Translations under genes and position numbers: made by a program
Source of the DNA: Flavobacterium palustre
GTDB lineage: Bacteria > Bacteroidota > Bacteroidia > Flavobacteriales > Flavobacteriaceae
Direction of reading: 5' to 3'
Assembly (NCBI RefSeq): GCF_014639535.1
Contig: NZ_BMGA01000002.1
Coordinates: 186,001-250,000 of the forward strand
DNA: 64,000 nucleotides
The notes under the pieces: model-generated
Seen by the model: only the letters and a program-made list of their open reading frames with translations
Databases searched by the model: none
Told to the model about the DNA's origin: nothing
Part shown: piece after piece, positions 1-64,000 of the stretch
Layout of the letters: each line of letters begins with the position of its first letter
Numbering within the stretch: the first letter of the stretch is position 1

Positions 1-300
1 TGCGGCGGCAGCTTCCTGATTAGCGGTTTGGGTTTCCAGTTTAAAAAGCAATTGTCCTTTTTTGACTTCCTGACCTTCCTGAACGTATATTTTTTCGATA
101 TAACCATCTACTTTGGCACGAATATCTATATCAGTGATACCCTCTAAAGTTGCAGGATATTCGGCTAATAAAGTAGTATTCGATTTTTCTATTTGAATTA
201 CTTTGTACGGAATTACAGTTGGTGCTGCTGCCTGTTCTTCTTTTTTTCCACAAGCTGCTAAGAGCAGGGCACTTATAAGGGTTAATGAAAGTTTTTTCAT
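1..300 (-). CDS. RND efflux periplasmic adaptor lipoprotein (partial, 3' end off window)
   Basis: The first 100 residues of a membrane-fusion (AcrA/MexA, HlyD-like) protein are visible; the rest lies beyond base 1. Residues 1-17 form a lipoprotein signal ending in LAAC with the lipidated Cys at 17. A biotinyl-lipoyl-like segment follows (YPATLEGITDIDIRAKVDG, then VKKGQLLFKLE), typical of adaptors that link an inner-membrane RND pump to an outer-membrane channel. It starts 9 bases after the stop of the upstream GbsR/MarR-type regulator gene on the same strand, so the two are probably one operon and the pump probably follows outside the window. The substrate cannot be told. Confidence 0.88.
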   Translation of the reverse strand, partial: MKKLSLTLISALLLAACGKKEEQAAAPTVIPYKVIQIEKSNTTLLAEYPATLEGITDIDIRAKVDGYIEKIYVQEGQEVKKGQLLFKLETQTANQEAAAA

Positions 301-309
301 TGAGACTAA

Positions 310-804
310 TTATTTATTATTGTTGTTATTAATTTCTATTTTTTTGAACTCGTTGATTGTTTTAGAAAACACTTTTCCAACTTCTATAATATGGGTTCTG
401 TAGGCTTTTACATTTTCTAAATTGCATTTTTCTTCAGGACAGGAAGCGGTAACTTCTCTGTAATTGACTAGTCGGTCAATGATGAGCATTTCAGAATCAA
501 TGAGTTTGATGATATTGCTGAGACGTTCACTTAAATTGGCTGGTTTAAAATATTTCTTGCGATCTCCTGATTTAGTGAAATAAGATATTTTTTCCATTTT
601 TAAGAGTAAGTTCAGATTAGTGGAAATTGAACTTTTGCTGGCACCGAGTTTTTCGACTAAAGATTCAAATGTGAGTCCTGTTTTGCATCCGTCAATAATT
701 AGTGTCCCTAATATTCGTGCTGCAAGTGGCGAAATGTTATAGAGTTTTTCGAAATAATTCCCGTACAATTCTATAATTTCTTCTCTTTCTTTTTTAATGT
801 CCAT
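310..804 (-). CDS. GbsR/MarR-family transcriptional regulator
   Basis: This 164-residue protein is predicted to be a DNA-binding repressor. A winged helix-turn-helix spans about residues 25-95 (AARILGTLIIDG, then the recognition region GASKSSISTNLNLLLKM and the wing SGDRKKYFKP). This matches the GbsR-type MarR group, which in Bacteroidota often precedes RND efflux operons. The C-terminal half (ASCPEEKCNLENVK) is helical with two Cys and probably dimerises. It is the first gene of the minus-strand operon that continues with the efflux adaptor, and a perfect inverted repeat sits over its promoter, so autoregulation and control of the efflux operon are likely. The protein ends in a run of Asn residues from an AAT-rich 3' end. 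Confidence 0.85.
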   Translation of the reverse strand: MDIKKEREEIIELYGNYFEKLYNISPLAARILGTLIIDGCKTGLTFESLVEKLGASKSSISTNLNLLLKMEKISYFTKSGDRKKYFKPANLSERLSNIIKLIDSEMLIIDRLVNYREVTASCPEEKCNLENVKAYRTHIIEVGKVFSKTINEFKKIEINNNNNK

Positions 805-817
805 GACAATTTTTTTG

Positions 818-859
818 CAAATTTAGAGTTAGTTCGCAAAATACCGAACTAACCGAACT
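818..859 (-). promoter_or_regulatory. Promoter and candidate operator of the regulator/efflux operon
   Basis: On the minus strand a -7 box TAAATTTG (bases 818-825) lies 13 bases before the regulator start codon. Directly upstream is a perfect 8-base inverted repeat, TTAGTTCG (829-836) and CGAACTAA (845-852), with an 8-base spacer, followed by a third half-site CCGAACT (853-859). The repeat lies in the -10 to -35 interval, where a MarR/GbsR-type repressor would block polymerase. That the upstream regulator binds it is inferred. Confidence 0.6.
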
Positions 860-1034
860 TAATTTTGTGTTAATTTTTAGTAAACATTATTTCTGTGATT
901 TACAATTCGTTCAGTTAAAACAATCAAAATCAATTGGTAAGCAGTTTTATTTATAAAAAGAATTAGTTCTGAAAAAATGCTTAATATTGGAAACGAATAA
1001 TTTAGAATTGTTAACCAAGTCAATACATTTAACC

Positions 1035-1826
1035 ATGAAATTTAAAATTTTGAAGCAATCGTTTTTATTGATTCTCTTATTTTCTGTCGCAACTGTGGCT
1101 CAGCATAAATTTGTGAATACTCCGCCGGAAGTTTCTCCAATGCCTATGAAACCCGAAATGACTGAAATTTGGGAGCCTGAAGTAAAAATAGTTACAGCGG
1201 CTAAAATTTCCGGTAATGCACCTTCGGACGCAATGATCCTGTTTGACGGGAAAAATTTAGATCAGTGGGTGAGTAAAAAAGATACGAATAAGCCTGCAGC
1301 ATGGAAAATTGTTCCCGGCGATTATATGGAAGTTGTTCCCGGTTCGGGTGATATTCAAACAAAAATGGTATTTGGAGATTGTCAGTTGCATTTGGAATGG
1401 AGCACACCTGACGAAGTTGTAGATGGAGGACAGGCAAGGGGAAACAGCGGTGTGTTTTTTCAAAACAGATATGAATTGCAAATTTTAGACTCTTATAATA
1501 ACCGAACCTACAGAAATGGTCAGGCAGGTAGTATTTATAAGGATCATGCGCCATTAGTAAATGCTGTAAAATCACCATTGGAGTGGAATGTTTATGATGT
1601 TATTTATACAGCGCCACGATTTAAAGCTGATGGCAGAATCGATGCTCCTGCCAGAATTACTGTTTTTCTAAATGGTGTTTTGATACAAAATAATGCAACG
1701 ATAAATGGCTTAACACTTTATACAGGTTTGCATAATTATCCATCTTCTCATGGGGATGATGTTATTTCGCTTCAGGATCACGGAACTAAAAATCAATTCA
1801 GAAATATCTGGATTAGAAAACTTTAA
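1035..1826 (+). CDS. DUF1080 family exported protein (3-keto-glycoside hydrolase/lyase type)
   Basis: This 263-residue exported protein belongs to the DUF1080 family, also called the 3-keto-disaccharide hydrolase domain. Family members have a beta-jelly-roll fold and several act on 3-keto-glycosides made by sugar oxidoreductases. Visible family blocks are FDGKNLDQW, GNSGVFF, YELQILDSY, GQAGSIYKDHAP, LQDHG and FRNIWIR. A signal peptide covers residues 1-22 (MKFKILKQSFLLILLFSVATVAQ). I chose the ATG at 1035 because it opens directly with the signal peptide; an upstream in-frame ATG at 987 would add 16 residues unlike a signal. No sugar oxidoreductase gene is adjacent, so the substrate is unknown. 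Confidence 0.85.
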   Translation: MKFKILKQSFLLILLFSVATVAQHKFVNTPPEVSPMPMKPEMTEIWEPEVKIVTAAKISGNAPSDAMILFDGKNLDQWVSKKDTNKPAAWKIVPGDYMEVVPGSGDIQTKMVFGDCQLHLEWSTPDEVVDGGQARGNSGVFFQNRYELQILDSYNNRTYRNGQAGSIYKDHAPLVNAVKSPLEWNVYDVIYTAPRFKADGRIDAPARITVFLNGVLIQNNATINGLTLYTGLHNYPSSHGDDVISLQDHGTKNQFRNIWIRKL

Positions 1827-1861
1827 AAAGAATGTCAAAAAGTATCTTAGAAAAGCATTTT

Positions 1862-1897
1862 CTGGTTTGATAAAGCCAAATCAGAATAAGTATTTTT
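1862..1897 (+). terminator. Possible intrinsic terminator after DUF1080 gene
   Basis: CTGGTTTG (1862-1869) can pair with CAAATCAG (1877-1884) with one G-T pair, and a run of T follows at 1892-1897. The stem is short and the T run is a few bases downstream, so this is a weak call. Confidence 0.35.
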
Positions 1898-1921
1898 ACT
1901 GGTTTTAAAATCTAATTTACT

Positions 1922-1929
1922 TATATTTG
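1922..1929 (+). promoter_or_regulatory. -7 promoter box for the HD phosphohydrolase gene
   Basis: TATATTTG matches the Bacteroidota -7 consensus TAnnTTTG and lies 22 bases before the GTG start at 1952. No clear TTTG -33 element is seen. Confidence 0.5.
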
Positions 1930-1951
1930 TCAACCTAAAATTCAAGTTCTA

Positions 1952-3181
1952 GTGACGCAAATCAATAAGCTTAAAATATTCAACGATCCTATATATGGAT
2001 TCATCAGCATTCCAAATGCTTTAATATACGACTTAATTCAGCATCCTTATTTTCAACGATTAAGACGTATTTCCCAAATGGGTTTGTCGTATTTAGTATA
2101 TCCCGGAGCTAATCATACTCGTTTTCATCATGCCTTAGGTTGTTTGCATTTAATGCAAAAAGCCGTTGATGTATTGCGCTTTAAAGGTGTTTCCATTTCG
2201 GAAGAAGAAGAAAACGCATTGTATATTGCTATTTTACTGCATGATATCGGGCATGGTCCTTTTTCACATGCAATGGAAAAAAGTATAGTTGAAGATGTGC
2301 ATCATGAGGAAATTTCGTTATTGTTCATGAAGCAGTTAAATGTGGAGTTCAAAGGAAAATTAAGTCTGGCGATTAAAATTTTTGAAGGAGATTATCATCG
2401 AAAATTCATGTTGCAATTGATTTCAAGTCAGTTGGATATGGATCGAATGGATTATTTAAAACGAGACAGTTTTTATTCGGGTGTGGCTGAAGGAAATGTC
2501 AATTCAGAACGTTTGATTCAGATGATGAATGTTGAAGATGATGTTTTAGTAATTGAAGAAAAAGGAATTTACTCGGTTGAAAAATTTTTAATGTCACGCA
2601 GATTGATGTATTGGCAGGCTTATTTGCATAAAACCAGTTTGGTAGGCGAATTGATTTTGACAAAAATTTTAAAACGCGCCAAAGAATTAACGTTAAAAGG
2701 AATTGTTTTGCCCTGCAGTGAGCCATTACAATTTTTTATGCAGAATAAAATTGTATTGGAATCATTTGATACGGCTACTTTAGATTTGTTTTCACAATTA
2801 GATGACTTTGATATTATCAGCGCCTTAAAAGCCTGGCAAAGACAGGATGATTTTATTTTGGCTACTTTGAGCAAAATGATTATTAACAGAGATTTATTAA
2901 AAATAAAGCTAAGCAGTGATAAAATTGCTATTGAAGATTTAACTCCTTTAAAAGAGCGTTTTGCTTTAGAAAATAATGTAAGCGTGGCCGATGCCAATTA
3001 TTTTATTTTTAAAGGAAAAATAAAAAATCAGGCTTATGATAAGGAAGCTGAACCGATACGAATTTTGAAAAAAGACCGAACAGTTGAAGATGTTATTGAA
3101 TCATCCGACCAGTTGAATTTGAAATCTTTATCAAAGTCGGTGACCAAATATTACATTTGTTTCCCAAAACAACTGGTATAA
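1952..3181 (+). CDS. HD-domain phosphohydrolase (dNTPase-like)
   Basis: This 409-residue cytoplasmic protein belongs to the HD-superfamily phosphohydrolases related to dNTP triphosphohydrolases (COG1078 type). The metal-binding pattern is visible: [12 protein letters not shown] supplies the first His, [15 protein letters not shown] the His-Asp pair with a following His, and [16 protein letters not shown] the final Asp. The N-terminal block [14 protein letters not shown] is the usual family start. The start codon is GTG; no ATG lies closer to this block, and a TATATTTG box stands 22 bases upstream. It ends 38 bases before lpxD. Its nucleotide specificity cannot be told from sequence. Confidence 0.85.
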
Positions 3182-3206
3182 AACTATATTTAAAATCTAT
3201 TTTTTA

Positions 3207-3214
3207 TATTTTTG
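3207..3214 (+). promoter_or_regulatory. -7 promoter box for lpxD
   Basis: TATTTTTG fits TAnnTTTG and lies only 5 bases before the lpxD start codon at 3220, which would give a very short or leaderless transcript. It could instead be chance in a T-rich gap. Confidence 0.35.
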
Positions 3215-3219
3215 TCGGA

Positions 3220-4266
3220 ATGAAATTTACAGCAGAACAAATAGCGGGTGTTTTAGAAGGCGAAGTAGTGGGGAATTCCCAGGCTGAAGTGCATGAATTG
3301 TCTAAAATAGAAGAAGGAAAAGAAGGTTCGCTTACTTTTTTATCTAATCCCAAATACAATAATTATATCTATACTACCGAGGCTACAATAACCATTGTAA
3401 ACAAAACTTTTGTCCCTGAATCCGATTTAAAAACCACTCTAATCAAGGTTGAAGACGCTTACATCGCTTTTTCCAAATTGCTGGAATTTTACGATCAGGC
3501 CAAAAAAGCCAGTAAAAAAGGCATCGAACCACATACAGTATTGTCTGATGATGTAAAATATGGTGAAAATCTGTATTTAGGCAGTTTTAGTTATGTAGGT
3601 ACTAATGTTGTTATTGGTGATAATGTAAAAATATATCCTAATTGTTTTATTGGAGATAATGTTGTCATTCGCGATAATGTCACTATTTTTGCCGGCGCTA
3701 AGATTTATTCTGAAACCGTAATTGGCAATAATTGTATCATTCATGCAGGAACCGTTATAGGTTCTGATGGTTTTGGGTTTGCACCCAATTCAGATGGTAC
3801 TTACAAAAAAATTCCTCAAATAGGAAATGTGGTCATTGAAGATGATGTTGAAATAGGTGCCTGTACTACTATTGACAGAGCTACATTAGGTTCGACCCGA
3901 ATTAAAAAAGGAGTCAAATTAGACAATCAAATTCAGGTGGCACACAATGTTGAAATTGGTGAAAACACCGTAATAGCCGCCCAAACCGGAATTGCAGGAT
4001 CTACCAAGATAGGTACAAACGGAATGATTGGCGGGCAAGTAGGTATTTCAGGCCATTTAATAATAGGAAACAATGTCAGAATCCAGGCGCAGTCCGGAGT
4101 GGCAAGAAATATAAAAGACGACGAAGTTTTGCAAGGAAGTCCAACATTTGGTTATACTGATTTTAGTAAATCTTATGTGCATTTCAAAAATTTACCTAAA
4201 ATTATTGCAGAAATAGACGAATTAAAGAAACAAATATTAAACCAAAAACATGGAAACAATGGTTAA
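3220..4266 (+). CDS. lpxD: UDP-3-O-acylglucosamine N-acyltransferase
   Basis: LpxD adds the second acyl chain to UDP-3-O-acyl-glucosamine in lipid A synthesis in the cytoplasm. The 348-residue product has the N-terminal uridine-binding LpxD domain (about 1-95, with [10 protein letters not shown]) and then a left-handed beta-helix of hexapeptide repeats (about 100-320). The block [20 protein letters not shown] and the following TTIDRATLG are LpxD signatures, and the His of [10 protein letters not shown] corresponds to the catalytic His. I chose the ATG at 3220 because it opens with the family start MKFTAEQIA. The gene overlaps lpxC-fabZ by 8 bases and heads a lipid A operon with lpxC-fabZ and lpxA. 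Confidence 0.95.
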
Positions 4267-5650
4267 ACAGAAGACCATCAAAACAGAAATCTCGTTAACG
4301 GGAGTTGGCTTACACACGGGTAAAGAAGTTAAAATGACTTTTAAACCTGCTCCTGCAAATAATGGTTTTACTTTTGTTAGGTTAGATCTTGAGGGACATC
4401 CGGTAATTGAGGCAGACGCAAATTATGTTGTCAATACTCAAAGAGGTACCAATCTGGAAAAATTAGGCGTTAAAATTCAAACACCCGAGCATGTTTTGGC
4501 AGCTTTAGTTGGTTGTGATTTAGATAACGTTATTATTGAATTAGATGCCTCTGAACTTCCTATTATGGACGGTTCTTCAAAATATTTTGTTGAAGCTTTA
4601 GAAAAAGCAGGTGTTCAGGAGCAAGATGCTAAACGTAACGTTTATGTAGTGAAAGAAGTAATTTCTTTTACTGACGAAGCAAGCGGAAGCGAAATTCTGG
4701 TTATGCCTAGTGACCATTATACAGTAACTACAATGGTTGATTTTGGTACTAAAATATTAGGTACGCAAAACGCAACTCTTAAAAGTATTGACGATTTTAA
4801 AACCGAAATTGCCTCTTCAAGAACATTTAGTTTTTTACATGAATTAGAGTCTCTTTTAGATAATGGTTTGATCAAAGGTGGCGATTTGAATAATGCGATT
4901 GTTTATGTTGATAAAGAGATTTCTACATCAACAATGGAAAATTTAAAAGTTGCTTTTGGAAAAGAAACACTTACAGTAAAACCTAATGGTATTTTAGACA
5001 ATCTGACTTTGCATTATCCTAATGAAGCAGCAAGACATAAATTACTGGATGTAATTGGTGATTTGGCTTTGATTGGAACAAAAATTCAGGGTAAAATTAT
5101 AGCGAATAAACCGGGGCATTTTGTAAATACTCAGTTTGCCAAGAAAATGGCTAAGATGATTAAAATCGAACAACGTAACTACGTTCCTGTTTACGATTTG
5201 AATCAGGAGCCATTGATGGATATTCATAAAATCATGGCTATGTTGCCGCACAGACCTCCGTTTTTGCTGATTGACAGAATCATCGAAATGTCAGACAGTC
5301 ATGTAGTGGGAATGAAAAATGTAACGATGAACGAAAATTTCTTCGTAGGACATTTTCCTGATGCTCCCGTTATGCCAGGAGTTTTAATTGTTGAAGCGAT
5401 GGCACAAACAGGAGGTATTTTGGTCTTGAGTACAGTTCCGGATCCGGAAAATTACTTGACTTATTTCATGAAAATTGATAATGTGAAATTCAAACACAAA
5501 GTATTGCCTGGAGATACCTTAATATTTAAGTGTGATTTGATAACTCCTATCAGAAGAGGAATTTGCCACATGCAGGCTAATGCTTATGCTAATGGAAAAT
5601 TAGTTGCAGAAGCTGAATTAATGGCTCAAATTGCAAGAAAACAACAATAA
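4259..5650 (+). CDS. lpxC-fabZ: Bifunctional UDP-3-O-acyl-GlcNAc deacetylase / 3-hydroxyacyl-ACP dehydratase
   Basis: This 463-residue fusion is the usual Bacteroidota arrangement. Residues about 1-300 are LpxC, the zinc deacetylase that commits UDP-acyl-GlcNAc to lipid A; zinc ligands are seen in [11 protein letters not shown] (His) and [16 protein letters not shown] (His and Asp). Residues about 315-460 are FabZ, which dehydrates 3-hydroxyacyl-ACP in fatty acid elongation; its active site is in [20 protein letters not shown] (His and Glu). The fusion physically couples competing uses of 3-hydroxyacyl-ACP. The start overlaps the end of lpxD; an ATG 9 bases upstream (4250) is also possible, but MVKQKTIK fits the family start better. 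Confidence 0.95.
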
Positions 5651-5730
5651 TCATAGAACAGTTCCTCCCTGTTACTATGAATTTTTTAAATAGTAATTAA
5701 GGTAATTAATTATAAAAAACAAAAAAATAG

Positions 5731-6516
5731 ATGAATCAACCGTTAGCTTATGTTCATCCTGGCGCGAAAATCGCTAAAAATGTAGTTATTGAACCTTTTA
5801 CAACCATTCACAACAATGTGGTAATTGGTGATGGTACCTGGATTGGTTCTAATGTAACTATCATGGAAGGTGCAAGAATTGGAAAAAATTGCAATATTTT
5901 TCCCGGAGCAGTTATCTCAGCAGTTCCTCAAGATTTAAAATTTGGTGGCGAAGATTCATTGGCGATTATTGGTGATAATTGTACTATCAGAGAATGTGTA
6001 ACCATCAATAGAGGTACAGTTGCATCAGGTCAAACGGTTTTAGGTAACAATTGTTTAGTGATGGCTTATGCACACATTGCCCATGATTGTGTTATTGGTA
6101 ATAATGCAATTATAGTTAATGGTGTAGCCCTGGCGGGTCATGTTGTTGTAGGTAATCATGCCGTAATTGGTGGTTTAGCAGCAATTCACCAGTTTATTCA
6201 TATTGGTGATCACGCTATGATTTCAGGTGGTTCGTTAGTTCGTAAAGACGTTCCTCCTTACACAAAAGCTGCAAAAGAACCTTTGTCTTATGTAGGTATC
6301 AATTCAGTTGGTTTAAGAAGAAGAGGTTTTTCTACCGAAAAAATCAGAGAAATTCAGGATATTTATCGAATTTTATACCAAAAGAATTATAATACTACTC
6401 AGGCTTTAGGGATTATTGAAGCCGAAATGGAAGCTACTCCGGAAAGAGATGAAATTATTGATTTCATCAGAAATTCTTCCCGAGGAATTATGAAGGGGTA
6501 TAGTGGAGGCTATTAG
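5731..6516 (+). CDS. lpxA: Acyl-[ACP]-UDP-N-acetylglucosamine O-acyltransferase
   Basis: LpxA performs the first step of lipid A synthesis, moving a 3-hydroxyacyl chain from ACP to UDP-GlcNAc. The 261-residue length is normal for the family. Hexapeptide repeats fill residues about 8-190, with the signature AVPQDLKFGGE, the block TIRECVTINRGT, and the catalytic His in MAYAHIAHDCVIG. The C-terminal helical domain (about 195-261) is present. It lies 80 bases after lpxC-fabZ on the same strand, so it completes a lpxD, lpxC-fabZ, lpxA operon. Confidence 0.95.
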   Translation: MNQPLAYVHPGAKIAKNVVIEPFTTIHNNVVIGDGTWIGSNVTIMEGARIGKNCNIFPGAVISAVPQDLKFGGEDSLAIIGDNCTIRECVTINRGTVASGQTVLGNNCLVMAYAHIAHDCVIGNNAIIVNGVALAGHVVVGNHAVIGGLAAIHQFIHIGDHAMISGGSLVRKDVPPYTKAAKEPLSYVGINSVGLRRRGFSTEKIREIQDIYRILYQKNYNTTQALGIIEAEMEATPERDEIIDFIRNSSRGIMKGYSGGY

Positions 6517-6650
6517 GAAGAAAATAGAGAAAAGAAGAAAGAGAAAAGAAGAAAGATAGTTTTTGGTTATCGATTCTTTTTAAATAATAAAACAAAGATT
6601 TTAGAAATCGAAACTCTAAAATCTACAATCTTAAATCAAAAATTAAAATA

Positions 6651-7217
6651 ATGGCATCTACATCAGATATTAGAAACGGACTTTGTATTAAATACAATCA
6701 CGATATTTATAAAATTATCGAATTTTTACACGTTAAACCAGGTAAAGGACCTGCTTTCGTGAGAACAAAACTGAAAAGTTTAACAACGGGAAAAGTATTG
6801 GATAATACCTTTTCAGCAGGACATAAAATTGAAGATGTTCGTGTGGAAACACATACTTACCAATATTTATATGCTGAAGGAGATCAGTTTCATTTTATGA
6901 ATAACGAAACTTTTGAGCAAATCACTTTGAACAAAAGTATTCTTGATGCTCCGGATTTATTGAAAGAAGGAACTAATGTAATGGTTCAGATTAACACTGA
7001 AACCGATTTGCCTTTATCAGTAGATATGCCGGCTTCTATCATTCTTGAAGTAACTTATGCTGAACCGGGAGTAAAAGGAAACACTGCTACTAACGCTACT
7101 AAGCAAGCTACTGTTGAAACAGGTGCTACTGTAAACGTTCCTTTATTTATCAATGAAGGAGATAAAATTAAAATTGATACTGCTTCAGGTTCTTATATGG
7201 AGCGTGTAAAAGAGTAA
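6651..7217 (+). CDS. efp: Elongation factor P
   Basis: EF-P relieves ribosomes stalled at proline stretches. The 188-residue product has the three expected beta-barrel domains: N-terminal KOW-like (about 1-65), central OB (67-125) and C-terminal OB (130-188, ending GDKIKIDTASGSYMERVKE). The tip loop is VKPGKGPAFVRTK, with the conserved Lys of PGKGPA that is modified in many bacteria. The gene lies between lpxA and the second lpxD-like gene on the same strand. The upstream gap of 134 bases is A-rich and holds a tandem GAAAAGAAGAAAGA word, with no clear promoter box. Confidence 0.95.
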   Translation: MASTSDIRNGLCIKYNHDIYKIIEFLHVKPGKGPAFVRTKLKSLTTGKVLDNTFSAGHKIEDVRVETHTYQYLYAEGDQFHFMNNETFEQITLNKSILDAPDLLKEGTNVMVQINTETDLPLSVDMPASIILEVTYAEPGVKGNTATNATKQATVETGATVNVPLFINEGDKIKIDTASGSYMERVKE

Positions 7218-7220
7218 TTT

Positions 7221-7306
7221 AATTGAAAAATTTAAAGATTAAAAAATGAAATGATTTTAAGCTTTAAGTTGACAATAGAATTTTTTAATCTTTAAATTTT
7301 TCAATC
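7221..7306. repeat. Near-perfect 27-base inverted repeat between efp and the lpxD paralogue
   Basis: Bases 7221-7247 and 7280-7306 are reverse complements at 26 of 27 positions, with a 32-base loop. The arms are built from the words AATTGAAAAATTTAAAGATT. Although hairpin-forming, it lacks the GC-rich stem and trailing T run of a normal terminator, and similar structures recur in other intergenic gaps of this window. Confidence 0.8.
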
Positions 7307-7319
7307 TTTAAATTAAATT

Positions 7320-8252
7320 ATGAAATTTACAAGAGCATATTCTTTAAAAGAAATCGCAAATTTACTGAACTGTGAATTTGTAGGGAATGAGGATTTTGAG
7401 GTTTTGGGCATGAACGAAATTCATGTGGTGGAGAAAGGAGATATTGTTTTTGTTGATCATCCTAAATACTACGACAAAGCGTTAAACTCGGCGGCTACAA
7501 TTGTTTTAATTAATAAAAAAGTGGATTGTCCTGACGGAAAAGCACTTCTTATTTCTGATGATCCTTTTCGCGATTTCAACAAATTAACTCATTATTTCAA
7601 ACCTTTCCAGTTTGCCGGAGTAGCTATTGCTCCTACGGCTGTTATTGGAGAAGGAACTATAATTCAGCCGAATTCTTTTATTGGCAATAATGTAGTTATT
7701 GGAAAAAATTGTTTAATCCATTCTAATGTTTCCATATATGACCATACTATAATAGGAGACAATGTAATTATTCATGCTGGGACTGTTCTTGGTGCTGACG
7801 CATTTTATTACAAAAAACGTCCTGAAGGTTTTGATCAATTATTATCGGGAGGTCGCGTGGTTATTAAAGACAATGTGGGGATTGGTGCTCTTTGTACTAT
7901 TGATAAAGGAGTTACCGGAGATACTACCATTGGTGAAGGAACAAAAATTGACAATCAGGTGCATGTAGGTCACGATACGGTTATCGGAAAAAAATGCCTG
8001 ATTGCTTCTCAAACAGGAATTGCGGGTTGTGTTATTATTGAAGACGAAGTAACGCTTTGGGGGCAAGTTGGCACAACCAGCGGAATTACTATTGGAGGGA
8101 AAGCTGTTGTTATGGGGCAAACCGGAGTTACTAAATCAGTAGCAGGAGGTAAGACTTATTTTGGAACGCCTATACAGGAATCCAGAGAAAAATTAAAACA
8201 ATTAGCCAATATCAAAAAGATTCCGGAAATTCTTGAGAAATTAAAACAGTAA
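7320..8252 (+). CDS. LpxD-like acyltransferase paralogue
   Basis: This 310-residue protein is a second LpxD-type left-handed beta-helix acyltransferase. It has the N-terminal LpxD-like domain (about 1-95, [20 protein letters not shown]) and hexapeptide repeats from about 100 to 285. The His of [10 protein letters not shown] aligns with the LpxD catalytic His. It differs from the LpxD at 3220 in a key block: GSDGFGF is GADAFYY here, followed by a different loop ([14 protein letters not shown]). It may act on a different acyl donor or sugar nucleotide. It is located downstream of efp and ends before a hairpin terminator. Annotation pipelines often call this gene lpxD as well. Confidence 0.8.
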
Positions 8253-8313
8253 AAAAAGCACTTCTAAATTATTAATTTTGTTTAAAAAGTTAATAATTTG
8301 TGTTGAAGCTAAC

Positions 8314-8342
8314 AAAAAGGGTGGAATATCCATCTTTTTTTT
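8314..8342 (+). terminator. Intrinsic terminator after the lpxD paralogue
   Basis: Bases 8314-8325 (AAAAAGGGTGGA) pair with 8329-8340 (TCCATCTTTTTT) around a 3-base loop, with two G-T pairs, and the T run continues to 8342. A second AT-only hairpin lies just upstream (8266-8299). Confidence 0.7.
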
Positions 8343-8377
8343 GATAAGAAAACCGTTTAGATTAATTTCGAAAATCT

Positions 8378-8385
8378 TATTTTTG
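8378..8385 (+). promoter_or_regulatory. -7 promoter box for sucD
   Basis: TATTTTTG matches TAnnTTTG, 35 bases before the sucD start and just after a terminator hairpin, which is consistent with an independent promoter. Confidence 0.55.
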
Positions 8386-8420
8386 CATAACAAATTTAAA
8401 AATCACAAAAAATATATATC

Positions 8421-9305
8421 ATGAGTGTTTTAGTTAATAAAGATTCCAAAATAATCGTTCAAGGATTTACAGGTAGCGAAGGTACTTTCCACGCTTCTCA
8501 AATGATTGAATACGGGACTAATGTTGTAGGTGGTGTAACTCCGGGAAAAGGGGGGACGACTCACTTAGACCTTCCTGTTTTTAACACTGTTAAAGATGCC
8601 GTAGAACAAGCAGGTGCTGATACTTCTATTATCTTTGTACCACCAGCTTTTGCTGCTGATGCAATTATGGAAGCTGCTGATGCCGGAATTAAAGTAATCA
8701 TCGCAATTACAGAAGGAATTCCTGTTGCTGACATGATTTATGCAAACAACTACGTTAAAGCAAGAAACAGTAGATTAATTGGTCCTAACTGTCCGGGTGT
8801 TATTACTCCGGGAGAAGCTAAAGTTGGTATCATGCCAGGTTTCGTTTTCAAAAAAGGAACTGTAGGTATTGTTTCTAAATCAGGAACTTTAACTTATGAA
8901 GCTGCTGATCAGGTTGTAAAACAAGGTTTAGGAATCACTACTGCTATCGGAATTGGTGGAGACCCAATTATTGGAACAACTACTAAAGAAGCAGTTGAGT
9001 TATTAATGAATGATCCTGAAACTGAAGCTATTATCATGATTGGAGAAATCGGTGGTCAATTAGAAGCTGATGCTGCTAAATGGATCAAAGCTGATGGTAA
9101 CCGTAAGCCTGTAATTGGTTTCATCGCCGGAGAAACTGCTCCTGCTGGTAGAACAATGGGACATGCTGGTGCTATTGTTGGAGGTTCTGACGATACTGCA
9201 GCTGCTAAAAAACAAATTATGAGAGACAACGGAATCTATGTTGTTGATTCACCAGCTGAAATTGGTAAAAAAGTAAAAGAAGTTTTAGTTGCAGCAACAG
9301 TTTAA
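8421..9305 (+). CDS. sucD: Succinyl-CoA synthetase (ADP-forming) subunit alpha
   Basis: The alpha subunit of the TCA-cycle enzyme that converts succinyl-CoA to succinate with ATP or GTP formation. The 294-residue product has the CoA-binding Rossmann domain (about 1-130, [20 protein letters not shown]) and the ligase domain. The phosphorylated His is in [20 protein letters not shown], and the nucleotide-side block [20 protein letters not shown] is complete. The beta subunit gene (sucC) is not adjacent in this window. A promoter box precedes the gene and a terminator follows it, so it is probably transcribed alone. Confidence 0.96.
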
Positions 9306-9332
9306 TTTCTGAACTAAATTTTTAAATAGATT

Positions 9333-9358
9333 AAGCCTCACATTTGTGGGGCTTTTTT
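9333..9358 (+). terminator. Intrinsic terminator after sucD
   Basis: AAGCCTCACA (9333-9342) pairs with TGTGGGGCTT (9345-9354) with one G-T pair around a 2-base gap, followed by TTTT. Confidence 0.85.
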
Positions 9359-9381
9359 AGTATAAAACAGAATTAAAGAAA

Positions 9382-9389
9382 TACATTTG
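9382..9389 (+). promoter_or_regulatory. -7 promoter box upstream of the GIY-YIG-like gene
   Basis: TACATTTG fits TAnnTTTG. It lies 118 bases before the start at 9508, leaving a long leader in which a short hairpin (GCACTCGAT with ATCGGGGTGC, 9389-9412) can form. Confidence 0.4.
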
Positions 9390-9507
9390 CACTCGATTAA
9401 AATCGGGGTGCTGATTTTGTCTAAACTCAATTAAAAATTAATAATTGGTTCTCCAAAAATAACTTAAGTCTTAAAGTTTTTTAGAAATCAATTCAAAATG
9501 TAATACT

Positions 9508-9930
9508 ATGTATAAGGAATTAGAAGGATTTAAAGTTAAAAATCAATTTTCATTAACAATCGAAGAAAGCTTAGAAGAAGTTTGTAATGCTTCTGAAGGT
9601 TCCGGGGTGTTTTTAGTTTTTGATGTTGCTGATGAAAAAGAGTTAATCATGGTAGGTTCTACAGGAACAGTGCAAAATGACGGGACTTTGAAAACTAAAA
9701 ATGGCGGATTGTATGATAAAATTGTAAATGGTCATCAATTTGCTAAAACAGGGAGAAAATATTCCTGGCCGGCACAAATGAAAAAAGAAGAAATTAGCCG
9801 TTTAGAAGTAGTTTGGTACGAAACTTTCAATAATGATACTAAAGTGATTCCTACTTTTGTAGAAGGACAAATTTTGCAAAATTTCTTAAATGAAAATGCA
9901 AAATTACCAAGATGGAACGTAGCTTTTTAG
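9508..9930 (+). CDS. Small GIY-YIG-like protein of unknown function
   Basis: This 140-residue protein is not firmly recognised. Its layout resembles the GIY-YIG nuclease fold: SGVFLVFDVADEKELIMVGSTGTV could be the paired GIY and YIG strands (here GVF and MVG). KNGGLYDKIVNGHQFAKTGRKYSWP could be the following helix, and LEVVWYETF a later strand. The usual catalytic Arg in the helix is replaced by Lys (YDKI) in this reading, so it may be inactive or wrongly assigned. There is no signal peptide or membrane segment. It is transcribed alone, between terminators at 9333 and 9963. Confidence 0.6.
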   Translation: MYKELEGFKVKNQFSLTIEESLEEVCNASEGSGVFLVFDVADEKELIMVGSTGTVQNDGTLKTKNGGLYDKIVNGHQFAKTGRKYSWPAQMKKEEISRLEVVWYETFNNDTKVIPTFVEGQILQNFLNENAKLPRWNVAF

Positions 9931-9962
9931 TTCATTTTAAAAATGGTATAAAAGTATTTTGT

Positions 9963-9991
9963 AAAGCCTTACTTCGAGTAAGGCTTTTTTT
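9963..9991 (+). terminator. Intrinsic terminator after the GIY-YIG-like gene
   Basis: AAAGCCTTACT (9963-9973) pairs perfectly with AGTAAGGCTTT (9977-9987) around a 3-base loop and is followed by more T. Confidence 0.88.
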
Positions 9992-10024
9992 ATAGCATAA
10001 ATTTTATAAAACAGCTAAATCGTT

Positions 10025-10032
10025 TATATTTG
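10025..10032 (+). promoter_or_regulatory. -7 promoter box for fabG
   Basis: TATATTTG matches TAnnTTTG, 35 bases before the fabG start and just downstream of a terminator. Confidence 0.6.
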
Positions 10033-10067
10033 TACCTCAATTTAGAAAATAAACTTATTATCATAAT

Positions 10068-10814
10068 ATGAAATTACTTGAAGGAAAAGTAGCCATTATC
10101 ACTGGCGCAAGTCGCGGAATTGGGAAAGGAATTGCAGAAGTTTTTGCAAAAAACGGTGCCGATGTCGCTTTTACTTATAGCTCATCTGCTGAATCAGCTT
10201 TGGCTTTGGAAAAAGAATTAAATGCTTTAGGTGTTAAAGCCAAAGGATACAAATCAAATGCTGCTGATTTTAACGAAGCGCAAACTTTAGTAGATACTGT
10301 TTTAGCTGATTTTGGTACTGTTGATGTTTTAATCAATAATGCCGGAATTACAAAAGACAATTTGTTGATGCGTATGTCAGAAGCAGATTTTGATCAGGTA
10401 ATTGATGTGAACTTGAAATCGGTTTTTAATATGACTAAGGCTATTCAAAAAACATTTTTAAAGAAACGTGCAGGTTCAATCATCAATATTAGTTCGGTAG
10501 TTGGTGTTTCCGGAAATGCAGGTCAAACTAACTATGCAGCGTCTAAAGCCGGTGCTATTGGATTTACAAAATCAGTAGCTTTAGAATTAGGTTCTCGTAA
10601 TATTCGTTGTAATGCAATTGCTCCTGGATTCATCGAAACCGAAATGACAGCTAAATTAAGTGAAGATGTTGTAAAAGGATGGAGAGAAGGCATTCCTTTG
10701 AAACGTGGTGGAACTGCCGAAGATGTAGCTAACGCTTGTTTGTTCTTAGCTTCTGATATGAGTGCTTATGTAACCGGACAAACGCTGAATGTTTGCGGTG
10801 GAATGCTTACTTAA
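10068..10814 (+). CDS. fabG: 3-oxoacyl-[acyl-carrier-protein] reductase
   Basis: FabG reduces 3-oxoacyl-ACP with NADPH in fatty acid elongation. The 248-residue short-chain dehydrogenase shows the cofactor loop GASRGIGKGIA (residues 13-23), the NNAG motif, the catalytic Ser in INISSVVG, and the Tyr and Lys in NYAASKAG. The C-terminal block LFLASDMSAYVTGQTLNVCGGM is typical of FabG. It has its own promoter box and is followed at short distance by the membrane VWA protein gene, with an inverted repeat in the gap. Confidence 0.93.
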   Translation: MKLLEGKVAIITGASRGIGKGIAEVFAKNGADVAFTYSSSAESALALEKELNALGVKAKGYKSNAADFNEAQTLVDTVLADFGTVDVLINNAGITKDNLLMRMSEADFDQVIDVNLKSVFNMTKAIQKTFLKKRAGSIINISSVVGVSGNAGQTNYAASKAGAIGFTKSVALELGSRNIRCNAIAPGFIETEMTAKLSEDVVKGWREGIPLKRGGTAEDVANACLFLASDMSAYVTGQTLNVCGGMLT

Positions 10815-10816
10815 TC

Positions 10817-10880
10817 AGTTTATTGTTAATGGTTTGTGGTTTTTTAAAACTACAAACTGTAAGCCATAAACTATAAACTA
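10817..10880. repeat. Imperfect inverted repeat between fabG and the VWA protein gene
   Basis: Bases 10817-10846 and 10847-10880 form long imperfect arms made of words such as AGTTTAT, GTTAATGG and GTTTGTGG. It fills the gap between two same-strand genes and resembles the other intergenic repeats of the window. Confidence 0.6.
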
Positions 10881-10885
10881 AAAAT

Positions 10886-12913
10886 ATGACGACAAAAACC
10901 ATTCTATTTATTATTTTTTCTTTAATAGTAGCAGTAGGTTTGTCTTATTTTCAATATTATTATAAAGCCAAAAGTAAATTAAAAGTTAATTTACTTTTGG
11001 CTTTTTTACGTTTTTTAGGCATATTCGGAATATTGCTATTATTGATAAATCCTATAATAACAACAAATAACATCGAAATGTTAAAACCACCGTTGGCAGT
11101 AGTAGTGGATAATTCGGGTTCGATTTCTTATTTAAAAGCTGAAAAAACAGCTTCTGAATTGTATTCGAAATTAAAGGATAATAAGGCATTGAATGAAAAA
11201 TTCAATATCCAATCCTATCAATTTGATTCGGAGTTTTTGTCTTTTGGAAAATTAAACTTCAAAGGAACTCAAACTAATCTTGATGCAGTTGCAAAAGATT
11301 TAAAAGTAATCAATAAAAACACTCTGTTTCCCACAGTGCTGATTAGTGATGGAAATCAAACTTCGGGTAATGATTATGTGTATAGTTTTGATGCGAATAA
11401 TAAAGTTTTTCCAATAGTTTTAGGTGATACAGCAAAGGTTTTTGATTTAAAAATCAATCAGTTGAATGTCAATAAATATGCTTTTTTCAAGAATAAATTT
11501 CCTGTAGAGGTGTTTTTACAATATTCAGGAACAAAAAATGCAACAGCCGATTTTCAGATTTCGCAGGGTAATTCAGTTTTAAGTAAACAGAAAGTTTCTT
11601 TTTCGGCTATTAAAAACACAGCAGTTGTGAATTTTTTATTGCCAGCAAATAAAATAGGAACGCAATTATATAAGGCGAGTTTGATTTCGAATGAAAAAGA
11701 AAAAAACAGCTATAACAATCATAAAAATTTTGCTGTAGAAATTATTGACCAAAAGACTAATGTAGCTATTATTTCATCAATAAATCATCCTGATATAGCT
11801 GCTTTAAAACGGGCAATCGAATCTAATGCACAGCGAAAGGTAACTGTAGTTAATCCAAAACAAATCAGTCAATTAAATGATTATAATGTTTTGGTTTTGT
11901 ATCAACCTGTAACCGAATTCAAATCAGTTTTTGAAGCGGCTAAATTAGCCCGAATGAATACATTTATCATTACCGGAACGCACACTGATTTTGGTTTTTT
12001 AAATCAATTGCAAAATAATTTAGAATTCAAAATGACTTCTCAAAAAGAAGATTATCTGGCCGAGTTTAATTCGCAATTCAATTTGTTCGCAATTGATAAT
12101 ATCGGTTTCGAAGATTTTCCTCCTTTGCAAAATCCGTATGGAAAAATTAAAACGAATGGTAATACGAGTGTTTTACTTTCTTCAAAAATAAGGAATATCA
12201 ATACTCAATCTCCTTTGTTTGCTTTTAGTGAAAATCAAGGGAATCGTTCTGCTTTTCTTTTAGGGGAAAATAGTTGGAAATGGCGTTTAGAAAGCCATAT
12301 TAAAAATGAGTCTTTTGAGAAATACGATATTTTTGTTGATAAAATCATTCAGTTTTTGGCAACCAGTAATGCTAAGAAATCTTTGGTTGTCAATCATGAG
12401 AGTTTTTATAATTCAGGAGATGCCATCGAAATTACGGCTCAATATTTTAATAAAAATTATGAATTTGACGAAAAAGCACATTTGACTATTTCGTTGGTGA
12501 ATTCGAAAACGAAGCAAACTAAAAATTACGATTTGCTAAAAGGAAACAATGTTTATAAAGTAAATCTGGATGGATTAGCCGCAGGAAGTTACCAGTTTAC
12601 AGTAAAAGAGTTGAATTCAAAATCGTCTTATTCGGGTAATTTTGAAATTTTAGATTTTGATGTCGAAAAACAATTTGTAAATCCTGATTTGGAACGACTG
12701 AATCAATTGGCTTCATTGACACAAGGAAAAGTGTATTTTCCAGATCAGACTGATGCTTTAATACAATCGCTTTTAGCAGATGAAACTTATAAGACTATTG
12801 AAAAAAATAATGTACGCCGTTCTCCTTTGATTGATTGGAAATGGTTGTTGGTTTTTATTTGTAGCTTCTTTGCAATCGAATGGTTTATTCGAAAATACAA
12901 TGGTTTGTTATAG
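10886..12913 (+). CDS. Membrane-anchored VWA-like protein of unknown function
   Basis: This 675-residue protein has two N-terminal membrane segments (about 4-24 and 33-53) and one near the C-terminus (about 650-668), leaving a large extracytoplasmic middle. After the second segment comes a von Willebrand A-like start, LAVVVDNSGSISYL, whose DNSGS fits the DxSxS metal-ion site, followed by PTVLISDGNQTSG. A glutamine-amidotransferase-like fold may follow in the middle, as in related Bacteroidota proteins, but no catalytic motif is obvious. Its role is unknown. A strong terminator-like hairpin lies inside codons about 27-41. It may be co-transcribed with fabG. Confidence 0.75.
   Translation: MTTKTILFIIFSLIVAVGLSYFQYYYKAKSKLKVNLLLAFLRFLGIFGILLLLINPIITTNNIEMLKPPLAVVVDNSGSISYLKAEKTASELYSKLKDNKALNEKFNIQSYQFDSEFLSFGKLNFKGTQTNLDAVAKDLKVINKNTLFPTVLISDGNQTSGNDYVYSFDANNKVFPIVLGDTAKVFDLKINQLNVNKYAFFKNKFPVEVFLQYSGTKNATADFQISQGNSVLSKQKVSFSAIKNTAVVNFLLPANKIGTQLYKASLISNEKEKNSYNNHKNFAVEIIDQKTNVAIISSINHPDIAALKRAIESNAQRKVTVVNPKQISQLNDYNVLVLYQPVTEFKSVFEAAKLARMNTFIITGTHTDFGFLNQLQNNLEFKMTSQKEDYLAEFNSQFNLFAIDNIGFEDFPPLQNPYGKIKTNGNTSVLLSSKIRNINTQSPLFAFSENQGNRSAFLLGENSWKWRLESHIKNESFEKYDIFVDKIIQFLATSNAKKSLVVNHESFYNSGDAIEITAQYFNKNYEFDEKAHLTISLVNSKTKQTKNYDLLKGNNVYKVNLDGLAAGSYQFTVKELNSKSSYSGNFEILDFDVEKQFVNPDLERLNQLASLTQGKVYFPDQTDALIQSLLADETYKTIEKNNVRRSPLIDWKWLLVFICSFFAIEWFIRKYNGLL
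10964..11007 (+). terminator. Terminator-like hairpin inside the VWA protein gene
   Basis: Bases 10964-10982 and 10986-11004 are perfect 19-base reverse complements with a 3-base loop, followed by TTT, so six T in a row close the structure (11002-11007). It has the full shape of an intrinsic terminator on the plus strand yet lies within the coding region, just after the first membrane segment. It may act as an attenuator or be a tolerated insertion of repeat DNA. Confidence 0.6.
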
Positions 12914-12944
12914 CCAATTTTAAATTTTATTAAAAAGATTCCCC

Positions 12945-13922
12945 TTGAAAAAACAATACAAAATTATCCCTGAAAACGGAATCTTTAATTTAGAAAAGCA
13001 CTCCAGGATACAGCAAATTATTTTTGTGAGTTTACTATTGGTTTGTTTAACAGGGATAATAACTCCGCCAATTGCACTTTTACTGGGAATACTTGTGGCT
13101 AATCTTTCAGGGCATCCGTGGTTGCATTTGAATCATAAAATCATCCGTGTTTTGCTTCAGGTTTCTGTTGTCGGTTTAGGCTTTGGAATGAATGTTACCA
13201 ATGCTTTATCGTCCGGTAAAGAAAGTTTTTTACTCACCGTTGTCACATTATTCAGTACGATTTTCTTAGGAAGATTGATTGGGAAATGGCTCAAAACCGA
13301 CTCAAAAACATCTCATTTAATTTCCTGTGGGACTGCAATTTGTGGAGGAAGTGCTATTGCTGCCATTACACCGGTTATCAAATCAGATGAGAAACAAACC
13401 TCAGTAGCTTTGGGTGTAATTTTTATCCTGAATTCAATTGCCTTGTTTTTATTTCCAATAATCGGGCATTGGCTACACTTATCTCAGGAAGATTTTGGAT
13501 TGTGGTGCGCCTTAGCCATTCATGACACCAGTTCGGTTGTGGGAGCGGCTAATAAATATGGAGCCGAAGCCTTAGCTATTGCAACAACGGTAAAATTAGC
13601 CCGCGCTTTATGGATTATTCCAGTTGTGTTATTGACCGGTTTTTTGTTTAAAAACAAAACCAGCGGAATAAAAATTCCATATTTCATCGGTTTTTTTATT
13701 TTGGCTATGATGGTAAATACTTATGTTGCTGAAGTGGCAATTGTTAGTCCTTATATAGTTTCGGTTGCCAAAATTGGATTAACGGTTACTTTGTTTTTTA
13801 TAGGTTCAGGATTAAGTAGTTCGGTATTACTGGCTGTTGGAATAAAACCATTAATACAAGGAATCTTGTTATGGGGATTTATAGCAACATTGTCCTTAGT
13901 TGCTATTTTGTTTTCAACCTAA
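12945..13922 (+). CDS. YeiH-family (UPF0324) putative sulfate/anion exporter
   Basis: This 325-residue protein has about nine or ten membrane segments and matches the YeiH/UPF0324 family, some members of which are annotated as sulfate exporters. Family blocks include GILVANLSGHPWLHLNHKI, the conserved SCGTAICGGSAIAAITPVI, and LAIHDTSSVVGAANKYGAEAL. The reading frame opens with TTG (12945); no ATG occurs before the first membrane segment, so TTG is the likely start. It lies 31 bases after the VWA gene. The substrate is not known from sequence. Confidence 0.85.
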   Translation: MKKQYKIIPENGIFNLEKHSRIQQIIFVSLLLVCLTGIITPPIALLLGILVANLSGHPWLHLNHKIIRVLLQVSVVGLGFGMNVTNALSSGKESFLLTVVTLFSTIFLGRLIGKWLKTDSKTSHLISCGTAICGGSAIAAITPVIKSDEKQTSVALGVIFILNSIALFLFPIIGHWLHLSQEDFGLWCALAIHDTSSVVGAANKYGAEALAIATTVKLARALWIIPVVLLTGFLFKNKTSGIKIPYFIGFFILAMMVNTYVAEVAIVSPYIVSVAKIGLTVTLFFIGSGLSSSVLLAVGIKPLIQGILLWGFIATLSLVAILFST

Positions 13923-14064
13923 TAAAAATCCGCTGCAATTTAAGGTCGAAAAAGATACTGTTTTTACACCGGTAACTCTGAATAAAGAATTAGCAAAAGA
14001 TGCTTTAGCACATGTGATTACGGCTTCTTATTTATATAAAAACAGAAAATACCGTTCTCAATAA
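13921..14064 (+). pseudogene. Orphan C-terminal coding fragment
   Basis: A start-less open stretch begins just where the YeiH gene ends and runs in another frame to TAA at 14062-14064. It reads NKNPLQFKVEKDTVFTP and later ELAKDALAHVITASYLY, ending KNRKYRSQ, with normal-looking amphipathic composition and codon use. It has no start codon and looks like the tail of a lost gene. I do not recognise the family. The rest of the gap to 14182 is AT-rich with a promoter box at 14138. Confidence 0.4.
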
Positions 14065-14137
14065 TACAGGATAATAATAAAACGGATATATTTTTTTAAT
14101 TTAAGCAGTTCTTAAGATGATTGCTACATTTACTTCT

Positions 14138-14145
14138 TATTTTTG
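14138..14145 (+). promoter_or_regulatory. -7 promoter box of the metal-efflux operon
   Basis: TATTTTTG matches TAnnTTTG, 38 bases before the start of the His-rich protein gene at 14183. Confidence 0.5.
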
Positions 14146-14182
14146 TAATTAAAGCTTTTTAAATTTTATAATTGTCATTATT

Positions 14183-14587
14183 ATGACTCTCAAAAAAACA
14201 ACGACACTGCTATTTTTACTCTTTTTTGTATATTCCAATACAGAAGTGGGGCAGTTGTTTAAAATTTCAAATCTTGTTCAACATTATTTAGAACATAATA
14301 ATCACAAACAAGAACAGTCATTGTCTTTTATAGCGTTTGTTGTTAATCATTACAAAAATTCACAAAAACATCATGATGCAGATGAACATGATAAGCATGA
14401 AAATTTACCTTTCAAAACCCAAAACCTCAATTTAGATACCGTTGTCTTAACTTTTGAAGAGATTCAAACGATTTTTGTATTTAACAAATTGATGCCAAAT
14501 TATGTAAATCAATCGCTTCCGGTTTACAAAGAGTGGTATATTTCGAATGTATTTGTTTCGATTTGGCAACCACCTAAACTAGTATAA
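14183..14587 (+). CDS. Small exported His-rich protein of a metal-efflux operon
   Basis: This 134-residue protein starts with a hydrophobic signal or anchor segment (about 8-18). Its middle is rich in His, Asp and Glu: HYLEHNNHKQEQ, HYKNSQKHH and DADEHDKHENLP. These could bind divalent metal. The C-terminal part ends with WYISNVFVSIWQPPKLV. I know of no named family, but small proteins of this kind commonly precede CusA/CzcA genes in Bacteroidota. It is the first gene of the run that continues with the RND pump, so a periplasmic metal-binding or sensing role is inferred. Confidence 0.65.
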   Translation: MTLKKTTTLLFLLFFVYSNTEVGQLFKISNLVQHYLEHNNHKQEQSLSFIAFVVNHYKNSQKHHDADEHDKHENLPFKTQNLNLDTVVLTFEEIQTIFVFNKLMPNYVNQSLPVYKEWYISNVFVSIWQPPKLV

Positions 14588-14685
14588 ATAAATATTTTTT
14601 CACTAATTGTTTTTTGATGATTAGTGGTTTTTGGGTTATTCCTTTTCGAATAATTCTAACTAATAATTTATTAATTTTAACTAGT

Positions 14686-17600
14686 ATGCTTAATAAAATC
14701 ATTCTTTTTTCTATACAGAATAAGCTCATTGTGCTATTGTTCTCGTTAGGAATTTTTGGATTCGGAATTTTTTCTGTGTTCCAAATATCCATTGGTGCAG
14801 TGCCTGATGTGACTAATAATCAGGTTCAGGTAATCACTACCTCACGCAATCTTTCCACTCAGGATATTGAACAATTTATTACCTATCCCGTAGAGATTGA
14901 AATGTCTAATTTACCGGGTGTAAAAGAAATACGTTCGGTTTCTAAATTTGGATTATCAGTTGTAACGATTGTTTTTGAAGATGACTTAGGAACGTATTTA
15001 CCACGACAATTAATTGCCGAAAAAATAAAATCAGCCGCAGAGAAAATTCCGGAAGGTTTCGGAACTCCCGAAATGGGACCTATAACAACCGGACTGGGTG
15101 AGATTTACCAATATACGCTTGAGGTAAAACCCGAATTTAAAAACAATTATTCGGTTACCGATTTAAGAACGCTACAGGACTGGGTGGTAAAACGTCAGCT
15201 TTCAGGAATAAAAGGAGTGGTTGAAATTAATACCTGGGGTGGTTATTTAAAACAATACGAAATTGCTGTTTCGCCAGCTCGTTTAAAAGCGATGAATATT
15301 AGTGTTTCCGATGTTTTTAAAGCTTTGGAAAACAATAACGGAATTGCCGGAGGTGCTTATATTGAAAAAGTCAATCAAAGTTATTTTATACGTGCTGAAG
15401 GAAAAGTAAAATCACTCGAAGATATTGGAAATATAGTTGTTGTAAACACTAACGGACAGCCTGTTTATGTGAAAAATGTAGCTGAAATCCGTTTTGGTCA
15501 TGCCAATCGTTTTGGAGCCATTACCGGAAATGGAGAAGGAGAGAAGGTGCTTGGGCAAGTTATGATGCTCAAAGATGCCAATTCGAAACAAGTAATTAAT
15601 GATGTAAAAGACCGAATAGCCGAAATTCAGAAAAGTTTGCCTGAAGGTGTTTATATCAATGGTTTTTTAGAAAGAAGCGAATTAGTAAGCAAGACCACTT
15701 TTACAGTAGCCGAAAACCTGATTTTAGGCTGTTTGATTGTGGTTTTTGTGGTGGTTCTGTTACTTGGAAACTGGCGTTCGGGATTAGTTGTCGCATCGGT
15801 TATTCCGCTTTGTTTGTTGTTTGCTATTTCGTTGATGAATATTTTTGGTATTGATGCCAATTTAATGAGTCTGGGAGCTATTGATTTTGGGATTATTATC
15901 GATGGAGCTGTAATTATTGTAGAGTTTATTGCATTTCAAATCGCTCATAAATCGAAACATTTGGTTCACTTATCAAATGAAAACCGTCAACAGGAAATTG
16001 ATCAAATTACCTACCAAAGTGCTTCAAAAATGATGAATTCGGCGGTTTTTGGTCAGTTAATTATCTTAATTGTTTTTATCCCGATTCTTTCACTTTCCGG
16101 AATTGAAGGCAAAATGTTCAAGCCCATGGCTATGACATTTAGTTTTGCATTGGTTGGGGCTATGTTATTTTGTTTTACTTATGTTCCGGTGGTTTCTTCG
16201 CTGTTTTTAAAACCAAAAGAAGAAAATCCGGATTCATTTTCGAATAAATTAATAGCTAAATTAAATTCATTTTACCTGCCTGTTATCAGTTGGGCATTAG
16301 CAAATACTAAAAAAGTACTGTACAGCGCAATGGGATTGTTAGTTATGGCAGTGCTTTTATTTACAACTATGGGAGGCGAATTTATTCCAACCTTAGACGA
16401 AGGTGATTTTGTGATTCAGCCTGTTTTAAAAACAGGAACTTCTTTGAGTAAAACTATCGAGACAACCACTAAAATCGAAAAAATAATACTTAATAAATTC
16501 CCTGAAGTCGAGCAGGTAGTGAGCAGAATAGGTGCTGCCGAAGTTCCTACCGACCCAATGAGTATGGAAGAAAGTGATGTTATTGTGAAATTGAAACCAA
16601 AATCAGAATGGGTTTCGGCAGAGAGTAAAGATGAATTGGCGGATAAAATAAAAGAAGCTATTGTAGAACAAATTCCGAATATGGAAATCGAATTTACCCA
16701 ACCTATTGAAATGCGTTTTAATGAATTGATTTCGGGAACACGTTCGGATGTGGCTGTGAAAATCTTTGGAGAAGACTTAGATATTTTAGCTAAAAAAGCA
16801 CAAGAAATTGAAAAAGCCATTAGAAATGTTGAAGGAGCTTCAGATATTATCATTGAAAAAACCGAAGGATTGCCACAAATGAGTGTGCAATTTGACCGTT
16901 CAAAAATTGCCCGTTACGGCTTGAATATTTCCGATTTAAATGAATTGATAGCACTTGGTTTTGCCGGAAAAACAGTCGGAAATGTGTTTGAAGGCGAAAA
17001 ACGATTTGATATGGTTATTCGTTTGGATCAATACCACCGTCATGATATTGATGATTTAAAAAATCTTTATGTCAGCACGCCTTCCGGACAACAAATCCCG
17101 ATGCAGGAATTAGCCCAAATTGAATATACCCAAGGTCCGGCTAAAATTTCAAGAGACAATACCAATAGACGAATTGTGATTGGGATTAATGTGAGAAACC
17201 GCGATTTACAAAGTGTGGTTAAGGATATTCAGCATATAGTAAATACGAAAGTCAAACTTCCAAATGGTTATTATGTGAAATACGGCGGACAATTTGAAAA
17301 TCTTGAAAGTGCCAAAGCACGTTTGCTCATTGCGGTTCCTATCGCTTTATTTCTGATTTTTATATTGCTTTATTTTGCTTTTGGTTCTGTCAAAGAAGCT
17401 TTGATGGTGTATTCGGCTATTCCGTTATCTGCCGTGGGAGGAATATTGTTTTTATGGATCAGGGATTTGCCTTTTAGTATTTCAGCCGGAGTTGGTTTTA
17501 TTGCTTTATTTGGAATAGCAGTGTTAAACGGAATTGTATTAATTGAACATTTTAAAGAATTAAAACAGCAGGGAATGACCAATCAAGACGAATTGATTTT

Positions 17601-19020
17601 AAAGGGAACAACCGATAGATTGCGCCCGGTATTATTAACGGCTGCGGCTGCTGCTTTAGGTTTCTTACCCATGGCGGTTTCAGCATCTGCAGGAGCCGAA
17701 GTACAGCGCCCATTAGCAACTGTAGTAATTGGAGGTTTGTTTACCGCAACTATTTTAACAATGATTGTGTTGCCGGTTTTATTTAAAGTTTTTGATGGAA
17801 AAGAATTTAAAAAACCAAAATTCAAAAATCATCATGGTACTATGACAATCATTTTATTGTTGTTGAGTTCTTCTTTTGCTTTTGCTCAAAATCCAAATAA
17901 CGAATTGGATCAACTGATTGCCATTGGAATCCAAAATAACAAAGCTTTAAAAGCTTCTCAATTGCAGGTTGAAAAAATGAAAGCGAATATTAAAAGTGCC
18001 TATTCTTTTGATAAAACCAATATTTATTACAATTATGACCAGAATAATTTAGCATACAATAATAAGGCTGTTTCGGTAATTGGAGCACAGCAAAGTTTTT
18101 TGTTCCCTACGGTTTATGCGGCTCAAAAAAAGAACAATACAGCAGAATATGAAAAGCAACAATCAGTTTACGAATTAGAAAAAAACAAGCTGAGCTTAGA
18201 GATTTCAAAATTGTTTTATCAAATTGTGTATCTACAACATCAGGAAATTTTGTTCAAAAGATTAGATAGTTTGTACCAAAATTTTTCTAAAGCAAGTAAT
18301 AGACGTTTTGAATTAGGAGAGACTAATTATTTGGAAAAAATTACAGCCCAGTCTAAAGCGAGGCAAATTGCTTTAAAGCTTTCGCAAATTAGAAAAGAGA
18401 AAGAAGCACAGTATCATTTGTTTCAATATAGCATTCAATCGGATGAGAAAATCACAATAAAAACAAATGAAATCAAGCCTTTAAGTTTTTCAACAGAAGA
18501 AACAAGTAAAGTGCTTTATAGTAATTATTTACAATCAGTTAGAGAAAATTATAAAAATCAAATGAATTTACAAAAACAAAGTTGGTTGCCTGATTTGAAT
18601 TTGGAATTTTTCAGAGGTTCTAACAAAGGATTATCGCGATCCTTAAATGGTTTCCAGGTTGGGATTGCTTTGCCCATTTTGTTTTCGGGAAATGTTTCCA
18701 AGGCTAAAGTCGCAAAGCTTGAATTAGAAAGTTGGGAAGCACAAATGCAAAATGAAAATGAAAAAATGAATGGTTTTGTTGAAAACAAAAAGAATGAATT
18801 ATTAAAGTATCAGGAAGCCATTAATTATTACAATCAACAGGGTAAAAAACTGGCAGACGAAATTTTGAAAGTAGCTAATATGAGTTACAAACACGGAGAA
18901 ATAGACTTTTTTCAATACATCCAAAGTCTTGAAAACGCTACTGTTATTGAAGTCGAATATTTAGAAAATGTACTTCAGTTCAATAAAACACAATTAGATT
19001 ATCAATTTTTAAATTTTTAA
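14686..19020 (+). CDS. CusA/CzcA-type heavy-metal RND pump fused to a TolC-like channel domain
   Basis: This 1444-residue product combines two proteins. Residues about 1-1045 are a heavy-metal RND permease: N-terminal helix, porter domains, and membrane blocks with GAIDFGIIIDGAVIIVE, GGEFIPTLDEGDF and TDPMSMEESD (CzcA-like rather than CusA-like). Residues about 1053-1444 are an outer-membrane efflux (TolC) domain with long helices, opened by an internal signal-peptide-like segment MTIILLLLSSSFAFAQ. I chose the ATG at 14686 because MLNKIILFSIQNKLIVLLFS is the usual pump start; an in-frame ATG at 14614 adds an unlikely leader. The metal may be Zn, Co, Cd, Cu or Ag. Confidence 0.92.
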   Translation: MLNKIILFSIQNKLIVLLFSLGIFGFGIFSVFQISIGAVPDVTNNQVQVITTSRNLSTQDIEQFITYPVEIEMSNLPGVKEIRSVSKFGLSVVTIVFEDDLGTYLPRQLIAEKIKSAAEKIPEGFGTPEMGPITTGLGEIYQYTLEVKPEFKNNYSVTDLRTLQDWVVKRQLSGIKGVVEINTWGGYLKQYEIAVSPARLKAMNISVSDVFKALENNNGIAGGAYIEKVNQSYFIRAEGKVKSLEDIGNIVVVNTNGQPVYVKNVAEIRFGHANRFGAITGNGEGEKVLGQVMMLKDANSKQVINDVKDRIAEIQKSLPEGVYINGFLERSELVSKTTFTVAENLILGCLIVVFVVVLLLGNWRSGLVVASVIPLCLLFAISLMNIFGIDANLMSLGAIDFGIIIDGAVIIVEFIAFQIAHKSKHLVHLSNENRQQEIDQITYQSASKMMNSAVFGQLIILIVFIPILSLSGIEGKMFKPMAMTFSFALVGAMLFCFTYVPVVSSLFLKPKEENPDSFSNKLIAKLNSFYLPVISWALANTKKVLYSAMGLLVMAVLLFTTMGGEFIPTLDEGDFVIQPVLKTGTSLSKTIETTTKIEKIILNKFPEVEQVVSRIGAAEVPTDPMSMEESDVIVKLKPKSEWVSAESKDELADKIKEAIVEQIPNMEIEFTQPIEMRFNELISGTRSDVAVKIFGEDLDILAKKAQEIEKAIRNVEGASDIIIEKTEGLPQMSVQFDRSKIARYGLNISDLNELIALGFAGKTVGNVFEGEKRFDMVIRLDQYHRHDIDDLKNLYVSTPSGQQIPMQELAQIEYTQGPAKISRDNTNRRIVIGINVRNRDLQSVVKDIQHIVNTKVKLPNGYYVKYGGQFENLESAKARLLIAVPIALFLIFILLYFAFGSVKEALMVYSAIPLSAVGGILFLWIRDLPFSISAGVGFIALFGIAVLNGIVLIEHFKELKQQGMTNQDELILKGTTDRLRPVLLTAAAAALGFLPMAVSASAGAEVQRPLATVVIGGLFTATILTMIVLPVLFKVFDGKEFKKPKFKNHHGTMTIILLLLSSSFAFAQNPNNELDQLIAIGIQNNKALKASQLQVEKMKANIKSAYSFDKTNIYYNYDQNNLAYNNKAVSVIGAQQSFLFPTVYAAQKKNNTAEYEKQQSVYELEKNKLSLEISKLFYQIVYLQHQEILFKRLDSLYQNFSKASNRRFELGETNYLEKITAQSKARQIALKLSQIRKEKEAQYHLFQYSIQSDEKITIKTNEIKPLSFSTEETSKVLYSNYLQSVRENYKNQMNLQKQSWLPDLNLEFFRGSNKGLSRSLNGFQVGIALPILFSGNVSKAKVAKLELESWEAQMQNENEKMNGFVENKKNELLKYQEAINYYNQQGKKLADEILKVANMSYKHGEIDFFQYIQSLENATVIEVEYLENVLQFNKTQLDYQFLNF

Positions 19021-19021
19021 A

Positions 19022-20149
19022 ATGAACCCAATAAATAAAATACTCGCTATACTTTCTTTGTCAATTGTTTTGTTTTCCTGTAAAGAAACTAAAATCGAAG
19101 AAAATCCTGTTGTTAACTCGGATTTAATATCAGTAACAGCCGCACAGTTTAAATCAGCCGGAATGGAAATCGCCAGTCCGAAAGAGCAATCTTTTGACGT
19201 TACGGTAAAAACGACCGGAAAAGTAGATGTTCCTCCGCAAAACAGAGCTCAAATTACTTCTTTTGTTGGAGGTTATATAAAATCAACTCAATTGTTAGTT
19301 GGAGACAAAGTAGTAAAAGGACAAGCTTTATTAACCCTTGAAAACACCGAATTTTTAGACATTCAAAAAGAATATCTGGAGGTAGCGGAACAGATTAATT
19401 ATCTGAAATCAGAATACATTCGTCAAAAAACATTGTTTGATGAAAAAATTACTTCTCAGAAAAACTATTTAAAAGCAGAAAGCGATTATAAGAGAGCTAA
19501 AGGAATGTATCAAAGTTTAAAGGAAAAACTAAAACTTTTAAATATAAATCCGGCAAATGTAGAAAAAGGAAAATTATCTTCTGTTGTAACTATTTATGCA
19601 CCTATTTCAGGTGATATTGTGGTCATGAATGCGCATTTAGGCATGCACGTTAATCCATCTGATGTGATTTTAGAAATTATTCAAACGGATCATTTGCATT
19701 TAGAATTGGCTATTTTCGAAAAAGATATTTTAAAAATTAAGAAAGAACAGGATATCCTGTTTACAGTTCCTGAGGCTTCTAAGGAGGTTTTTAATGCTAA
19801 AGTTCATTTGGTAGGTAAGTCAATTGAAGGAAACGACAGAACAATAAATATTCATGCGCATTTAGACGATAATATTAAACAACGATTGCTTACCGGAATG
19901 TTTGTGGAAGCTAATATTATTGTTGATTCTAAAAAAGGCTTAGCGATACCAAAAGAAGCTTTATTGGATGAAGAAAACAAAAATTTCGTACTTTTATTAA
20001 GTGAGAACAAAAAAGATAGTTATGCTTTTAAAAAAGTAGCTGTTACTGTTGGGGCAATGTCGGAGGATTATGTTGAAATAATTCCTGATAATCAAATCAA
20101 CAAGAATTCCAAAATTTTGATCAAAGGAACGTATGATGTTGCAAATTAA
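19022..20149 (+). CDS. CusB/CzcB-type periplasmic adaptor lipoprotein
   Basis: This 375-residue membrane-fusion protein starts one base after the pump-channel gene and belongs to the same tripartite system. A lipoprotein signal ends in LFSC (Cys about 20). A lipoyl-like region (FVGGYIKSTQLLVGDKVVKGQALLTLENTEF) comes next. A coiled-coil hairpin of about residues 115-180 then leads to beta-barrel and membrane-proximal parts (LLTGMFVEANIIVDSKKGLAIPKEALL). It is expected to bridge the pump and channel in the periplasm and may hand over metal. Confidence 0.92.
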   Translation: MNPINKILAILSLSIVLFSCKETKIEENPVVNSDLISVTAAQFKSAGMEIASPKEQSFDVTVKTTGKVDVPPQNRAQITSFVGGYIKSTQLLVGDKVVKGQALLTLENTEFLDIQKEYLEVAEQINYLKSEYIRQKTLFDEKITSQKNYLKAESDYKRAKGMYQSLKEKLKLLNINPANVEKGKLSSVVTIYAPISGDIVVMNAHLGMHVNPSDVILEIIQTDHLHLELAIFEKDILKIKKEQDILFTVPEASKEVFNAKVHLVGKSIEGNDRTINIHAHLDDNIKQRLLTGMFVEANIIVDSKKGLAIPKEALLDEENKNFVLLLSENKKDSYAFKKVAVTVGAMSEDYVEIIPDNQINKNSKILIKGTYDVAN

Positions 20150-20158
20150 ATTTTTGTC

Positions 20159-21277
20159 ATGAATGTACAAAAACTAAAAAGTCAGTTACAAACAGAAGTA
20201 GATACTGCTTTTCTTTATGAAAGCATAGCCGCTATTCAAACAGATGCTAATTTAGCAAAGGTTTTAAGCGGTTTGGCAGAGATTGAAAATAAACATGCCA
20301 CTCACATGCTTGAAAAAGTGAGAACCTTAGAACCGGATTACAAAATGCCGGTAGCTTCTTCGAGAGCTAAGATGCAACTCAAGGCAGGGAAATATTTTGG
20401 ATACAGCAGTATCATTAGCAATTTATCTAATACCGAAAGAGAGTTTGCTGAAACGGCTATTAAAGATAAGAAGGCTAAAGGAATTAAAGCTTCGGGTTTT
20501 GAACACAATCATTTGAATATAATTGAATCCGTAAGTCAAAATGAAGCGCTGAATGTTTCGGGCGGTTTGTTGTCTAAATTTGAAAGTCGTCACAAATCTG
20601 TTGGAGGAAATGCTTTAAGAGCAGCAGTTTTGGGAGCTAATGACGGTTTGGTTTCTAATATGAGTTTAGTTATGGGAGTTGCCGGAGCAGCTGTTTCTAA
20701 TAATACGATTTTACTAACCGGTATAGCCGGACTTTTAGCGGGAGCTATTTCGATGGCTTTAGGCGAATGGCTTTCGGTACAAAGTTCGAGAGAATTAAAT
20801 CAAAGACAAATCGATTTAGAATTGGAAGAATTGGAAGCTTCGCCTGAAGAAGAAAAAAAAGAGTTGGTTTTATTGTATCAGGCTAAAGGAATGAATGTTG
20901 AAGAAGCCCAAAAATTAGCCGAAAAAGCATTTGAAAATCCTGAAACAGCAATGGATGCTATCATTACGGAAGAATTAGGAATTGACAAAGAAGAATTAGG
21001 TGGTTCAGCCTGGGAAGCAGCCATTGCCTCTTTCATTTTATTTTCAATAGGAGCAATTATTCCTTTGTATCCATTTATTTTTATCAATGGTGAAAAAGCT
21101 ATTTTATTAAGTTTAGGAAGTTCTGTAATTGGACTTTTTGGAATTGGAGCCGCAATTACTTTATTAACGGCAAAAAGTATTTGGTTTTCAGGTTTTAGAC
21201 AGGTTTTGTTCGGACTGGCCGCTGCCGCAGTGACCTATGGAATTGGTTCGCTTATTGGCGTTTCCTTAGCAGGATAA
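20159..21277 (+). CDS. Ferritin-like/VIT1 fusion transporter (Er-VIT type)
   Basis: This 372-residue protein has two parts. Residues about 1-145 are a rubrerythrin/ferritin-like helical domain with Glu and ExxH-type ligands (TEVDTAFLYESIA, LAEIENKHATHML). Residues about 150-372 are a VIT1/CCC1-type transporter with LGANDGLVSNMSLVMGVAGA, MALGEWLSVQSSREL and three further C-terminal membrane segments. Known proteins with this build export or sequester iron or manganese. It starts 9 bases after the adaptor gene, which ties iron/manganese homeostasis to the heavy-metal efflux system. The direction of transport is inferred. Confidence 0.85.
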   Translation: MNVQKLKSQLQTEVDTAFLYESIAAIQTDANLAKVLSGLAEIENKHATHMLEKVRTLEPDYKMPVASSRAKMQLKAGKYFGYSSIISNLSNTEREFAETAIKDKKAKGIKASGFEHNHLNIIESVSQNEALNVSGGLLSKFESRHKSVGGNALRAAVLGANDGLVSNMSLVMGVAGAAVSNNTILLTGIAGLLAGAISMALGEWLSVQSSRELNQRQIDLELEELEASPEEEKKELVLLYQAKGMNVEEAQKLAEKAFENPETAMDAIITEELGIDKEELGGSAWEAAIASFILFSIGAIIPLYPFIFINGEKAILLSLGSSVIGLFGIGAAITLLTAKSIWFSGFRQVLFGLAAAAVTYGIGSLIGVSLAG

Positions 21278-21318
21278 TTTTAAACATAAACAAATATTAA
21301 TATTAAAAACTGGCAGTT

Positions 21319-21795
21319 ATGAATGACGCACATTTACACATGATTGTAAACCATTTTCCTATTATTGGAACTATTCTGGGATTATTGGTTTTGATGGGAG
21401 GAATTTATTTTAGAAGCAATTCTATTAAAAACACTTCTTATTTTTTATTTATCATAGCAACTGTTTTTACGGTGTTTAGTATGGCAACAGGTGAAGGAGC
21501 AGAAGAATTGGTGGAAGATATGCCTTCAATTGGACATGAAATTATTCACAACCATGAAGAATTAGCGGAAAAATTGGCTATTGTCATGTATTTATTGGGA
21601 GTAGTTTCTGTTATTGGTCTGATTACTAACATCAATAATCACGCTAAGGCTAAATTCTTTTCGTATGCTATTTTAGTTATAGCTGTTGTAGCGGTATTTT
21701 TATCTGTAAAAGTAGGGACTTCAGGAGGTGAAATTCGTCATACCGAAATTCGTCCTGATGTCGTTTTACTGAATACTAATTCGGAAAACAAGTAA
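21319..21795 (+). CDS. DUF2231-like four-helix membrane protein
   Basis: This 158-residue protein has four membrane segments (about 8-27, 38-56, 86-108, 115-132). His residues cluster near the first and between the second and third: DAHLHMIVNHFP and GHEIIHNHEELAEKLA. The His-Pro pattern resembles the DUF2231 family of small, possibly heme- or metal-binding membrane proteins. It is the last gene of the metal-homeostasis run, 41 bases after the VIT gene. Its function is unknown. Confidence 0.65.
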   Translation: MNDAHLHMIVNHFPIIGTILGLLVLMGGIYFRSNSIKNTSYFLFIIATVFTVFSMATGEGAEELVEDMPSIGHEIIHNHEELAEKLAIVMYLLGVVSVIGLITNINNHAKAKFFSYAILVIAVVAVFLSVKVGTSGGEIRHTEIRPDVVLLNTNSENK

Positions 21796-21854
21796 TCGGC
21801 TGTTGATAAAGACTAAGATTTTAATATTTTCGAAACATTTAGTTAAATTAAAAA

Positions 21855-21886
21855 TTTGCTTGTAACTATTTTATAACTTATATTTG
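21855..21886 (+). promoter_or_regulatory. Promoter of the his operon
   Basis: TTTG (21855-21858), a 20-base spacer and TATATTTG (21879-21886) form a near-ideal Bacteroidota housekeeping promoter. It stands 34 bases before the leader peptide start and 213 bases before hisG. Confidence 0.8.
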
Positions 21887-21920
21887 CATCACAAAAAATT
21901 AAGATTAATACAAAATCATA

Positions 21921-21980
21921 ATGTTATCAAATCAATTGCATCATCATCATTTACATTATTGCTCTCAAGCGATGTGTTAA
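21921..21980 (+). CDS. hisL: his operon leader peptide
   Basis: A 19-residue open frame reads MLSNQLHHHHLHYCSQAMC and then stops. Four consecutive His codons plus a fifth (21939-21956) make it a classic attenuation leader: scarce His-tRNA would stall the ribosome here. It lies between the his promoter and a strong terminator at 22010, upstream of hisG. The segment just after the His codons (21964-21971) can pair with the terminator's left arm, so translation can decide whether the terminator forms. Confidence 0.85.
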   Translation: MLSNQLHHHHLHYCSQAMC

Positions 21981-22009
21981 TGGTATGCGTGTAAGTCATC
22001 ATATTAATA

Positions 22010-22039
22010 AACCCGTTTGAGTACATCAAACGGGTTTTT
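22010..22039 (+). terminator. Attenuator terminator of the his operon
   Basis: AACCCGTTTGA (22010-22020) pairs perfectly with TCAAACGGGTT (22026-22036) around a 5-base loop and is followed by TTT. The competing pairing is CTCAAGCG (21964-21971) with CGTTTGAG (22014-22021), 8 pairs with one G-T, which would prevent the terminator. Confidence 0.85.
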
Positions 22040-22099
22040 CATTGTGTGTTAAGTCCTTTGTACTCAAGCACATTCAATAAAACATAAAAAAACAAAACA

Positions 22100-22957
22100 A
22101 TGAGTACGTTAAAAATTGCAATTCAAAAATCAGGCAGATTAAACGAAGATAGTATTCAAATCCTGAAAGATGCCGGAATTTCTATCAACAATGGTATCGA
22201 TCAATTAAAGGCAGAAGCTTCTAATTTTCCATTGGAAGTACTGTATTTACGTAATTCTGATATTCCTCAATATTTGATTGACGGAGTAGTAGATATTGCT
22301 ATTGTAGGAGATAATTTATTGGTTGAAAAAGGAAAAAACATTGAGGTAATCCAAAAATTAGGATTTTCGAAATGTAAAGTTTCTGTTGCTGTTCCTAAAA
22401 CTTTTGAATACAAATCGGTTAAAGATTTAGATGGTTTGCGTATTGCAACTTCTTATCCGAACACTGTAATTGAGTATTTTAATAAATTCGGATTAACTGT
22501 CGATATTCACCAAATTTCAGGTTCGGTAGAAATTGCACCTAATATTGGTTTGGCTGATGCTATCGTGGATATTGTTTCCAGCGGAAGCACTTTGTTTAAA
22601 AACAATCTGAAAGAAGTGGAAGTTATTTTGAAAAGCGAGGCTGTTTTAGCGGTTTCTCCAAAAGTAACTCCGGAAGCGCAAAAAATAATTGATACTTTAA
22701 AATTCAGAATCGAATCGGTTTTAAGAGCAAGAAAATCAAAATACATTTTGATGAACGTGCCAAATGATAAAATTGAAGCGGTAAGCAGTATTCTCCCTGT
22801 TTTGAAAAGTGCTACGGTAATGCCATTGGCTCAGGAAGGCTGGAGTAGTGTGCACACTGTAATAGACAAAGACACTTTCTGGGAAGTAATTGACCAATTG
22901 AAAGCAGCAGGTGCCGAAGGGATTTTGGTTTGCCCAATTGAGAAAATGGTACTTTAA
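22100..22957 (+). CDS. hisG: ATP phosphoribosyltransferase
   Basis: HisG condenses ATP and PRPP, the first and feedback-regulated step of histidine synthesis. The 285-residue product is the long form with a C-terminal regulatory ACT-like domain. Visible blocks are IAIQKSGRLNEDSIQILKDAG (start), VDIAIVGDNLLVEKG, the PRPP-binding region IVDIVSSGSTLFKNNL, and the regulatory end VHTVIDKDTFWEVIDQLKAAGAEGILV. It is the first structural gene behind the attenuator and is expected to be both attenuated and inhibited by histidine. Confidence 0.95.
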   Translation: MSTLKIAIQKSGRLNEDSIQILKDAGISINNGIDQLKAEASNFPLEVLYLRNSDIPQYLIDGVVDIAIVGDNLLVEKGKNIEVIQKLGFSKCKVSVAVPKTFEYKSVKDLDGLRIATSYPNTVIEYFNKFGLTVDIHQISGSVEIAPNIGLADAIVDIVSSGSTLFKNNLKEVEVILKSEAVLAVSPKVTPEAQKIIDTLKFRIESVLRARKSKYILMNVPNDKIEAVSSILPVLKSATVMPLAQEGWSSVHTVIDKDTFWEVIDQLKAAGAEGILVCPIEKMVL

Positions 22958-22959
22958 AA

Positions 22960-23046
22960 AGTTAGAAGTTAGAAGTTGGGAGTTAGAAGTATTCAAATAA
23001 CCGAATAACAACTGACACTTAACTCATAACCCATAACCCATAACTT
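22960..23046. repeat. Imperfect inverted repeat between hisG and hisD
   Basis: The left part (22960-22990) repeats the word AGTTAGA and the right part (23009-23046) its near-complement CCATAACTCATAAC, so the gap can fold into an imperfect hairpin. Confidence 0.5.
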
Positions 23047-23052
23047 GACAAT

Positions 23053-24336
23053 ATGAACAAAATATATAATCCAACACCCGATACCTGGGCTTCTATTTTA
23101 GAAAGACCCACGAAAACGGTAAACGATATAGAAGCAACGGTAAAAGAAATTTTTACTGCTGTTCAAAAAGACGGAGATGCGGCTGTTGCCAAATATACGA
23201 CTCAGTTTGATGGCGTGTATTTTGAAAACAGCGAAGTTACCGCTGCTGAAATTGAAGTTGCTATTAATACTGTTTCTGACGAATTAAAAGCAGCGATTTC
23301 TTTGGCGAAAGCCAATGTGGAAAAATTTCACCAGGCTCAAAAAACAACTCGTGTTTCAGTTGAAACAGCTGAAGGAGTGCAATGCTGGCAGGAAAAAAGA
23401 CCTATTCAAAAAGTAGGTTTGTACATTCCCGGAGGAACTGCACCATTGTTTTCTACGGTTTTAATGCTGGCTGTTCCGGCTAAAATTGCAGGATGCAGCG
23501 AAATTGTTTTGTGTTCGCCTCCGGATAAAAACGGAAATATCAATCCTGCTATTTTATATGCTGCCAATTTATGTGGTGTAACTAAAATTATTAAAGTAGG
23601 AGGAATTCAGGCGATTGCCGGAATGACTTTTGGAACACAAGCAATTCCTAAAGTATATAAAATTTTTGGTCCCGGAAACCAATATGTGACTGTAGCTAAA
23701 CAATTGGCAACACAGTTTGGCGTGGCTATCGATATGCCGGCCGGACCATCTGAATTATTGGTCGTAGCCGATGATACTGCAGTACCGGCTTTTGTAGCTT
23801 CTGATTTATTGTCTCAGGCTGAACACGGAGCTGATAGTCAGGTGATTTTGGTTTCTACATCTAAAGCTATAATTGATGCTGTAGAAAGCGAAATTCAAGC
23901 GCAATTAGAAGTATTACCGCGTAAAGCCATTGCTGAAAAAGCCATTGCGAATTCTAAATCAATCTTTGTAGAAAATGACAAAATTGCTTTGGATTTAATC
24001 AACGAATACGGTCCGGAGCACTTTATTGTTTGTACAGCAAATAATGATTTTTATGTGGATGGAATCCAAAATGCCGGTTCGGTTTTTATAGGGAATTATA
24101 CCCCTGAAAGCGCCGGGGATTACGCATCAGGAACCAATCACACTTTGCCAACGAATGGTTATGCTAAAAATTATAGCGGTGTGAATTTGGATAGTTTCAT
24201 GAAATCAATGACGTTCCAAAAAATTTCCGAAAAGGGAATTCAAAACATCGGAAATGCAATTGAAGTGATGGCAGATGCCGAAGGTTTACAAGCGCATAAA
24301 AATGCAGTGACTTTGAGATTGAAAAGTTTAGAATAA
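23053..24336 (+). CDS. hisD: Histidinol dehydrogenase
   Basis: HisD oxidises histidinol to histidine in two NAD-dependent steps, the last reactions of the pathway. The 427-residue length is normal. Signature blocks are VGLYIPGGTAPLFSTVLMLAVPA, KIFGPGNQYVTVAK, DMPAGPSELLV, the zinc/catalytic region SQAEHGADSQ, and NEYGPEHFIV with the conserved Glu-His pair. The C-terminal ASGTNHTLPTNGYAKNYSGV is complete. It is the second gene of the his operon. Confidence 0.96.
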   Translation: MNKIYNPTPDTWASILERPTKTVNDIEATVKEIFTAVQKDGDAAVAKYTTQFDGVYFENSEVTAAEIEVAINTVSDELKAAISLAKANVEKFHQAQKTTRVSVETAEGVQCWQEKRPIQKVGLYIPGGTAPLFSTVLMLAVPAKIAGCSEIVLCSPPDKNGNINPAILYAANLCGVTKIIKVGGIQAIAGMTFGTQAIPKVYKIFGPGNQYVTVAKQLATQFGVAIDMPAGPSELLVVADDTAVPAFVASDLLSQAEHGADSQVILVSTSKAIIDAVESEIQAQLEVLPRKAIAEKAIANSKSIFVENDKIALDLINEYGPEHFIVCTANNDFYVDGIQNAGSVFIGNYTPESAGDYASGTNHTLPTNGYAKNYSGVNLDSFMKSMTFQKISEKGIQNIGNAIEVMADAEGLQAHKNAVTLRLKSLE

Positions 24337-24343
24337 AGAACAT

Positions 24344-24418
24344 AGAATAAAGAAAATAGAGCAGAGACGGTATATTAAGTAGATTTATCTATATTCTATT
24401 CTCTGTTTTCTTTATTCT
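24344..24418. repeat. Inverted repeat between hisD and hisC
   Basis: Bases 24344-24366 and 24395-24418 form arms that share AGAATAAAGAAAA and its complement, with a 28-base loop. The gap carries no promoter box. Confidence 0.65.
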
Positions 24419-24435
24419 TTTTAACGATAAAAAAG

Positions 24436-25479
24436 ATGAAATTCGATATAAATACCCTTATCCGTGAGAATGTAAAGGTTTTAAAGCCTTATTCTTCGGC
24501 ACGTGATGAGTTTGAAGATTTTGATACTGCCGAAATGGTGTTTTTGGACGCTAACGAAAATCCCTATCAAAATGGGGTAAACCGTTATCCGGATCCTCAA
24601 CAAGCTAATGTTAAAGTAGTTTTAGGAGAAATTAAAAATCTAAATCCACAACAAATTCTTTTAGGTAACGGAAGTGACGAAGTGTTGGATTTATTGTTCA
24701 GGGCTTTTTGTGAGCCTAAAGTGGACAATGTAATTACTTTGCCGCCTACTTATGGAATGTATGGTGTTTTGGCAAACATCAATAACGTTGAAAACAAAGA
24801 GATTTTATTGACTGCCGATTATCAACCACAAGTCGATAAAATTCTTGAAGCGGTAACAGCTACAACCAAATTGATCTTTTTGTGTTCGCCAAATAACCCA
24901 ACAGGGAATTCTTTTTCTACAGAAAGTGTTACGACTTTATTAGAAAAATTCAATGGTTTTGTGGTGATTGACGAAGCTTATATTGACTTTTCGGATAAGG
25001 CAAGCTGGCTTGAAAAATTAGATCAATATCCTAATTTGATTATTACACAAACCTTGTCAAAAGCTTATGGTTTGGCAGGAATTCGTTTAGGAATTTGTTA
25101 TGCTTCAACAGAAGTTATCGCGGTTTTAAACAAAATCAAACCTCCTTATAACGTTAACGAATTAACCCAACAACGAGCGCTGGAAAGATTAAGCGATCAG
25201 GAAAAAATAAACAGAGAAATCAGTTCTATTTTAACCGAAAGAGATACTTTATTAGATGTTTTAAATAAAGTGTCTTTTGTAGAAAAAATATATCCTACTG
25301 AGGCTAATTTTATTCTGATAAAAGTGGATGATGCCAATAAGCGTTACGATGAATTAATTGCTAAAGGAATCGTAATCAGAAACAGAACCACGCAGCCGCT
25401 TTGTGAAAACACTTTGCGTTTGACTGTTGGAACAGAACAAGAGAATAAGAAGTTAATGGAGGCGTTACAATCGATTTAA
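24436..25479 (+). CDS. hisC: Histidinol-phosphate aminotransferase
   Basis: HisC is a PLP enzyme that converts imidazole-acetol phosphate and glutamate to histidinol phosphate. The 347-residue fold-type I product has VFLDANENPYQNGVNRYPDP near the start, LGNGSDEVLDLLFRAF, the cofactor Asp-x-x-Tyr block VVIDEAYIDF, and the Schiff-base Lys in TQTLSKAYGLAGIRLG. The C-terminal Arg for substrate carboxylate is in NTLRLTVGT. It is the third his gene. Confidence 0.95.
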   Translation: MKFDINTLIRENVKVLKPYSSARDEFEDFDTAEMVFLDANENPYQNGVNRYPDPQQANVKVVLGEIKNLNPQQILLGNGSDEVLDLLFRAFCEPKVDNVITLPPTYGMYGVLANINNVENKEILLTADYQPQVDKILEAVTATTKLIFLCSPNNPTGNSFSTESVTTLLEKFNGFVVIDEAYIDFSDKASWLEKLDQYPNLIITQTLSKAYGLAGIRLGICYASTEVIAVLNKIKPPYNVNELTQQRALERLSDQEKINREISSILTERDTLLDVLNKVSFVEKIYPTEANFILIKVDDANKRYDELIAKGIVIRNRTTQPLCENTLRLTVGTEQENKKLMEALQSI

Positions 25480-25480
25480 G

Positions 25481-25602
25481 CACAAATTTCACAAATTAGC
25501 ACAAATTTTTAAAAGTAATCGTAGTAAAAAATAGAGTAGTAAAAACCCAAAAGAAATAGAATTTAAGCAATTTAGAATTTGTGAAAATCTGTGAAATTTG
25601 TG
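25481..25602. repeat. Inverted repeat between hisC and hisB
   Basis: Bases 25481-25508 and 25576-25602 are near-complementary (CACAAATTTCACA on the left, TGTGAAATTTGTG on the right) around a 67-base loop. The 140-base gap shows no promoter box. Confidence 0.7.
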
Positions 25603-25619
25603 TTTTAAAAATATAAAAA

Positions 25620-26756
25620 ATGAAAAAAGTACTTTTTATAGATCGTGATGGAACGATTGTTTTAGAACCGGAAGGATATCAATTAGATAGCTTGGAGAAA
25701 TTAGAGTTTTTCCCAAAAGCATTTCAATATTTGGCTAAAATTGCTAACGAATTGGATTATGAATTGGCAATGGTAACGAATCAGGATGGTTTAGGAACGA
25801 ATTCTTTTCCGGAAGATACTTTTTGGCCAACACAGGATTTTATCTTAAAGGCTTTTCAAAACGAAGGAGTTTTGTTTGATGATATTTTTATAGACCGTTC
25901 TTTCCCGGAAGACAATGCGCCTACACGCAAGCCGCGTACAGGAATGTTAACTAAATACATTGACAATCCAAATTATGATTTGGCTAATTCTTTTGTTCTT
26001 GGTGACCGATTGACAGATGTGGAACTGGCTAAAAACCTTGGTGCAAAAGCGATCTTTTTAAACACTACCGACGGAGCAGGAAGTTCTGAAATAAGCGCTA
26101 AAAGAGAAGAATTAGATGCTGTGATTGCTTTGCAAACTATGGATTGGAAAAAAATCTATGAGTTTTTAAAATTAGAAGCCCGCACCGCTTCCATCACAAG
26201 AAAAACACACGAAACTGATATCTATATCAAATTGAATTTGGACGGAACAGGAAAAAGTAACATCGATACAGGAATTGCTTTTTTTGACCATATGCTGGAT
26301 CAAATTTCGCGTCACGGACAAATGGATCTGGAAATCAAAGTAAAAGGCGATTTGGAAGTTGATGAGCACCACACTATTGAAGATACTGCAATTGCTTTAG
26401 GAGAAGTTTATGCTAAAGCGCTTGGAAATAAATTAGGTATTGAGCGTTACGGCTTCTGTCTGCCAATGGACGATTGTTTAGCACAAGTTGCTATTGATTT
26501 TGGTGGAAGAAACTGGTTGATTTGGGAAACAGAATTCAAACGCGAAATGGTTGGTAAAATGCCAACGGAGATGTTTTTCCACTTTTTCAAATCGTTCTCT
26601 GATGGTGCCAAAGCAAACATCAACATCAAAGCAGAAGGCGATAACGAACATCACAAAATCGAAGCAATCTTTAAAGCTTTTGCAAAAGCAATAAAAGTAG
26701 CCGTAAAACGTGATACAGAAAAAATGATTTTACCTTCAACAAAAGGAATGTTATAA
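25620..26756 (+). CDS. hisB: Bifunctional histidinol-phosphatase / imidazoleglycerol-phosphate dehydratase
   Basis: This 378-residue fusion carries two steps. Residues about 1-165 are a HAD phosphatase ([11 protein letters not shown] with the nucleophile Asp pair, [34 protein letters not shown]) that removes phosphate from histidinol phosphate. Residues about 185-378 are the dehydratase with manganese-binding His repeats [15 protein letters not shown] and [18 protein letters not shown]. The Cys/His zinc loop known in E. coli HisB is absent; [15 protein letters not shown] stands in its place, so the phosphatase half is a zinc-less variant. Confidence 0.95.
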
Positions 26757-26829
26757 AGTTGGAAGCTTGGAGTTGGAAGCTTGAAGTAAAATTTGCTTCT
26801 TCTAACTCCCAACTTCTAACTCCCAACTT
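26756..26829. repeat. Inverted repeat between hisB and hisH
   Basis: The left arm (26756-26786) repeats AAGTTGGAAG and AGTTGGAAGC, and the right arm (26796-26829) repeats CTAACTCCCAACTT; they pair imperfectly over about 30 bases. Confidence 0.65.
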
Positions 26830-26837
26830 AAAAAGAA

Positions 26838-27419
26838 ATGAAAATAGTTATCATAAATTACGGAGCAGGAAATATTCAAAGTATTCTATTTGCCATAGAA
26901 AGATTGGGTTATACCGCTGTGTTAACCAATAATCCTGACGAAATAAAAGCGGCTGACAAAGTAATTTTTCCAGGCGTAGGAGAGGCGAGTTATGCCATGA
27001 AAATGCTTAAAGAAAGAGGTTTGGATACTTTAATTCCAACATTAAAACAACCGGTTTTAGGAATTTGTCTGGGCATGCAATTGATGTGTAATCATACTGA
27101 AGAAGGAAATACGACTGGTTTGGGTATTTTTGATGTAAATGTGACTAAATTTACCCCAAAAGTAAAAGTGCCACAAATGGGCTGGAATACCATTTACGAT
27201 CTAAAATCGGATTTATTTAAAGATGTAGCCGAAAAAGAATACATGTATTTGGTACATAGTTTTTATGCTCCTATTTGTGAAGAAACCATTGCAACCACTG
27301 ATTACGAATTGCCTTATTCTTCTGCATTGGAAAATGGTAATTTTTACGGAACACAGTTTCACCCGGAGAAAAGTGGGGATATGGGAGAGAAAATCTTAGG
27401 CAATTTTTTAAAGCTATAA
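26838..27419 (+). CDS. hisH: Imidazole glycerol phosphate synthase, glutamine amidotransferase subunit
   Basis: HisH supplies ammonia from glutamine to HisF. The 193-residue class-I amidotransferase has the nucleophile Cys in PVLGICLGMQLM, the oxyanion-region start VIINYGAGNIQSI, and the catalytic His and Glu in GTQFHPEKSGDMG. It is the fifth gene of the operon and functions as a dimer with HisF, whose gene is two positions downstream. Confidence 0.95.
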   Translation: MKIVIINYGAGNIQSILFAIERLGYTAVLTNNPDEIKAADKVIFPGVGEASYAMKMLKERGLDTLIPTLKQPVLGICLGMQLMCNHTEEGNTTGLGIFDVNVTKFTPKVKVPQMGWNTIYDLKSDLFKDVAEKEYMYLVHSFYAPICEETIATTDYELPYSSALENGNFYGTQFHPEKSGDMGEKILGNFLKL

Positions 27420-27447
27420 AATTTCAATAACAATATTAAAAATCAGC

Positions 27448-27478
27448 GGAATGAGATTGCTTCGTTCCTCACAATGAC
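27448..27478. repeat. Short REP-like repeat fragment before hisA
   Basis: The stretch contains GAGATTGCTTCGTTCCTC followed by ACAATGAC, a motif type that recurs as an intergenic repeat in Bacteroidota genomes. Only one arm is present here. It includes a possible upstream hisA start at 27474. Confidence 0.4.
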
Positions 27479-27485
27479 AAATAAA

Positions 27486-28211
27486 ATGAGAATAATACCA
27501 GCTATAGACATCATCGACGGAAAATGTGTTCGTTTGTCAAAAGGTGATTACAATACTAAAATAATTTACAACGAAAATCCGCTTGAGGTAGCCAAAGAAT
27601 TTGAGGCGCACGGAATCGAATATTTGCATTTGGTAGATTTAGACGGAGCAAAATCAAGCAAGATTATCAACTATAAAATATTAGAGCAAATTGCCACTCA
27701 AACTAAATTGAAAATTGATTTTGGTGGTGGTTTAAAAGCGGATTCTGATTTAAAAATTGCTTTCGAAAGTGGTGCAAACCAAATTACTGGCGGAAGTATT
27801 GCGGTAAAAAATCGCGCTGTTTTTGAAAAATGGATTGCTGAATACGGTTCGGATAAAATCATTTTAGGAGCTGATGCTAATAATGAAAAAGTAGCGGTTT
27901 CAGGTTGGTTAGAAGATTCTAATGAAGACTTAGTTCCTTTTATTCAGGATTATCAGGCTAAAGGAATTCAATATGTAATTTGTACCGATATTGCCAAAGA
28001 CGGAATGTTACAAGGACCAAGTTTTGATTTATATTCTAAAATTCTGGATCAGGCCAAAGGTTTAAAATTAATTGCTTCGGGAGGAATTTCAACTTTTGAC
28101 GAATTGCCAAAATTAGCCGAAATTGGTTGTGAAGGAACTATTATCGGAAAAGCTATTTATGAAGGAAGAATCTCGTTGAAACAGTTAGAGAATTATATAA
28201 TTAGTTTATAG
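27486..28211 (+). CDS. hisA: 1-(5-phosphoribosyl)-5-[(5-phosphoribosylamino)methylideneamino]imidazole-4-carboxamide isomerase
   Basis: HisA is a TIM-barrel isomerase (ProFAR isomerase). The 241-residue product opens with [20 protein letters not shown], where the Asp of AIDI is the catalytic base, and has [13 protein letters not shown], the acid Asp in [20 protein letters not shown], and the phosphate-binding [10 protein letters not shown] chose the ATG at 27486, which gives the family's usual start; an ATG at 27474 would add four residues from a repeat. It is the sixth his gene. Confidence 0.94.
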
Positions 28212-28277
28212 TTTATTGTTAATAGTTTGTAGTTGTAGAACGGCAAACCTTAAACAATAAACCACTAACAACAAACA
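28210..28277. repeat. Imperfect inverted repeat between hisA and hisF
   Basis: Bases 28210-28234 (AGTTTATTGTTAATAG and more) and 28253-28277 are complementary at about 19 of 25 positions. Its words resemble the repeat between fabG and the VWA gene at 10817. Confidence 0.6.
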
Positions 28278-28283
28278 AAAAGA

Positions 28284-29039
28284 ATGCTTACAAAAAGAAT
28301 TATCCCTTGTTTGGATATCAAAAACGGGAGAACTGTAAAAGGAGTAAATTTTGTAGATTTGCGCGATGCGGGAGATCCGGTGGAATTAGCCAAAATTTAT
28401 TCGGATGAAGGAGCTGACGAATTAGTGTTTCTGGATATTTCAGCAACGGAAGAAAGAAGACGAACTCTGGTTGATTTGGTTCGAAAAGTAGCTTCGACTA
28501 TCAATATTCCGTTTACTGTGGGGGGAGGAATTTCGGCTGTTGAAGATGTTGAAGTATTGTTGCAAAATGGTGCTGACAAAGTTTCCATTAATTCCTCAGC
28601 GGTTAAAAATCCCCAGTTGATTAACGATTTGGCACAGAAATTCGGAAGTCAATGTGTGGTGGTAGCTATTGATGCCAAGCAAATTGATGGGGAATGGATT
28701 GTGCATTTAGTAGGAGGAAAAGTACCAACAGAAATTCGATTATTTGACTGGGCTGTTGAAGTAGAACAAAGAGGAGCAGGAGAAATTCTTTTTACCTCAA
28801 TGGATAATGACGGGACCAAAAACGGATTTGCTAATGAAGCTTTGGCTAAACTGTCAAGCTTAGTGAATATCCCGATTATTGCTTCAGGTGGTGCCGGAAA
28901 CATTCAGCATTTTGTGGATAGCTTTGCTAAAGGAAAGGCTGATGCAGCCCTGGCAGCCAGTGTTTTTCATTTCAAGGAAATTGAAATCAAGGCTTTGAAA
29001 AAAGAACTTAAAAATAACAATATAGAAGTCAGAATCTAA
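28284..29039 (+). CDS. hisF: Imidazole glycerol phosphate synthase, cyclase subunit
   Basis: HisF closes the imidazole ring with ammonia from HisH and releases AICAR. The 251-residue TIM barrel starts [23 protein letters not shown], with the catalytic Asp in CLDI. It continues with [28 protein letters not shown]-type blocks, the second catalytic Asp in [13 protein letters not shown], and phosphate-binding IIASGGAG. It follows hisA directly and is followed by hisIE after 27 bases. Confidence 0.96.
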
Positions 29040-29066
29040 AATCTGAATTCTAAAATCTAAAATAAA

Positions 29067-29666
29067 ATGGAAATAGATTTTTCAAAAAGTGCACACGGAT
29101 TAATTCCCGCCATCATTCAGGATAGTGAAACTAAAAATGTTTTGATGTTAGGCTATATGAACGACGAAGCTTATCAAAAAACAATTGAGACAGGAAAAGT
29201 AACTTTTTTTAGTCGCTCTAAGCAACGTCTTTGGACAAAAGGAGAGGAAAGTGGTCACTTTTTAAATTTGGTTGATATTAAGAATGATTGCGATGGTGAT
29301 ACACTTTTAGTTCAGGCTGTTCCTGTAGGACCAACTTGCCACACGGGTGCTGATACCTGTTGGCAAACTCCAAACGAAAGCAGTTATGGTTTTATTTCAG
29401 AATTGGAAAATACCATTCAGTCAAGAAGAGAAAAAGCAGATTCTGAACAAAGTTATGTGGCTTCTCTTTTTGCAAAAGGAATCAATAAAATAGCTCAAAA
29501 AGTAGGGGAAGAAGCCGTAGAAGTGGTTATCGAAGCCAAAGACGCTAATGATAATTTATTTTTAGACGAAAGTGCTGATTTATTATTCCATTATTTGATT
29601 TTATTACAAGCTAAAGGATACAAATTAGAAGATGTTATTAAGGTTTTAAAAAGCCGTCAGAAATAG
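29067..29666 (+). CDS. hisIE: Bifunctional phosphoribosyl-AMP cyclohydrolase / phosphoribosyl-ATP pyrophosphatase
   Basis: The 199-residue fusion performs steps two and three of the pathway. Residues about 1-105 are the HisI cyclohydrolase with FFSRSKQRLWTKGEESGH, the metal/zinc ligands DCDGDTLLVQAVPVGPTCHTGADTCW (Asp and Cys residues). Residues about 110-199 are the HisE pyrophosphatase helical domain with KVGEEAVEVVIEAK and DESADLLFHYLILL. It is the last his gene, and an inverted repeat with a T run follows it. Confidence 0.95.
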   Translation: MEIDFSKSAHGLIPAIIQDSETKNVLMLGYMNDEAYQKTIETGKVTFFSRSKQRLWTKGEESGHFLNLVDIKNDCDGDTLLVQAVPVGPTCHTGADTCWQTPNESSYGFISELENTIQSRREKADSEQSYVASLFAKGINKIAQKVGEEAVEVVIEAKDANDNLFLDESADLLFHYLILLQAKGYKLEDVIKVLKSRQK

Positions 29667-29693
29667 CATCTATATTTTCTGTTAATTTATATC

Positions 29694-29747
29694 AAAAACG
29701 AGTTTATAAGTGTAAAAAAACACCTTATAGATTCGTTTTTATTTTTT
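29694..29747 (+). terminator. Terminator of the his operon
   Basis: AAAAACGAGTTTATAAGTGT (29694-29713) pairs imperfectly with bases 29720-29740 (ending ATTCGTTTTT), and a T-rich run follows. It is the expected end of the his transcript. Confidence 0.75.
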
Positions 29748-29806
29748 CACAAAAACACAATCTGTTATATTTACCACATTAATTAATGATTTAGATACAA
29801 CAACTT

Positions 29807-30934
29807 ATGATTTTTGATAAAACTCATTTTTCAGAAGATTTAATCGATACTAAAATAAAAACAGGACTATACATCATATTGACCACTGACGAAGACGATT
29901 CCCGTCCGGTATATATATCGGGCAATTTTAACGATTGGCGTACTCAGGACAAGGAATTTATGATGGAAAAAGTAGGTGTAGGTCTGTATCATTATAAGTT
30001 CACGCATGATTTTGATTATCCGGAAACCTTATTGTATAAATTTACTAAAGGAGACTGGAGTGATGTAGAAATTGGTATTAATGAAGAGCGAACAGAAAAT
30101 CGTTCAACAACTAAACATACTGGAATTCAAAACGAACATGTATTTAAATGGAGAAGAAACTGGTTGCCATTCAAGCCTAATTTTTTGCCTCAAATCCAGT
30201 TAATATCGGATGAATTTGAAATTCCGCAACTCAATACAACCAGAAAAATTTGGGCTTTATTGCCACATGATTATGATGCTTCGGAAGAAAGTTATCCGGT
30301 GATGTATTTGCAGGATGCCCAGAATTTATTCAATGAAAATGCTGAATATGGTAATTGGGAAATTGACAAAAAGTTGGCGGTAATGTCCGAATACAAAGTG
30401 GGGAAGATTATCGTTATTGCTGTTGAACATGCCGAAGAAGACCGAATAAAAGAATACAATGTAGGGAAAACAGTTTTAGGAAAAGGCAGAGGGAAAAAAT
30501 ACATTCAGTTTTTAGTTGAAACCTTAAAACCTTATGTTGACAGTAATTTCAGAACTAAAAAAGAAAGAGAATTTACAGGAATAGGAGGAAGTTCGATGGG
30601 AGCTTTGGTAAGTATCTTTAGTGGTTTAAGATATCCGGAAGTATTTGGTAAATTGATGATATTTTCACCTTCACTTTGGGTTAACCCAAAAATAAAAGTT
30701 AAAGAAGCTGAAAATTCCGGAGACACTAAAATTTATTTGTATGCCGGAGGTGATGAAAGTGAAACCATGATTGAACATGTGGAAACTTTTAAAAACCGAA
30801 TACTTGAAAATGAATTTGTTAATGATAAGATGAAGATTAATCTCAGTATTAACAAATTAGGAAAACACAATGAAACCTATTGGAGTGACGAATTCCCTAA
30901 AGCAATAGAGTGGTTATTTTTTAGTACTAAGTAA
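29807..30934 (+). CDS. Alpha/beta hydrolase (esterase) with N-terminal glycogen-binding-like (CBM48/E-set) domain
   Basis: This 375-residue protein has no signal peptide. Residues about 20-110 resemble a CBM48/E-set fold (PVYISGNFNDWRTQDKEF, LYKFTKGDWSDVEIG). Residues about 140-375 form a putative esterase domain (COG2819 type): YPVMYLQDAQNLF near the start, a nucleophile elbow GIGGSSMGALVS (Ser), an Asp candidate in YLYAGGDESET, and a His candidate in GKHNETYWSDEFP. It opens the plus-strand half of the ligase/peptidase cluster, so it may cut an ester or amide in the cluster's product or precursor. Confidence 0.8.
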   Translation: MIFDKTHFSEDLIDTKIKTGLYIILTTDEDDSRPVYISGNFNDWRTQDKEFMMEKVGVGLYHYKFTHDFDYPETLLYKFTKGDWSDVEIGINEERTENRSTTKHTGIQNEHVFKWRRNWLPFKPNFLPQIQLISDEFEIPQLNTTRKIWALLPHDYDASEESYPVMYLQDAQNLFNENAEYGNWEIDKKLAVMSEYKVGKIIVIAVEHAEEDRIKEYNVGKTVLGKGRGKKYIQFLVETLKPYVDSNFRTKKEREFTGIGGSSMGALVSIFSGLRYPEVFGKLMIFSPSLWVNPKIKVKEAENSGDTKIYLYAGGDESETMIEHVETFKNRILENEFVNDKMKINLSINKLGKHNETYWSDEFPKAIEWLFFSTK

Positions 30935-30980
30935 TTGGAAATATTTAATGACATACCGTAACAACGATTTATCATATAAA

Positions 30981-31066
30981 CATATAAGTCAAGTAAGAAT
31001 TAAATCTACAATGCACTTATTGTTACTTAAGGTATATAAGTAAAAAAACTTAAATGACTTATATGG
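30981..31066. repeat. Inverted repeat with ATATAAGTCA core before the aminopeptidase gene
   Basis: CATATAAGTCAAGTAAG (30981-30997) and CTTAAATGACTTATATG (about 31050-31066) are complementary at 15 of 17 positions. The same core recurs at 36298-36355. The coordinate of the right arm may be off by one base. Confidence 0.6.
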
Positions 31067-31114
31067 TTGAAAAAAGCGATATTGTTTTACTCTTACAACT
31101 TAAAGACAATTAGA

Positions 31115-32545
31115 ATGAAAATAATAAAGATTGATAGTTTAGAAAATTTTTCAGGAACAGTTTTAGTTCCTGTTTTTGAAACTGCTGCCAAAGATTTGGT
31201 TCCAATCCAATTTGAAGGACTGGAAATTTCATCCAGGTTATTTTCCGGCAAAAAAGACACTTATTATTTAGCCGAAAAAAACGGCACTATTTTTATTTTT
31301 ATTGGCTTAGGAAAAACAACTGATTATAAATCGTTAAAAACAAATTTCAGAAGAATTGCTTTCAAAGAAAAAGACACATTTAGCTCAAATGTGTCTTTAT
31401 TTTTACCGGATGTTTTTACTGAAGAACTGGTGGAAGCCGCTATTTTAGGATTGCTTTTAGGAACTTATAATTTAGGACATTATAAAAAGCAAGATACTCA
31501 TCCGTTTTTGAATGCTGATTTTATACTTCAAATTTTATCAGCTAATGATTTTTCGAAATCCATTGATAAGGCTATAAAAATTGCGAGAGCCCAACTGGAA
31601 ATTTTCAGCCTAGTTGATTTACCTCCTAATAAAGTAACTCCAAAATTTTTAGCACAATGGGCTCAAAATAAAGGAAATCATTATGGTTTTGATGTAAAAG
31701 TGCTGGGATTAGAAACCGCTAAACAAGAAAATCTTGGTGCTTTTGTAGCGGTTGGAAAAGGAAGCGAAAATGAAGCTCAATTTGTAATTATGAATTACAG
31801 TCCTAAAAACGCTGAGGCTAATTTAAAGCACCTTGGTTTGGTTGGGAAAGGAATCACTTTTGATACCGGCGGATTGAATATCAAGACATCGGGCATGGTA
31901 CATATGAAATGTGATATGGCTGGTGGAGCTGCTGTTTTGGGAGCAATGCAACTGATAGCCGATTTACAATTGCCGGTAAAAGTTACTGCTATTGTTCCTT
32001 GTGCCGAAAATTCGGTCGATAGTAAGTCTTTTTTACCAAGTGATGTTATCCATAGTTACAGCGGTAATACCATTGAAATTATCGATACGGATGCCGAAGG
32101 CCGATTGGTTTTGGCCGATGGATTATCATACTTAATTAAGAATTACAATCCTGAATATATTGTAGATATTGCCACGCTTACAGGAAGCAGTGTGGCTACT
32201 TTTGGATACGAATGTGCCGCTTTGTTTAGTAATAATGAGGTGATTTCGAAAAAACTTCAGGAAATAGGTGAGAAAATCGGAGAGCGTTTATGGCCGTTAC
32301 CACTATGGGATGATTATAAAAAGGACATAGAAAGTGACATTGCCGATGTGAAGAATTTTAGCGGAAAACCAGTAGCCGGAGCCATCAGCGCAGCTAAATT
32401 CTTAGAGTTTTTTACTAAAGAACATAAGGCCTGGGCGCACTTGGATATAGCCGGTGTTGCCTTTGGTGATGACGAATTTGCAAAAAGTAAACATGCAACT
32501 GCTTATGGTGTACATTTATTGACTAAATTCATAGAAAATTTATGA
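31115..32545 (+). CDS. M17 family leucyl aminopeptidase
   Basis: This 476-residue cytoplasmic dizinc aminopeptidase shows the full M17 active site: GKGITFDTGGLNIKTSG (Lys and Asp ligands), HMKCDMAGGAAVLGAM (Asp), the signature block DTDAEGRLVLADGLSYL (Asp and Glu; usually NTDAEGRL), and the bicarbonate-site region. The N-terminal domain (about 1-170) is variable as usual. I start at the ATG at 31115, which opens with MKIIKIDSLENFSG; an upstream TTG would add an unsupported leader. It ends 4 bases before the ATP-grasp gene, so the two are translationally linked. It may trim the cluster's product rather than be a housekeeping PepA. Confidence 0.9.
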   Translation: MKIIKIDSLENFSGTVLVPVFETAAKDLVPIQFEGLEISSRLFSGKKDTYYLAEKNGTIFIFIGLGKTTDYKSLKTNFRRIAFKEKDTFSSNVSLFLPDVFTEELVEAAILGLLLGTYNLGHYKKQDTHPFLNADFILQILSANDFSKSIDKAIKIARAQLEIFSLVDLPPNKVTPKFLAQWAQNKGNHYGFDVKVLGLETAKQENLGAFVAVGKGSENEAQFVIMNYSPKNAEANLKHLGLVGKGITFDTGGLNIKTSGMVHMKCDMAGGAAVLGAMQLIADLQLPVKVTAIVPCAENSVDSKSFLPSDVIHSYSGNTIEIIDTDAEGRLVLADGLSYLIKNYNPEYIVDIATLTGSSVATFGYECAALFSNNEVISKKLQEIGEKIGERLWPLPLWDDYKKDIESDIADVKNFSGKPVAGAISAAKFLEFFTKEHKAWAHLDIAGVAFGDDEFAKSKHATAYGVHLLTKFIENL

Positions 32546-32549
32546 CATT

Positions 32550-33764
32550 ATGGAAAGTGCTAAAAGTTTCGTTTGTATCTCAAATTATTTTAAAGGAACT
32601 GATTTTCTAATTCAGTTAAAAAAACTGGGGAATACCGTATATCTTGTAACTAGTGAGAAACTACGTGACAAGCCTTGGCCACATGATTATATAGACGAAA
32701 TTTTCTATATGCAGGGACAGGATACCGATTGGAATTTAGAGCATTTATTACTGGGAGTTGGCAATTTGATGAAAACGAACAAGGTTGACGCCATAGTAGC
32801 ATTGGACGATTATGATGTTGAAAAAGCCACTTATCTAAGAGAAAATCTCAGAATTGACGGGATGGGACAAACTACAGGCCGTTATTTTAGAGACAAACTC
32901 GCTATGAGAATGAGAGCCAAAAGTTGCGGAATTCCTATTCCGGCATTTTGTTCTTTATTTAATGACCATGACATCAATACTTTTGCCGATACTGTTGCTC
33001 CACCCTGGGTTTTAAAACCACGTTCCGAAGCTTCTGCATCCGGAATTATAAAGGTTTTTGATAAAGAAGCTTTGTGGATTCATATTACCGAAATGGGCAA
33101 TAATCGTTTTAAATATTTATTGGAACAATTCAAACCCGGCGATGTCTATCATTGTGACAGTTTGGTTTTAGACCGTAAAAAAATATTCAGTCTGACTTCA
33201 AAATATCTGGCTACGCCAATGGAAATAACACAAGGAGGAGGCGTTTTTAGAAGTTCGAATATTCCATACGATTCGGAAGACGATATCGAAATCAAAAAAG
33301 TAAATGAAGAAGTGCTGAAAAGCTTTGGTTTGAAAAATGGAGCGGCTCATACCGAATTTATAAAATGCAATGAAGACGGGAAAATCTATTTTCTGGAAAC
33401 TTCTTCCCGTGTAGGTGGTGCTCATATTGCCGAAATGGTCGAAGCGGCTTCGAATATTAATCTTTGGAAAGAATGGGCTATAATTGAAGATGCTTTGGTA
33501 AAAGAAAAAATATATCAATTGCCAAAAGTAAAAAAAGAATACGCCGGTATCGTTTTGACTCTGTCAAAATACCAACATCCTGATTTATCCTCTTTCTCTG
33601 ATCCTGAAGTTTGTTTCAGGGTTCCGTTGGATTATCATGCGGGATTAATAGTGAAATCGGATAAAAGTGAACGAGTTTTGGAATTACTCAACAATTATGT
33701 TGATCGTTTAATTGCCGATTATACTGTGGTTGTAGCACAAAACAAAGTCACTAAACTGCATTAG
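32550..33764 (+). CDS. ATP-grasp ligase (carbamoyl-phosphate-synthase-like fold)
   Basis: This 404-residue cytoplasmic protein has a pre-ATP-grasp Rossmann-like domain (about 1-105), then the ATP-grasp: PPWVLKPRSEASASGIIKVF contains the ATP-binding Lys and glycine-like loop, FKPGDVYHCDSLV the central strand, and HTEFIKCNEDGKIYFLETSSRVGG the magnesium ligands (Glu and the following Arg/Glu). Such enzymes activate a carboxylate as acyl-phosphate and join it to an amine. The amine and acid are unknown. It is joined 4 bases after the M17 aminopeptidase gene. Confidence 0.85.
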   Translation: MESAKSFVCISNYFKGTDFLIQLKKLGNTVYLVTSEKLRDKPWPHDYIDEIFYMQGQDTDWNLEHLLLGVGNLMKTNKVDAIVALDDYDVEKATYLRENLRIDGMGQTTGRYFRDKLAMRMRAKSCGIPIPAFCSLFNDHDINTFADTVAPPWVLKPRSEASASGIIKVFDKEALWIHITEMGNNRFKYLLEQFKPGDVYHCDSLVLDRKKIFSLTSKYLATPMEITQGGGVFRSSNIPYDSEDDIEIKKVNEEVLKSFGLKNGAAHTEFIKCNEDGKIYFLETSSRVGGAHIAEMVEAASNINLWKEWAIIEDALVKEKIYQLPKVKKEYAGIVLTLSKYQHPDLSSFSDPEVCFRVPLDYHAGLIVKSDKSERVLELLNNYVDRLIADYTVVVAQNKVTKLH

Positions 33765-33780
33765 TTATAACTACAAACTT

Positions 33781-33851
33781 TGTCATTCCGACGAAGGAGG
33801 AATCTCATCAAGTAATTCAGATAATGGGATTCCTCCTTCGTCGGAATGACA
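33781..33851. repeat. REP-like palindromic repeat
   Basis: Bases 33781-33808 and 33824-33851 are reverse complements at 27 of 28 positions, with a 15-base loop. The arm begins TGTCATTCCGACGAAGGAGG. Its GC content is far above the neighbourhood. Palindromes with this ATTCCGACGAAGGAGGAATC core are scattered in Bacteroidota genomes. It lies between two same-strand genes and overlaps a possible upstream start of the next one. Confidence 0.8.
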
Positions 33852-33881
33852 AATATTACTTTCAAAAAAGACTTCAAATTC

Positions 33882-35537
33882 ATGAAAATACTTTGTCTTT
33901 TCTTTTTTATGTCATTCTTTATTTCGAATGGAATAAAAGCACAATCACTTTTGGGTAACCCAACAATTTCGTTTACAAAGCAAGACAGTTTGCGTGGAAG
34001 TATCACAAAAGAAAGATCCTGGTGGGATTTAAAACAATATCGCTTAGACATAAAAGTAAACCCTTTAGATAGCACAATTACAGGTTCTAACGCTATTAAA
34101 TATCAAGTTTTACAAGAGTACAATGTAATGCAGATTGATTTGCAAAAACCTTTAGAAATCAGCAAAATTATTCAAGACGGTGTAGCCTTAAAATACAGCC
34201 GTGAAGGCAATGTTTTTTGGGTTGATTTAGTCACTCCTCAAAAAGCAGGTACAATAAAAGAACTCACCATTTTTTATGGAGGCAAACCTAAAGTTGCTGT
34301 TAATCCGCCTTGGGACGGAGGAATTAGTTGGAAAAAAGACAGTAATGGAAAACCTTTCATTGCTTCTTCCTGTCAGGGATTGGGCGCCAGTGTTTGGTGG
34401 CCAAATAAAGATCATATGTATGACGAAGTCGATGATATGTACATTAGTGTTAATGTTCCGTCGGATTTAATGGATGTTTCCAATGGTCGTTTGCTGAGTG
34501 TGAAAAAACAAAAAAATAGCACTACAACTTACAATTGGTATGTTTCCAATCCGATAAATAATTACGGAGTTAACATCAATATTGGTGATTATGTTTCTTT
34601 TTTAGAGAAATATAAAGGCGAAAAAGGAATTTTAAATTGCAGCTATTATGTTTTGAAAAATAATTTGGCGAAAGCCAAAAAACAATTCAGGGAAGTTCCC
34701 CGAATGTTAAAGGCTTTCGAATATTGGTTTGGTCCTTATCCTTTTTACAAAGACGGTTATAAGTTGGTTGAAGTACCTTATTTAGGCATGGAACATCAAA
34801 GTTCAGTAACCTATGGAAATGGATTTCAAAATGGTTATTTAGGTCACGACATGAGCGGGACAGGCTGGGGACTGAAATTTGATTTTATTATTGTTCACGA
34901 ATCTGGGCACGAGTGGTTTGCTAACAACATTACTTATAAAGATATTGCCGATATGTGGATTCATGAGAGTTTCACCAATTATTCCGAAAGTCTTTTTGTG
35001 GAATATTATTATGGTAAAAAAGCGGGATTTGAATATGTTATTGGAACGAGAAAAGGTATTGCTAATGATTTTCCTATCATTGGGAACTATGATGTAAACC
35101 ATAAAGGCTCAGGAGATATGTATCCAAAAGGAGGAAATATGCTGCATACTTTGCGCCAAATTGTAAATGATGACCAAAAATGGAGAAAAATTTTAAGAGG
35201 TTTAAACAGTACTTTTTACCATCAAACTGTTAGCACGAAGCAAATTGAGGATTATTTGAGTCAGCAAGCAGTAATGGATTTGAATCCTTTTTTTAATCAA
35301 TATCTGAGAGATACGAGAATACCAATACTAGAATATTATTTTAAAGAAGGACAATTATTTTATCGTTGGAGCAATTGTGTTGCTGGATTTAATATGCCAA
35401 TTAAAATCTCGATTAACGGAGTTGAAAAATGGTTGAAGCCTGAAACTGATTGGAAAACAGAGCTTAATACTGATCAAAATTCAAAATTGCTGATTGATGT
35501 CAATTTTTATGTGACAGGAATTCAGATTAGAAAATAA
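33882..35537 (+). CDS. Exported M1 family metallopeptidase
   Basis: This 551-residue protein has a signal peptide (residues 1-23, ending GIKAQ) and the M1 aminopeptidase architecture: an N-terminal beta domain, the substrate block YLGMEHQSSVTYG (usually GAMEN), and the zinc motif HESGHEWFANNITYKDIADMWIHE (HExxH with the downstream Glu). The helical C-terminal domain is short, as in the Bacteroidota periplasmic group. I start at the ATG at 33882, which opens with the signal peptide; an ATG at 33846 lies in the palindromic repeat. It could digest peptides in the periplasm, possibly including an exported cluster product. Confidence 0.9.
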   Translation: MKILCLFFFMSFFISNGIKAQSLLGNPTISFTKQDSLRGSITKERSWWDLKQYRLDIKVNPLDSTITGSNAIKYQVLQEYNVMQIDLQKPLEISKIIQDGVALKYSREGNVFWVDLVTPQKAGTIKELTIFYGGKPKVAVNPPWDGGISWKKDSNGKPFIASSCQGLGASVWWPNKDHMYDEVDDMYISVNVPSDLMDVSNGRLLSVKKQKNSTTTYNWYVSNPINNYGVNINIGDYVSFLEKYKGEKGILNCSYYVLKNNLAKAKKQFREVPRMLKAFEYWFGPYPFYKDGYKLVEVPYLGMEHQSSVTYGNGFQNGYLGHDMSGTGWGLKFDFIIVHESGHEWFANNITYKDIADMWIHESFTNYSESLFVEYYYGKKAGFEYVIGTRKGIANDFPIIGNYDVNHKGSGDMYPKGGNMLHTLRQIVNDDQKWRKILRGLNSTFYHQTVSTKQIEDYLSQQAVMDLNPFFNQYLRDTRIPILEYYFKEGQLFYRWSNCVAGFNMPIKISINGVEKWLKPETDWKTELNTDQNSKLLIDVNFYVTGIQIRK

Positions 35538-35593
35538 AATAGACTAATTTTATACTGTAATTTAGAAAATTTCTAATTGATTATTCCATCATC

Positions 35594-36292
35594 ATGAGAC
35601 ATCATTATTTTTTTATATCGTTTTTTCTATTGCTGTCAGTGGTTGATTATAGCCAAAACAGCAATGTAAAATCAGATGAGTTACTCACCAGTACTGACTC
35701 TATTGAAGCGGCTCCAAGAATCAATTTGGACTCTATTCATTTGGATCCGACAAGTGAGATGTTAGACGAAGAAAGTTATTGGAAAATTATTGAAAGCTCA
35801 TTAAAAGAAACTACCAATCAGGAAGATCAGGAAATTTTCCTTACTGCTGAGTTAGAGAAACTTTCTCCAAAGGAGGTGATTGGTTTTCGTCTGAGAACCG
35901 ACAAACTTTTATTTGATTCTTACACTTCTAATTTATGGTGTGCTAACTATGTCATCAGTAATGGAGCTGCCGATGATAGTTTTGATTATTTCAGATGTTG
36001 GTTGATTTCAAGAGGAAAAGAAGCTTATTATAAAACACAGGAAAACCCCGATAATTTAGTTAATTTGGTGGGTAATGAACCTCAAGCTTATGATTTTGAG
36101 GGCTTTTGGTACGTAGCCAATAATGCTTTTAAAAATCTTACTCATAAAGAGGTGGAAAGTTATGTGGATTATGAAAAATTCACTACAACTGACGTACATT
36201 ATCCCATTTTAGAATTCAATTGGAATGTTGACGATCCTAAAACAATGGAAAAAGTTTGTCCTGTTTTGTTTAAGAAATTCTGGAAGAAATAA
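35594..36292 (+). CDS. Exported DUF4240 protein
   Basis: This 232-residue protein has a signal peptide (about residues 1-20) followed by a linker. Residues about 60-180 match the DUF4240 family: EESYWKIIESSL, LEKLSPKEVIGF, WCANYVISNGAADDSFDYFRCWLISRGKEAYY. That family is usually cytoplasmic and of unknown function, so a signal peptide is slightly unusual. It follows the M1 peptidase by 56 bases and is the last plus-strand gene before the convergent cluster. Confidence 0.75.
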   Translation: MRHHYFFISFFLLLSVVDYSQNSNVKSDELLTSTDSIEAAPRINLDSIHLDPTSEMLDEESYWKIIESSLKETTNQEDQEIFLTAELEKLSPKEVIGFRLRTDKLLFDSYTSNLWCANYVISNGAADDSFDYFRCWLISRGKEAYYKTQENPDNLVNLVGNEPQAYDFEGFWYVANNAFKNLTHKEVESYVDYEKFTTTDVHYPILEFNWNVDDPKTMEKVCPVLFKKFWKK

Positions 36293-36297
36293 TTTCC

Positions 36298-36355
36298 ACC
36301 ATATAAGTCATATAAGTTTTGACCTCTTTTTTTTATATTAAATGACTTATGTGGT
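36298..36355. terminator. Hairpin between convergent operons
   Basis: ACCATATAAGTCAT (36298-36311) and ATGACTTATGTGGT (36342-36355) are complementary at 13 of 14 positions. It stands between the plus-strand DUF4240 gene and the minus-strand ATP-grasp gene and could end transcripts from both sides. The core is shared with the repeat at 30981. Confidence 0.5.
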
Positions 36356-36415
36356 AAAAAAATAGTAGTTGTTAATTTGAAGTCCATATAAGAAGTTTAT
36401 AATTTTTTCTTCAAA

Positions 36416-37606
36416 TTATCTTTCAAACAATCCAATAGTTCCGCCCACCCAGTCTTTGTCCTGATTGTATTTTACACCAATCATTTCGCCACGGCTCAAA
36501 CGCACTAAATTACACAAAAGAGTAGGAGAGGTATCATCTTTTTTCCAAGTGCAAAGCATTCTCACTTCAGCTTTTACTTTACCGTCAGGTGATTGTACAA
36601 TAGGAAGATAATTGACTTTTTTCTGAAGAATATAAAGCTCTTTGTCCTTAACGGCTTCGATGTCTTCACGTTTGACATGGAAAATAACACCGGAACCAGA
36701 GAAAGAGAATAAAGGTTTTAAAACATAATTTTCTAAGTCTTCCGGAATTTCTTTTAACTCGCTCAATAAAGTGGTTTCGATGAAATATTTTCCTTTTAAC
36801 AGCGGCAAAATGAACTTACTGATTCTGAAAAACCAGTTGGGATGTCCGGCCCATTCTACATCCAGTTCATCTGAAAAACTGAAATTCATTTTCAAATCGG
36901 GGCGCAAGTCTAATTCGTCAAAAATAACTCTGTTGTAAATGCGTTTTACCAATATTTCGTCACCATTTTCGTTTTTGTAAAATAGCTGATTCCCTTTTTT
37001 AATTAAATCGGTAACGCATACAAAAGGGATTCCGAGATCTCTTTTACAGTAATAAAAATCAATTTTGGTGTTTTGTTTTTCAGGTTCTATTTCGAGCAGA
37101 ATAACATTTTCCTTAGGATGATTGTTGCAAAAAACTTCCTCTAAAGTTTTTAGATATTGCTGTGGTGTCGTACCATTTAAAAACGGTGTTAATTCATCAA
37201 GAAAAGGATAATATGTTTTGAATTTCTCGAATAAATTTACCTGATAATTAAACAAGGAAGGAAATCCCTGTACTTCAATTAATTTAGGAATTGTTTTTCC
37301 GTCTTCTTCACAAATTCCAAAATCGATAGCCAGAAAAGTACTGTGTTCGTCTTCATTTGGAACTTTATTGTTTAATTCTAATGCCTTATTGGTAAGTTGT
37401 TTAAAATTTTCTTTTTGAACTAAAGCTATAACATCATTACAGCCTTCAATCAGCTGTGCTTTTAATTCATTCGAAATGAAAAAAGGAGTTTCTCCTAATC
37501 GAAAAGTAGGTGCGTAATCAAAATCCTGAGCGATACTATCTTTTAATTGTTGGTATTTTTCCTGAGTGAATTGCTCGTTGAATAACTTTCGATATTTTGA
37601 AATCAT
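36416..37606 (-). CDS. Atypical ATP-grasp-like ligase
   Basis: This 396-residue protein has no signal or membrane segment. The N-terminal part holds FLAIDFGICEEDGKTIPKLIEVQGFPSLF, which resembles the metal-binding end of an ATP-grasp. The C-terminal part holds NYVLKPLFSFSGSGVIFHV, resembling the ATP-binding Lys and glycine-rich loop, and VKAEVRMLCTW. The order of these blocks is reversed relative to normal ATP-grasps, as in circularly permuted (glutathionylspermidine-synthetase-like) members. I therefore read it as a peptide-forming ligase. I prefer the ATG at 37606 (MISKYRKLFNEQF) over one 30 bases upstream. It is the last gene of the minus-strand cluster. Confidence 0.65.
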   Translation of the reverse strand: MISKYRKLFNEQFTQEKYQQLKDSIAQDFDYAPTFRLGETPFFISNELKAQLIEGCNDVIALVQKENFKQLTNKALELNNKVPNEDEHSTFLAIDFGICEEDGKTIPKLIEVQGFPSLFNYQVNLFEKFKTYYPFLDELTPFLNGTTPQQYLKTLEEVFCNNHPKENVILLEIEPEKQNTKIDFYYCKRDLGIPFVCVTDLIKKGNQLFYKNENGDEILVKRIYNRVIFDELDLRPDLKMNFSFSDELDVEWAGHPNWFFRISKFILPLLKGKYFIETTLLSELKEIPEDLENYVLKPLFSFSGSGVIFHVKREDIEAVKDKELYILQKKVNYLPIVQSPDGKVKAEVRMLCTWKKDDTSPTLLCNLVRLSRGEMIGVKYNQDKDWVGGTIGLFER

Positions 37607-37628
37607 ACAGTTTTTGAATGTTAAAAAA

Positions 37629-37730
37629 AGGAACACAGATGATACTAATTTAGCAGATTAAAAGAAATTTTTAATTTTAATCTGTGTTAATTAATTTAAT
37701 CTGTTATATCGGTGTTCCAATATTTTATTA
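37629..37730. repeat. Imperfect inverted repeat between the amidotransferase and ATP-grasp-like genes
   Basis: GGAACACAGAT near 37631 has its near-complement at about 37710-37720 (CGGTGTTCC), with inner arms made of AATCTGTG and CAGATTAAAA words. It fills most of the 138-base gap, which shows no clear promoter. Confidence 0.5.
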
Positions 37731-37744
37731 GCATAAATAATTTA

Positions 37745-38575
37745 TTAATTAGACATGATTTTTTTAGATTTCATCAGGTCAGTAATGGCAGAACGAAGAA
37801 AATTAGGAATCAGGGTTTCGTTAGTTCGATATATTTTATCATCGTCAACCAAGTCTTCCAGCATATTTCTGAATTTTCTTTTGCCTTTCATTTTTCTTAT
37901 TTTGTCTTTTATATCCTTATTTCTTAGATGTGACAGAAAACTAATAGGATCGGCTTCGGGATGAAATTGCGTTCCCACTAAATGATCTGTAAAGCGTACC
38001 GCCATAATGGCTCTTTCGTATTGCACATGATCTCTTATTTTTTCCAGAGAAATGATTTTAGCACCTTTTTTGGCAAAAACACTCAATTTAGGCTGTATTA
38101 CCTGATAATCTCTGGAATCAATGGCGTAAAATGGATCGGCTAAACCTTCAAACAACAAATCCTTAAGGCCATCTTTGGTTTTATGGATAGTCATTACACC
38201 AAATGAGGTGTCGTGTCTTTTGGTAATTTCGGCCAGTCCAAAATGTTTACAGGCCATCTGAAAAGAATGGCAAATAAACAAAACATGTTTTTTTATCGGA
38301 TTTTCACTGTTCCATTTTACAATGGAATCAATAAAAGCATAATATTTTTTATCCCAGTTTCCATCGCCTTCCAGTGGATTTCCCGGACCACCAGAGGATA
38401 TATAAATATCAAACTGATCAATTTCGGGTAATTCACATTTTCCTCTGACATCAAATATTTTAAAACACACAAAAGGAGCAAATCGGCTAACAACATCAAT
38501 TATACATCGCATTCCCTGATTAGGTTCACCATTGTACATGTCTAATATTGCTACTGTTATACTTTTCTTTTTCAT
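37745..38575 (-). CDS. Class-I glutamine amidotransferase-like protein
   Basis: This 276-residue protein is a stand-alone GATase-1 domain (about 1-225) with a basic C-terminal tail. The nucleophile Cys is in VLFICHSFQMACKHFG and the His and Glu partners in GTQFHPEADPISF. The start DMYNGEPNQGMRCI and SSGGPGNPLEG fit the family. Without a synthetase domain it either donates ammonia to a partner ligase or hydrolyses a gamma-glutamyl amide, as PuuD-type enzymes do. Its neighbours YbdK and ATP-grasp make either plausible. The ATG at 38575 is preferred over a GTG 9 bases upstream. Confidence 0.82.
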   Translation of the reverse strand: MKKKSITVAILDMYNGEPNQGMRCIIDVVSRFAPFVCFKIFDVRGKCELPEIDQFDIYISSGGPGNPLEGDGNWDKKYYAFIDSIVKWNSENPIKKHVLFICHSFQMACKHFGLAEITKRHDTSFGVMTIHKTKDGLKDLLFEGLADPFYAIDSRDYQVIQPKLSVFAKKGAKIISLEKIRDHVQYERAIMAVRFTDHLVGTQFHPEADPISFLSHLRNKDIKDKIRKMKGKRKFRNMLEDLVDDDKIYRTNETLIPNFLRSAITDLMKSKKIMSN

Positions 38576-38619
38576 TAGTCCCACTTTTTAAAATAATTAT
38601 TCAAAGATAAGTTATTATT

Positions 38620-39726
38620 TTATAAGCCTTTAGTAAATTCTGAAGTTATAAAATCAACTACTTTAGTCAGGTCTTTTGTTTCTTCAAAAACGGCCAATTG
38701 TTTGTCGGCTCCAGTACCATTTTTCAGGATTTGGTGCGCAAAATTAATATGCTCCCTGCTGCCTAATTCGTCCACAACATCTTCAATAAAATCAAGTAAT
38801 TCAAGAATCAACATTCTGGTTTCCACTTCTTTTTGAAGTCCAAAATCAATCATCTGTCCTTCAATTCCATAGCGGGCAGCACGGAATTTATTTTCTTTTA
38901 TCAATGCCAATCGATAAATATTGAAACTCATGTTTTGTGAATTGAGTCGGTATAATTTGGCTACAACGGCCTGTATTATAGAGACAATGCACATGGTTTC
39001 TTCAACCGTCAAACTCATATCACAAATGCGAAATTCAATGGTGTCATAGAAAGGATGCAAACGTAAATCCCACCAAATTTTCTTTGGATTATCAATACAG
39101 CTGGTTTTTACCAGCGTTTCCAAAAAGTTATCGTAAGAGGATAAGGAATCGAAATATTCCGGTAACCCAGTTCTTGGAAATTTATCAAAAACCTTTGTTC
39201 TGTATGATTTGTAACCTGTTTGTCTGCATTCCCAAAAAGGGGAATTAGTAGATAACGCAAAAATATGCGGTAAAAAATAACAAGCCTGATTGATTAACTG
39301 TAACCCAATTTCGCGGTTTTCAATTCCCACATGGCAGTGCATCCCGAAAATCAAATTAGAACGGGCTGCATCCTGTAATTCGTTGATAATATTATGATAA
39401 CGGGGATCATCGGTTATGGGTTGATCCTGCCATTTTGAAAATGGATGTGTTCCTGCACCTCCAACGATAAGCCCCTGTTTATCGGCTAATTCTACAATTT
39501 TTGTCCTTAGAAACTTAATCTCACATTCGGCTTCTTTGACATTTTTACAGATATTTGTTCCTACTTCCACAACCGACTGGTGCATTTCGGCTTTTACCTG
39601 TTCGTTTAATAATATTTTGGCTCCATCGACAATTTTGGACAAATGGGAGCGTAAATCACGGGTTTCGGGATCTATAATTTGGTATTCCTCTTCAATACCA
39701 AGCGTAAAAACAGGCAATTTTTTCAT
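38620..39726 (-). CDS. Carboxylate-amine ligase of the YbdK/GCS2 family (COG2170)
   Basis: This 368-residue protein is related to gamma-glutamylcysteine ligase 2. Family blocks are TLGIEEEYQIIDPETRDL (metal-binding Glu residues) near the start, MHQSVVEVGTNIC, GGAGTHPFSKW, GMHCHVGIEN and WDLRLHPFYDTIEFRICDMS. E. coli YbdK joins glutamate and cysteine weakly; the true substrates of the clustered members are mostly unknown. The gene lies 44 bases upstream of the amidotransferase gene and 16 bases after the RimK-like ATP-grasp gene, all one operon. Confidence 0.9.
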   Translation of the reverse strand: MKKLPVFTLGIEEEYQIIDPETRDLRSHLSKIVDGAKILLNEQVKAEMHQSVVEVGTNICKNVKEAECEIKFLRTKIVELADKQGLIVGGAGTHPFSKWQDQPITDDPRYHNIINELQDAARSNLIFGMHCHVGIENREIGLQLINQACYFLPHIFALSTNSPFWECRQTGYKSYRTKVFDKFPRTGLPEYFDSLSSYDNFLETLVKTSCIDNPKKIWWDLRLHPFYDTIEFRICDMSLTVEETMCIVSIIQAVVAKLYRLNSQNMSFNIYRLALIKENKFRAARYGIEGQMIDFGLQKEVETRMLILELLDFIEDVVDELGSREHINFAHQILKNGTGADKQLAVFEETKDLTKVVDFITSEFTKGL

Positions 39727-39742
39727 TTAAATATTCCGATAG

Positions 39743-40690
39743 TTATTTAAGTCCAACAGCATCTTTCATAAAAGTTCCCCAGGTCAGATTGATTTTTTCT
39801 GGTTTTTGTTTTTTTGCGGCAGCAATAGCCATTTTTGCAGCTTCTTCGACCACCCATTCGAAGTTTTCTGCTCCTACCGAATTGATATCGGCATCAGGTG
39901 CCGGATTTCCAAAATCAATAGCATAAGGAATCCCGTCACGCACAGCAAATTCTACGGTATTAAAATCGTATCCTAAACCTTTGCAAAGACGAATCGTGTA
40001 ATCTTTGATAGTAGCTAATAGTTTTTTATCTACCGGAGGTCCGTCAAGAACATAACGCAAATGGGGTTGATTTCGGGGTTCATATTGCATGATTTTAACC
40101 GCTTTACCACCTAAACAATACACTCTGAAATATTCGGTAAAAACAATTTCTTCCTGTAACAACATCACTAATTGACCCGTTTCACTGTGTTTCTCCCAAA
40201 ATTCTTCTTTGTTTTCCAGTCGATATACATTTTTCCATCCACCGCCGGCATACGGTTTCATATAAGCAGGAAATTTTACATAGTCAAAAATGCCTTCCCA
40301 GTCTAATGGAAATTGTAAGTTTCTAAAAGATTTAGAAGTCGTATCCGTGGGATGTTCCGCTGAAGGAAGAATTACGGTATTAGGCAACGGAACACCCAAT
40401 GTATCCGCTAAGGCATTATTGAAAAATTTATCATCAGCACTCCACCAAAAAGGGTTATTGATTACATTAGTTCCTGTTAAAGCGGCATTTTTTAGAAAAG
40501 CACGATAAAACGGAACATCTTGTGAAATTCTGTCAATAATTACCGCATATTCACCGCCTTTGTTTTGGATAACCTTATCAATAGAAACGGCTTCGGCTAT
40601 AATGTCTTTTTCATTTTTTGAATTTACTCTATCAATAAAAGCCTGTGGAAAGGTGTCTTCCATTCCAAATAAAATTCCGATTTTCTTCAT
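39743..40690 (-). CDS. RimK/D-Ala-ligase-like ATP-grasp protein
   Basis: This 315-residue protein starts with a short Rossmann-like domain (MKKIGILFGMEDTFPQAFIDRVN). The ATP-grasp follows, with YVKFPAYMKPYAGGGWKNVYRL (ATP-binding Lys and glycine loop), VMLLQEEIVFTEYFRVYCLGG, and the metal ligands in TVEFAVRDGIPYAIDFGNPAPDAD. It should ligate a carboxylate to an amine. In the operon it sits between the COG4947-like esterase and YbdK-type ligase, which suggests that the two ligases act one after the other on the same molecule. Confidence 0.85.
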   Translation of the reverse strand: MKKIGILFGMEDTFPQAFIDRVNSKNEKDIIAEAVSIDKVIQNKGGEYAVIIDRISQDVPFYRAFLKNAALTGTNVINNPFWWSADDKFFNNALADTLGVPLPNTVILPSAEHPTDTTSKSFRNLQFPLDWEGIFDYVKFPAYMKPYAGGGWKNVYRLENKEEFWEKHSETGQLVMLLQEEIVFTEYFRVYCLGGKAVKIMQYEPRNQPHLRYVLDGPPVDKKLLATIKDYTIRLCKGLGYDFNTVEFAVRDGIPYAIDFGNPAPDADINSVGAENFEWVVEEAAKMAIAAAKKQKPEKINLTWGTFMKDAVGLK

Positions 40691-40733
40691 GTTTATTGTT
40701 TCTTTACTACTTTATTACTTTTTTATAGTTGGT

Positions 40734-41447
40734 TTAGCTAAATTTAATTCGGGATAAATAATGAGGAAACATTTCTTTCCAAAGTGGCCAGTCGTGTGGC
40801 TTATTCTGCCTGATATCAAGCCAATGGTGCATGCTTTTGTCAGACAAGAGTTTACTCATTTTCAGATTGGCATCAAAACAAATATCCCAATTGGAAGTTC
40901 CCAGAACTACATCCATATTCCACAATTCATAATCATTAAGACCATGCAGATAATCGTCGGGACTGTGATAGAAAACAGCATCATTATGGAAGCCGTCTAA
41001 GTAACTTTTGATATTGAAAATACCGCTCATACTAAACAAATGACTCACATAACCGGGATGTCTAAAGGCAAAATTAGAAGCATGATAACCTCCAAAACTA
41101 CAACCTGCCATCACCACTTTTCCAGAAGGGGTATTGTGTCGCACTTTTTCCACAATTTCATGACAAATCATTTTGTCGTACCAATCGTGATTTTCTATGC
41201 GGTGTACCGGATGGATATGTTTGTTGTAAAAACTGTCTTTGTCAATACTGTCGGGACAATAAATTTGGATTAATCCCTGTTCGACATACCATCTTACCGA
41301 TTCAATTAACCCCATGTCTTTATTTTCGAAATAACTTCCCATGGAGGTTGGAAACAGGATTACGGGATAGCCTGAATGACCAAAGACAAGCATTTGGGTA
41401 TCCCTATTCAAATTAGGAGAATACCATTTAAAATAATCCTCTTTCAT
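40734..41447 (-). CDS. Esterase-like alpha/beta hydrolase (COG4947 type)
   Basis: This 237-residue cytoplasmic hydrolase is the first gene of the minus-strand operon. The nucleophile elbow is GKVVMAGCSFGGYHASNF (Ser), an Asp candidate lies in GTSNWDICFDAN, and the His is probably in NKPHDWPLWKEMFPHY. The opening MLVFGHSGYPVILFPTS matches the COG4947 esterase group, which is often found next to ATP-grasp and COG2170 ligases. It may remove an ester or thioester-linked group from the product. Confidence 0.82.
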   Translation of the reverse strand: MKEDYFKWYSPNLNRDTQMLVFGHSGYPVILFPTSMGSYFENKDMGLIESVRWYVEQGLIQIYCPDSIDKDSFYNKHIHPVHRIENHDWYDKMICHEIVEKVRHNTPSGKVVMAGCSFGGYHASNFAFRHPGYVSHLFSMSGIFNIKSYLDGFHNDAVFYHSPDDYLHGLNDYELWNMDVVLGTSNWDICFDANLKMSKLLSDKSMHHWLDIRQNKPHDWPLWKEMFPHYLSRIKFS

Positions 41448-41629
41448 AATAACTTTGATTTTAACAATTATAATGAAATTTATTACATCAAATCCCTAAA
41501 TAGAGTAAGTTGCTCTATTTTTAACGAAAAAATAATACTCGCTTTATTTGGGTTGGATATTATTAGTTTTTGAGGCTAAAAACCGTGTTCTTTTTGAGTA
41601 ATTTCTTAACATGGCAATAAAAGATTTTT

Positions 41630-42034
41630 TTAGCCTACTAAACTTTGATCAAATAACTGCACCTGATTTTTTAGTCTTTCAATAAGCATATTCATCATGC
41701 GTTTGTTTAGGTTCGATGAATTCCTGATGTACAATAAATATTCATCAACCGTAAACAAGGCAATAATCATCCCTTTTAGAGCATTCCTGAACTTGATGTC
41801 TTTTTGAATGGCATTTTCGATAATGGTTAATTTTTTTTCGACACTGAGTGTGTAAAAATCCCTTTTGTATTTACTAATGTAATTGTGGAAAGAAGCAATG
41901 AATAAATCATTTTGTAGTTTTAATATGGGTCTCAAAACTTCATTTTGAAAAATTTCATCTGCTGAAGATTGCGTGCTAACACTCCCGATAGCTTCACCTC
42001 TGAATTCACTTAAAAAACGATCTCTCTGGTCCAT
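41630..42034 (-). CDS. Conserved small helical protein of unknown function
   Basis: This 134-residue protein is almost entirely helical and charged, with no signal peptide, membrane segment or Cys pair. It contains FQNEVLRPILKLQNDLFIASFHNYISK and a C-terminal amphipathic region (MMNMLIERLKNQVQ). I do not recognise a characterised family. It is flanked by gaps of more than 170 bases on each side and appears to be transcribed alone. Confidence 0.65.
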   Translation of the reverse strand: MDQRDRFLSEFRGEAIGSVSTQSSADEIFQNEVLRPILKLQNDLFIASFHNYISKYKRDFYTLSVEKKLTIIENAIQKDIKFRNALKGMIIALFTVDEYLLYIRNSSNLNKRMMNMLIERLKNQVQLFDQSLVG

Positions 42035-42159
42035 CTTTTTTTCTTAAATATAGGAAAAAAAAGTATCGAAGAATTTTTATTTTAATGTAAATATAAGGAG
42101 TGATTCATAATTTAACAGTTATAAATAACTACTGTTTGAAAATCAGTTTGTTACAAAAT

Positions 42160-42188
42160 AAAACCGCTAATTGGTGAATTAGCGGTTT
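42160..42188 (-). terminator. Intrinsic terminator of the DUF3817 gene
   Basis: AAACCGCTAATT (42161-42172) pairs perfectly with AATTAGCGGTTT (42177-42188) around a 4-base loop; on the minus strand the stem is followed by a T-rich run. Confidence 0.75.
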
Positions 42189-42210
42189 CAGTTTTTATAG
42201 TGAAATTTTA

Positions 42211-42507
42211 TTATTTTGATAAAAGCGGCTCTTTACAGTATTTCTTTTCTACATAAAAAGTACCAAAAGGCAGTAAAGAAGCAATTAGAATAATTCCAAA
42301 ATCTTTTAAACTCCATTTTTGTGCATTTTTCAATAAAAAAGCTAAAATGATATAGCCAATAAACAAAATTCCGTGACTCATTCCGATTGGATACAAAAGA
42401 GTGTGGTACAATTCGAAATTGTTAGGTTTAATAAAAAGCATATTGGAGAACAGAACTAAATAAGAAATTCCTTCAAGAAGAGCGGTAATTTTAAAAATCT
42501 TAAGCAT
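42211..42507 (-). CDS. DUF3817 integral membrane protein
   Basis: This 98-residue protein has three membrane segments (about 8-26, 40-60, 70-87) and matches the DUF3817 family: FKITALLEGISYLVLF at the start, YPIGMSHGILFIGYIILAFLL in the middle, and a positively charged C-terminal tail. The function is unknown. It is divergent from the DUF6155 gene and ends just before a strong terminator. Confidence 0.8.
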   Translation of the reverse strand: MLKIFKITALLEGISYLVLFSNMLFIKPNNFELYHTLLYPIGMSHGILFIGYIILAFLLKNAQKWSLKDFGIILIASLLPFGTFYVEKKYCKEPLLSK

Positions 42508-42584
42508 GGATATTATTTTAAATATTTACACGCCAAAAATAATGATTATCATTGATTTTATGGCTAAGAAAACCCAAAGTAATT

Positions 42585-42592
42585 TACATTTG
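42585..42592 (+). promoter_or_regulatory. -7 promoter box for the DUF6155 gene
   Basis: TACATTTG fits TAnnTTTG, 19 bases before the ATG at 42612. Confidence 0.55.
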
Positions 42593-42611
42593 CAATCATA
42601 AAATTTTCATA

Positions 42612-43127
42612 ATGAGCAAAAGAGATTTAAAGAAATATTTGGGCGAACTCGATAAAGAACAACTTCAGGAGCAATTGATAGAATTGTATGAAAAATTTAC
42701 AGCCGTAAAAGAATATTACGATTTTGTTTTTAATCCAAAAGAAGAAAAGAGACTTCAGGAAGCCAAGCTGAAAATCTCCAATGAATATTTCCCTATTGGA
42801 AAAACCAGAAAAGCTAAAATGCGTCGTTCGACAGCTCAAAAAATCATCAAACATTTTATTACGCTGGGCGTAGATCCTTTTGTAACTGCCGATGTGATGT
42901 TATATACTATTGAAATTGCTCAGACTTTCTCGGCTGAAAATTCCATAAAACAGGAAGCTTTTTATAAAAGTATGCACAATTCTTTTGATCAGGCGGTTCA
43001 ATTTTTAATTGCAAATGGCATTTTGAGCGAATTTAAACGTCGGATAAATGCAATTTATGACGAAATTCTTCAGCAAAAATGGAAAAACAGCAGCGATTTC
43101 CTGCTAATAATGGAGCGAATTAGCTAA
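42612..43127 (+). CDS. DUF6155 family protein
   Basis: This 171-residue cytoplasmic protein is charged and helical. It opens MSKRDLKKYLGELDKEQLQEQLIELYEKF and has KEYYDFVFNPKEEKRLQEAKLKI and RKAKMRRSTAQKIIKHFITLGVDP, which I associate with the DUF6155 family. Function unknown. I chose the ATG at 42612 because the promoter box at 42585 would fall inside a longer reading that starts at 42552. Confidence 0.75.
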   Translation: MSKRDLKKYLGELDKEQLQEQLIELYEKFTAVKEYYDFVFNPKEEKRLQEAKLKISNEYFPIGKTRKAKMRRSTAQKIIKHFITLGVDPFVTADVMLYTIEIAQTFSAENSIKQEAFYKSMHNSFDQAVQFLIANGILSEFKRRINAIYDEILQQKWKNSSDFLLIMERIS

Positions 43128-43207
43128 TAATAGGCTTGTAAATCAAATTATTTCAAATTGAGTTAATAATTTAAATTAAATATAACAAGATAACTGTTTT
43201 TTAGACG

Positions 43208-43215
43208 TATTTTTG
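43208..43215 (+). promoter_or_regulatory. -7 promoter box for the RadD-like helicase gene
   Basis: TATTTTTG fits TAnnTTTG, 20 bases before the ATG at 43236. Confidence 0.5.
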
Positions 43216-43235
43216 CAAAAATTCAACAAAAAGCA

Positions 43236-44783
43236 ATGTTCGAAAGTACGATAGAAATAGAAAAAGAAGAAAAAAAAGAACTTTATGCCTACCAGCAGGG
43301 TGATATTGATGCCATTTTTGAGCGCATTGATAATGGTCCTGAAAAACACCACTTATTGTATCAATTGCCTACAGGTGGAGGAAAAACAGTAATATTCTCA
43401 GAAATCGTTCGCCGTTACCTATCCAAACACAATAAAAAAGTAGTTGTTTTGACACACCGAATTGAGTTGTGCAAGCAAACTTCTAAGATGTTGAAAGGTT
43501 TTGGTGTTAAAAATAAAATCATCAATTCTAAAGTAAAAGATTTACCGGATCAAAACGAATATTCCTGTTTTGTAGCCATGGTAGAAACCCTTAAAAACCG
43601 TATCAACGATGAAAAATTGTTATTGGACAACATCGGTTTGGTTATTATTGATGAGGCGCATTATAATTCCTTTCGAAAATTATTAAATTCATTTGCCAAT
43701 GCTTTTATATTAGGAGTAACCGCTACGCCGTTGAGTTCTAATATCAAATTGCCGATGAATCAAAGTTATGATGAATTAATTGTAGGCGATACTATTGGTT
43801 CATTAATTGAAAACGGATTTTTGGCCAAAGCAACCACTTATAGCTATGATGTAGGTTTGACTTCGCTAAAAGTAGGTATCAATGGCGATTATACCGTAAA
43901 ATCATCCGATGATTTATATACCAATACCTTAATGCAGGAAAAATTACTGCATGCTTATACCGAAAGATCTATGGGTAAAAAAACCCTGATTTTCAATAAT
44001 GGTATCAATACTTCATTGTATGTATATGAAACTTTCAGAGAAGCAGGTTATGCTATTCGCCATCTTGACAATACCAGCAGTAACGAAGAAAGAAAAGAAA
44101 TTTTACACTGGTTCAAACATACAAAGGATGCCATTCTAACTTCGGTTGGGATTTTGACAACCGGTTTTGACGAACCAACAGTAGAAACCATCATATTGAA
44201 CCGTGCTACAAAATCATTGACTTTATATTATCAAATGATTGGTCGTGGTTCTCGAAAATTACCTAACAAAGACGAATTTACAGTTATTGATTTGGGTAAC
44301 AATGCCGCTCGTTTTGGATTGTGGAGCGAACCGGTAAACTGGCAGCACATTTTTAAATCACCGGAATTTTATTTGGAAAATCTTCGTGATGATGCTGAAA
44401 TTGAGATGTATTTTAAATACACCATGCCTCCTGAATTAAGAGCTAAATTCCCGAATACTGAAGACGTAACCTTCGATGTAGATGAAGAACATAAATTGGC
44501 CATCAAGCACAATTTACGTTCTAAAGTAGTTTTGGATAAATCGTTGGATCAGCACGCAACGATGTGTGTTTATAATACAGAGACTTTACAGGAAGCCAAA
44601 TTATTGTCTAAAGAATTGGATGATGATATTGAATGCCGTATTAAGCGTTATGCAAAATGCCTGAGCCAATGCAGTAAAAATTACCGTGAATGGCTAGTGG
44701 ATGATTACAAACAAAAATTAACCTTGCTGATAGGGAAAAAGTATCGTGAGAAAATCATGAACGAACCTGATGACGAGGAATAA
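43236..44783 (+). CDS. Superfamily 2 DEAD/DEAH helicase, RadD (YejH)-like
   Basis: This 515-residue helicase has motif I LPTGGGKTVIFSEI (Walker A), motif Ia VLTHRIELCKQT, motif II IIDEAHYNSF (DEAH), motif III GVTATPLS, and the C-terminal RecA domain with ILTTGFDEPTVETIILNRATKSLTLYYQMIGRGSR (motifs V and VI). The layout matches RadD-type DNA-repair helicases. The Cys pairs of the E. coli zinc region are not obvious here. It is preceded by a promoter box, and no methylase or nuclease gene is adjacent, so a repair role is more likely than restriction. Confidence 0.85.
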   Translation: MFESTIEIEKEEKKELYAYQQGDIDAIFERIDNGPEKHHLLYQLPTGGGKTVIFSEIVRRYLSKHNKKVVVLTHRIELCKQTSKMLKGFGVKNKIINSKVKDLPDQNEYSCFVAMVETLKNRINDEKLLLDNIGLVIIDEAHYNSFRKLLNSFANAFILGVTATPLSSNIKLPMNQSYDELIVGDTIGSLIENGFLAKATTYSYDVGLTSLKVGINGDYTVKSSDDLYTNTLMQEKLLHAYTERSMGKKTLIFNNGINTSLYVYETFREAGYAIRHLDNTSSNEERKEILHWFKHTKDAILTSVGILTTGFDEPTVETIILNRATKSLTLYYQMIGRGSRKLPNKDEFTVIDLGNNAARFGLWSEPVNWQHIFKSPEFYLENLRDDAEIEMYFKYTMPPELRAKFPNTEDVTFDVDEEHKLAIKHNLRSKVVLDKSLDQHATMCVYNTETLQEAKLLSKELDDDIECRIKRYAKCLSQCSKNYREWLVDDYKQKLTLLIGKKYREKIMNEPDDEE

Positions 44784-44802
44784 AACAATTTATATTTCAG
44801 AA

Positions 44803-44856
44803 ACCATTAAGATATTTAGATAAGTTAAGCCTAAATTTCCTTAATTTCTTAATGGT
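44803..44856. repeat. Inverted repeat between the two helicase genes
   Basis: ACCATTAAGA (44803-44812) and TCTTAATGGT (44847-44856) are perfect complements, with further partial pairing inside. No T run follows. Confidence 0.55.
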
Positions 44857-44927
44857 AAAATTAAAATAGCTAATGTTTATTCAGTAGTAAAAATAAGGAG
44901 CTAATTATACAAATAATAAAAAAAACA

Positions 44928-46268
44928 ATGTCAAAACAATTCTCAGATTTAGGAATTTCGACAGCTTTAGTACAAACCCTGAATGAATTGCAGCTTGTGA
45001 TTCCCACAGCTATTCAGGAACAGGTCATTCCGTTGCTTTTAGCCAATCAAACTGATTTGGTAGGATTAGCAAAAACGGGAACGGGAAAAACCGCCGCTTT
45101 TGGGTTGCCTATTTTACAATTAATAGATGCTTCAAAACCCGTTGTACAGGCTGTAATATTAGTTCCAACCCGAGAATTAGGACATCAGGTTTTTAAAAAT
45201 CTGGAATCTTTTGCACAACATCTTCCGGAAGTTTCTATTGCGGCAACTTGTGGAGGAATCCCAATAAAACCGCAAATTGAACGTTTAAGCAGTCCAACAC
45301 ATATTGTGGTGGCTACTCCGGGACGTTTGATTGATTTATTGCAACGAAAAGCCATCAGTTTAGCTGAAACCCAATTCTTAGTTTTGGATGAAGCTGATGA
45401 AATGGTGAGCATTCTAAAAGAAAGTTTAGATGAAATTGTTGCCGAATTACCTAAAAAACACCGTACTTTTCTGTTCTCGGCTACGATGCCGGGAACAATA
45501 AAGCAACTGATTCAGAATTATTTGCATAAAAATGTGGTACAAGTAAGTGCCAATATGGAAACTTCAGGAAATCAGCAGATTGATCATCAATATATTGTGG
45601 TAGATCCTATTGAAAAACTGGACGTATTGATGCACTTTTTGAATTCAAGAGAAGGACAACGCGGAATTATTTTTTGCAAAACAAAAGCAGCCGTAAATAA
45701 ATTAGCTAAAAACTTAGCGATTAACCGTTTTTCATCGGGCGCTTTACACGGAAGTTTGTCTCAGGGAATTCGTGACAGAATCATGGAGCAATTTCGTGAA
45801 GGACATATTAATATATTAGTAGCTACTGATTTGGCTGCCAGAGGAATTGACGTAAAAGAAATTGCTTATGTAGTCAATTATCATTTGCCGGATACTTACG
45901 AGAATTACGTTCACCGTAGCGGAAGAACGGCAAGAGCAGGAGCAAACGGATTGTCATTAACCGTTTTACAGGCGGAAGAAGAAATTGAAATTGCTGATTT
46001 TGAAAGGGAATTAGGTATCCAATTCAAACCATTTGCAAAACCTTCGGTTGCCAGCATCGAAGACAACAATACGGTACTTTGGGCAAAACAAATTTTTAAA
46101 ACGAAACCCAATCACGAAGTAGATACCGAATTAAAAACAAAAATCAAAACCATTTTTCATCATTTAACCAAGGATGAATTAATTGAAAAAATACTAGCCC
46201 ATCATTTATTGCAAAATAAAAGTACGCTAGCAGAAAAACCAGTAAAAAAACTAAAACAAAAAAAATAA
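44928..46268 (+). CDS. DEAD-box RNA helicase
   Basis: This 446-residue protein carries the full DEAD-box set: Q motif SDLGISTALVQTLNELQLVIPTAIQ region, GLAKTGTGKTAAFGLPI (motif I), VPTRELGHQV, TPGRL, VLDEADEM (motif II), FSATMP (motif III), IIFCKTKAAV, ATDLAARGID and HRSGRTARAG (motif VI). A basic tail ends the protein (KKLKQKK). It is likely to act in ribosome assembly or mRNA decay, including in the cold; the exact paralogue (RhlE, CsdA or SrmB type) cannot be fixed. Confidence 0.92.
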   Translation: MSKQFSDLGISTALVQTLNELQLVIPTAIQEQVIPLLLANQTDLVGLAKTGTGKTAAFGLPILQLIDASKPVVQAVILVPTRELGHQVFKNLESFAQHLPEVSIAATCGGIPIKPQIERLSSPTHIVVATPGRLIDLLQRKAISLAETQFLVLDEADEMVSILKESLDEIVAELPKKHRTFLFSATMPGTIKQLIQNYLHKNVVQVSANMETSGNQQIDHQYIVVDPIEKLDVLMHFLNSREGQRGIIFCKTKAAVNKLAKNLAINRFSSGALHGSLSQGIRDRIMEQFREGHINILVATDLAARGIDVKEIAYVVNYHLPDTYENYVHRSGRTARAGANGLSLTVLQAEEEIEIADFERELGIQFKPFAKPSVASIEDNNTVLWAKQIFKTKPNHEVDTELKTKIKTIFHHLTKDELIEKILAHHLLQNKSTLAEKPVKKLKQKK

Positions 46269-46335
46269 AAACAATCCACGCATCCTTTGATAACTAACAC
46301 TAGCAAAAGATGTTATTTTAAAATTCTAAAAAATC

Positions 46336-47616
46336 ATGGAAATCGTAATAATCGGAGGCGGTTTTGCAGGAATGAATCTGGCAAAAGAACTATTAAATCA
46401 GGACGGAGTTCACGTAACTCTGGTGGATAAAAACAACTACAATTTTTTCCCGCCATTGATTTATCAGGTAGCAACGGCCTATTTAGAGCCATCAAGTATT
46501 AGTTACCCTTTTAGAAAATTTTTCGCAGGCAAAAAGAACCTACAATTTCGTTTAGGAGAATTATTGGAAGTAGTACCTGCTGAAAATAAAGTAATCCTGA
46601 GTAATGGTGAGTTATCATACGACAAATTGGTTTTTGCAACGGGAGCAGAGACAAGTTATTTTGGTATGGAAAACGTAAAAAAGAACGCCATTCCAATGAA
46701 AACGCTGAATGATGCCATTGTAATGCGTAACACTTTGCTTAAAAATTTGGAAAAAGCTTCTATTACTAAAGATATTCGTAAACGTCGAAAATTATTGACT
46801 ATTGTAGTTGCCGGAGGAGGACCTACAGGAGTTGAAATTTCGGGAATGTTTGCAGAAATGCGTAAAAACATCCTTTTAAAAGAATATCCTGAATTAGAAA
46901 CTACGGCCAGTAATATTTATCTGGTTGACGGAGCTCCGGCTTTGTTGACACCAATGAGCAAACAATCTCAGGAAGATACTTATAAAGCCATTACTGATTT
47001 AGGCGTTATTGTAAAATTGAACAATAATGTGGTTGATTATGTTGATGATACAGTTCATTTTGCTAACGGAGATACCATTCAGACAAAAAATTTAATTTGG
47101 GCAGCCGGAGTTACGGCACGTGAATTCAAAGGGATTCCTGCTGAGAGTTATGGTCGTGGAAAACGTTTAAAAACAGACCCTTTTAATAAAATTGAAGGTA
47201 CAGCTAATATTTACGCTATTGGTGATACCTGTATTCAATTTAATGATGAAGCTTTCCCTCACGGACATCCTCAGGTAGCACAGGTGGCTATCCAACAAGG
47301 AATTAATCTGGCTAAAAATATCAAACTGGAAATTCAGAAAAAAGCACTTGTGCCTTTTAAATATGTGGATAAAGGTTCAATGGCCATCATTGGAAAAGCA
47401 AAAGCTGTGGTGGATTTACCAAAGCCAAAAATGCATTTCAAAGGCACTTTTGCCTGGATGATTTGGTTATTTATTCACTTGATTTCATTGATTACTTACC
47501 GAAATAAAGTAAAAACTTTCTACAACTGGATGATTGCTTATTTCTCTAAAGACAATTCATTGCGAATGATTATCAGACCGGATAAAAAAGTAAAAACAGA
47601 AGATATTGTAAAATAA
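46336..47616 (+). CDS. Type II NADH:quinone oxidoreductase-like FAD protein
   Basis: This 426-residue flavoprotein has two nucleotide-binding folds: FAD site VIIGGGFAGMNLAKEL at the start and NAD site IVVAGGGPTGVEISGMFAEM near residue 160. The FAD-binding end IYAIGDTCIQF and quinone-side block PQVAQVAIQQGINLAKNI are present, and a hydrophobic C-terminal segment (about 375-395, FAWMIWLFIHLISLIT) would attach it to the inner membrane. It should pass electrons from NADH to quinone without pumping protons. It ends before a strong terminator. Confidence 0.9.
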   Translation: MEIVIIGGGFAGMNLAKELLNQDGVHVTLVDKNNYNFFPPLIYQVATAYLEPSSISYPFRKFFAGKKNLQFRLGELLEVVPAENKVILSNGELSYDKLVFATGAETSYFGMENVKKNAIPMKTLNDAIVMRNTLLKNLEKASITKDIRKRRKLLTIVVAGGGPTGVEISGMFAEMRKNILLKEYPELETTASNIYLVDGAPALLTPMSKQSQEDTYKAITDLGVIVKLNNNVVDYVDDTVHFANGDTIQTKNLIWAAGVTAREFKGIPAESYGRGKRLKTDPFNKIEGTANIYAIGDTCIQFNDEAFPHGHPQVAQVAIQQGINLAKNIKLEIQKKALVPFKYVDKGSMAIIGKAKAVVDLPKPKMHFKGTFAWMIWLFIHLISLITYRNKVKTFYNWMIAYFSKDNSLRMIIRPDKKVKTEDIVK

Positions 47617-47636
47617 ATTTTTCTATATAATTAATG

Positions 47637-47668
47637 AAACCGATACAGTGATTGTGTCGGTTTTTTTT
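47637..47668 (+). terminator. Intrinsic terminator after the NDH-2 gene
   Basis: AAACCGATACA (47637-47647) pairs with TGTGTCGGTTT (47653-47663) apart from one mismatch and is followed by a run of T. On the minus strand it could also end the LLM gene transcript. Confidence 0.85.
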
Positions 47669-47775
47669 GTGGGATATAAGCAATAATCCACCTATGAGAA
47701 ATCTTCAAAAACAAAAACTAGATAACTTGACATTGATAACTTCTAAAGTGACTCATATTTGTTTACCATTAACTT

Positions 47776-48783
47776 TTAGCTATTATTAATTTCTTTCATT
47801 ATTTCGGCAAATAACTCAACTGATTTGATGCGGTTTTTAAATCCGAAAACATTAGTAGAAACCATTAGTTCATCTACTTGGGTATCTTCCAAAAAACGTA
47901 GTATTCCAGCTTTAACCGTTGCTTTACTGCCTACGAAAGAGTATTTAAGCGTTTGTTGTACGGTTGGATGTTGAAACATTTGTCGCATTTCGAAATCCAT
48001 TTCTACTGGTGGTTGCAAAGGTTTGGATGCACCAGTGAATATTCCGTAAAACATTTTAATTAAAGATGTAAAAATTGTCTGTGCCTCGGCATCGGTATCG
48101 GCAATAATTACATTAATTCCAGCAATGCTGTACGGTTTGTTTAAAAATTCAGAGGGTTGAAATTCTTGTTTATAAATTGCCAAAGCTTCGTGCAAATGCG
48201 TAGGTGCAAAATGGCTACCAAAGGCATATGGAAGTCCCTTTGCAGCCGCCAAGTGAGCACTATCCGTACTAGAACCTAAAATATATAAGGGTACGTCCAT
48301 ACCTTCGGCAATTGCCACTCGTACTTTACCAGATCCATTCTGAACGTCGAAATAGTGTTGAATTTTACTGATTCCCTCTGGAAATGAACGTGTTCCCTGC
48401 ATAAAATCTGACCGGATAGCCTGTGCAGTTGCCGTATCGGTTCCGGGTGCTCTGCCTAAACCCAAATCTATACGGTTAGTGTACAATTGTGCCAAAGTAC
48501 CAAACTGCTCGGCAACAATTAAAGGCGAATGGTTAGGAAGCATAATGCCACCAGAACCAACTCTGATATATTCCGTATTATTTGCAACATAACCAATCAA
48601 AACAGGTGTAGCATTGCTCGCAACAGTGTCTGTATTATGATGCTCTGCAAACCAAAATCTGGTGTAATGATTCTTCTCGGCCACTTTGGCTAATTGCAGT
48701 GAGTTGTTCAAAGTTTCTTTAAAACTCGTTCCCTCCGAAATCGCTGCAATTTCTAATAGCGAATAATTGATTTGATTTTTCAT
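47776..48783 (-). CDS. LLM class flavin-dependent oxidoreductase
   Basis: This 335-residue protein belongs to the bacterial luciferase-like monooxygenases, which use reduced FMN or F420 to oxidise diverse substrates. Family blocks are [63 protein letters not shown] and VPLYILGSSTDSAHLAA. It lies 21 bases downstream of the alcohol dehydrogenase-like gene on the same strand. A paralogue is encoded at 61693-62697. The substrate is unknown. Confidence 0.9.
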   Translation of the reverse strand: MKNQINYSLLEIAAISEGTSFKETLNNSLQLAKVAEKNHYTRFWFAEHHNTDTVASNATPVLIGYVANNTEYIRVGSGGIMLPNHSPLIVAEQFGTLAQLYTNRIDLGLGRAPGTDTATAQAIRSDFMQGTRSFPEGISKIQHYFDVQNGSGKVRVAIAEGMDVPLYILGSSTDSAHLAAAKGLPYAFGSHFAPTHLHEALAIYKQEFQPSEFLNKPYSIAGINVIIADTDAEAQTIFTSLIKMFYGIFTGASKPLQPPVEMDFEMRQMFQHPTVQQTLKYSFVGSKATVKAGILRFLEDTQVDELMVSTNVFGFKNRIKSVELFAEIMKEINNS

Positions 48784-48804
48784 TCCTTAAAATGGTAATG
48801 CGTT

Positions 48805-49833
48805 TTATATTTCAATCACTACTTTACCCGTCACATTGCCACTTTGTAAGCGATCGTAGGCTTTTTGGTAGTCATCAAATACAAAAACACTATCAATCAC
48901 AGGTTTCATTTCCACGCTTGCCATTGCTGATAATAATGCTTCAAAATCACTGCGAGAACCCATAGTGGTAGCACCCAGTTGTATGCCACGTGTCATAATT
49001 TCCAAAGGTGAAACGTCACCGCCCATACCGCTGGCAAAGCCTACCAACGCCACATTGCCACCTGCTTTGGTGCTGGCAACCGATTTATTAATTGTTTTTT
49101 CGCCTGCCACTTCCACGACTTTATCTACACCTAAGCCATTGGTTAATTTTAAAATTTCTTTGTCCCAATCAGGGTTTTTACCGTAAGCAACCACCGTTTC
49201 TGCACCCAATTCTCGTAATAGTTGGGCTTTGTCATCATCATCACGACTGGCAATCGCCAAAACCCTTGCACCGCTTAATATGGCTAATTGCAAAGCAAAC
49301 ACCGACACACCGCCTGCACCTTGTACCAATACAGTTTGACCTGCCGTTAAAATGCCGTGTTGGTGAATGGCATTCCACGCCGTTACCGCACCACAAGCAA
49401 GCGTCGCTGCTTCTACATAACTTAAATAATCAGGTAGTTGTACCAGTGACATTTCGTGCAACACAATATATTCAGCAAGCCACCCATCCATATTAAACCC
49501 AATACTGGCAACATAGTATTCGGGTTTCAGAACTTTGCCATCAACCCAATTTGCCCAGCAGTTTGCTGACACTCGTGAGCCAACTGTCACACGAGTCACA
49601 TTTTCTCCCAATGCCACCACTTCGCCAGCACCATCTGACAATGGCACAACCGAATTGACTACCCCAGGATAGTTGCCACTTAAAGCCGCATGGTCACGGA
49701 AATTTAAAGATGCCGCTTTGACTTTAATCAATACTTCATTTTTTCCAAGCGTGGGAATAGCTTGCTTGGCTTGGATTAATTGCGTGTGATTACCATTTTT
49801 GGTTAATCGCACTGTGGTTTGAAAATCTAACAT
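48805..49833 (-). CDS. Medium-chain (zinc/quinone-type) alcohol dehydrogenase family protein
   Basis: This 342-residue NAD(P)-dependent reductase has the GroES-like N-terminal domain (VKAASLNFRDHAALSGNYPG, PLSDGAGEVVALGENV) and a Rossmann domain with VLVQGAGGVSVFALQLAILSGA. The structural-zinc Cys cluster is missing, so it resembles quinone-reductase-like members. Base composition is unlike its neighbours: a sample of 60 bases at 49021-49080 counts 36 G+C, and other stretches count about 52%. This suggests recent transfer, perhaps from a gammaproteobacterium, although the neighbouring LLM gene also has stretches near 50%. It is the upstream gene of a two-gene unit with the LLM oxidoreductase. 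Confidence 0.88.
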   Translation of the reverse strand: MLDFQTTVRLTKNGNHTQLIQAKQAIPTLGKNEVLIKVKAASLNFRDHAALSGNYPGVVNSVVPLSDGAGEVVALGENVTRVTVGSRVSANCWANWVDGKVLKPEYYVASIGFNMDGWLAEYIVLHEMSLVQLPDYLSYVEAATLACGAVTAWNAIHQHGILTAGQTVLVQGAGGVSVFALQLAILSGARVLAIASRDDDDKAQLLRELGAETVVAYGKNPDWDKEILKLTNGLGVDKVVEVAGEKTINKSVASTKAGGNVALVGFASGMGGDVSPLEIMTRGIQLGATTMGSRSDFEALLSAMASVEMKPVIDSVFVFDDYQKAYDRLQSGNVTGKVVIEI

Positions 49834-49947
49834 ATAATATATCTTATTAAGGTTAAAAAAAGTCTTTTTATTGAACTGTAGCTATTGATAGAAAGCTGAG
49901 CGTAGAAGTAAGGTGTTATGATGTATATATCTTCGCACTAGGTTTCT

Positions 49948-50484
49948 TTACCATCCCATTCGGTCTTTCAGTCCTTTTATGTGTGCAAAATGATGCTTGC
50001 TGTGCCACGCAAAAATTGCTAAGAACTCGGGAAGCGACATTTGTCTGCCTGCATCAGGATAAAAAAAGGTAAGATTAAGCTCTTGCTCTGAAAGGGATTT
50101 TAGGTCTAAAACCCAACTTTCGTGCACACTATAAATCGCTTGCAGTACTGCTTGAATTGCACTATTTTGGATGTCGCCAAAATCTGTCAACTTCTTTTCG
50201 TTGTGAGGTTTTATGATTATTTTGTTTTCTTCCAATCCACGCTTAAACATTACATAAGCTCTCGAATGAGCATCAACAACGTGGGTTATCACTTGCTGAA
50301 CTGTCCAGCCATTTTCCCGATATTGAGTGTCGAATTTTTCATTATCAAAGTTTTCAACAGTCTTAATCAATTCGCCAGGAATATTTCCAAGGATTCTAAT
50401 GTAGTCCTGCACATCTTCACTTGATATTTTTGTAGGCATTTCAAATCGTCCAACTGGATATTTTAGTAATTCTAAATCGTTCAT
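49948..50484 (-). CDS. DinB/YfiT-like putative bacillithiol S-transferase
   Basis: This 178-residue four-helix protein of the DinB fold resembles the YfiT/BstA group. Nickel/zinc-binding His residues are seen in GWTVQQVITHVVDAHSRAY and IFAWHSKHHFAHIKGLKDRMGW. The N-terminal DLELLKYPVGRFEMPTKIS is typical of the group. Such enzymes attach bacillithiol to electrophiles; some Bacteroidota make bacillithiol. It diverges from the HxlR regulator gene, and CTTTCC repeats between them suggest joint control. Confidence 0.82.
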   Translation of the reverse strand: MNDLELLKYPVGRFEMPTKISSEDVQDYIRILGNIPGELIKTVENFDNEKFDTQYRENGWTVQQVITHVVDAHSRAYVMFKRGLEENKIIIKPHNEKKLTDFGDIQNSAIQAVLQAIYSVHESWVLDLKSLSEQELNLTFFYPDAGRQMSLPEFLAIFAWHSKHHFAHIKGLKDRMGW

Positions 50485-50507
50485 TTTTTAAATTTTTATT
50501 GATATTA

Positions 50508-50560
50508 CAAAGGTATTTTAAAATACTTTCCTTTTGATAGTGCTTACCTGTAGGAAAGTA
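50508..50560 (-). promoter_or_regulatory. Promoter and candidate HxlR operator between divergent genes
   Basis: On the minus strand TACCTTTG (50508-50515) fits the -7 box for the DinB-like gene, 24 bases before its start. Upstream of it lie TACTTTCC (50524-50531) and its complement GGAAAGTA (50553-50560), spaced by 21 bases. A third CTTTCC occurs near 50619. HxlR-type regulators often bind such repeats; binding here is inferred. Confidence 0.45.
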
Positions 50561-50662
50561 AATTTGTGCAAAATGAATTAATTTGAGATTCGCTATTTGG
50601 TAGTTTTAAAATTTACGCTTTCCTTTGTATAGCTATTTACAAGTTGATAGTGATGTATTGAT

Positions 50663-51064
50663 ATGAGAGATATTGCAGAAAAACAAAAAGAAAAGCCAAT
50701 CTACTATGATTGTGCGGAAACGATCAAACCGTTACGTGACGCATTGGATGTCTTTACCGGAAAATGGAAAATACCTATATTGTTTTCAATGATGTCTGGA
50801 AATGAGCGTTATACAGAAATTCAGAGCAGTATGCCGTGTATATCACCAAAGGTTTTGGTTAAAGAACTCAAAGATCTTGAGCAGCATAAACTTATCAAAC
50901 GGGTAATTATTGATGATTATCCTATAAAGGTTTTGTACAAATTGGAACCTTATGCTCAAAGCGTTATCCCAATTATAGAGACACTCAAAACTTGGGGACA
51001 AAACCATAGAAATAAACTGTTTGGACAACAAGAAGAAAACTTAAATTCTTCAAACCATAAGTAA
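50663..51064 (+). CDS. HxlR-family transcriptional regulator
   Basis: This 133-residue winged-helix protein matches the HxlR family: DALDVFTGKWKIPILFSMMSG, GNERYTEIQSSMPCISPKVLVKELKDLEQHKLIKR (recognition helix), and the wing PIKVLYKLEPYAQSVIPII. A Cys lies in YYDCAETI before the helix-turn-helix and another in SSMPCIS, as in redox- or aldehyde-sensing members. It is divergent from the DinB-like gene and near the oxidoreductase genes, so it may control a response to reactive electrophiles. Confidence 0.88.
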   Translation: MRDIAEKQKEKPIYYDCAETIKPLRDALDVFTGKWKIPILFSMMSGNERYTEIQSSMPCISPKVLVKELKDLEQHKLIKRVIIDDYPIKVLYKLEPYAQSVIPIIETLKTWGQNHRNKLFGQQEENLNSSNHK

Positions 51065-51255
51065 ATTTTAAACTGCAAATACAATATAAGTGACCAAAAA
51101 TGACCGAAAAAAAGGCGAACACACAACAGCTAGGGTTTCTTTCGCGCCATAAATAACTGTAAAAATATAAACACTTGGTGGAATTACTAAGTGAGATTGC
51201 AATGCTATCGCTCGCAATTGACCAATAAATCCGTAAAATCCGTGGCAAAAAAAAC

Positions 51256-52007
51256 TTAAATATTAATCAAATAACTCTCTTTGTAGATTTTTTGGTACAC
51301 ATCTTTGCTAAACATATACAATTGGGACGGTTTTTTAGAAACGCCGGTTTGTTTTTCGTCTAGAGCAATAATGTATTTTTTGGTAATTAATTTTCGTCTG
51401 AAATTTCGGTTGTCAATTTCCACTCCTAAAATCGCTTCGTAAGCTTCCTGTAAATCTTTGATGGTAAATTTATCAGCCAGTAACTCAAAAACAATAGGCT
51501 TAGACAAAGCATCTTCTTTTAAATCGGCATAGGCTTCGGCAATAATTTTTTCATGGTCAAAACCCAGTTCCGGCAGTTGGTTTACCGGAAACCATTGCGG
51601 ATTGTATTGATTTTCTAATTGAACTATATCCGTTGGTAAAAAATATAATAAGCAATAGTGATGGTTCTTTCGCTGAAATGTTCGCTTTCGGCCCAGATTA
51701 CATCTTTTTCATTCTTCAAACGGTTAGGATCTCCAAAAACATTAAATTGTTTTTTGTATAAATTATCCAGACCCGTTAATTCTTTCAAAACCCGGTTAGC
51801 CGTATCGTCTATGGTCTCATTTTCATAGGTGTGAAATCCTTTCAAAACATAATCATTCACAATAGCGTCTTTGGTGTTTTCTAATTTTAAAACACGTTCA
51901 ATTAATAATACATTCAATGATTTTGTAGTGTTGTCAAATCCAAAAATTACACAGTCAACAGATATATTTGGAATTATTTCGACTTTCCTGTTTTGAATCA
52001 AACTCAT
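51256..52007 (-). pseudogene. NrtR/AraR-like NUDIX-winged-helix regulator with frameshift
   Basis: Two pieces together make one regulator. The N-terminal piece (52007 down to 51624) is a NUDIX-like domain (CVIFGFDNTTKSLNVLLIERV, GFHTYENETIDDTANRVLKELTG) that no longer keeps a full NUDIX box. The C-terminal piece continues in another frame as PTDIVQLENQYNPQWFP and on to a winged helix (VFELLADKFTIKDLQEAYEAIL, NRNFRRKLITKKYI), ending at 51256. The break is in a six-A run (51638-51643): one extra base would restore a single frame. It is divergent from the sugar genes it probably controls. It may be a real mutation or a sequencing error. Confidence 0.85.
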
Positions 52008-52222
52008 AGTTTTTTTGGGTAAGTTGGTTTTGTTATGTCACAAATTTAACGATTAAATTTTAATATTCCTTCTTTTGATTTTCTTTAAAAATAAAAATTA
52101 AACGTATATAAAACGTTAAATATTCTTCTTTTACAGTATGTATTTTTTATAGCTGTTTTATATTGTAAATGTGTAATATATCTTTTATAATATTGATAAA
52201 AACAAAAAAATATTGATTTTTA

Positions 52223-52255
52223 TTTGCTGAATACAAAAATAAAATAATATATTTG
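52223..52255 (+). promoter_or_regulatory. Promoter of the sugar-utilisation operon
   Basis: TTTG (52223-52226), a 21-base spacer and TATATTTG (52248-52255) match the Bacteroidota consensus, 56 bases before the porin start. The rest of the 52008-52311 gap is very AT-rich; ACGTTTAA-like words occur at 52098-52105 (reverse) and about 52274-52281. Confidence 0.7.
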
Positions 52256-52265
52256 AAAAATAATA

Positions 52266-52276
52266 GTCAAATTGAC
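52266..52276. promoter_or_regulatory. Candidate operator for the NrtR/AraR-like regulator
   Basis: GTCAA-A-TTGAC is a perfect 11-base palindrome starting 10 bases after the -7 box, where a bound repressor would block initiation. Assignment to the adjacent regulator is inferred. Confidence 0.4.
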
Positions 52277-52311
52277 GTTTAATAAAAAATAGCTTTGTTA
52301 GCTAAGCCGAA

Positions 52312-53730
52312 ATGAAAATAAAATATACTTTGACGGAGAATAAACCACTCAAAAAATCAGTTTGGATTTTTTTGCTGTGTGCACTAGTATCCAAAATGAA
52401 TGCACAGGTAGTAATTACCAATTCAAATTTTTCAATGGGAACAACGGGTAGGATAGGAGTTGGACTTTCGCCAAATGGGGAAGGAAATATGTGGAAACCG
52501 TTGAATTTATCAGGTCAGGGTTCGTTAGGCGGACGTATGGAGCAGGTGGATTATGTAGATATTTTGCCGGCGATTCATTTTACACCAAAAATCATTGGAA
52601 GCGACAGTACCAATGTTACTTTTCAAATGCGATTAGGAATGTATTCGGCTAACGGACAATTTGTGGGTAATGTAAGCAGTCGTTCTAATAATGGACTGAC
52701 TTTTATTCTGCCGGAAGCTTATGTAGAAGCAACGAATATTTTAGGTAGCAAATGGTCAGCTTGGGCAGGTTCTCGTTTTCGCCGTTATGACGATATTCAC
52801 ATTAGTGATTATTTTTATTTTGATGATCATTCGGCACAGGGATTTGGTGTAAAATATAAAAACACCGAATTGACACTATTGATGCCTGCGTCAACCGATT
52901 CTACCGGAGTTTTTCCATACAATTATGAGGTTACTGTGGCTGGAGCAACTAATCCCGCAATTCGTCAAAGAATGGTTTGGATAGGGGAACATAGTATTCA
53001 TTTGAAAAACAACAATACCATTAAACTTTTAGGAGAGTTTCATTATGTTTCTAAAAATTCGGCAGCAGCTTCTAAAACTTTTCCTTCCGATAACGGTTGG
53101 GTTGCCGGAATCAAATACAACAGTTCGTTTAAAACGGCCAAACCGGGTTCGTTTAACCAAATATCAGTACGTTATGGTTCCGGAATTGCTAATGGTGGTG
53201 ACAACGGGAACACCTTTACCTGGGCTACTTACGGTGCTCCGGATGAAAATGGAAAATATACCAATGCTTATTCTTTTACAATGGTGGAACACTTTTTACT
53301 GAATCTATCCAATAAATTCAGTATTAATGGTTACGGGGTTTTCACAAAAAGCAAAGGAGGTTCAGCCAGCACAAATACCGATGAATATTTTAACGGAAAA
53401 CAATTCTATAATCGAAAAACGGATTTTGTTGTTGGTGTACGTAACTTTTTTTATGTGACCAATTGGTTGCATTTGATTCAGGAAGTGCATTATGCTGTTA
53501 GAAAAGATGGTGATAATCCCGAAGCCAGTATGTGGAAATTTTCATTGGCTCCCACAATTGTTCCGCTGGGAAAAAGAGATCCCTGGAGTCGTCCTCATAT
53601 TCGACTGGTTGGAACAGTAGCCCGATATAACGATTATGCACGGGATCATAATTATTCTCCTTTTTTGCAAATCAATCAAAAACGTTGGGGAACTTATGTA
53701 GGTGTAAAAACAGAATGGTGGCTTTTTTAA
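52312..53730 (+). CDS. LamB-type maltoporin-like outer-membrane carbohydrate porin
   Basis: This 472-residue protein has a signal peptide (residues about 17-31, ending MNAQ). The mature part is rich in amphipathic beta strands. Blocks resemble LamB: SAWAGSRFRRYDDIHISDYFYFDDHSAQGFG near residue 145 and the C-terminal RDPWSRPHIRLVGTVARYNDY and WGTYVGVKTEWWLF, ending in Phe as outer-membrane barrels do. It is the first gene of the operon and would let a sugar cross the outer membrane. A porin is unusual beside the SusC/SusD systems common in this phylum. Confidence 0.82.
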   Translation: MKIKYTLTENKPLKKSVWIFLLCALVSKMNAQVVITNSNFSMGTTGRIGVGLSPNGEGNMWKPLNLSGQGSLGGRMEQVDYVDILPAIHFTPKIIGSDSTNVTFQMRLGMYSANGQFVGNVSSRSNNGLTFILPEAYVEATNILGSKWSAWAGSRFRRYDDIHISDYFYFDDHSAQGFGVKYKNTELTLLMPASTDSTGVFPYNYEVTVAGATNPAIRQRMVWIGEHSIHLKNNNTIKLLGEFHYVSKNSAAASKTFPSDNGWVAGIKYNSSFKTAKPGSFNQISVRYGSGIANGGDNGNTFTWATYGAPDENGKYTNAYSFTMVEHFLLNLSNKFSINGYGVFTKSKGGSASTNTDEYFNGKQFYNRKTDFVVGVRNFFYVTNWLHLIQEVHYAVRKDGDNPEASMWKFSLAPTIVPLGKRDPWSRPHIRLVGTVARYNDYARDHNYSPFLQINQKRWGTYVGVKTEWWLF

Positions 53731-53807
53731 AAATCACTTCTATCTGATTTATAATTGCTTAACATATATTGCTTAAAATTATTTTTTAAATTAAAAATTA
53801 AATAGTC

Positions 53808-54668
53808 ATGCCGATTTTTGGAACATCCATTTTATCATTTATACCCACCTGGACTTCTGATGGAGGACAATATGCTATAAAAAAAACAGCCGAATATGGT
53901 TTTGATATGCTGGAAATTCTTTTACCAACTTCACTGGATTTTGATGCAAAATCAGTAAAAAAACAATTGAATAATCACGGAATCTCAGCACGTTGTTCTC
54001 TTAATTTACCTAAAGATTGCCATGTTCCTTTTTATCCTGAAAAAGCTACTGTTATTATCAAAAAAGCCATTGATAAAGTTGCCGAAATGGATGGTGATTT
54101 TTTGGGCGGTGTGCTGCATTCGGCTATTGGGACTTTTACCGGAAATTCCTGTTCGAATGATGAAAAGTTAATTGTAGAGCAGGTGTTTTCTGAAGTGGCT
54201 GATTATGCTTCGAAACAAAATATCACAATTGCTATAGAACCCATCAACCGATATGAAAGTTATGTATTTACCAATGCCGCTGAAGTTTTGGAATTAATTA
54301 AGAATGTAAATAGTGATTTTTTAGGATTGCATTTGGATACTTTCCACATGAATATTGAAGAAAATGATTTCTATAATCCAATTGTTTGTGCCGGAAAGAA
54401 TTTAAAACACCTTCATATCACAGAATCAGACAGAGGAATGACAGGAGAAGGCAATGTACATTGGGATAATTTATTTAAAGCTCTGGCCGAAATCAATTAT
54501 CAGGGACCATTGGTATTGGAGAATTTTTCTTCTGAAATTAAGGAATTAATCGGACCTACATCGCTGTGGAGGCCTTCCAAATACAATTCGGAAGATCTTG
54601 CCAAAGGAAGTCTGGCCTTTATGAAAGCAATGGTAAACAAACATTATATCAACAACTCACACAAATAA
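53808..54668 (+). CDS. Sugar (ketose) 3-epimerase / isomerase of the DTE-like TIM-barrel family
   Basis: This 286-residue protein is a xylose-isomerase-like TIM barrel of the D-tagatose/D-psicose 3-epimerase type. The metal and catalytic residues are visible: TIAIEPINRYESY (Glu), GLHLDTFHMNIEE (Asp and His), KHLHITESDRGMTGEGNVHWDNLF (His and Arg), and LVLENFSSEI (Glu). It has no signal peptide. Placed between a porin and a PfkB kinase, it probably interconverts a ketose such as allulose or tagatose with fructose or sorbose. The precise sugar is inferred. Confidence 0.82.
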   Translation: MPIFGTSILSFIPTWTSDGGQYAIKKTAEYGFDMLEILLPTSLDFDAKSVKKQLNNHGISARCSLNLPKDCHVPFYPEKATVIIKKAIDKVAEMDGDFLGGVLHSAIGTFTGNSCSNDEKLIVEQVFSEVADYASKQNITIAIEPINRYESYVFTNAAEVLELIKNVNSDFLGLHLDTFHMNIEENDFYNPIVCAGKNLKHLHITESDRGMTGEGNVHWDNLFKALAEINYQGPLVLENFSSEIKELIGPTSLWRPSKYNSEDLAKGSLAFMKAMVNKHYINNSHK

Positions 54669-54697
54669 TTACTACAGTAAACCTAAAAAAAGAAGCA

Positions 54698-55621
54698 ATG
54701 AAAAAAGAATTAAAAGCAGTTTGTTTTGGAGAAATCCTTTTTGATGTATTTCTGGAACATAAAAAAATTGGCGGAGCACCACTTAACGTAGCCACAAGAT
54801 TAAAAGCCTTAGGAGGGGAGGTTGCCATGATAAGTGCGGTAGGGGACGATAGCAATGGTGAAAAACTAACCACCTATCTGAATGATTTAGGAATTAATAC
54901 CACAGGAATTGAAGTAAAATCGAATTATCCAACAGGAATTGTCAATGTAATTTTGAACGAAAAAGGAAATGCTTCTTATGATATTCAATATCCTTCGGCC
55001 TGGGACAAAATTGAAATTTCTTCTTTAAATAAAACGATAGTGGAGCAGGCTGATTTTATGGTTTACGGAAGTTTATCGTGCAGAGATGCTGTTTCTAAAA
55101 AAACACTATTGGATTTATTGACTGTAGCCAAATACAAAATATTCGATGTGAATTTAAGAGTGCCGCATTATACAAAAAAGAATGTTTTGGATTTATTGTA
55201 TGCTGCTGATTTTATCAAATTTAATGATGAGGAATTGAATGAAATCTGCGAAGATTTACATTCGAATAGAAAATCTCTGGAACAAAACATTCAATTCATT
55301 GCTGAGTTTACTAATACGCCAACGGTTTGTGTTACGTTGGGATCTCACGGCGCAGTACTTTTTCATAACAATAAATTCTATCACAACTGTGGTTACAAGG
55401 TAAATGTAGTAGATACTGTAGGTTCAGGCGATTCTTTTTTGGCGTCATTAATTATCATGCTGCTCAATGGTGAAAACCCACAGTATGCCATCAACTTTGC
55501 CAGTGCCATTGGAGCGATTGTGGCTCAAAATGAAGGAGCAAACCCAATCATTTCGCAATCGGAAATCGACGCATTCTTAGGTGATTTCAGTAAAAAATCA
55601 TCTCAATATGAAACCGTTTAA
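54698..55621 (+). CDS. PfkB-family sugar kinase (fructokinase-like)
   Basis: This 307-residue ribokinase-fold enzyme starts CFGEILFDVFLEHKKIGGAPLNVATRLKALGG, with the sugar-binding GGAPLNVA block typical of fructokinases. The ATP site and catalytic base are in VNVVDTVGSGDSFLASLI; the usual GAGD is GSGD here. I chose the ATG at 54698, 30 bases after the epimerase stop, because a longer reading from 54566 would overlap the epimerase gene by 100 bases. It should phosphorylate the ketose supplied by the epimerase. Confidence 0.88.
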   Translation: MKKELKAVCFGEILFDVFLEHKKIGGAPLNVATRLKALGGEVAMISAVGDDSNGEKLTTYLNDLGINTTGIEVKSNYPTGIVNVILNEKGNASYDIQYPSAWDKIEISSLNKTIVEQADFMVYGSLSCRDAVSKKTLLDLLTVAKYKIFDVNLRVPHYTKKNVLDLLYAADFIKFNDEELNEICEDLHSNRKSLEQNIQFIAEFTNTPTVCVTLGSHGAVLFHNNKFYHNCGYKVNVVDTVGSGDSFLASLIIMLLNGENPQYAINFASAIGAIVAQNEGANPIISQSEIDAFLGDFSKKSSQYETV

Positions 55622-55663
55622 ACAAAATACAGTTTGTAATCCATTAACCAAAACCAATAAAAA

Positions 55664-57019
55664 ATGAGTTTATCTAAAAAAATATCCGTTGTCAGTAAAG
55701 AGTATGTTTTTCAGTTTGTTATCATTACTATATTGTTTGCGCTTTGGGGAATCGCTAACGATTTGACCACTCCAATGGTTTCGACTTTCAAAAAAGTAAT
55801 GCCCGAACTTACCAATGTACAGGCTTCATTGGTACAATTTGCTTTTTATTTTGGCTATTTCTTTATGGCATTGCCGGCTGCATTATTCATTAGAAAATAC
55901 AGTTACAAATCGGGAATAATAGTAGGACTGATTTTGTATGCAACAGGAGCTTTTCTGTTTTATCCGGCAGCACATTATCAAAGTTATAATTTCTTTCTGG
56001 TATCTTTATGGGTAATTACCTGTGGTTTAGCGTTTTTAGAAACAACATCTAATCCGTTAATTTTATTTCTGGGCAACAAAGAAACAGCTACACAACGCTT
56101 GAATTTGGCTCAGGCATTCAATCCAATTGGTGCAATAACCGGACTGGTAATGGCTCAGTTTTTAGTAATCAAAGAAATAAAATCAGATGATTACAGCTCA
56201 GAAGCTTTTAACGCATTGTCTTCAGCAGAATTAGCCCGCATTAGAGAGAATGATTTGGGAATTATTAGTATTCCTTATATTGGATTAGGACTTTTTGTGT
56301 TGGTTATTTTAGTGATTATTTGTTTGACAAAAATGCCAAAAACAGCTCATGAAGACAAAATGTCTATTGGAGAATCGTTTAAAAAATTATTAGCGAATAA
56401 AAATTACAAACACGGCGTTATTGCGCAGGCTTTTTATGTAGGGGCTCAAATTATGTGCTGGACTTTTATTTTTCAGTATGTGGACAATATCAATATGAAT
56501 TTCGGATTAGAATTAACAGCAACTTATTACAATATAGGTGCGATGCTTTTATTTTTATCGGGAAGATGGGTTGGAACCGCATTGATGAAAAACACAAATC
56601 CGTCTAAAATACTGATGTATTTTGGTGTTGGAGGTGTTTTGTGTGCTGCCGGAACAATTGTTCTTCAGGGCATACCGGGGTTAATTTCGTTGATTAGCAT
56701 TTCTATTTTTATGTCGATTATGTTTCCAACTATTTACGGAATTGCATTAAAAGACATGGGCGACGAAGCTAAAATTGGTTCAGCAGGACTGGTGATGGCT
56801 ATTGTTGGAGGCGCGTTAATGCCTGTTTTACAAGGAAGTATTTTAGATTGGGGCGGATCAGGATTTTCAGATGTGCAAATTTTAGGATTTATTCCCGAAG
56901 TGAATTTTTCTTTTATTTTACCTTTAATTTGTTTAGCCGTTGTAACGCATTATGGATATACAACTTACAGACTTTCTGTTAAACATAAAAAAACCGAAAA
57001 TATTCTCGTTACGGAATAA
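55664..57019 (+). CDS. Sugar MFS permease of the FucP/GluP family
   Basis: This 451-residue protein has about twelve membrane segments and matches the FucP-type sugar:proton symporters: ILFALWGIANDLTTPMVSTFKK at the first segment, QFAFYFGYFFMALPAALFIRKYSYK, LETTSNPLILFLG and RLNLAQAFNPIGAITG. It would carry the sugar across the inner membrane. It is the last gene of the operon and ends before a hairpin terminator. Confidence 0.92.
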   Translation: MSLSKKISVVSKEYVFQFVIITILFALWGIANDLTTPMVSTFKKVMPELTNVQASLVQFAFYFGYFFMALPAALFIRKYSYKSGIIVGLILYATGAFLFYPAAHYQSYNFFLVSLWVITCGLAFLETTSNPLILFLGNKETATQRLNLAQAFNPIGAITGLVMAQFLVIKEIKSDDYSSEAFNALSSAELARIRENDLGIISIPYIGLGLFVLVILVIICLTKMPKTAHEDKMSIGESFKKLLANKNYKHGVIAQAFYVGAQIMCWTFIFQYVDNINMNFGLELTATYYNIGAMLLFLSGRWVGTALMKNTNPSKILMYFGVGGVLCAAGTIVLQGIPGLISLISISIFMSIMFPTIYGIALKDMGDEAKIGSAGLVMAIVGGALMPVLQGSILDWGGSGFSDVQILGFIPEVNFSFILPLICLAVVTHYGYTTYRLSVKHKKTENILVTE

Positions 57020-57039
57020 ATTATATTTTTTAAAGAGCT

Positions 57040-57077
57040 AAAAACCGATATGAATTAATGATTTGTGTCGGTTTTTT
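57040..57077 (+). terminator. Intrinsic terminator after the sugar operon
   Basis: AAAAACCGA (57040-57048) pairs with TCGGTTTTT (57068-57076) around a 19-base loop that can pair further inside, and the T run follows. Confidence 0.75.
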
Positions 57078-57088
57078 GATCATATTAT

Positions 57089-58870
57089 TCAATTAAATGG
57101 ATAAAAATAAGGTATAATGAATGTTGCAAGAATCCACAAAATAATATTTAATGGAGTACCTACAAGTAAATAATCCTTAAATCTATAGTTTCCGGGAGCA
57201 TAGATCATTGTATTGGTTTGATACCCCATAGGTGTCATAAAACTAAGTGAAGCAGCAAATGCAACCGTCATTATAAATGGACGTGAATCAATTCCTAACT
57301 CAAGAGCTGTTTTGATTGCAATAGGAGTAAGTATTGCTGCAGTTGCATTGTTAGACATAAAATTTGTTGAAAGAAATGTTAATCCAAAAAAAACGGATAG
57401 AAGTACCTGTGGACCAAATATTCCTAATGCTTTTACCAATCCAACAGCCAATAATGCAGCTGTACCTGTCTTTTCCAGTGCTACACCAAGTGATAAAATT
57501 CCTGCTAACATAAACACTACTTTCCAATCAATTGATTGATAAGCTTCATCTGTTTTTAAAAATTTTAATGCTATTAAAACAACTACACCTATAGTTGCTG
57601 TTAATACAATTGGTGCTATATGAAGGGCTGCTAATAAAACAACAGTTGCTAAAATTAAAACAATAGAAAGCATTCTTTTAAAAACAAAAGGAGAGTGGTT
57701 AGTCTCAGAAATAATCAATAAATCATCACTCTTTTTTAATTCTATCATTTGTTCATTAAACGCAGTAATGAGTAAAACATCTCCTGATTTTAAGGTAACT
57801 TTACTGAAACTGTCATGTAATATTTCATCTCGTCTCCTAATAGCCAAAACATTTGCTTCTTCAAAACGTTGACGAAAATTGTATTCTTTTATAGTAAGGT
57901 CTTCCATTTTAGAACCACCAGGAATAAGCGCTTCAATAAGAACAAGATCATCTTTCAATAAATCATCATCTTCAATCTTTTTATCTGCTTTTAATTTTAT
58001 TCCTTCATAATCCAACATTTTTTTTAATTCTTCAATATTACAGCTTACTTTAAGTATGTCGTTTGCATGTAATACCAATCCGGGAAAAGGAATTAGTGTT
58101 TTTTCATCCCGAATAACCTGTATAATACTTATATCAATTTTTTTTACCAGAGGTGAATTTTTAATTGTTCCTCCAACAGATTTTGCTTCCGGTAATAAAA
58201 TAATTTCTGTAACATACTCACTAATTCCATATTCCTTTGCAAGTGAATTTTCTTCTTTTCGGTTAGGAAGCAACCAATTCCCAAATAAAGCCATATATGT
58301 AATACCAATAATCATAAAGCACAATCCTGCCGGAGCCATCTCAAACATCCCAATTGGGCTAAATCCTTCATGCTCTGCAATACCGCTGACCAAAATATTA
58401 GTAGAAGTCCCTATGAGTGTACATATTCCTCCAAGTAAAGCTCCAAATGATAAAGGCATCAATAGTTTGGACGGATTTATTCCTGTCTTTTTGGCAACAT
58501 CCAGTGTAACAGGCAGCAAAATGGCAACAACAGCCGTATCATTCATAAAAGCAGAAAGAGTTCCTGAAATAAGCATGAGACTTATCATAGTAAACAAATA
58601 ACTCTTTTTGCCAATCAGATTAAGTATTGTAGTAATTTTACTTAATGCTCCTGATTTATAAACAGCAGCACTCATTACAAACATAGCAGTAACTGTAATT
58701 GTTGCAGGATTTGTAAAACCGGAAAAACCTTCCTGAGGTGTTAATATTCCTGTTATCATTAACAAAATCATGACAATAACAGACACAGTATCAATACTAA
58801 ATTTTTCAGTTATGAATAAATATAGTGCTAATACCATTATAATTAATACTGTTATATTTTCCCAAGTCAT
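57089..58870 (-). CDS. SLC13/DASS family transporter with TrkA-C domains
   Basis: This 593-residue inner-membrane protein has two blocks of membrane segments (about 1-200 and 405-593) around a cytoplasmic pair of TrkA-C-like domains (about 215-400, with VIRDEKTLIPFPGLVLHANDILKV and VLAIRRRDEILHDSFSKVTLKSGDVLLITA). The substrate signatures are FMNDTAVVAILLPV with LIGTSTNILVSG, and SNNATAAILTPIAI. Relatives carry sulfate, di- or tricarboxylates with sodium. The exact substrate is unknown. Confidence 0.9.
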   Translation of the reverse strand: MTWENITVLIIMVLALYLFITEKFSIDTVSVIVMILLMITGILTPQEGFSGFTNPATITVTAMFVMSAAVYKSGALSKITTILNLIGKKSYLFTMISLMLISGTLSAFMNDTAVVAILLPVTLDVAKKTGINPSKLLMPLSFGALLGGICTLIGTSTNILVSGIAEHEGFSPIGMFEMAPAGLCFMIIGITYMALFGNWLLPNRKEENSLAKEYGISEYVTEIILLPEAKSVGGTIKNSPLVKKIDISIIQVIRDEKTLIPFPGLVLHANDILKVSCNIEELKKMLDYEGIKLKADKKIEDDDLLKDDLVLIEALIPGGSKMEDLTIKEYNFRQRFEEANVLAIRRRDEILHDSFSKVTLKSGDVLLITAFNEQMIELKKSDDLLIISETNHSPFVFKRMLSIVLILATVVLLAALHIAPIVLTATIGVVVLIALKFLKTDEAYQSIDWKVVFMLAGILSLGVALEKTGTAALLAVGLVKALGIFGPQVLLSVFFGLTFLSTNFMSNNATAAILTPIAIKTALELGIDSRPFIMTVAFAASLSFMTPMGYQTNTMIYAPGNYRFKDYLLVGTPLNIILWILATFIIPYFYPFN

Positions 58871-58961
58871 TTATTTGCTTTTATTATTGTAGTTTATCAT
58901 AAATATAAGGATTTATTCTATAAAATTGTTATTTTTTATATGTTGAAAAAATGAACTATAA

Positions 58962-58976
58962 TTTACATTATGTAAA
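58962..58976. promoter_or_regulatory. Palindromic candidate operator between divergent genes
   Basis: TTTACAT-T-ATGTAAA is a perfect 15-base palindrome 92 bases upstream of the SLC13 gene and 185 bases upstream of the divergent cNMP-CBS gene. The regulator is unknown. The remainder of the 290-base gap is AT-rich, with no other clear site. Confidence 0.35.
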
Positions 58977-59160
58977 ATAGAATATATGGTTTTATCCAAT
59001 AACCTCCATTTTATTGAATTGTAATCAAAGAAATAATCACCTGTTCAGGAAAATAAATAGTACAAAAAACATTTTTCTAAAACAATAACATTAAGCTGTA
59101 ATCAAATTTATTTTAACTCATTTATTTAGTATTTTTACGCCAATAATTTATTGAAAGCAC

Positions 59161-61068
59161 ATGAATATAATTGCGGAACAAATTGCCGATTTTTTAAAAA
59201 ATTACGCCCCTTTTAATCAGCTCAGATCTGATGAATTAGCCGAAATTGCTAATAATGTTCGTGTAATAAGTTTAGAAAAAAAGCAAACTTTATTCAAGAT
59301 TAACGATGCTCTACATGACAGTTTTTATGTGGTGGCTTCGGGTGTTGTTAATATTTCAGTAATTGCTGATGCTGAAGAAAGTATTATCAATAAATGTCAC
59401 GAAGGAACGATATTTGGTTTACGTCCGTTTTTTGCTAAAAATAAATACAAAATGACGGCAAAAGCCCGTGAAGAAAGTTTGGTGTACGCTATTCCTATTG
59501 CAGTTTTCAAACCATTATTAGCAAACAATTCGGAGGTTTTAAACTTTTTATTGGAAAGTTTTGCCAGCAATTTACCTGAAGATCGTTCAACACAGGGCAA
59601 TCTTGCTTCTGATGGTGTTTTTTATACCGAAAAACAATCTGAAGTTCAGTTTTTTCAAACTTTAGCTTACAATACTACTCCTCTGCTGGCCACTGCTGAC
59701 AGTACCGCTCAGGAAGTAGCGCAATTAATGGCTGAATCTTTAAAAAATAACGTGATTATTTTTGAAAAAAATGGTCCCATTGGAATTGTAACTCATGCCG
59801 ATTTGGCTTCAAAAATTGCAACAGGGCGTTATCCTGTTACTATTCCGGTTAGTAATATCATGTCTTCGCCGGTAGTTACAGTTTTAGAAAACGTTTCTTT
59901 GGCGGAAGCCCAATTATTAATGCTTAAAAATAATGTAACTCATTTGTGTGTAACGGTTGACGGAACTGATAAATCGGTCATCAAAGGAGTGATTTCGGAA
60001 CACGATTTAATTGCGGCTCAGGCCAGTAATCCGGGAGTTTTAATCAAAGAGGTAAAACGTTCTTTGTCTTCTAATGAACTCAAAGAAATTCGCAGTCGAT
60101 TGACTAATTTAATTCAGTCTTCGATTCAAAAAAATATTCCTTTGACACACATAACCAATATAGCCAGCGAAATTAATTTTGCCATTTTAAAACGTGCAGT
60201 CGAATTGTCTATTTTAGATTTAGGCTCTCCTCCTGCCCGATACGCATGGTTGAGTATTGGTAGCCAGGGACGAAAAGAACAGCTTTTGTTAACGGATCAG
60301 GACAGTATTTTAGTTTTTGAGGATGTTCCGCAGGAAAAATATATTGAAGTAAAAGATTACTTTTTAAAACTGGGAAAAAAGACAACCGCCACCTTGGAAA
60401 AGATAGGTTATGAACTATGTCCGCATGGTCACATGGGAAGCAATATGATGTGGTGTAAGTCATTGACTGACTGGATTAAACAGTACAACAACTGGATGAA
60501 TGCTCCAAGAGAAAATCAGGATAATTTAAGTAGTATTTTCTTTGATTATGAATTGGTTATTGGTGAGCAAAAAATAGAAACTGCCATCAATAATATTGTT
60601 TTTGAAAATGCCTATAACAATACTTTGTTTTTCGATTTTCTGGGGAATGATGCTTTGCGAAAAAATTCGCCTTTGAGTTTTTTCAAAAAGTTTATTGTTG
60701 AAGAAGAAGGAATTCACAAAGATAAATTTGATATTAAATCCCGTGCATTAATGCCGTTAATTGACAGCGCACGACTTTTTACTTTAAGTCACGATATTAA
60801 AGGAATTAACAATACTTATACCCGTTTCAAACAATTGGCAATTGTGGATCCAAAACATGCTGAAATTTTCCTGAATTGTGCCGAAGCTTATTTATTTTTA
60901 ACCCGAATTAGAACTTTAGAAGGGTTGAAAAACGAAAATTCAGGACAATATATTAACTTAGAGGAACTATCGAAAAACGATAGAGAAAAACTTAAAAATT
61001 CGCTAATTCCGATGAAAGAATTAGAAGAATTAATTAAAGACAGCTTTCAACTTACCCAATTCTCATAA
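59161..61068 (+). CDS. cNMP-binding, CBS-pair and DUF294 nucleotidyltransferase-like protein
   Basis: This 635-residue cytoplasmic protein has a cyclic-nucleotide-binding-like domain (about 5-130, DSFYVVASGVVNIS), two CBS domains (about 165-290, NVIIFEKNGPIGIVTHADLAS and NVTHLCVTVDG) and a DUF294 nucleotidyltransferase-like domain (about 330-470). The last has GSQGRKEQLLLTDQDSILVFED, the pattern of GlnD-type uridylyltransferases. A DUF294 C-terminal substrate-binding-like part ends it. It is probably a sensor that modifies or binds a partner. A DnaQ-fold gene follows 4 bases later, a pairing common in many bacteria. Confidence 0.88.
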   Translation: MNIIAEQIADFLKNYAPFNQLRSDELAEIANNVRVISLEKKQTLFKINDALHDSFYVVASGVVNISVIADAEESIINKCHEGTIFGLRPFFAKNKYKMTAKAREESLVYAIPIAVFKPLLANNSEVLNFLLESFASNLPEDRSTQGNLASDGVFYTEKQSEVQFFQTLAYNTTPLLATADSTAQEVAQLMAESLKNNVIIFEKNGPIGIVTHADLASKIATGRYPVTIPVSNIMSSPVVTVLENVSLAEAQLLMLKNNVTHLCVTVDGTDKSVIKGVISEHDLIAAQASNPGVLIKEVKRSLSSNELKEIRSRLTNLIQSSIQKNIPLTHITNIASEINFAILKRAVELSILDLGSPPARYAWLSIGSQGRKEQLLLTDQDSILVFEDVPQEKYIEVKDYFLKLGKKTTATLEKIGYELCPHGHMGSNMMWCKSLTDWIKQYNNWMNAPRENQDNLSSIFFDYELVIGEQKIETAINNIVFENAYNNTLFFDFLGNDALRKNSPLSFFKKFIVEEEGIHKDKFDIKSRALMPLIDSARLFTLSHDIKGINNTYTRFKQLAIVDPKHAEIFLNCAEAYLFLTRIRTLEGLKNENSGQYINLEELSKNDREKLKNSLIPMKELEELIKDSFQLTQFS

Positions 61069-61072
61069 ACAG

Positions 61073-61672
61073 ATGCTAGACTGGTTAAAACATATCAATA
61101 AAGAATATCCGGAATTTTGGAACGATTATTTGGCTAAATTTTCTAAAAAATCGAAGCGTTACGTAATTCTGGCCACTGATGCAACAGGAAATTCGACTGA
61201 AAAAGACGTCATAACATTTATTAGCGCTTTTGCAGTTGAAGATGATGCTATTTTAATTAAAGACAGTTTTGAAACAATATTATTGCAGTACCGTTTTTTA
61301 CATGATAATCATCTTTCCAACGAATATATTATCGAAAGCAGATTGCTTAAATTATCAGAACCGGAAGCTCTTAAAACTTTTATTGAATACTTAGGCAACG
61401 GAATTCTTGTGGGACATCAGATTCAGTCAAGCGTTGCAATGATTAACGCTACTTTAGAAAGGCTTGATTGCGGAAAATTACGTAATGAGGCCTTGGATAT
61501 TGATATTATGCATCGAAAACTCAATGAAATTACCGACGATAAAGAATTGTCATTAGATGAACTGACTGATTTTTACAAAATTCAATCCACACCTGCTAAT
61601 TCGACTACTGAAAGAGCCTATACAATTGCTTTACTTTTTTTAAAATTAAAATTTAAATTGGGACTGAAGTAG
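61073..61672 (+). CDS. DnaQ-fold 3'-5' exonuclease-like protein, probably inactive
   Basis: This 199-residue protein has the overall DEDDh exonuclease layout: RYVILATDATGNSTEKDVITFISAFAV at the place of motif I, GNGILVGHQIQSSVAMINATL at motif II, and a C-terminal helix ERAYTIALLFLKL at motif III. Each catalytic acid is changed: the expected Asp-x-Glu of motif I reads Ala-Thr-Asp, the motif II Asp is replaced by Ser, and the motif III Asp reads Arg. It is therefore probably a pseudo-enzyme. It starts 4 bases after the cNMP-CBS-DUF294 gene and likely works with it. Confidence 0.8.
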   Translation: MLDWLKHINKEYPEFWNDYLAKFSKKSKRYVILATDATGNSTEKDVITFISAFAVEDDAILIKDSFETILLQYRFLHDNHLSNEYIIESRLLKLSEPEALKTFIEYLGNGILVGHQIQSSVAMINATLERLDCGKLRNEALDIDIMHRKLNEITDDKELSLDELTDFYKIQSTPANSTTERAYTIALLFLKLKFKLGLK

Positions 61673-61692
61673 AAAAACAAACTAAAAAACAG

Positions 61693-62697
61693 CTATTCTT
61701 TGTTTAATTGCGCCAGAATTTCATAGGAATACAATCTCGGTTCATGTTCATAAACAGCAGTTGTTACCATTAATTCATCTATTTGAGTGATTTGGATAAA
61801 ATTTTCTAATTCTCTTTTTATTTTTTCAGGACCACCAATAAAAGTATATTTTATCATTTGCTGTAAAGCTGCTTCTTCCATAGGATCCATAAAATCTTCG
61901 TCCGGTTCGACAGCTTCTTTCAGTTGCTGTCTGTTTCCGGTTATAATACCCAGAAACAGCTTTTTAAACGAAGTGGCTAATCGTTCGGCTTCTTTATTGG
62001 TATCCGCGGCAATTACATTCACACAGGCAATTACATAAGGTTTTTTTAAATTTTCCGAAGGCGTAAAATTTCTTCTGTAAATAGCCAAGGCATTATGCAA
62101 TTGTGCCGGAGCAAAATGACTGGCAAAAGCATAAGGTAAGCCCAAAGACGCAGCCAAATAAGCACTTTCGGTACTTGATCCGAGAATCCAAATTGGGATA
62201 TCTAAACCTTCTCCGGGAAAAGCCCTCACTCTCCCATTTTTGTTCCCTTCCGATAAATAACGTTGTAATTCTTCTACATTGGCAGGAAATTCCATAGCTG
62301 CATGTTCGTCTCTTTTTAAAGCTGCAGCCGTAAACTGATCGGTTCCAGGGGCGCGTCCCAAACCTAAATCAATCCGATTAGGAAAAAGAGTTGCCAAAGT
62401 ACCAAACTGTTCCGCCACAATCAAAGGAGCGTGATTAGGAAGCATAATCCCCCCAGAACCCACTCTTAATGTAGAAGTTCCCGCAGCAATATGTCCAATC
62501 AATACCACTGTTGCTGTACTGGCAATGCCCTGCATATTGTGATGTTCGGCGAGCCAAAACCGCTCATAACCCCATTTTTCTGCATGTTGGGCTAATGACA
62601 AACTATTTTTAAAAGTATCGGTTGCATTTCCTCCGTCTCTAACTATGGCTAAATCAAGAACGGATATTTTGATTTGGGAAAGTGTATTTACAGTCAT
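61693..62697 (-). CDS. LLM class flavin-dependent oxidoreductase
   Basis: This 334-residue luciferase-like monooxygenase is closely similar to the one at 47776-48783 across [47 protein letters not shown] and [15 protein letters not shown]. The substrate-side loops (MDVPLY versus LDIPIW, and the C-terminal third) differ, so they are probably paralogues with different substrates. It is convergent with the DnaQ-like gene, ending 21 bases from it, and is likely transcribed alone. Confidence 0.9.
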
Positions 62698-62845
62698 GAA
62701 TAATCATCTTATTTGTATATACAAAAGTAAAGATTATAAACTGCTTTTAAGAAGATAAAAATACTAATAGAAAGTTAAATACTTATCTATTAGAAAACCT
62801 AAAAGCAACAAAATAAGACCACTTCTATAATAGTATTTTTTGTCT

Positions 62846-62853
62846 TAAATTTG
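62846..62853 (+). promoter_or_regulatory. -7 promoter box for the FAD monooxygenase gene
   Basis: TAAATTTG fits TAnnTTTG, 63 bases before the TTG start at 62917 and between divergent genes. Confidence 0.5.
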
Positions 62854-62916
62854 CACAGCTTTAAAAAGTGGTAAAATATTGAAAAATAGAAGTTTTTCAA
62901 ATTAAATAATAAGGAA

Positions 62917-64000
62917 TTGAGAAAAATAAAAAACGAAGATACAAAATGGACTGTTTGTCCCGAATGTCGAGGACGTGGCAAAAAAAGCCAAAGAATCAGC
63001 AAGAAAGTCCGACTTCGTTACCAGGCAGCATTAGAACAATTTAAAAAAACAAACGCTGAAGGAACAGCTCCCCTTCCTCCTAAGAGTCACTTAATTCTCT
63101 GTACTCATTGTAACGGATCCGGATTGATTCCGGCTGTCTCTCCTCCTATTCCAGATAAAGAAAATTATCCGCATCTTGCTATCATTGGTGGTGGTATTGG
63201 TGGTGTGGCTCTGGCTGTTGCCTGTTTACACCGTGGAATTCCTTTTACACTTTATGAGCGTGATACTAATTTTGAAGCCCGTTCCCAGGGTTACGGATTG
63301 ACTTTGCAACAAGCCAGTAAAGCAATTGAAGGCTTGGGAATTCTTTTTTTAGATCAAGGCGTAATTTCAACAAGACATTTGGTTCATACCACAGAAGGAA
63401 AAGTCATTGGCGAATGGGGAATTAGAAAGTGGCTGCAATCAGAAACAAAAACAACTCCCAAACGAACCAACATACATATTGCACGACAATCGCTACGTTT
63501 AGCTTTATTGGAACAACTGCAAGGCAATGATGCCGTAAAATGGGGACATCAACTAATCGATTTTAAGAAATCCGAAGATGGAAGTATTAATTTGAGTTTT
63601 CAGGTAAATAATGAAATAACGCATTCCAAAGCCGATCTTGTTGTGGGAGCCGACGGTATTCGCAGTACGGTGCGCAGGTTGTTAATTGGTGAAGAAACTA
63701 CTCCTTTGCGCTATTTAGATTGTATTGTGATATTAGGAATTTGTCCTTTGAGTGCTATTGAAAACTTTGATAATGCTTTATTAGATTCCGCTACAGTATT
63801 TCAAACTGCTAATGGCAATGAGCGAATCTATATCATGCCTTATACTTCCGATTCGGTAATGTGGCAACTTAGTTTTCCAATGCCGGAAAATGAAGCTAAA
63901 GCTTTAAGCGCTTTGGGTTCTCAGGCGTTAAAAGAAGAAGCCTGTCGAAGAACCCAATGGCACGCTCCTATTCCTCAAATTGTAGCCGCAACACAAGAAA
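62917..64000 (+). CDS. FAD-dependent monooxygenase with N-terminal zinc-ribbon (partial, 3' end off window)
   Basis: About 361 residues are visible; the frame is open to the window end. Residues about 14-75 carry two CxxCxGxG motifs, CPECRGRG and CTHCNGSG, which resemble the DnaJ zinc-finger and probably bind zinc. From about residue 90 comes an FAD monooxygenase: LAIIGGGIGGVALAVACLHRG (FAD-binding), LYERDTNFEARSQGYGLTLQ, and the second FAD motif ADLVVGADGIRSTVRRLLIG. The start is TTG at 62917 with an AAGGA upstream; an in-frame stop lies just before, and no ATG precedes the Cys motif. The substrate is unknown. Confidence 0.8.
   Translation, partial: MRKIKNEDTKWTVCPECRGRGKKSQRISKKVRLRYQAALEQFKKTNAEGTAPLPPKSHLILCTHCNGSGLIPAVSPPIPDKENYPHLAIIGGGIGGVALAVACLHRGIPFTLYERDTNFEARSQGYGLTLQQASKAIEGLGILFLDQGVISTRHLVHTTEGKVIGEWGIRKWLQSETKTTPKRTNIHIARQSLRLALLEQLQGNDAVKWGHQLIDFKKSEDGSINLSFQVNNEITHSKADLVVGADGIRSTVRRLLIGEETTPLRYLDCIVILGICPLSAIENFDNALLDSATVFQTANGNERIYIMPYTSDSVMWQLSFPMPENEAKALSALGSQALKEEACRRTQWHAPIPQIVAATQE

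Follow-up and report, generated by a model that had tools for sequence, protein, structure and literature searches.

Gene content of the locus

Ten open reading frames lie between positions 29807 and 41447 of the window, the term used here for the whole 64,000-nucleotide stretch of Flavobacterium palustre DNA that was analysed, and they are arranged in two convergent runs with 123 bp between their stops. A first-pass annotation of this DNA had described this ten-gene content and the two convergent, tightly spaced runs, and both are borne out by the ORF coordinates, most of the Pfam families being over their cut-offs (PF00756 esterase for EstA, M17, ATP-grasp_4, M1, DUF4240, GATase, GCS2, and the alpha/beta hydrolase of EstB).

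The plus-strand run begins with EstA (29807..30934, 375 aa), a PF00756 esterase (E 2e-27) with an N-terminal extension, upstream of which his-type genes are found. It is followed by M17 (31115..32545, 476 aa; PF00883, E 6e-110), a leucyl-aminopeptidase-type peptidase whose ORF has an alternative TTG start at 31067, and by ATPg (32550..33764, 404 aa), an L-amino-acid-ligase-type ATP-grasp protein that matches ATP-grasp_4 with 29.9 bits against a cut-off of 27. An M1-type aminopeptidase (33846..35537; PF01433), with an N-terminus that looks by eye like a signal peptide, and a DUF4240 protein (35594..36292; PF14024, E 7e-32), in which an N-terminal hydrophobic stretch was likewise noted by eye, complete the run. 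Taking 31115 as the start of M17, the successive gaps are 180, 4, 81 and 56 bp.

On the minus strand EstB comes first (40734..41447, 237 aa), an alpha/beta hydrolase over the Pfam cut-offs for both Abhydrolase_1 and Esterase. Then come the RimK-like ATP-grasp ligase (39743..40690, 315 aa), which serves here as marker and core gene; GCS2, a YbdK/GCS2-type carboxylate-amine ligase (38620..39726, 368 aa; Pfam GCS2, E 1e-58); GAT, a class-I glutamine amidotransferase-like protein (37745..38575, 276 aa from ATG; PF00117 over cut-off); and CPg, a ligase of the circularly permuted ATP-grasp type (36416..37606, 396 aa). The intergenic gaps are 43, 16, 44 and 138 bp. On a precursor search limited to the locus, a graspetide or other RiPP identity was rejected, since the 138-bp gap, the longest of the four, holds no minus-strand ORF of at least 20 aa, and just upstream of EstB only a 22-aa ORF precedes a 134-aa ORF. 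The stretch separating the two runs was scanned for small ORFs with nothing notable, and no Rfam element was matched at window positions 24000-45000. The promoter scan gave no excess (46 sites, against 50.2 in shuffles), and terminator-like sites numbered 18 against 7.8 expected, many of them falling inside genes.

By its profile matches, ATPg belongs to the L-amino acid ligase family (L-amino acid ligase 4wd3, E 2e-24; 3vot, E 9e-12; BacD, E 1e-6), and dipeptide formation is predicted for it. GCS2 passes the PRK13515 equivalog cut-off over its full length (511 bits against 371, residues 5-367) and matches the solved YbdK-type proteins 1tt4 (E 7e-50) and 1r8g (E 8e-49). The Cys, His and Glu of GAT are invariant in 24 sequences and present in at least 97% of 54; this protein also resembles homoserine O-succinyltransferase, and it could be an acyltransferase instead of an amidotransferase. 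EstB retains S117, D188, D211 and H218 in 97% or more of 75 sequences.

The two remaining ligases are more divergent, and neither passes any Pfam or NCBIfam cut-off. The RimK-like window protein has no Pfam match at E 0.01, and its match to NCBIfam rimK_fam is weak (26.9 bits, cut-off 143.4). R2K_2 is matched, weakly, by 18 of 34 of its relatives at E <=0.05, the window protein being below the cut-off. Its conserved residues include K145, E180, E181, E247, D259 and N262, with K145 invariant and K153 nearly so. The CPg window protein is below the Pfam gathering score for GSP_synth, CP_ATPgrasp_1 (E 0.0013, 18.2 bits, cut-off 23.1) and CP_ATPgrasp_2. Among its relatives, at E <=0.05, GSP_synth is matched in 15 of 30 and CP_ATPgrasp_1 in 4 of 30, and the only solved relative listed is YgiC (profile E 0.044); these matches suggest that CPg is a circularly-permuted-type ATP-grasp, with D95, E111, K297, E347 and R349 conserved. 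The likely catalytic residues are kept in these cluster enzymes.

Conservation, linkage and inheritance

Of the 80 closest named loci, 72 retain the order EstB, RimK-like, GCS2, GAT, CPg, which argues that the arrangement is not due to chance; farther out this order is less often preserved. In a phylum sample of 247 genomes from 43 families, the RimK-like marker was found in 86, two of them through distant matches. ATPg was found in 52 of the 247, and all 52 also carry the RimK-like gene (Fisher p 1e-30, uncorrected for relatedness); at the family level, all 18 families with ATPg are among the 28 of 43 with the RimK-like gene (p 4e-5). The reverse does not hold, with ATPg not found in 34 of the 86 RimK-bearing genomes. 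As for CPg, the RimK-like gene accompanies it in 70 of 73 genomes, three having CPg without it. Physical linkage is looser outside close relatives: of the 52 genomes with ATPg, 9 have it no more than 10 kb from the RimK-like gene, and CPg lies as close in 41 of the 70 genomes with both genes, some contigs being short. One relative, L145, has all eight genes (EstA, M17, ATPg, EstB, RimK-like, GCS2, GAT and CPg) in a single co-directional run, and certain RimK-like genes stand without any of the partners alongside.

The partners are not uniformly retained. Of 22 selected genomes with the RimK-like gene, 10 gave no GCS2 match at E 1e-20, GAT was not seen in L069, L142, L217 and L218, and in ten loci a different permuted-type ATP-grasp occupies the place of CPg; a profile comparison of CPg with this replacement, with 5 sequences on one side, lent no support to a relationship (probability 2.7%). 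The core of the system is the RimK-like enzyme plus a permuted-type ATP-grasp. GCS2 being dispensable, gamma-glutamyl chemistry is optional, and the earlier suggestion of a gamma-glutamyl-linked product is not supported as the chemistry that defines the system. Taking into account the variable absence of GCS2, ATPg and GAT and the replacement of CPg, more than one product is likely.

In the plus-strand module, M17 adjoins ATPg in all 30 ATPg loci of named relatives. A further 20 unlinked ATPg loci, from genomes that are for the most part more distant, have M17 next to ATPg in 6 cases and EstA near it in 7, three of the latter being weak matches. M1 accompanies ATPg in 14 of the 23 loci from Flavobacterium, and the 19 non-Flavobacterium loci among the 30 named-relative ATPg loci all lack it beside ATPg; it is therefore a companion at the genus level, not a core member. 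DUF4240, present in 3 of 80 operon loci, is a local neighbour of narrow distribution and also lies outside the core. The ten window genes are thus not one fixed unit, and the comparison splits them into three layers: the five minus-strand genes, EstA with M17 and ATPg, and the accompanying M1 and DUF4240 genes.

Seven of the cluster genes group Flavobacterium with Cyclobacteriaceae (SH-aLRT 98-100), whereas rpoB from the same genomes, used as a control, places Flavobacterium with other Flavobacteriaceae (100); joint transfer is therefore indicated. No match to plasmid carriage was found, and of the 67 pattern matches in viral contigs none is a relative. It has been held, in the first-pass annotation, that scattering of the genes in close relatives, with the M17 and M1 genes conserved apart from the ligases, would speak against a single cluster. 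Such scattering is partly seen, since in Cyclobacteriaceae and some Flavobacterium the ATPg/M17 module is apart from the five-gene operon, and the operon loci of the Cyclobacteriaceae included in the trees showed neither gene. M17, for its part, stays with the ligase ATPg in the named relatives and is among the genes sharing the joint-transfer tree.

Several neighbouring functions were also considered. Genes for cyanophycin synthetase, cyanophycinase and isoaspartyl peptidase lie next to the cluster in L145, cyanophycin synthetase is close to CPg, by coordinates, in two other genomes of the same genus, and isoaspartyl peptidase is nearby in another genus (L086, L089, L093). A general link to cyanophycin was rejected, the RimK-like gene being found in 13 of 30 genomes with cyanophycin synthetase as compared with 86 of all 247 (p 0.31), and the window genome has no cyanophycin synthetase. 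In three genomes belonging to a single family, histidine ammonia-lyase adjoins the RimK-like gene; there is one distant match in L014 and no wider pattern among the loci compared. A role in anti-phage defence was likewise discarded, as none of eight window proteins matches PADLOC profiles at E 0.001.

A proposed pathway and its alternatives

We propose, with confidence a little short of even, that EstA, M17, ATPg, EstB, the RimK-like enzyme, GCS2, GAT and CPg constitute one modular, co-inherited pathway that builds and degrades a small cytosolic peptide-like amide. The order of the steps, the substrates, the sharing of a single compound and its cytosolic location are what we infer. Assembly would occur by stepwise ATP-dependent ligation. 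Thus, ATPg would first join two L-amino acids, or else couple an acid to an amino acid, and the RimK-like enzyme would extend or modify this product. CPg, on account of its distant GspS/YgiC-type relatives, may then cap the free carboxylate with an amine, while a gamma-glutamyl or comparable amide would be an optional addition by GCS2. GAT might supply ammonia from glutamine or, alternatively, remove a gamma-glutamyl group, and the two esterase-fold hydrolases together with M17 would recycle or edit the product. The earlier proposal that the cluster makes and trims one peptide-like metabolite is retained in part, in that ligases, esterase and M17 are co-inherited, and has to be narrowed by leaving M1 and DUF4240 outside the core. 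Its suggestion of export is not supported, no exporter being seen among the cluster genes of the window; the one link to transport that was noted comes from two genomes of a single family, where a sodium:solute symporter is fused to the permuted-type ligase or lies next to it.

Among the alternatives, the one that best survives, unlikely as we consider it, is a compatible solute similar to N-acetylglutaminylglutamine amide (NAGGN), that is, a capped and amidated di- or tripeptide accumulating under osmotic stress, with M17 recycling it. The kinds of parts are similar, since the NAGGN operon (asnO-ngg-aminopeptidase) combines non-ribosomal dipeptide synthesis, glutamine-dependent amidation and an aminopeptidase (PMC8070244). 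Unrelated peptidases recur near the ligases (M17; M29 in L218; M14 in L115 and L118; M20 in L120 and L130), although single neighbours of this type may be chance. A channel gene, identified by clustering, is near the operon in 22 loci, and the one tested, from L001, is a mechanosensitive channel; however, such a channel gene is seen in Flavobacterium-type loci only and is missing at the corresponding position of the window. Moreover, four ligases exceed what NAGGN needs, no acetyltransferase or class-II amidotransferase is among the Pfam/NCBIfam matches of the window, and no asparagine synthase (AsnO) is among the matches of its ten proteins.

Modification of a protein or ribonucleoprotein, in which the RimK-like enzyme would tag a macromolecule in the manner of RimK acting on S6, while making or removing the tag would fall to the other enzymes, appears quite improbable. 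The RimK-like protein is the most conserved member, with 82-88% identity between its Cyclobacteriaceae copies and the window protein, where GAT and CPg reach 57-69%, and protein modification has been proposed for the R2K_2 clade that it weakly resembles (PMC4431377). Lys-rich C-terminal tails occur in 21 of 78 RimK-like sequences, and among 34 relatives there are weak matches to histone-H1-like HC2 in five and a helix-hairpin-helix in one. No such tail is present, however, in the window protein or in any of the 48 relatives sharing at least 80% identity, and a dipeptide-type ligase, M17 and two esterases better match a small molecule.

Scarcely more credible, and if anything slightly less so, is a conjugate of the glutathione or glutathionylspermidine kind, in which GCS2 would form a gamma-glutamyl dipeptide, the RimK-like enzyme would add the third residue and CPg a polyamine. 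The family types fit (GCS2, an ATP-grasp and a weakly GspS-like permuted ATP-grasp). The PF00756 esterases and M17 would act as they do in glutathione turnover, and both EstA and EstB match PF00756 over its cut-off. Against this, GCS2, present in the window, is one of the dispensable genes; the bacillithiol gene bshC is found in 242 of 247 genomes, so that there is no thiol gap to fill and the presence of the cluster cannot reflect a lack of bacillithiol; and the CPg relative YgiC has been reported to lack glutathionylspermidine synthase activity (PMC12506659). The least probable reading, that the five-gene operon and the esterase-M17-ATPg operon are independent neighbours with unrelated roles, draws on their separation in some lineages, on the small share of ATPg genomes (9 of 52) in which the RimK-like gene is within 10 kb and on the RimK-bearing genomes without ATPg, but has to face the fact that none of the 247 genomes was seen to carry ATPg in the absence of the RimK-like gene, the transfer history that the modules have in common and the co-directional eight-gene run of L145.

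Returning to the proposed amide pathway, a broader and more tentative version of it, which we regard as possible while not expecting it on balance, is that the RimK-like enzyme and CPg define a phylum-wide Bacteroidota pathway for a new class of small intracellular peptide-amides, in which interchangeable modules would tune the product by lineage and move together between classes. The modules in that reading are the gamma-glutamyl ligase, the dipeptide ligase, the GATase, the peptidases and the esterases. Should the pathway prove real, roughly a third of the phylum genomes in the sample (86 of 247) would carry genes for a small metabolite whose synthesis follows neither NRPS nor ribosomal-peptide logic. 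The genes form a compact set, found in environmental type strains such as Flavobacterium flevense (L001), and the two ligase families outside Pfam/NCBIfam cut-offs may be useful as new amide-forming enzymes.

Comparison with known systems

The cluster is not described in the titles and abstract openings of the top-ranked literature matches, by which absence from print is not claimed. It is of the same general kind as the amidoligase neighbourhoods reportedly collected by Iyer et al. in 2009, in which ATP-grasp and glutamine-synthetase-like ligases are said to be linked with peptidases and peptide metabolites predicted, and which may or may not already include the present cluster. With the L-amino acid ligases it shares ATPg, a clear profile match, which here stands beside M17 and an esterase and is co-inherited with a five-gene ligase operon. 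Similarly, GCS2 is a clear member of the YbdK/PRK13515 ligases, found here between the RimK-like and class-I GATase genes.

The NAGGN operon has dipeptide synthesis, glutamine-dependent amidation and an aminopeptidase in common with the present genes (PMC8070244). The amidotransferase is here of class I and not of the asparagine-synthase type, there are extra ligases and two esterases, and the acetyltransferase is lacking. In the E-64 pathway, an ATP-grasp enzyme and an amide bond synthetase give, independently of NRPS, a product composed of an acid, an amino acid and an amine (PMC12568646). This pathway is fungal, its second ligase is not an ATP-grasp, and its acid-making oxygenase has no counterpart here, but both systems are alike in the use of successive NRPS-independent ligases.

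Gene order in the window and among close relatives

The ten open reading frames listed in the first-pass annotation are all found in the window, with the families given there. The plus strand carries an esterase-type gene (EstA, 29807-30934), an M17 aminopeptidase (31115-32545), an L-amino-acid-ligase-type ATP-grasp (ATPg, 32550-33764), M1 (33846-35537) and DUF4240 (35594-36292). The minus strand carries, in transcription order, a second esterase-type gene (EstB, 41447-40734), a RimK-like ATP-grasp (40690-39743), a YbdK-type carboxylate-amine ligase (GCS2, 39726-38620), a class-I glutamine amidotransferase-like gene (GAT, 38575-37745) and a circularly-permuted-type ATP-grasp (CPg, 37606-36416). 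The RimK-like gene, used as marker, is single copy in this genome, and Flavobacterium flevense is the nearest named relative in the scan (97% identical RimK-like protein).

As for the surroundings, reading frames directly upstream of EstA (25620-29666) read by eye as hisB, hisH, hisA, hisF and hisIE, and G+C reaches 41.6% at 48001-50000, against 31-39% in the remaining 2-kb stretches. A 134-aa reading frame (41630-42034), without Pfam match at E 0.001, is kept upstream of EstB in 28 loci, window included, nearly all of Flavobacterium type. A channel gene lies close to the operon in 22 Flavobacterium-type loci (the single one tested, L001:6771-8030, is of mechanosensitive type) and is absent from the matching place in the window, 42034-42211.

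Scanning named genomes with the RimK-like protein gave at least 591 confirmed relatives, the best 80 of which were analysed; these loci are therefore the closest ones. The five minus-strand genes keep the same order on one strand in 72 of these 80 (Flavobacteriaceae 35, Cyclobacteriaceae 19, Sphingobacteriaceae 7, Spirosomataceae 4, others or unranked 7). Among the exceptions, a contig edge was seen near the last gene found in L037, L070 and L076; L056 and L063 have neither GCS2 nor an EstB match, L069 neither GAT nor an EstB match; L068 holds the RimK-like gene and GAT only, and L049 the first three operon genes only. The neighbourhood check upholds the five-gene run of the cluster first proposed, but not its M1 (5/80) and DUF4240 (3/80) members; the M1 match of L038 is 42% identical and lies on the opposite side of the operon. 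Since M1 adjoins ATPg in 14 of 23 Flavobacterium ATPg loci, it is a genus-level companion of ATPg, and DUF4240 is a local neighbour. ATPg and M17 lie near the operon in 21 of the 80 loci, all Flavobacteriaceae except one rankless record. Two records, titled as MAGs of Bifidobacterium breve (L017) and Lentimicrobium (L037), contain the RimK-like gene at about 90% identity to that of the window; these contigs are probably mis-binned Flavobacterium.

Co-occurrence and modularity across the phylum

Of 247 genomes of the phylum, surveyed at E 1e-60, 86 carry the RimK-like gene, 73 CPg and 52 ATPg. The RimK-like gene is present in all 52 ATPg genomes and in 70 of the 73 CPg genomes (exceptions G144, G154 and G220). 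At family level, the 18 ATPg families all fall among the 28 RimK families (43 families, lists entered by hand, p 4e-5), the genome-level Fisher values ignoring relatedness. Physical linkage is weaker than this co-occurrence: with some contigs being short, at most 10 kb separate CPg from the RimK-like gene in 41/70 genomes, and ATPg from it in 9/52 (13 within 30 kb). Of the 59 named loci with no ATPg nearby, 42 were taken for a genome-wide search, which found it elsewhere in 35 genomes; six of the other seven are Pedobacter or Mucilaginibacter. M17 adjoins ATPg in all 30 loci fetched from named relatives (best 30 of 35) and in 6 of 20 unlinked ATPg loci from the phylum survey, so this link fades with distance. 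In locus L145, eight genes form one co-directional run, EstA-M17-ATPg-EstB-RimK-GCS2-GAT-CPg. This run (139-17465) is flanked on one side by glycogen synthase and branching enzyme, and on the other by cyanophycin synthetase, cyanophycinase and isoaspartyl peptidase.

Ten loci from distant families (L086, L087, L089-L093, L095-L097) have, 3' of the RimK-like gene, a replacement permuted-type ATP-grasp of about 450-470 aa, followed by GAT; CP_ATPgrasp_2 passed cut-off in one of the two tested. An additional esterase-type gene comes next in seven of the ten (PF00756 in L087, the one tested), and ATPg is close in three. At E 1e-20, 10 of 22 genomes, picked mainly for loci lacking GCS2, gave no match to it. 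Elsewhere, an M29 aminopeptidase stands between GCS2 and CPg (L218), one 867-aa reading frame combines CPg with a sodium:solute symporter domain (L203:4637-7240, Pfam), CPg follows a symporter of this type in L209 (Pfam), and an amidohydrolase gene abuts CPg in L204, L205, L207 and L214 (Pfam run on L204 and L207). With CPg (70) or the replacement (ten) counted, the RimK-like gene occurs with a permuted-type ATP-grasp in 80/86 genomes, and these two come closest to a constant core. In one family, three genomes (L134, L137, L138) have a histidine ammonia-lyase gene next to the RimK-like gene.

Transfer history

In quick trees with hand-chosen rows (EstA left out), Flavobacterium and Cyclobacteriaceae, which NCBI ranks in different classes, form one branch side for RimK-like, EstB, GCS2, GAT, CPg, ATPg and M17. 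SH-aLRT of this branch was 99-100 in a first set (39 to 49 rows), whose Flavobacterium group took in one unranked record (L022), and 98-100 in a second (at most 27 genomes; ATPg 22, M17 21). None of the seven trees grouped Flavobacterium with other Flavobacteriaceae, whereas rpoB from the same 27 genomes did so (100), and not with Cyclobacteriaceae. This disagreement indicates a common transfer history of the seven genes, ATPg and M17 included; no ATPg or M17 was seen in the operon loci of the Cyclobacteriaceae placed with Flavobacterium.

Predicted enzymes, product and known systems

ATPg is a predicted member of the L-amino acid ligase family (E 2e-24 against 4wd3), and GCS2 is assigned by sequence to the YbdK type. 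GAT keeps Cys-His-Glu in 24/24 aligned sequences, and one of its two solved matches is homoserine O-succinyltransferase. The RimK-like protein of the window passed no Pfam cut-off and its ATP-grasp-type residues are conserved; going by their families, the conserved residues noted in the cluster enzymes are the likely catalytic ones. A tail averaging 25% Lys occurs in 21 of 78 RimK-like relatives, and in none of the 48 at 80% identity or above; in L052:10001-11380 it ends in a helix-hairpin-helix domain. CPg resembles GspS-type permuted ligases weakly, its sole solved match being YgiC, which is reported to be without glutathionylspermidine synthase activity (PMC12506659).

The set comprises four predicted amide-forming ligases, one glutamine-amidotransferase-type enzyme, two esterase-fold hydrolases and one aminopeptidase. 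The window cluster showed neither a carrier protein nor a precursor peptide, nor an exporter, which leaves the suggested export of the product without a candidate gene there. Taking into account these ligases and hydrolases, and the lack of exporter, carrier and precursor, the set would most likely fit the making of a small cytosolic compound, assembled stepwise and recycled, in an order of steps that we infer. As GCS2, ATPg and GAT are each missing in some lineages, the product probably differs between them.

The two nearest working analogies are NAGGN (PMC8070244) and the acid-amino acid-amine pathway of E-64 (PMC12568646), the cluster being a member of neither. The window members of the two paired ligase families have no Pfam or NCBIfam model at cut-off. 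The kind of system is already known, as NRPS-independent amidoligase clusters; what is new to us, with reservation, is the pairing of the two ligase families, the breadth of this pairing and the joint transfer.
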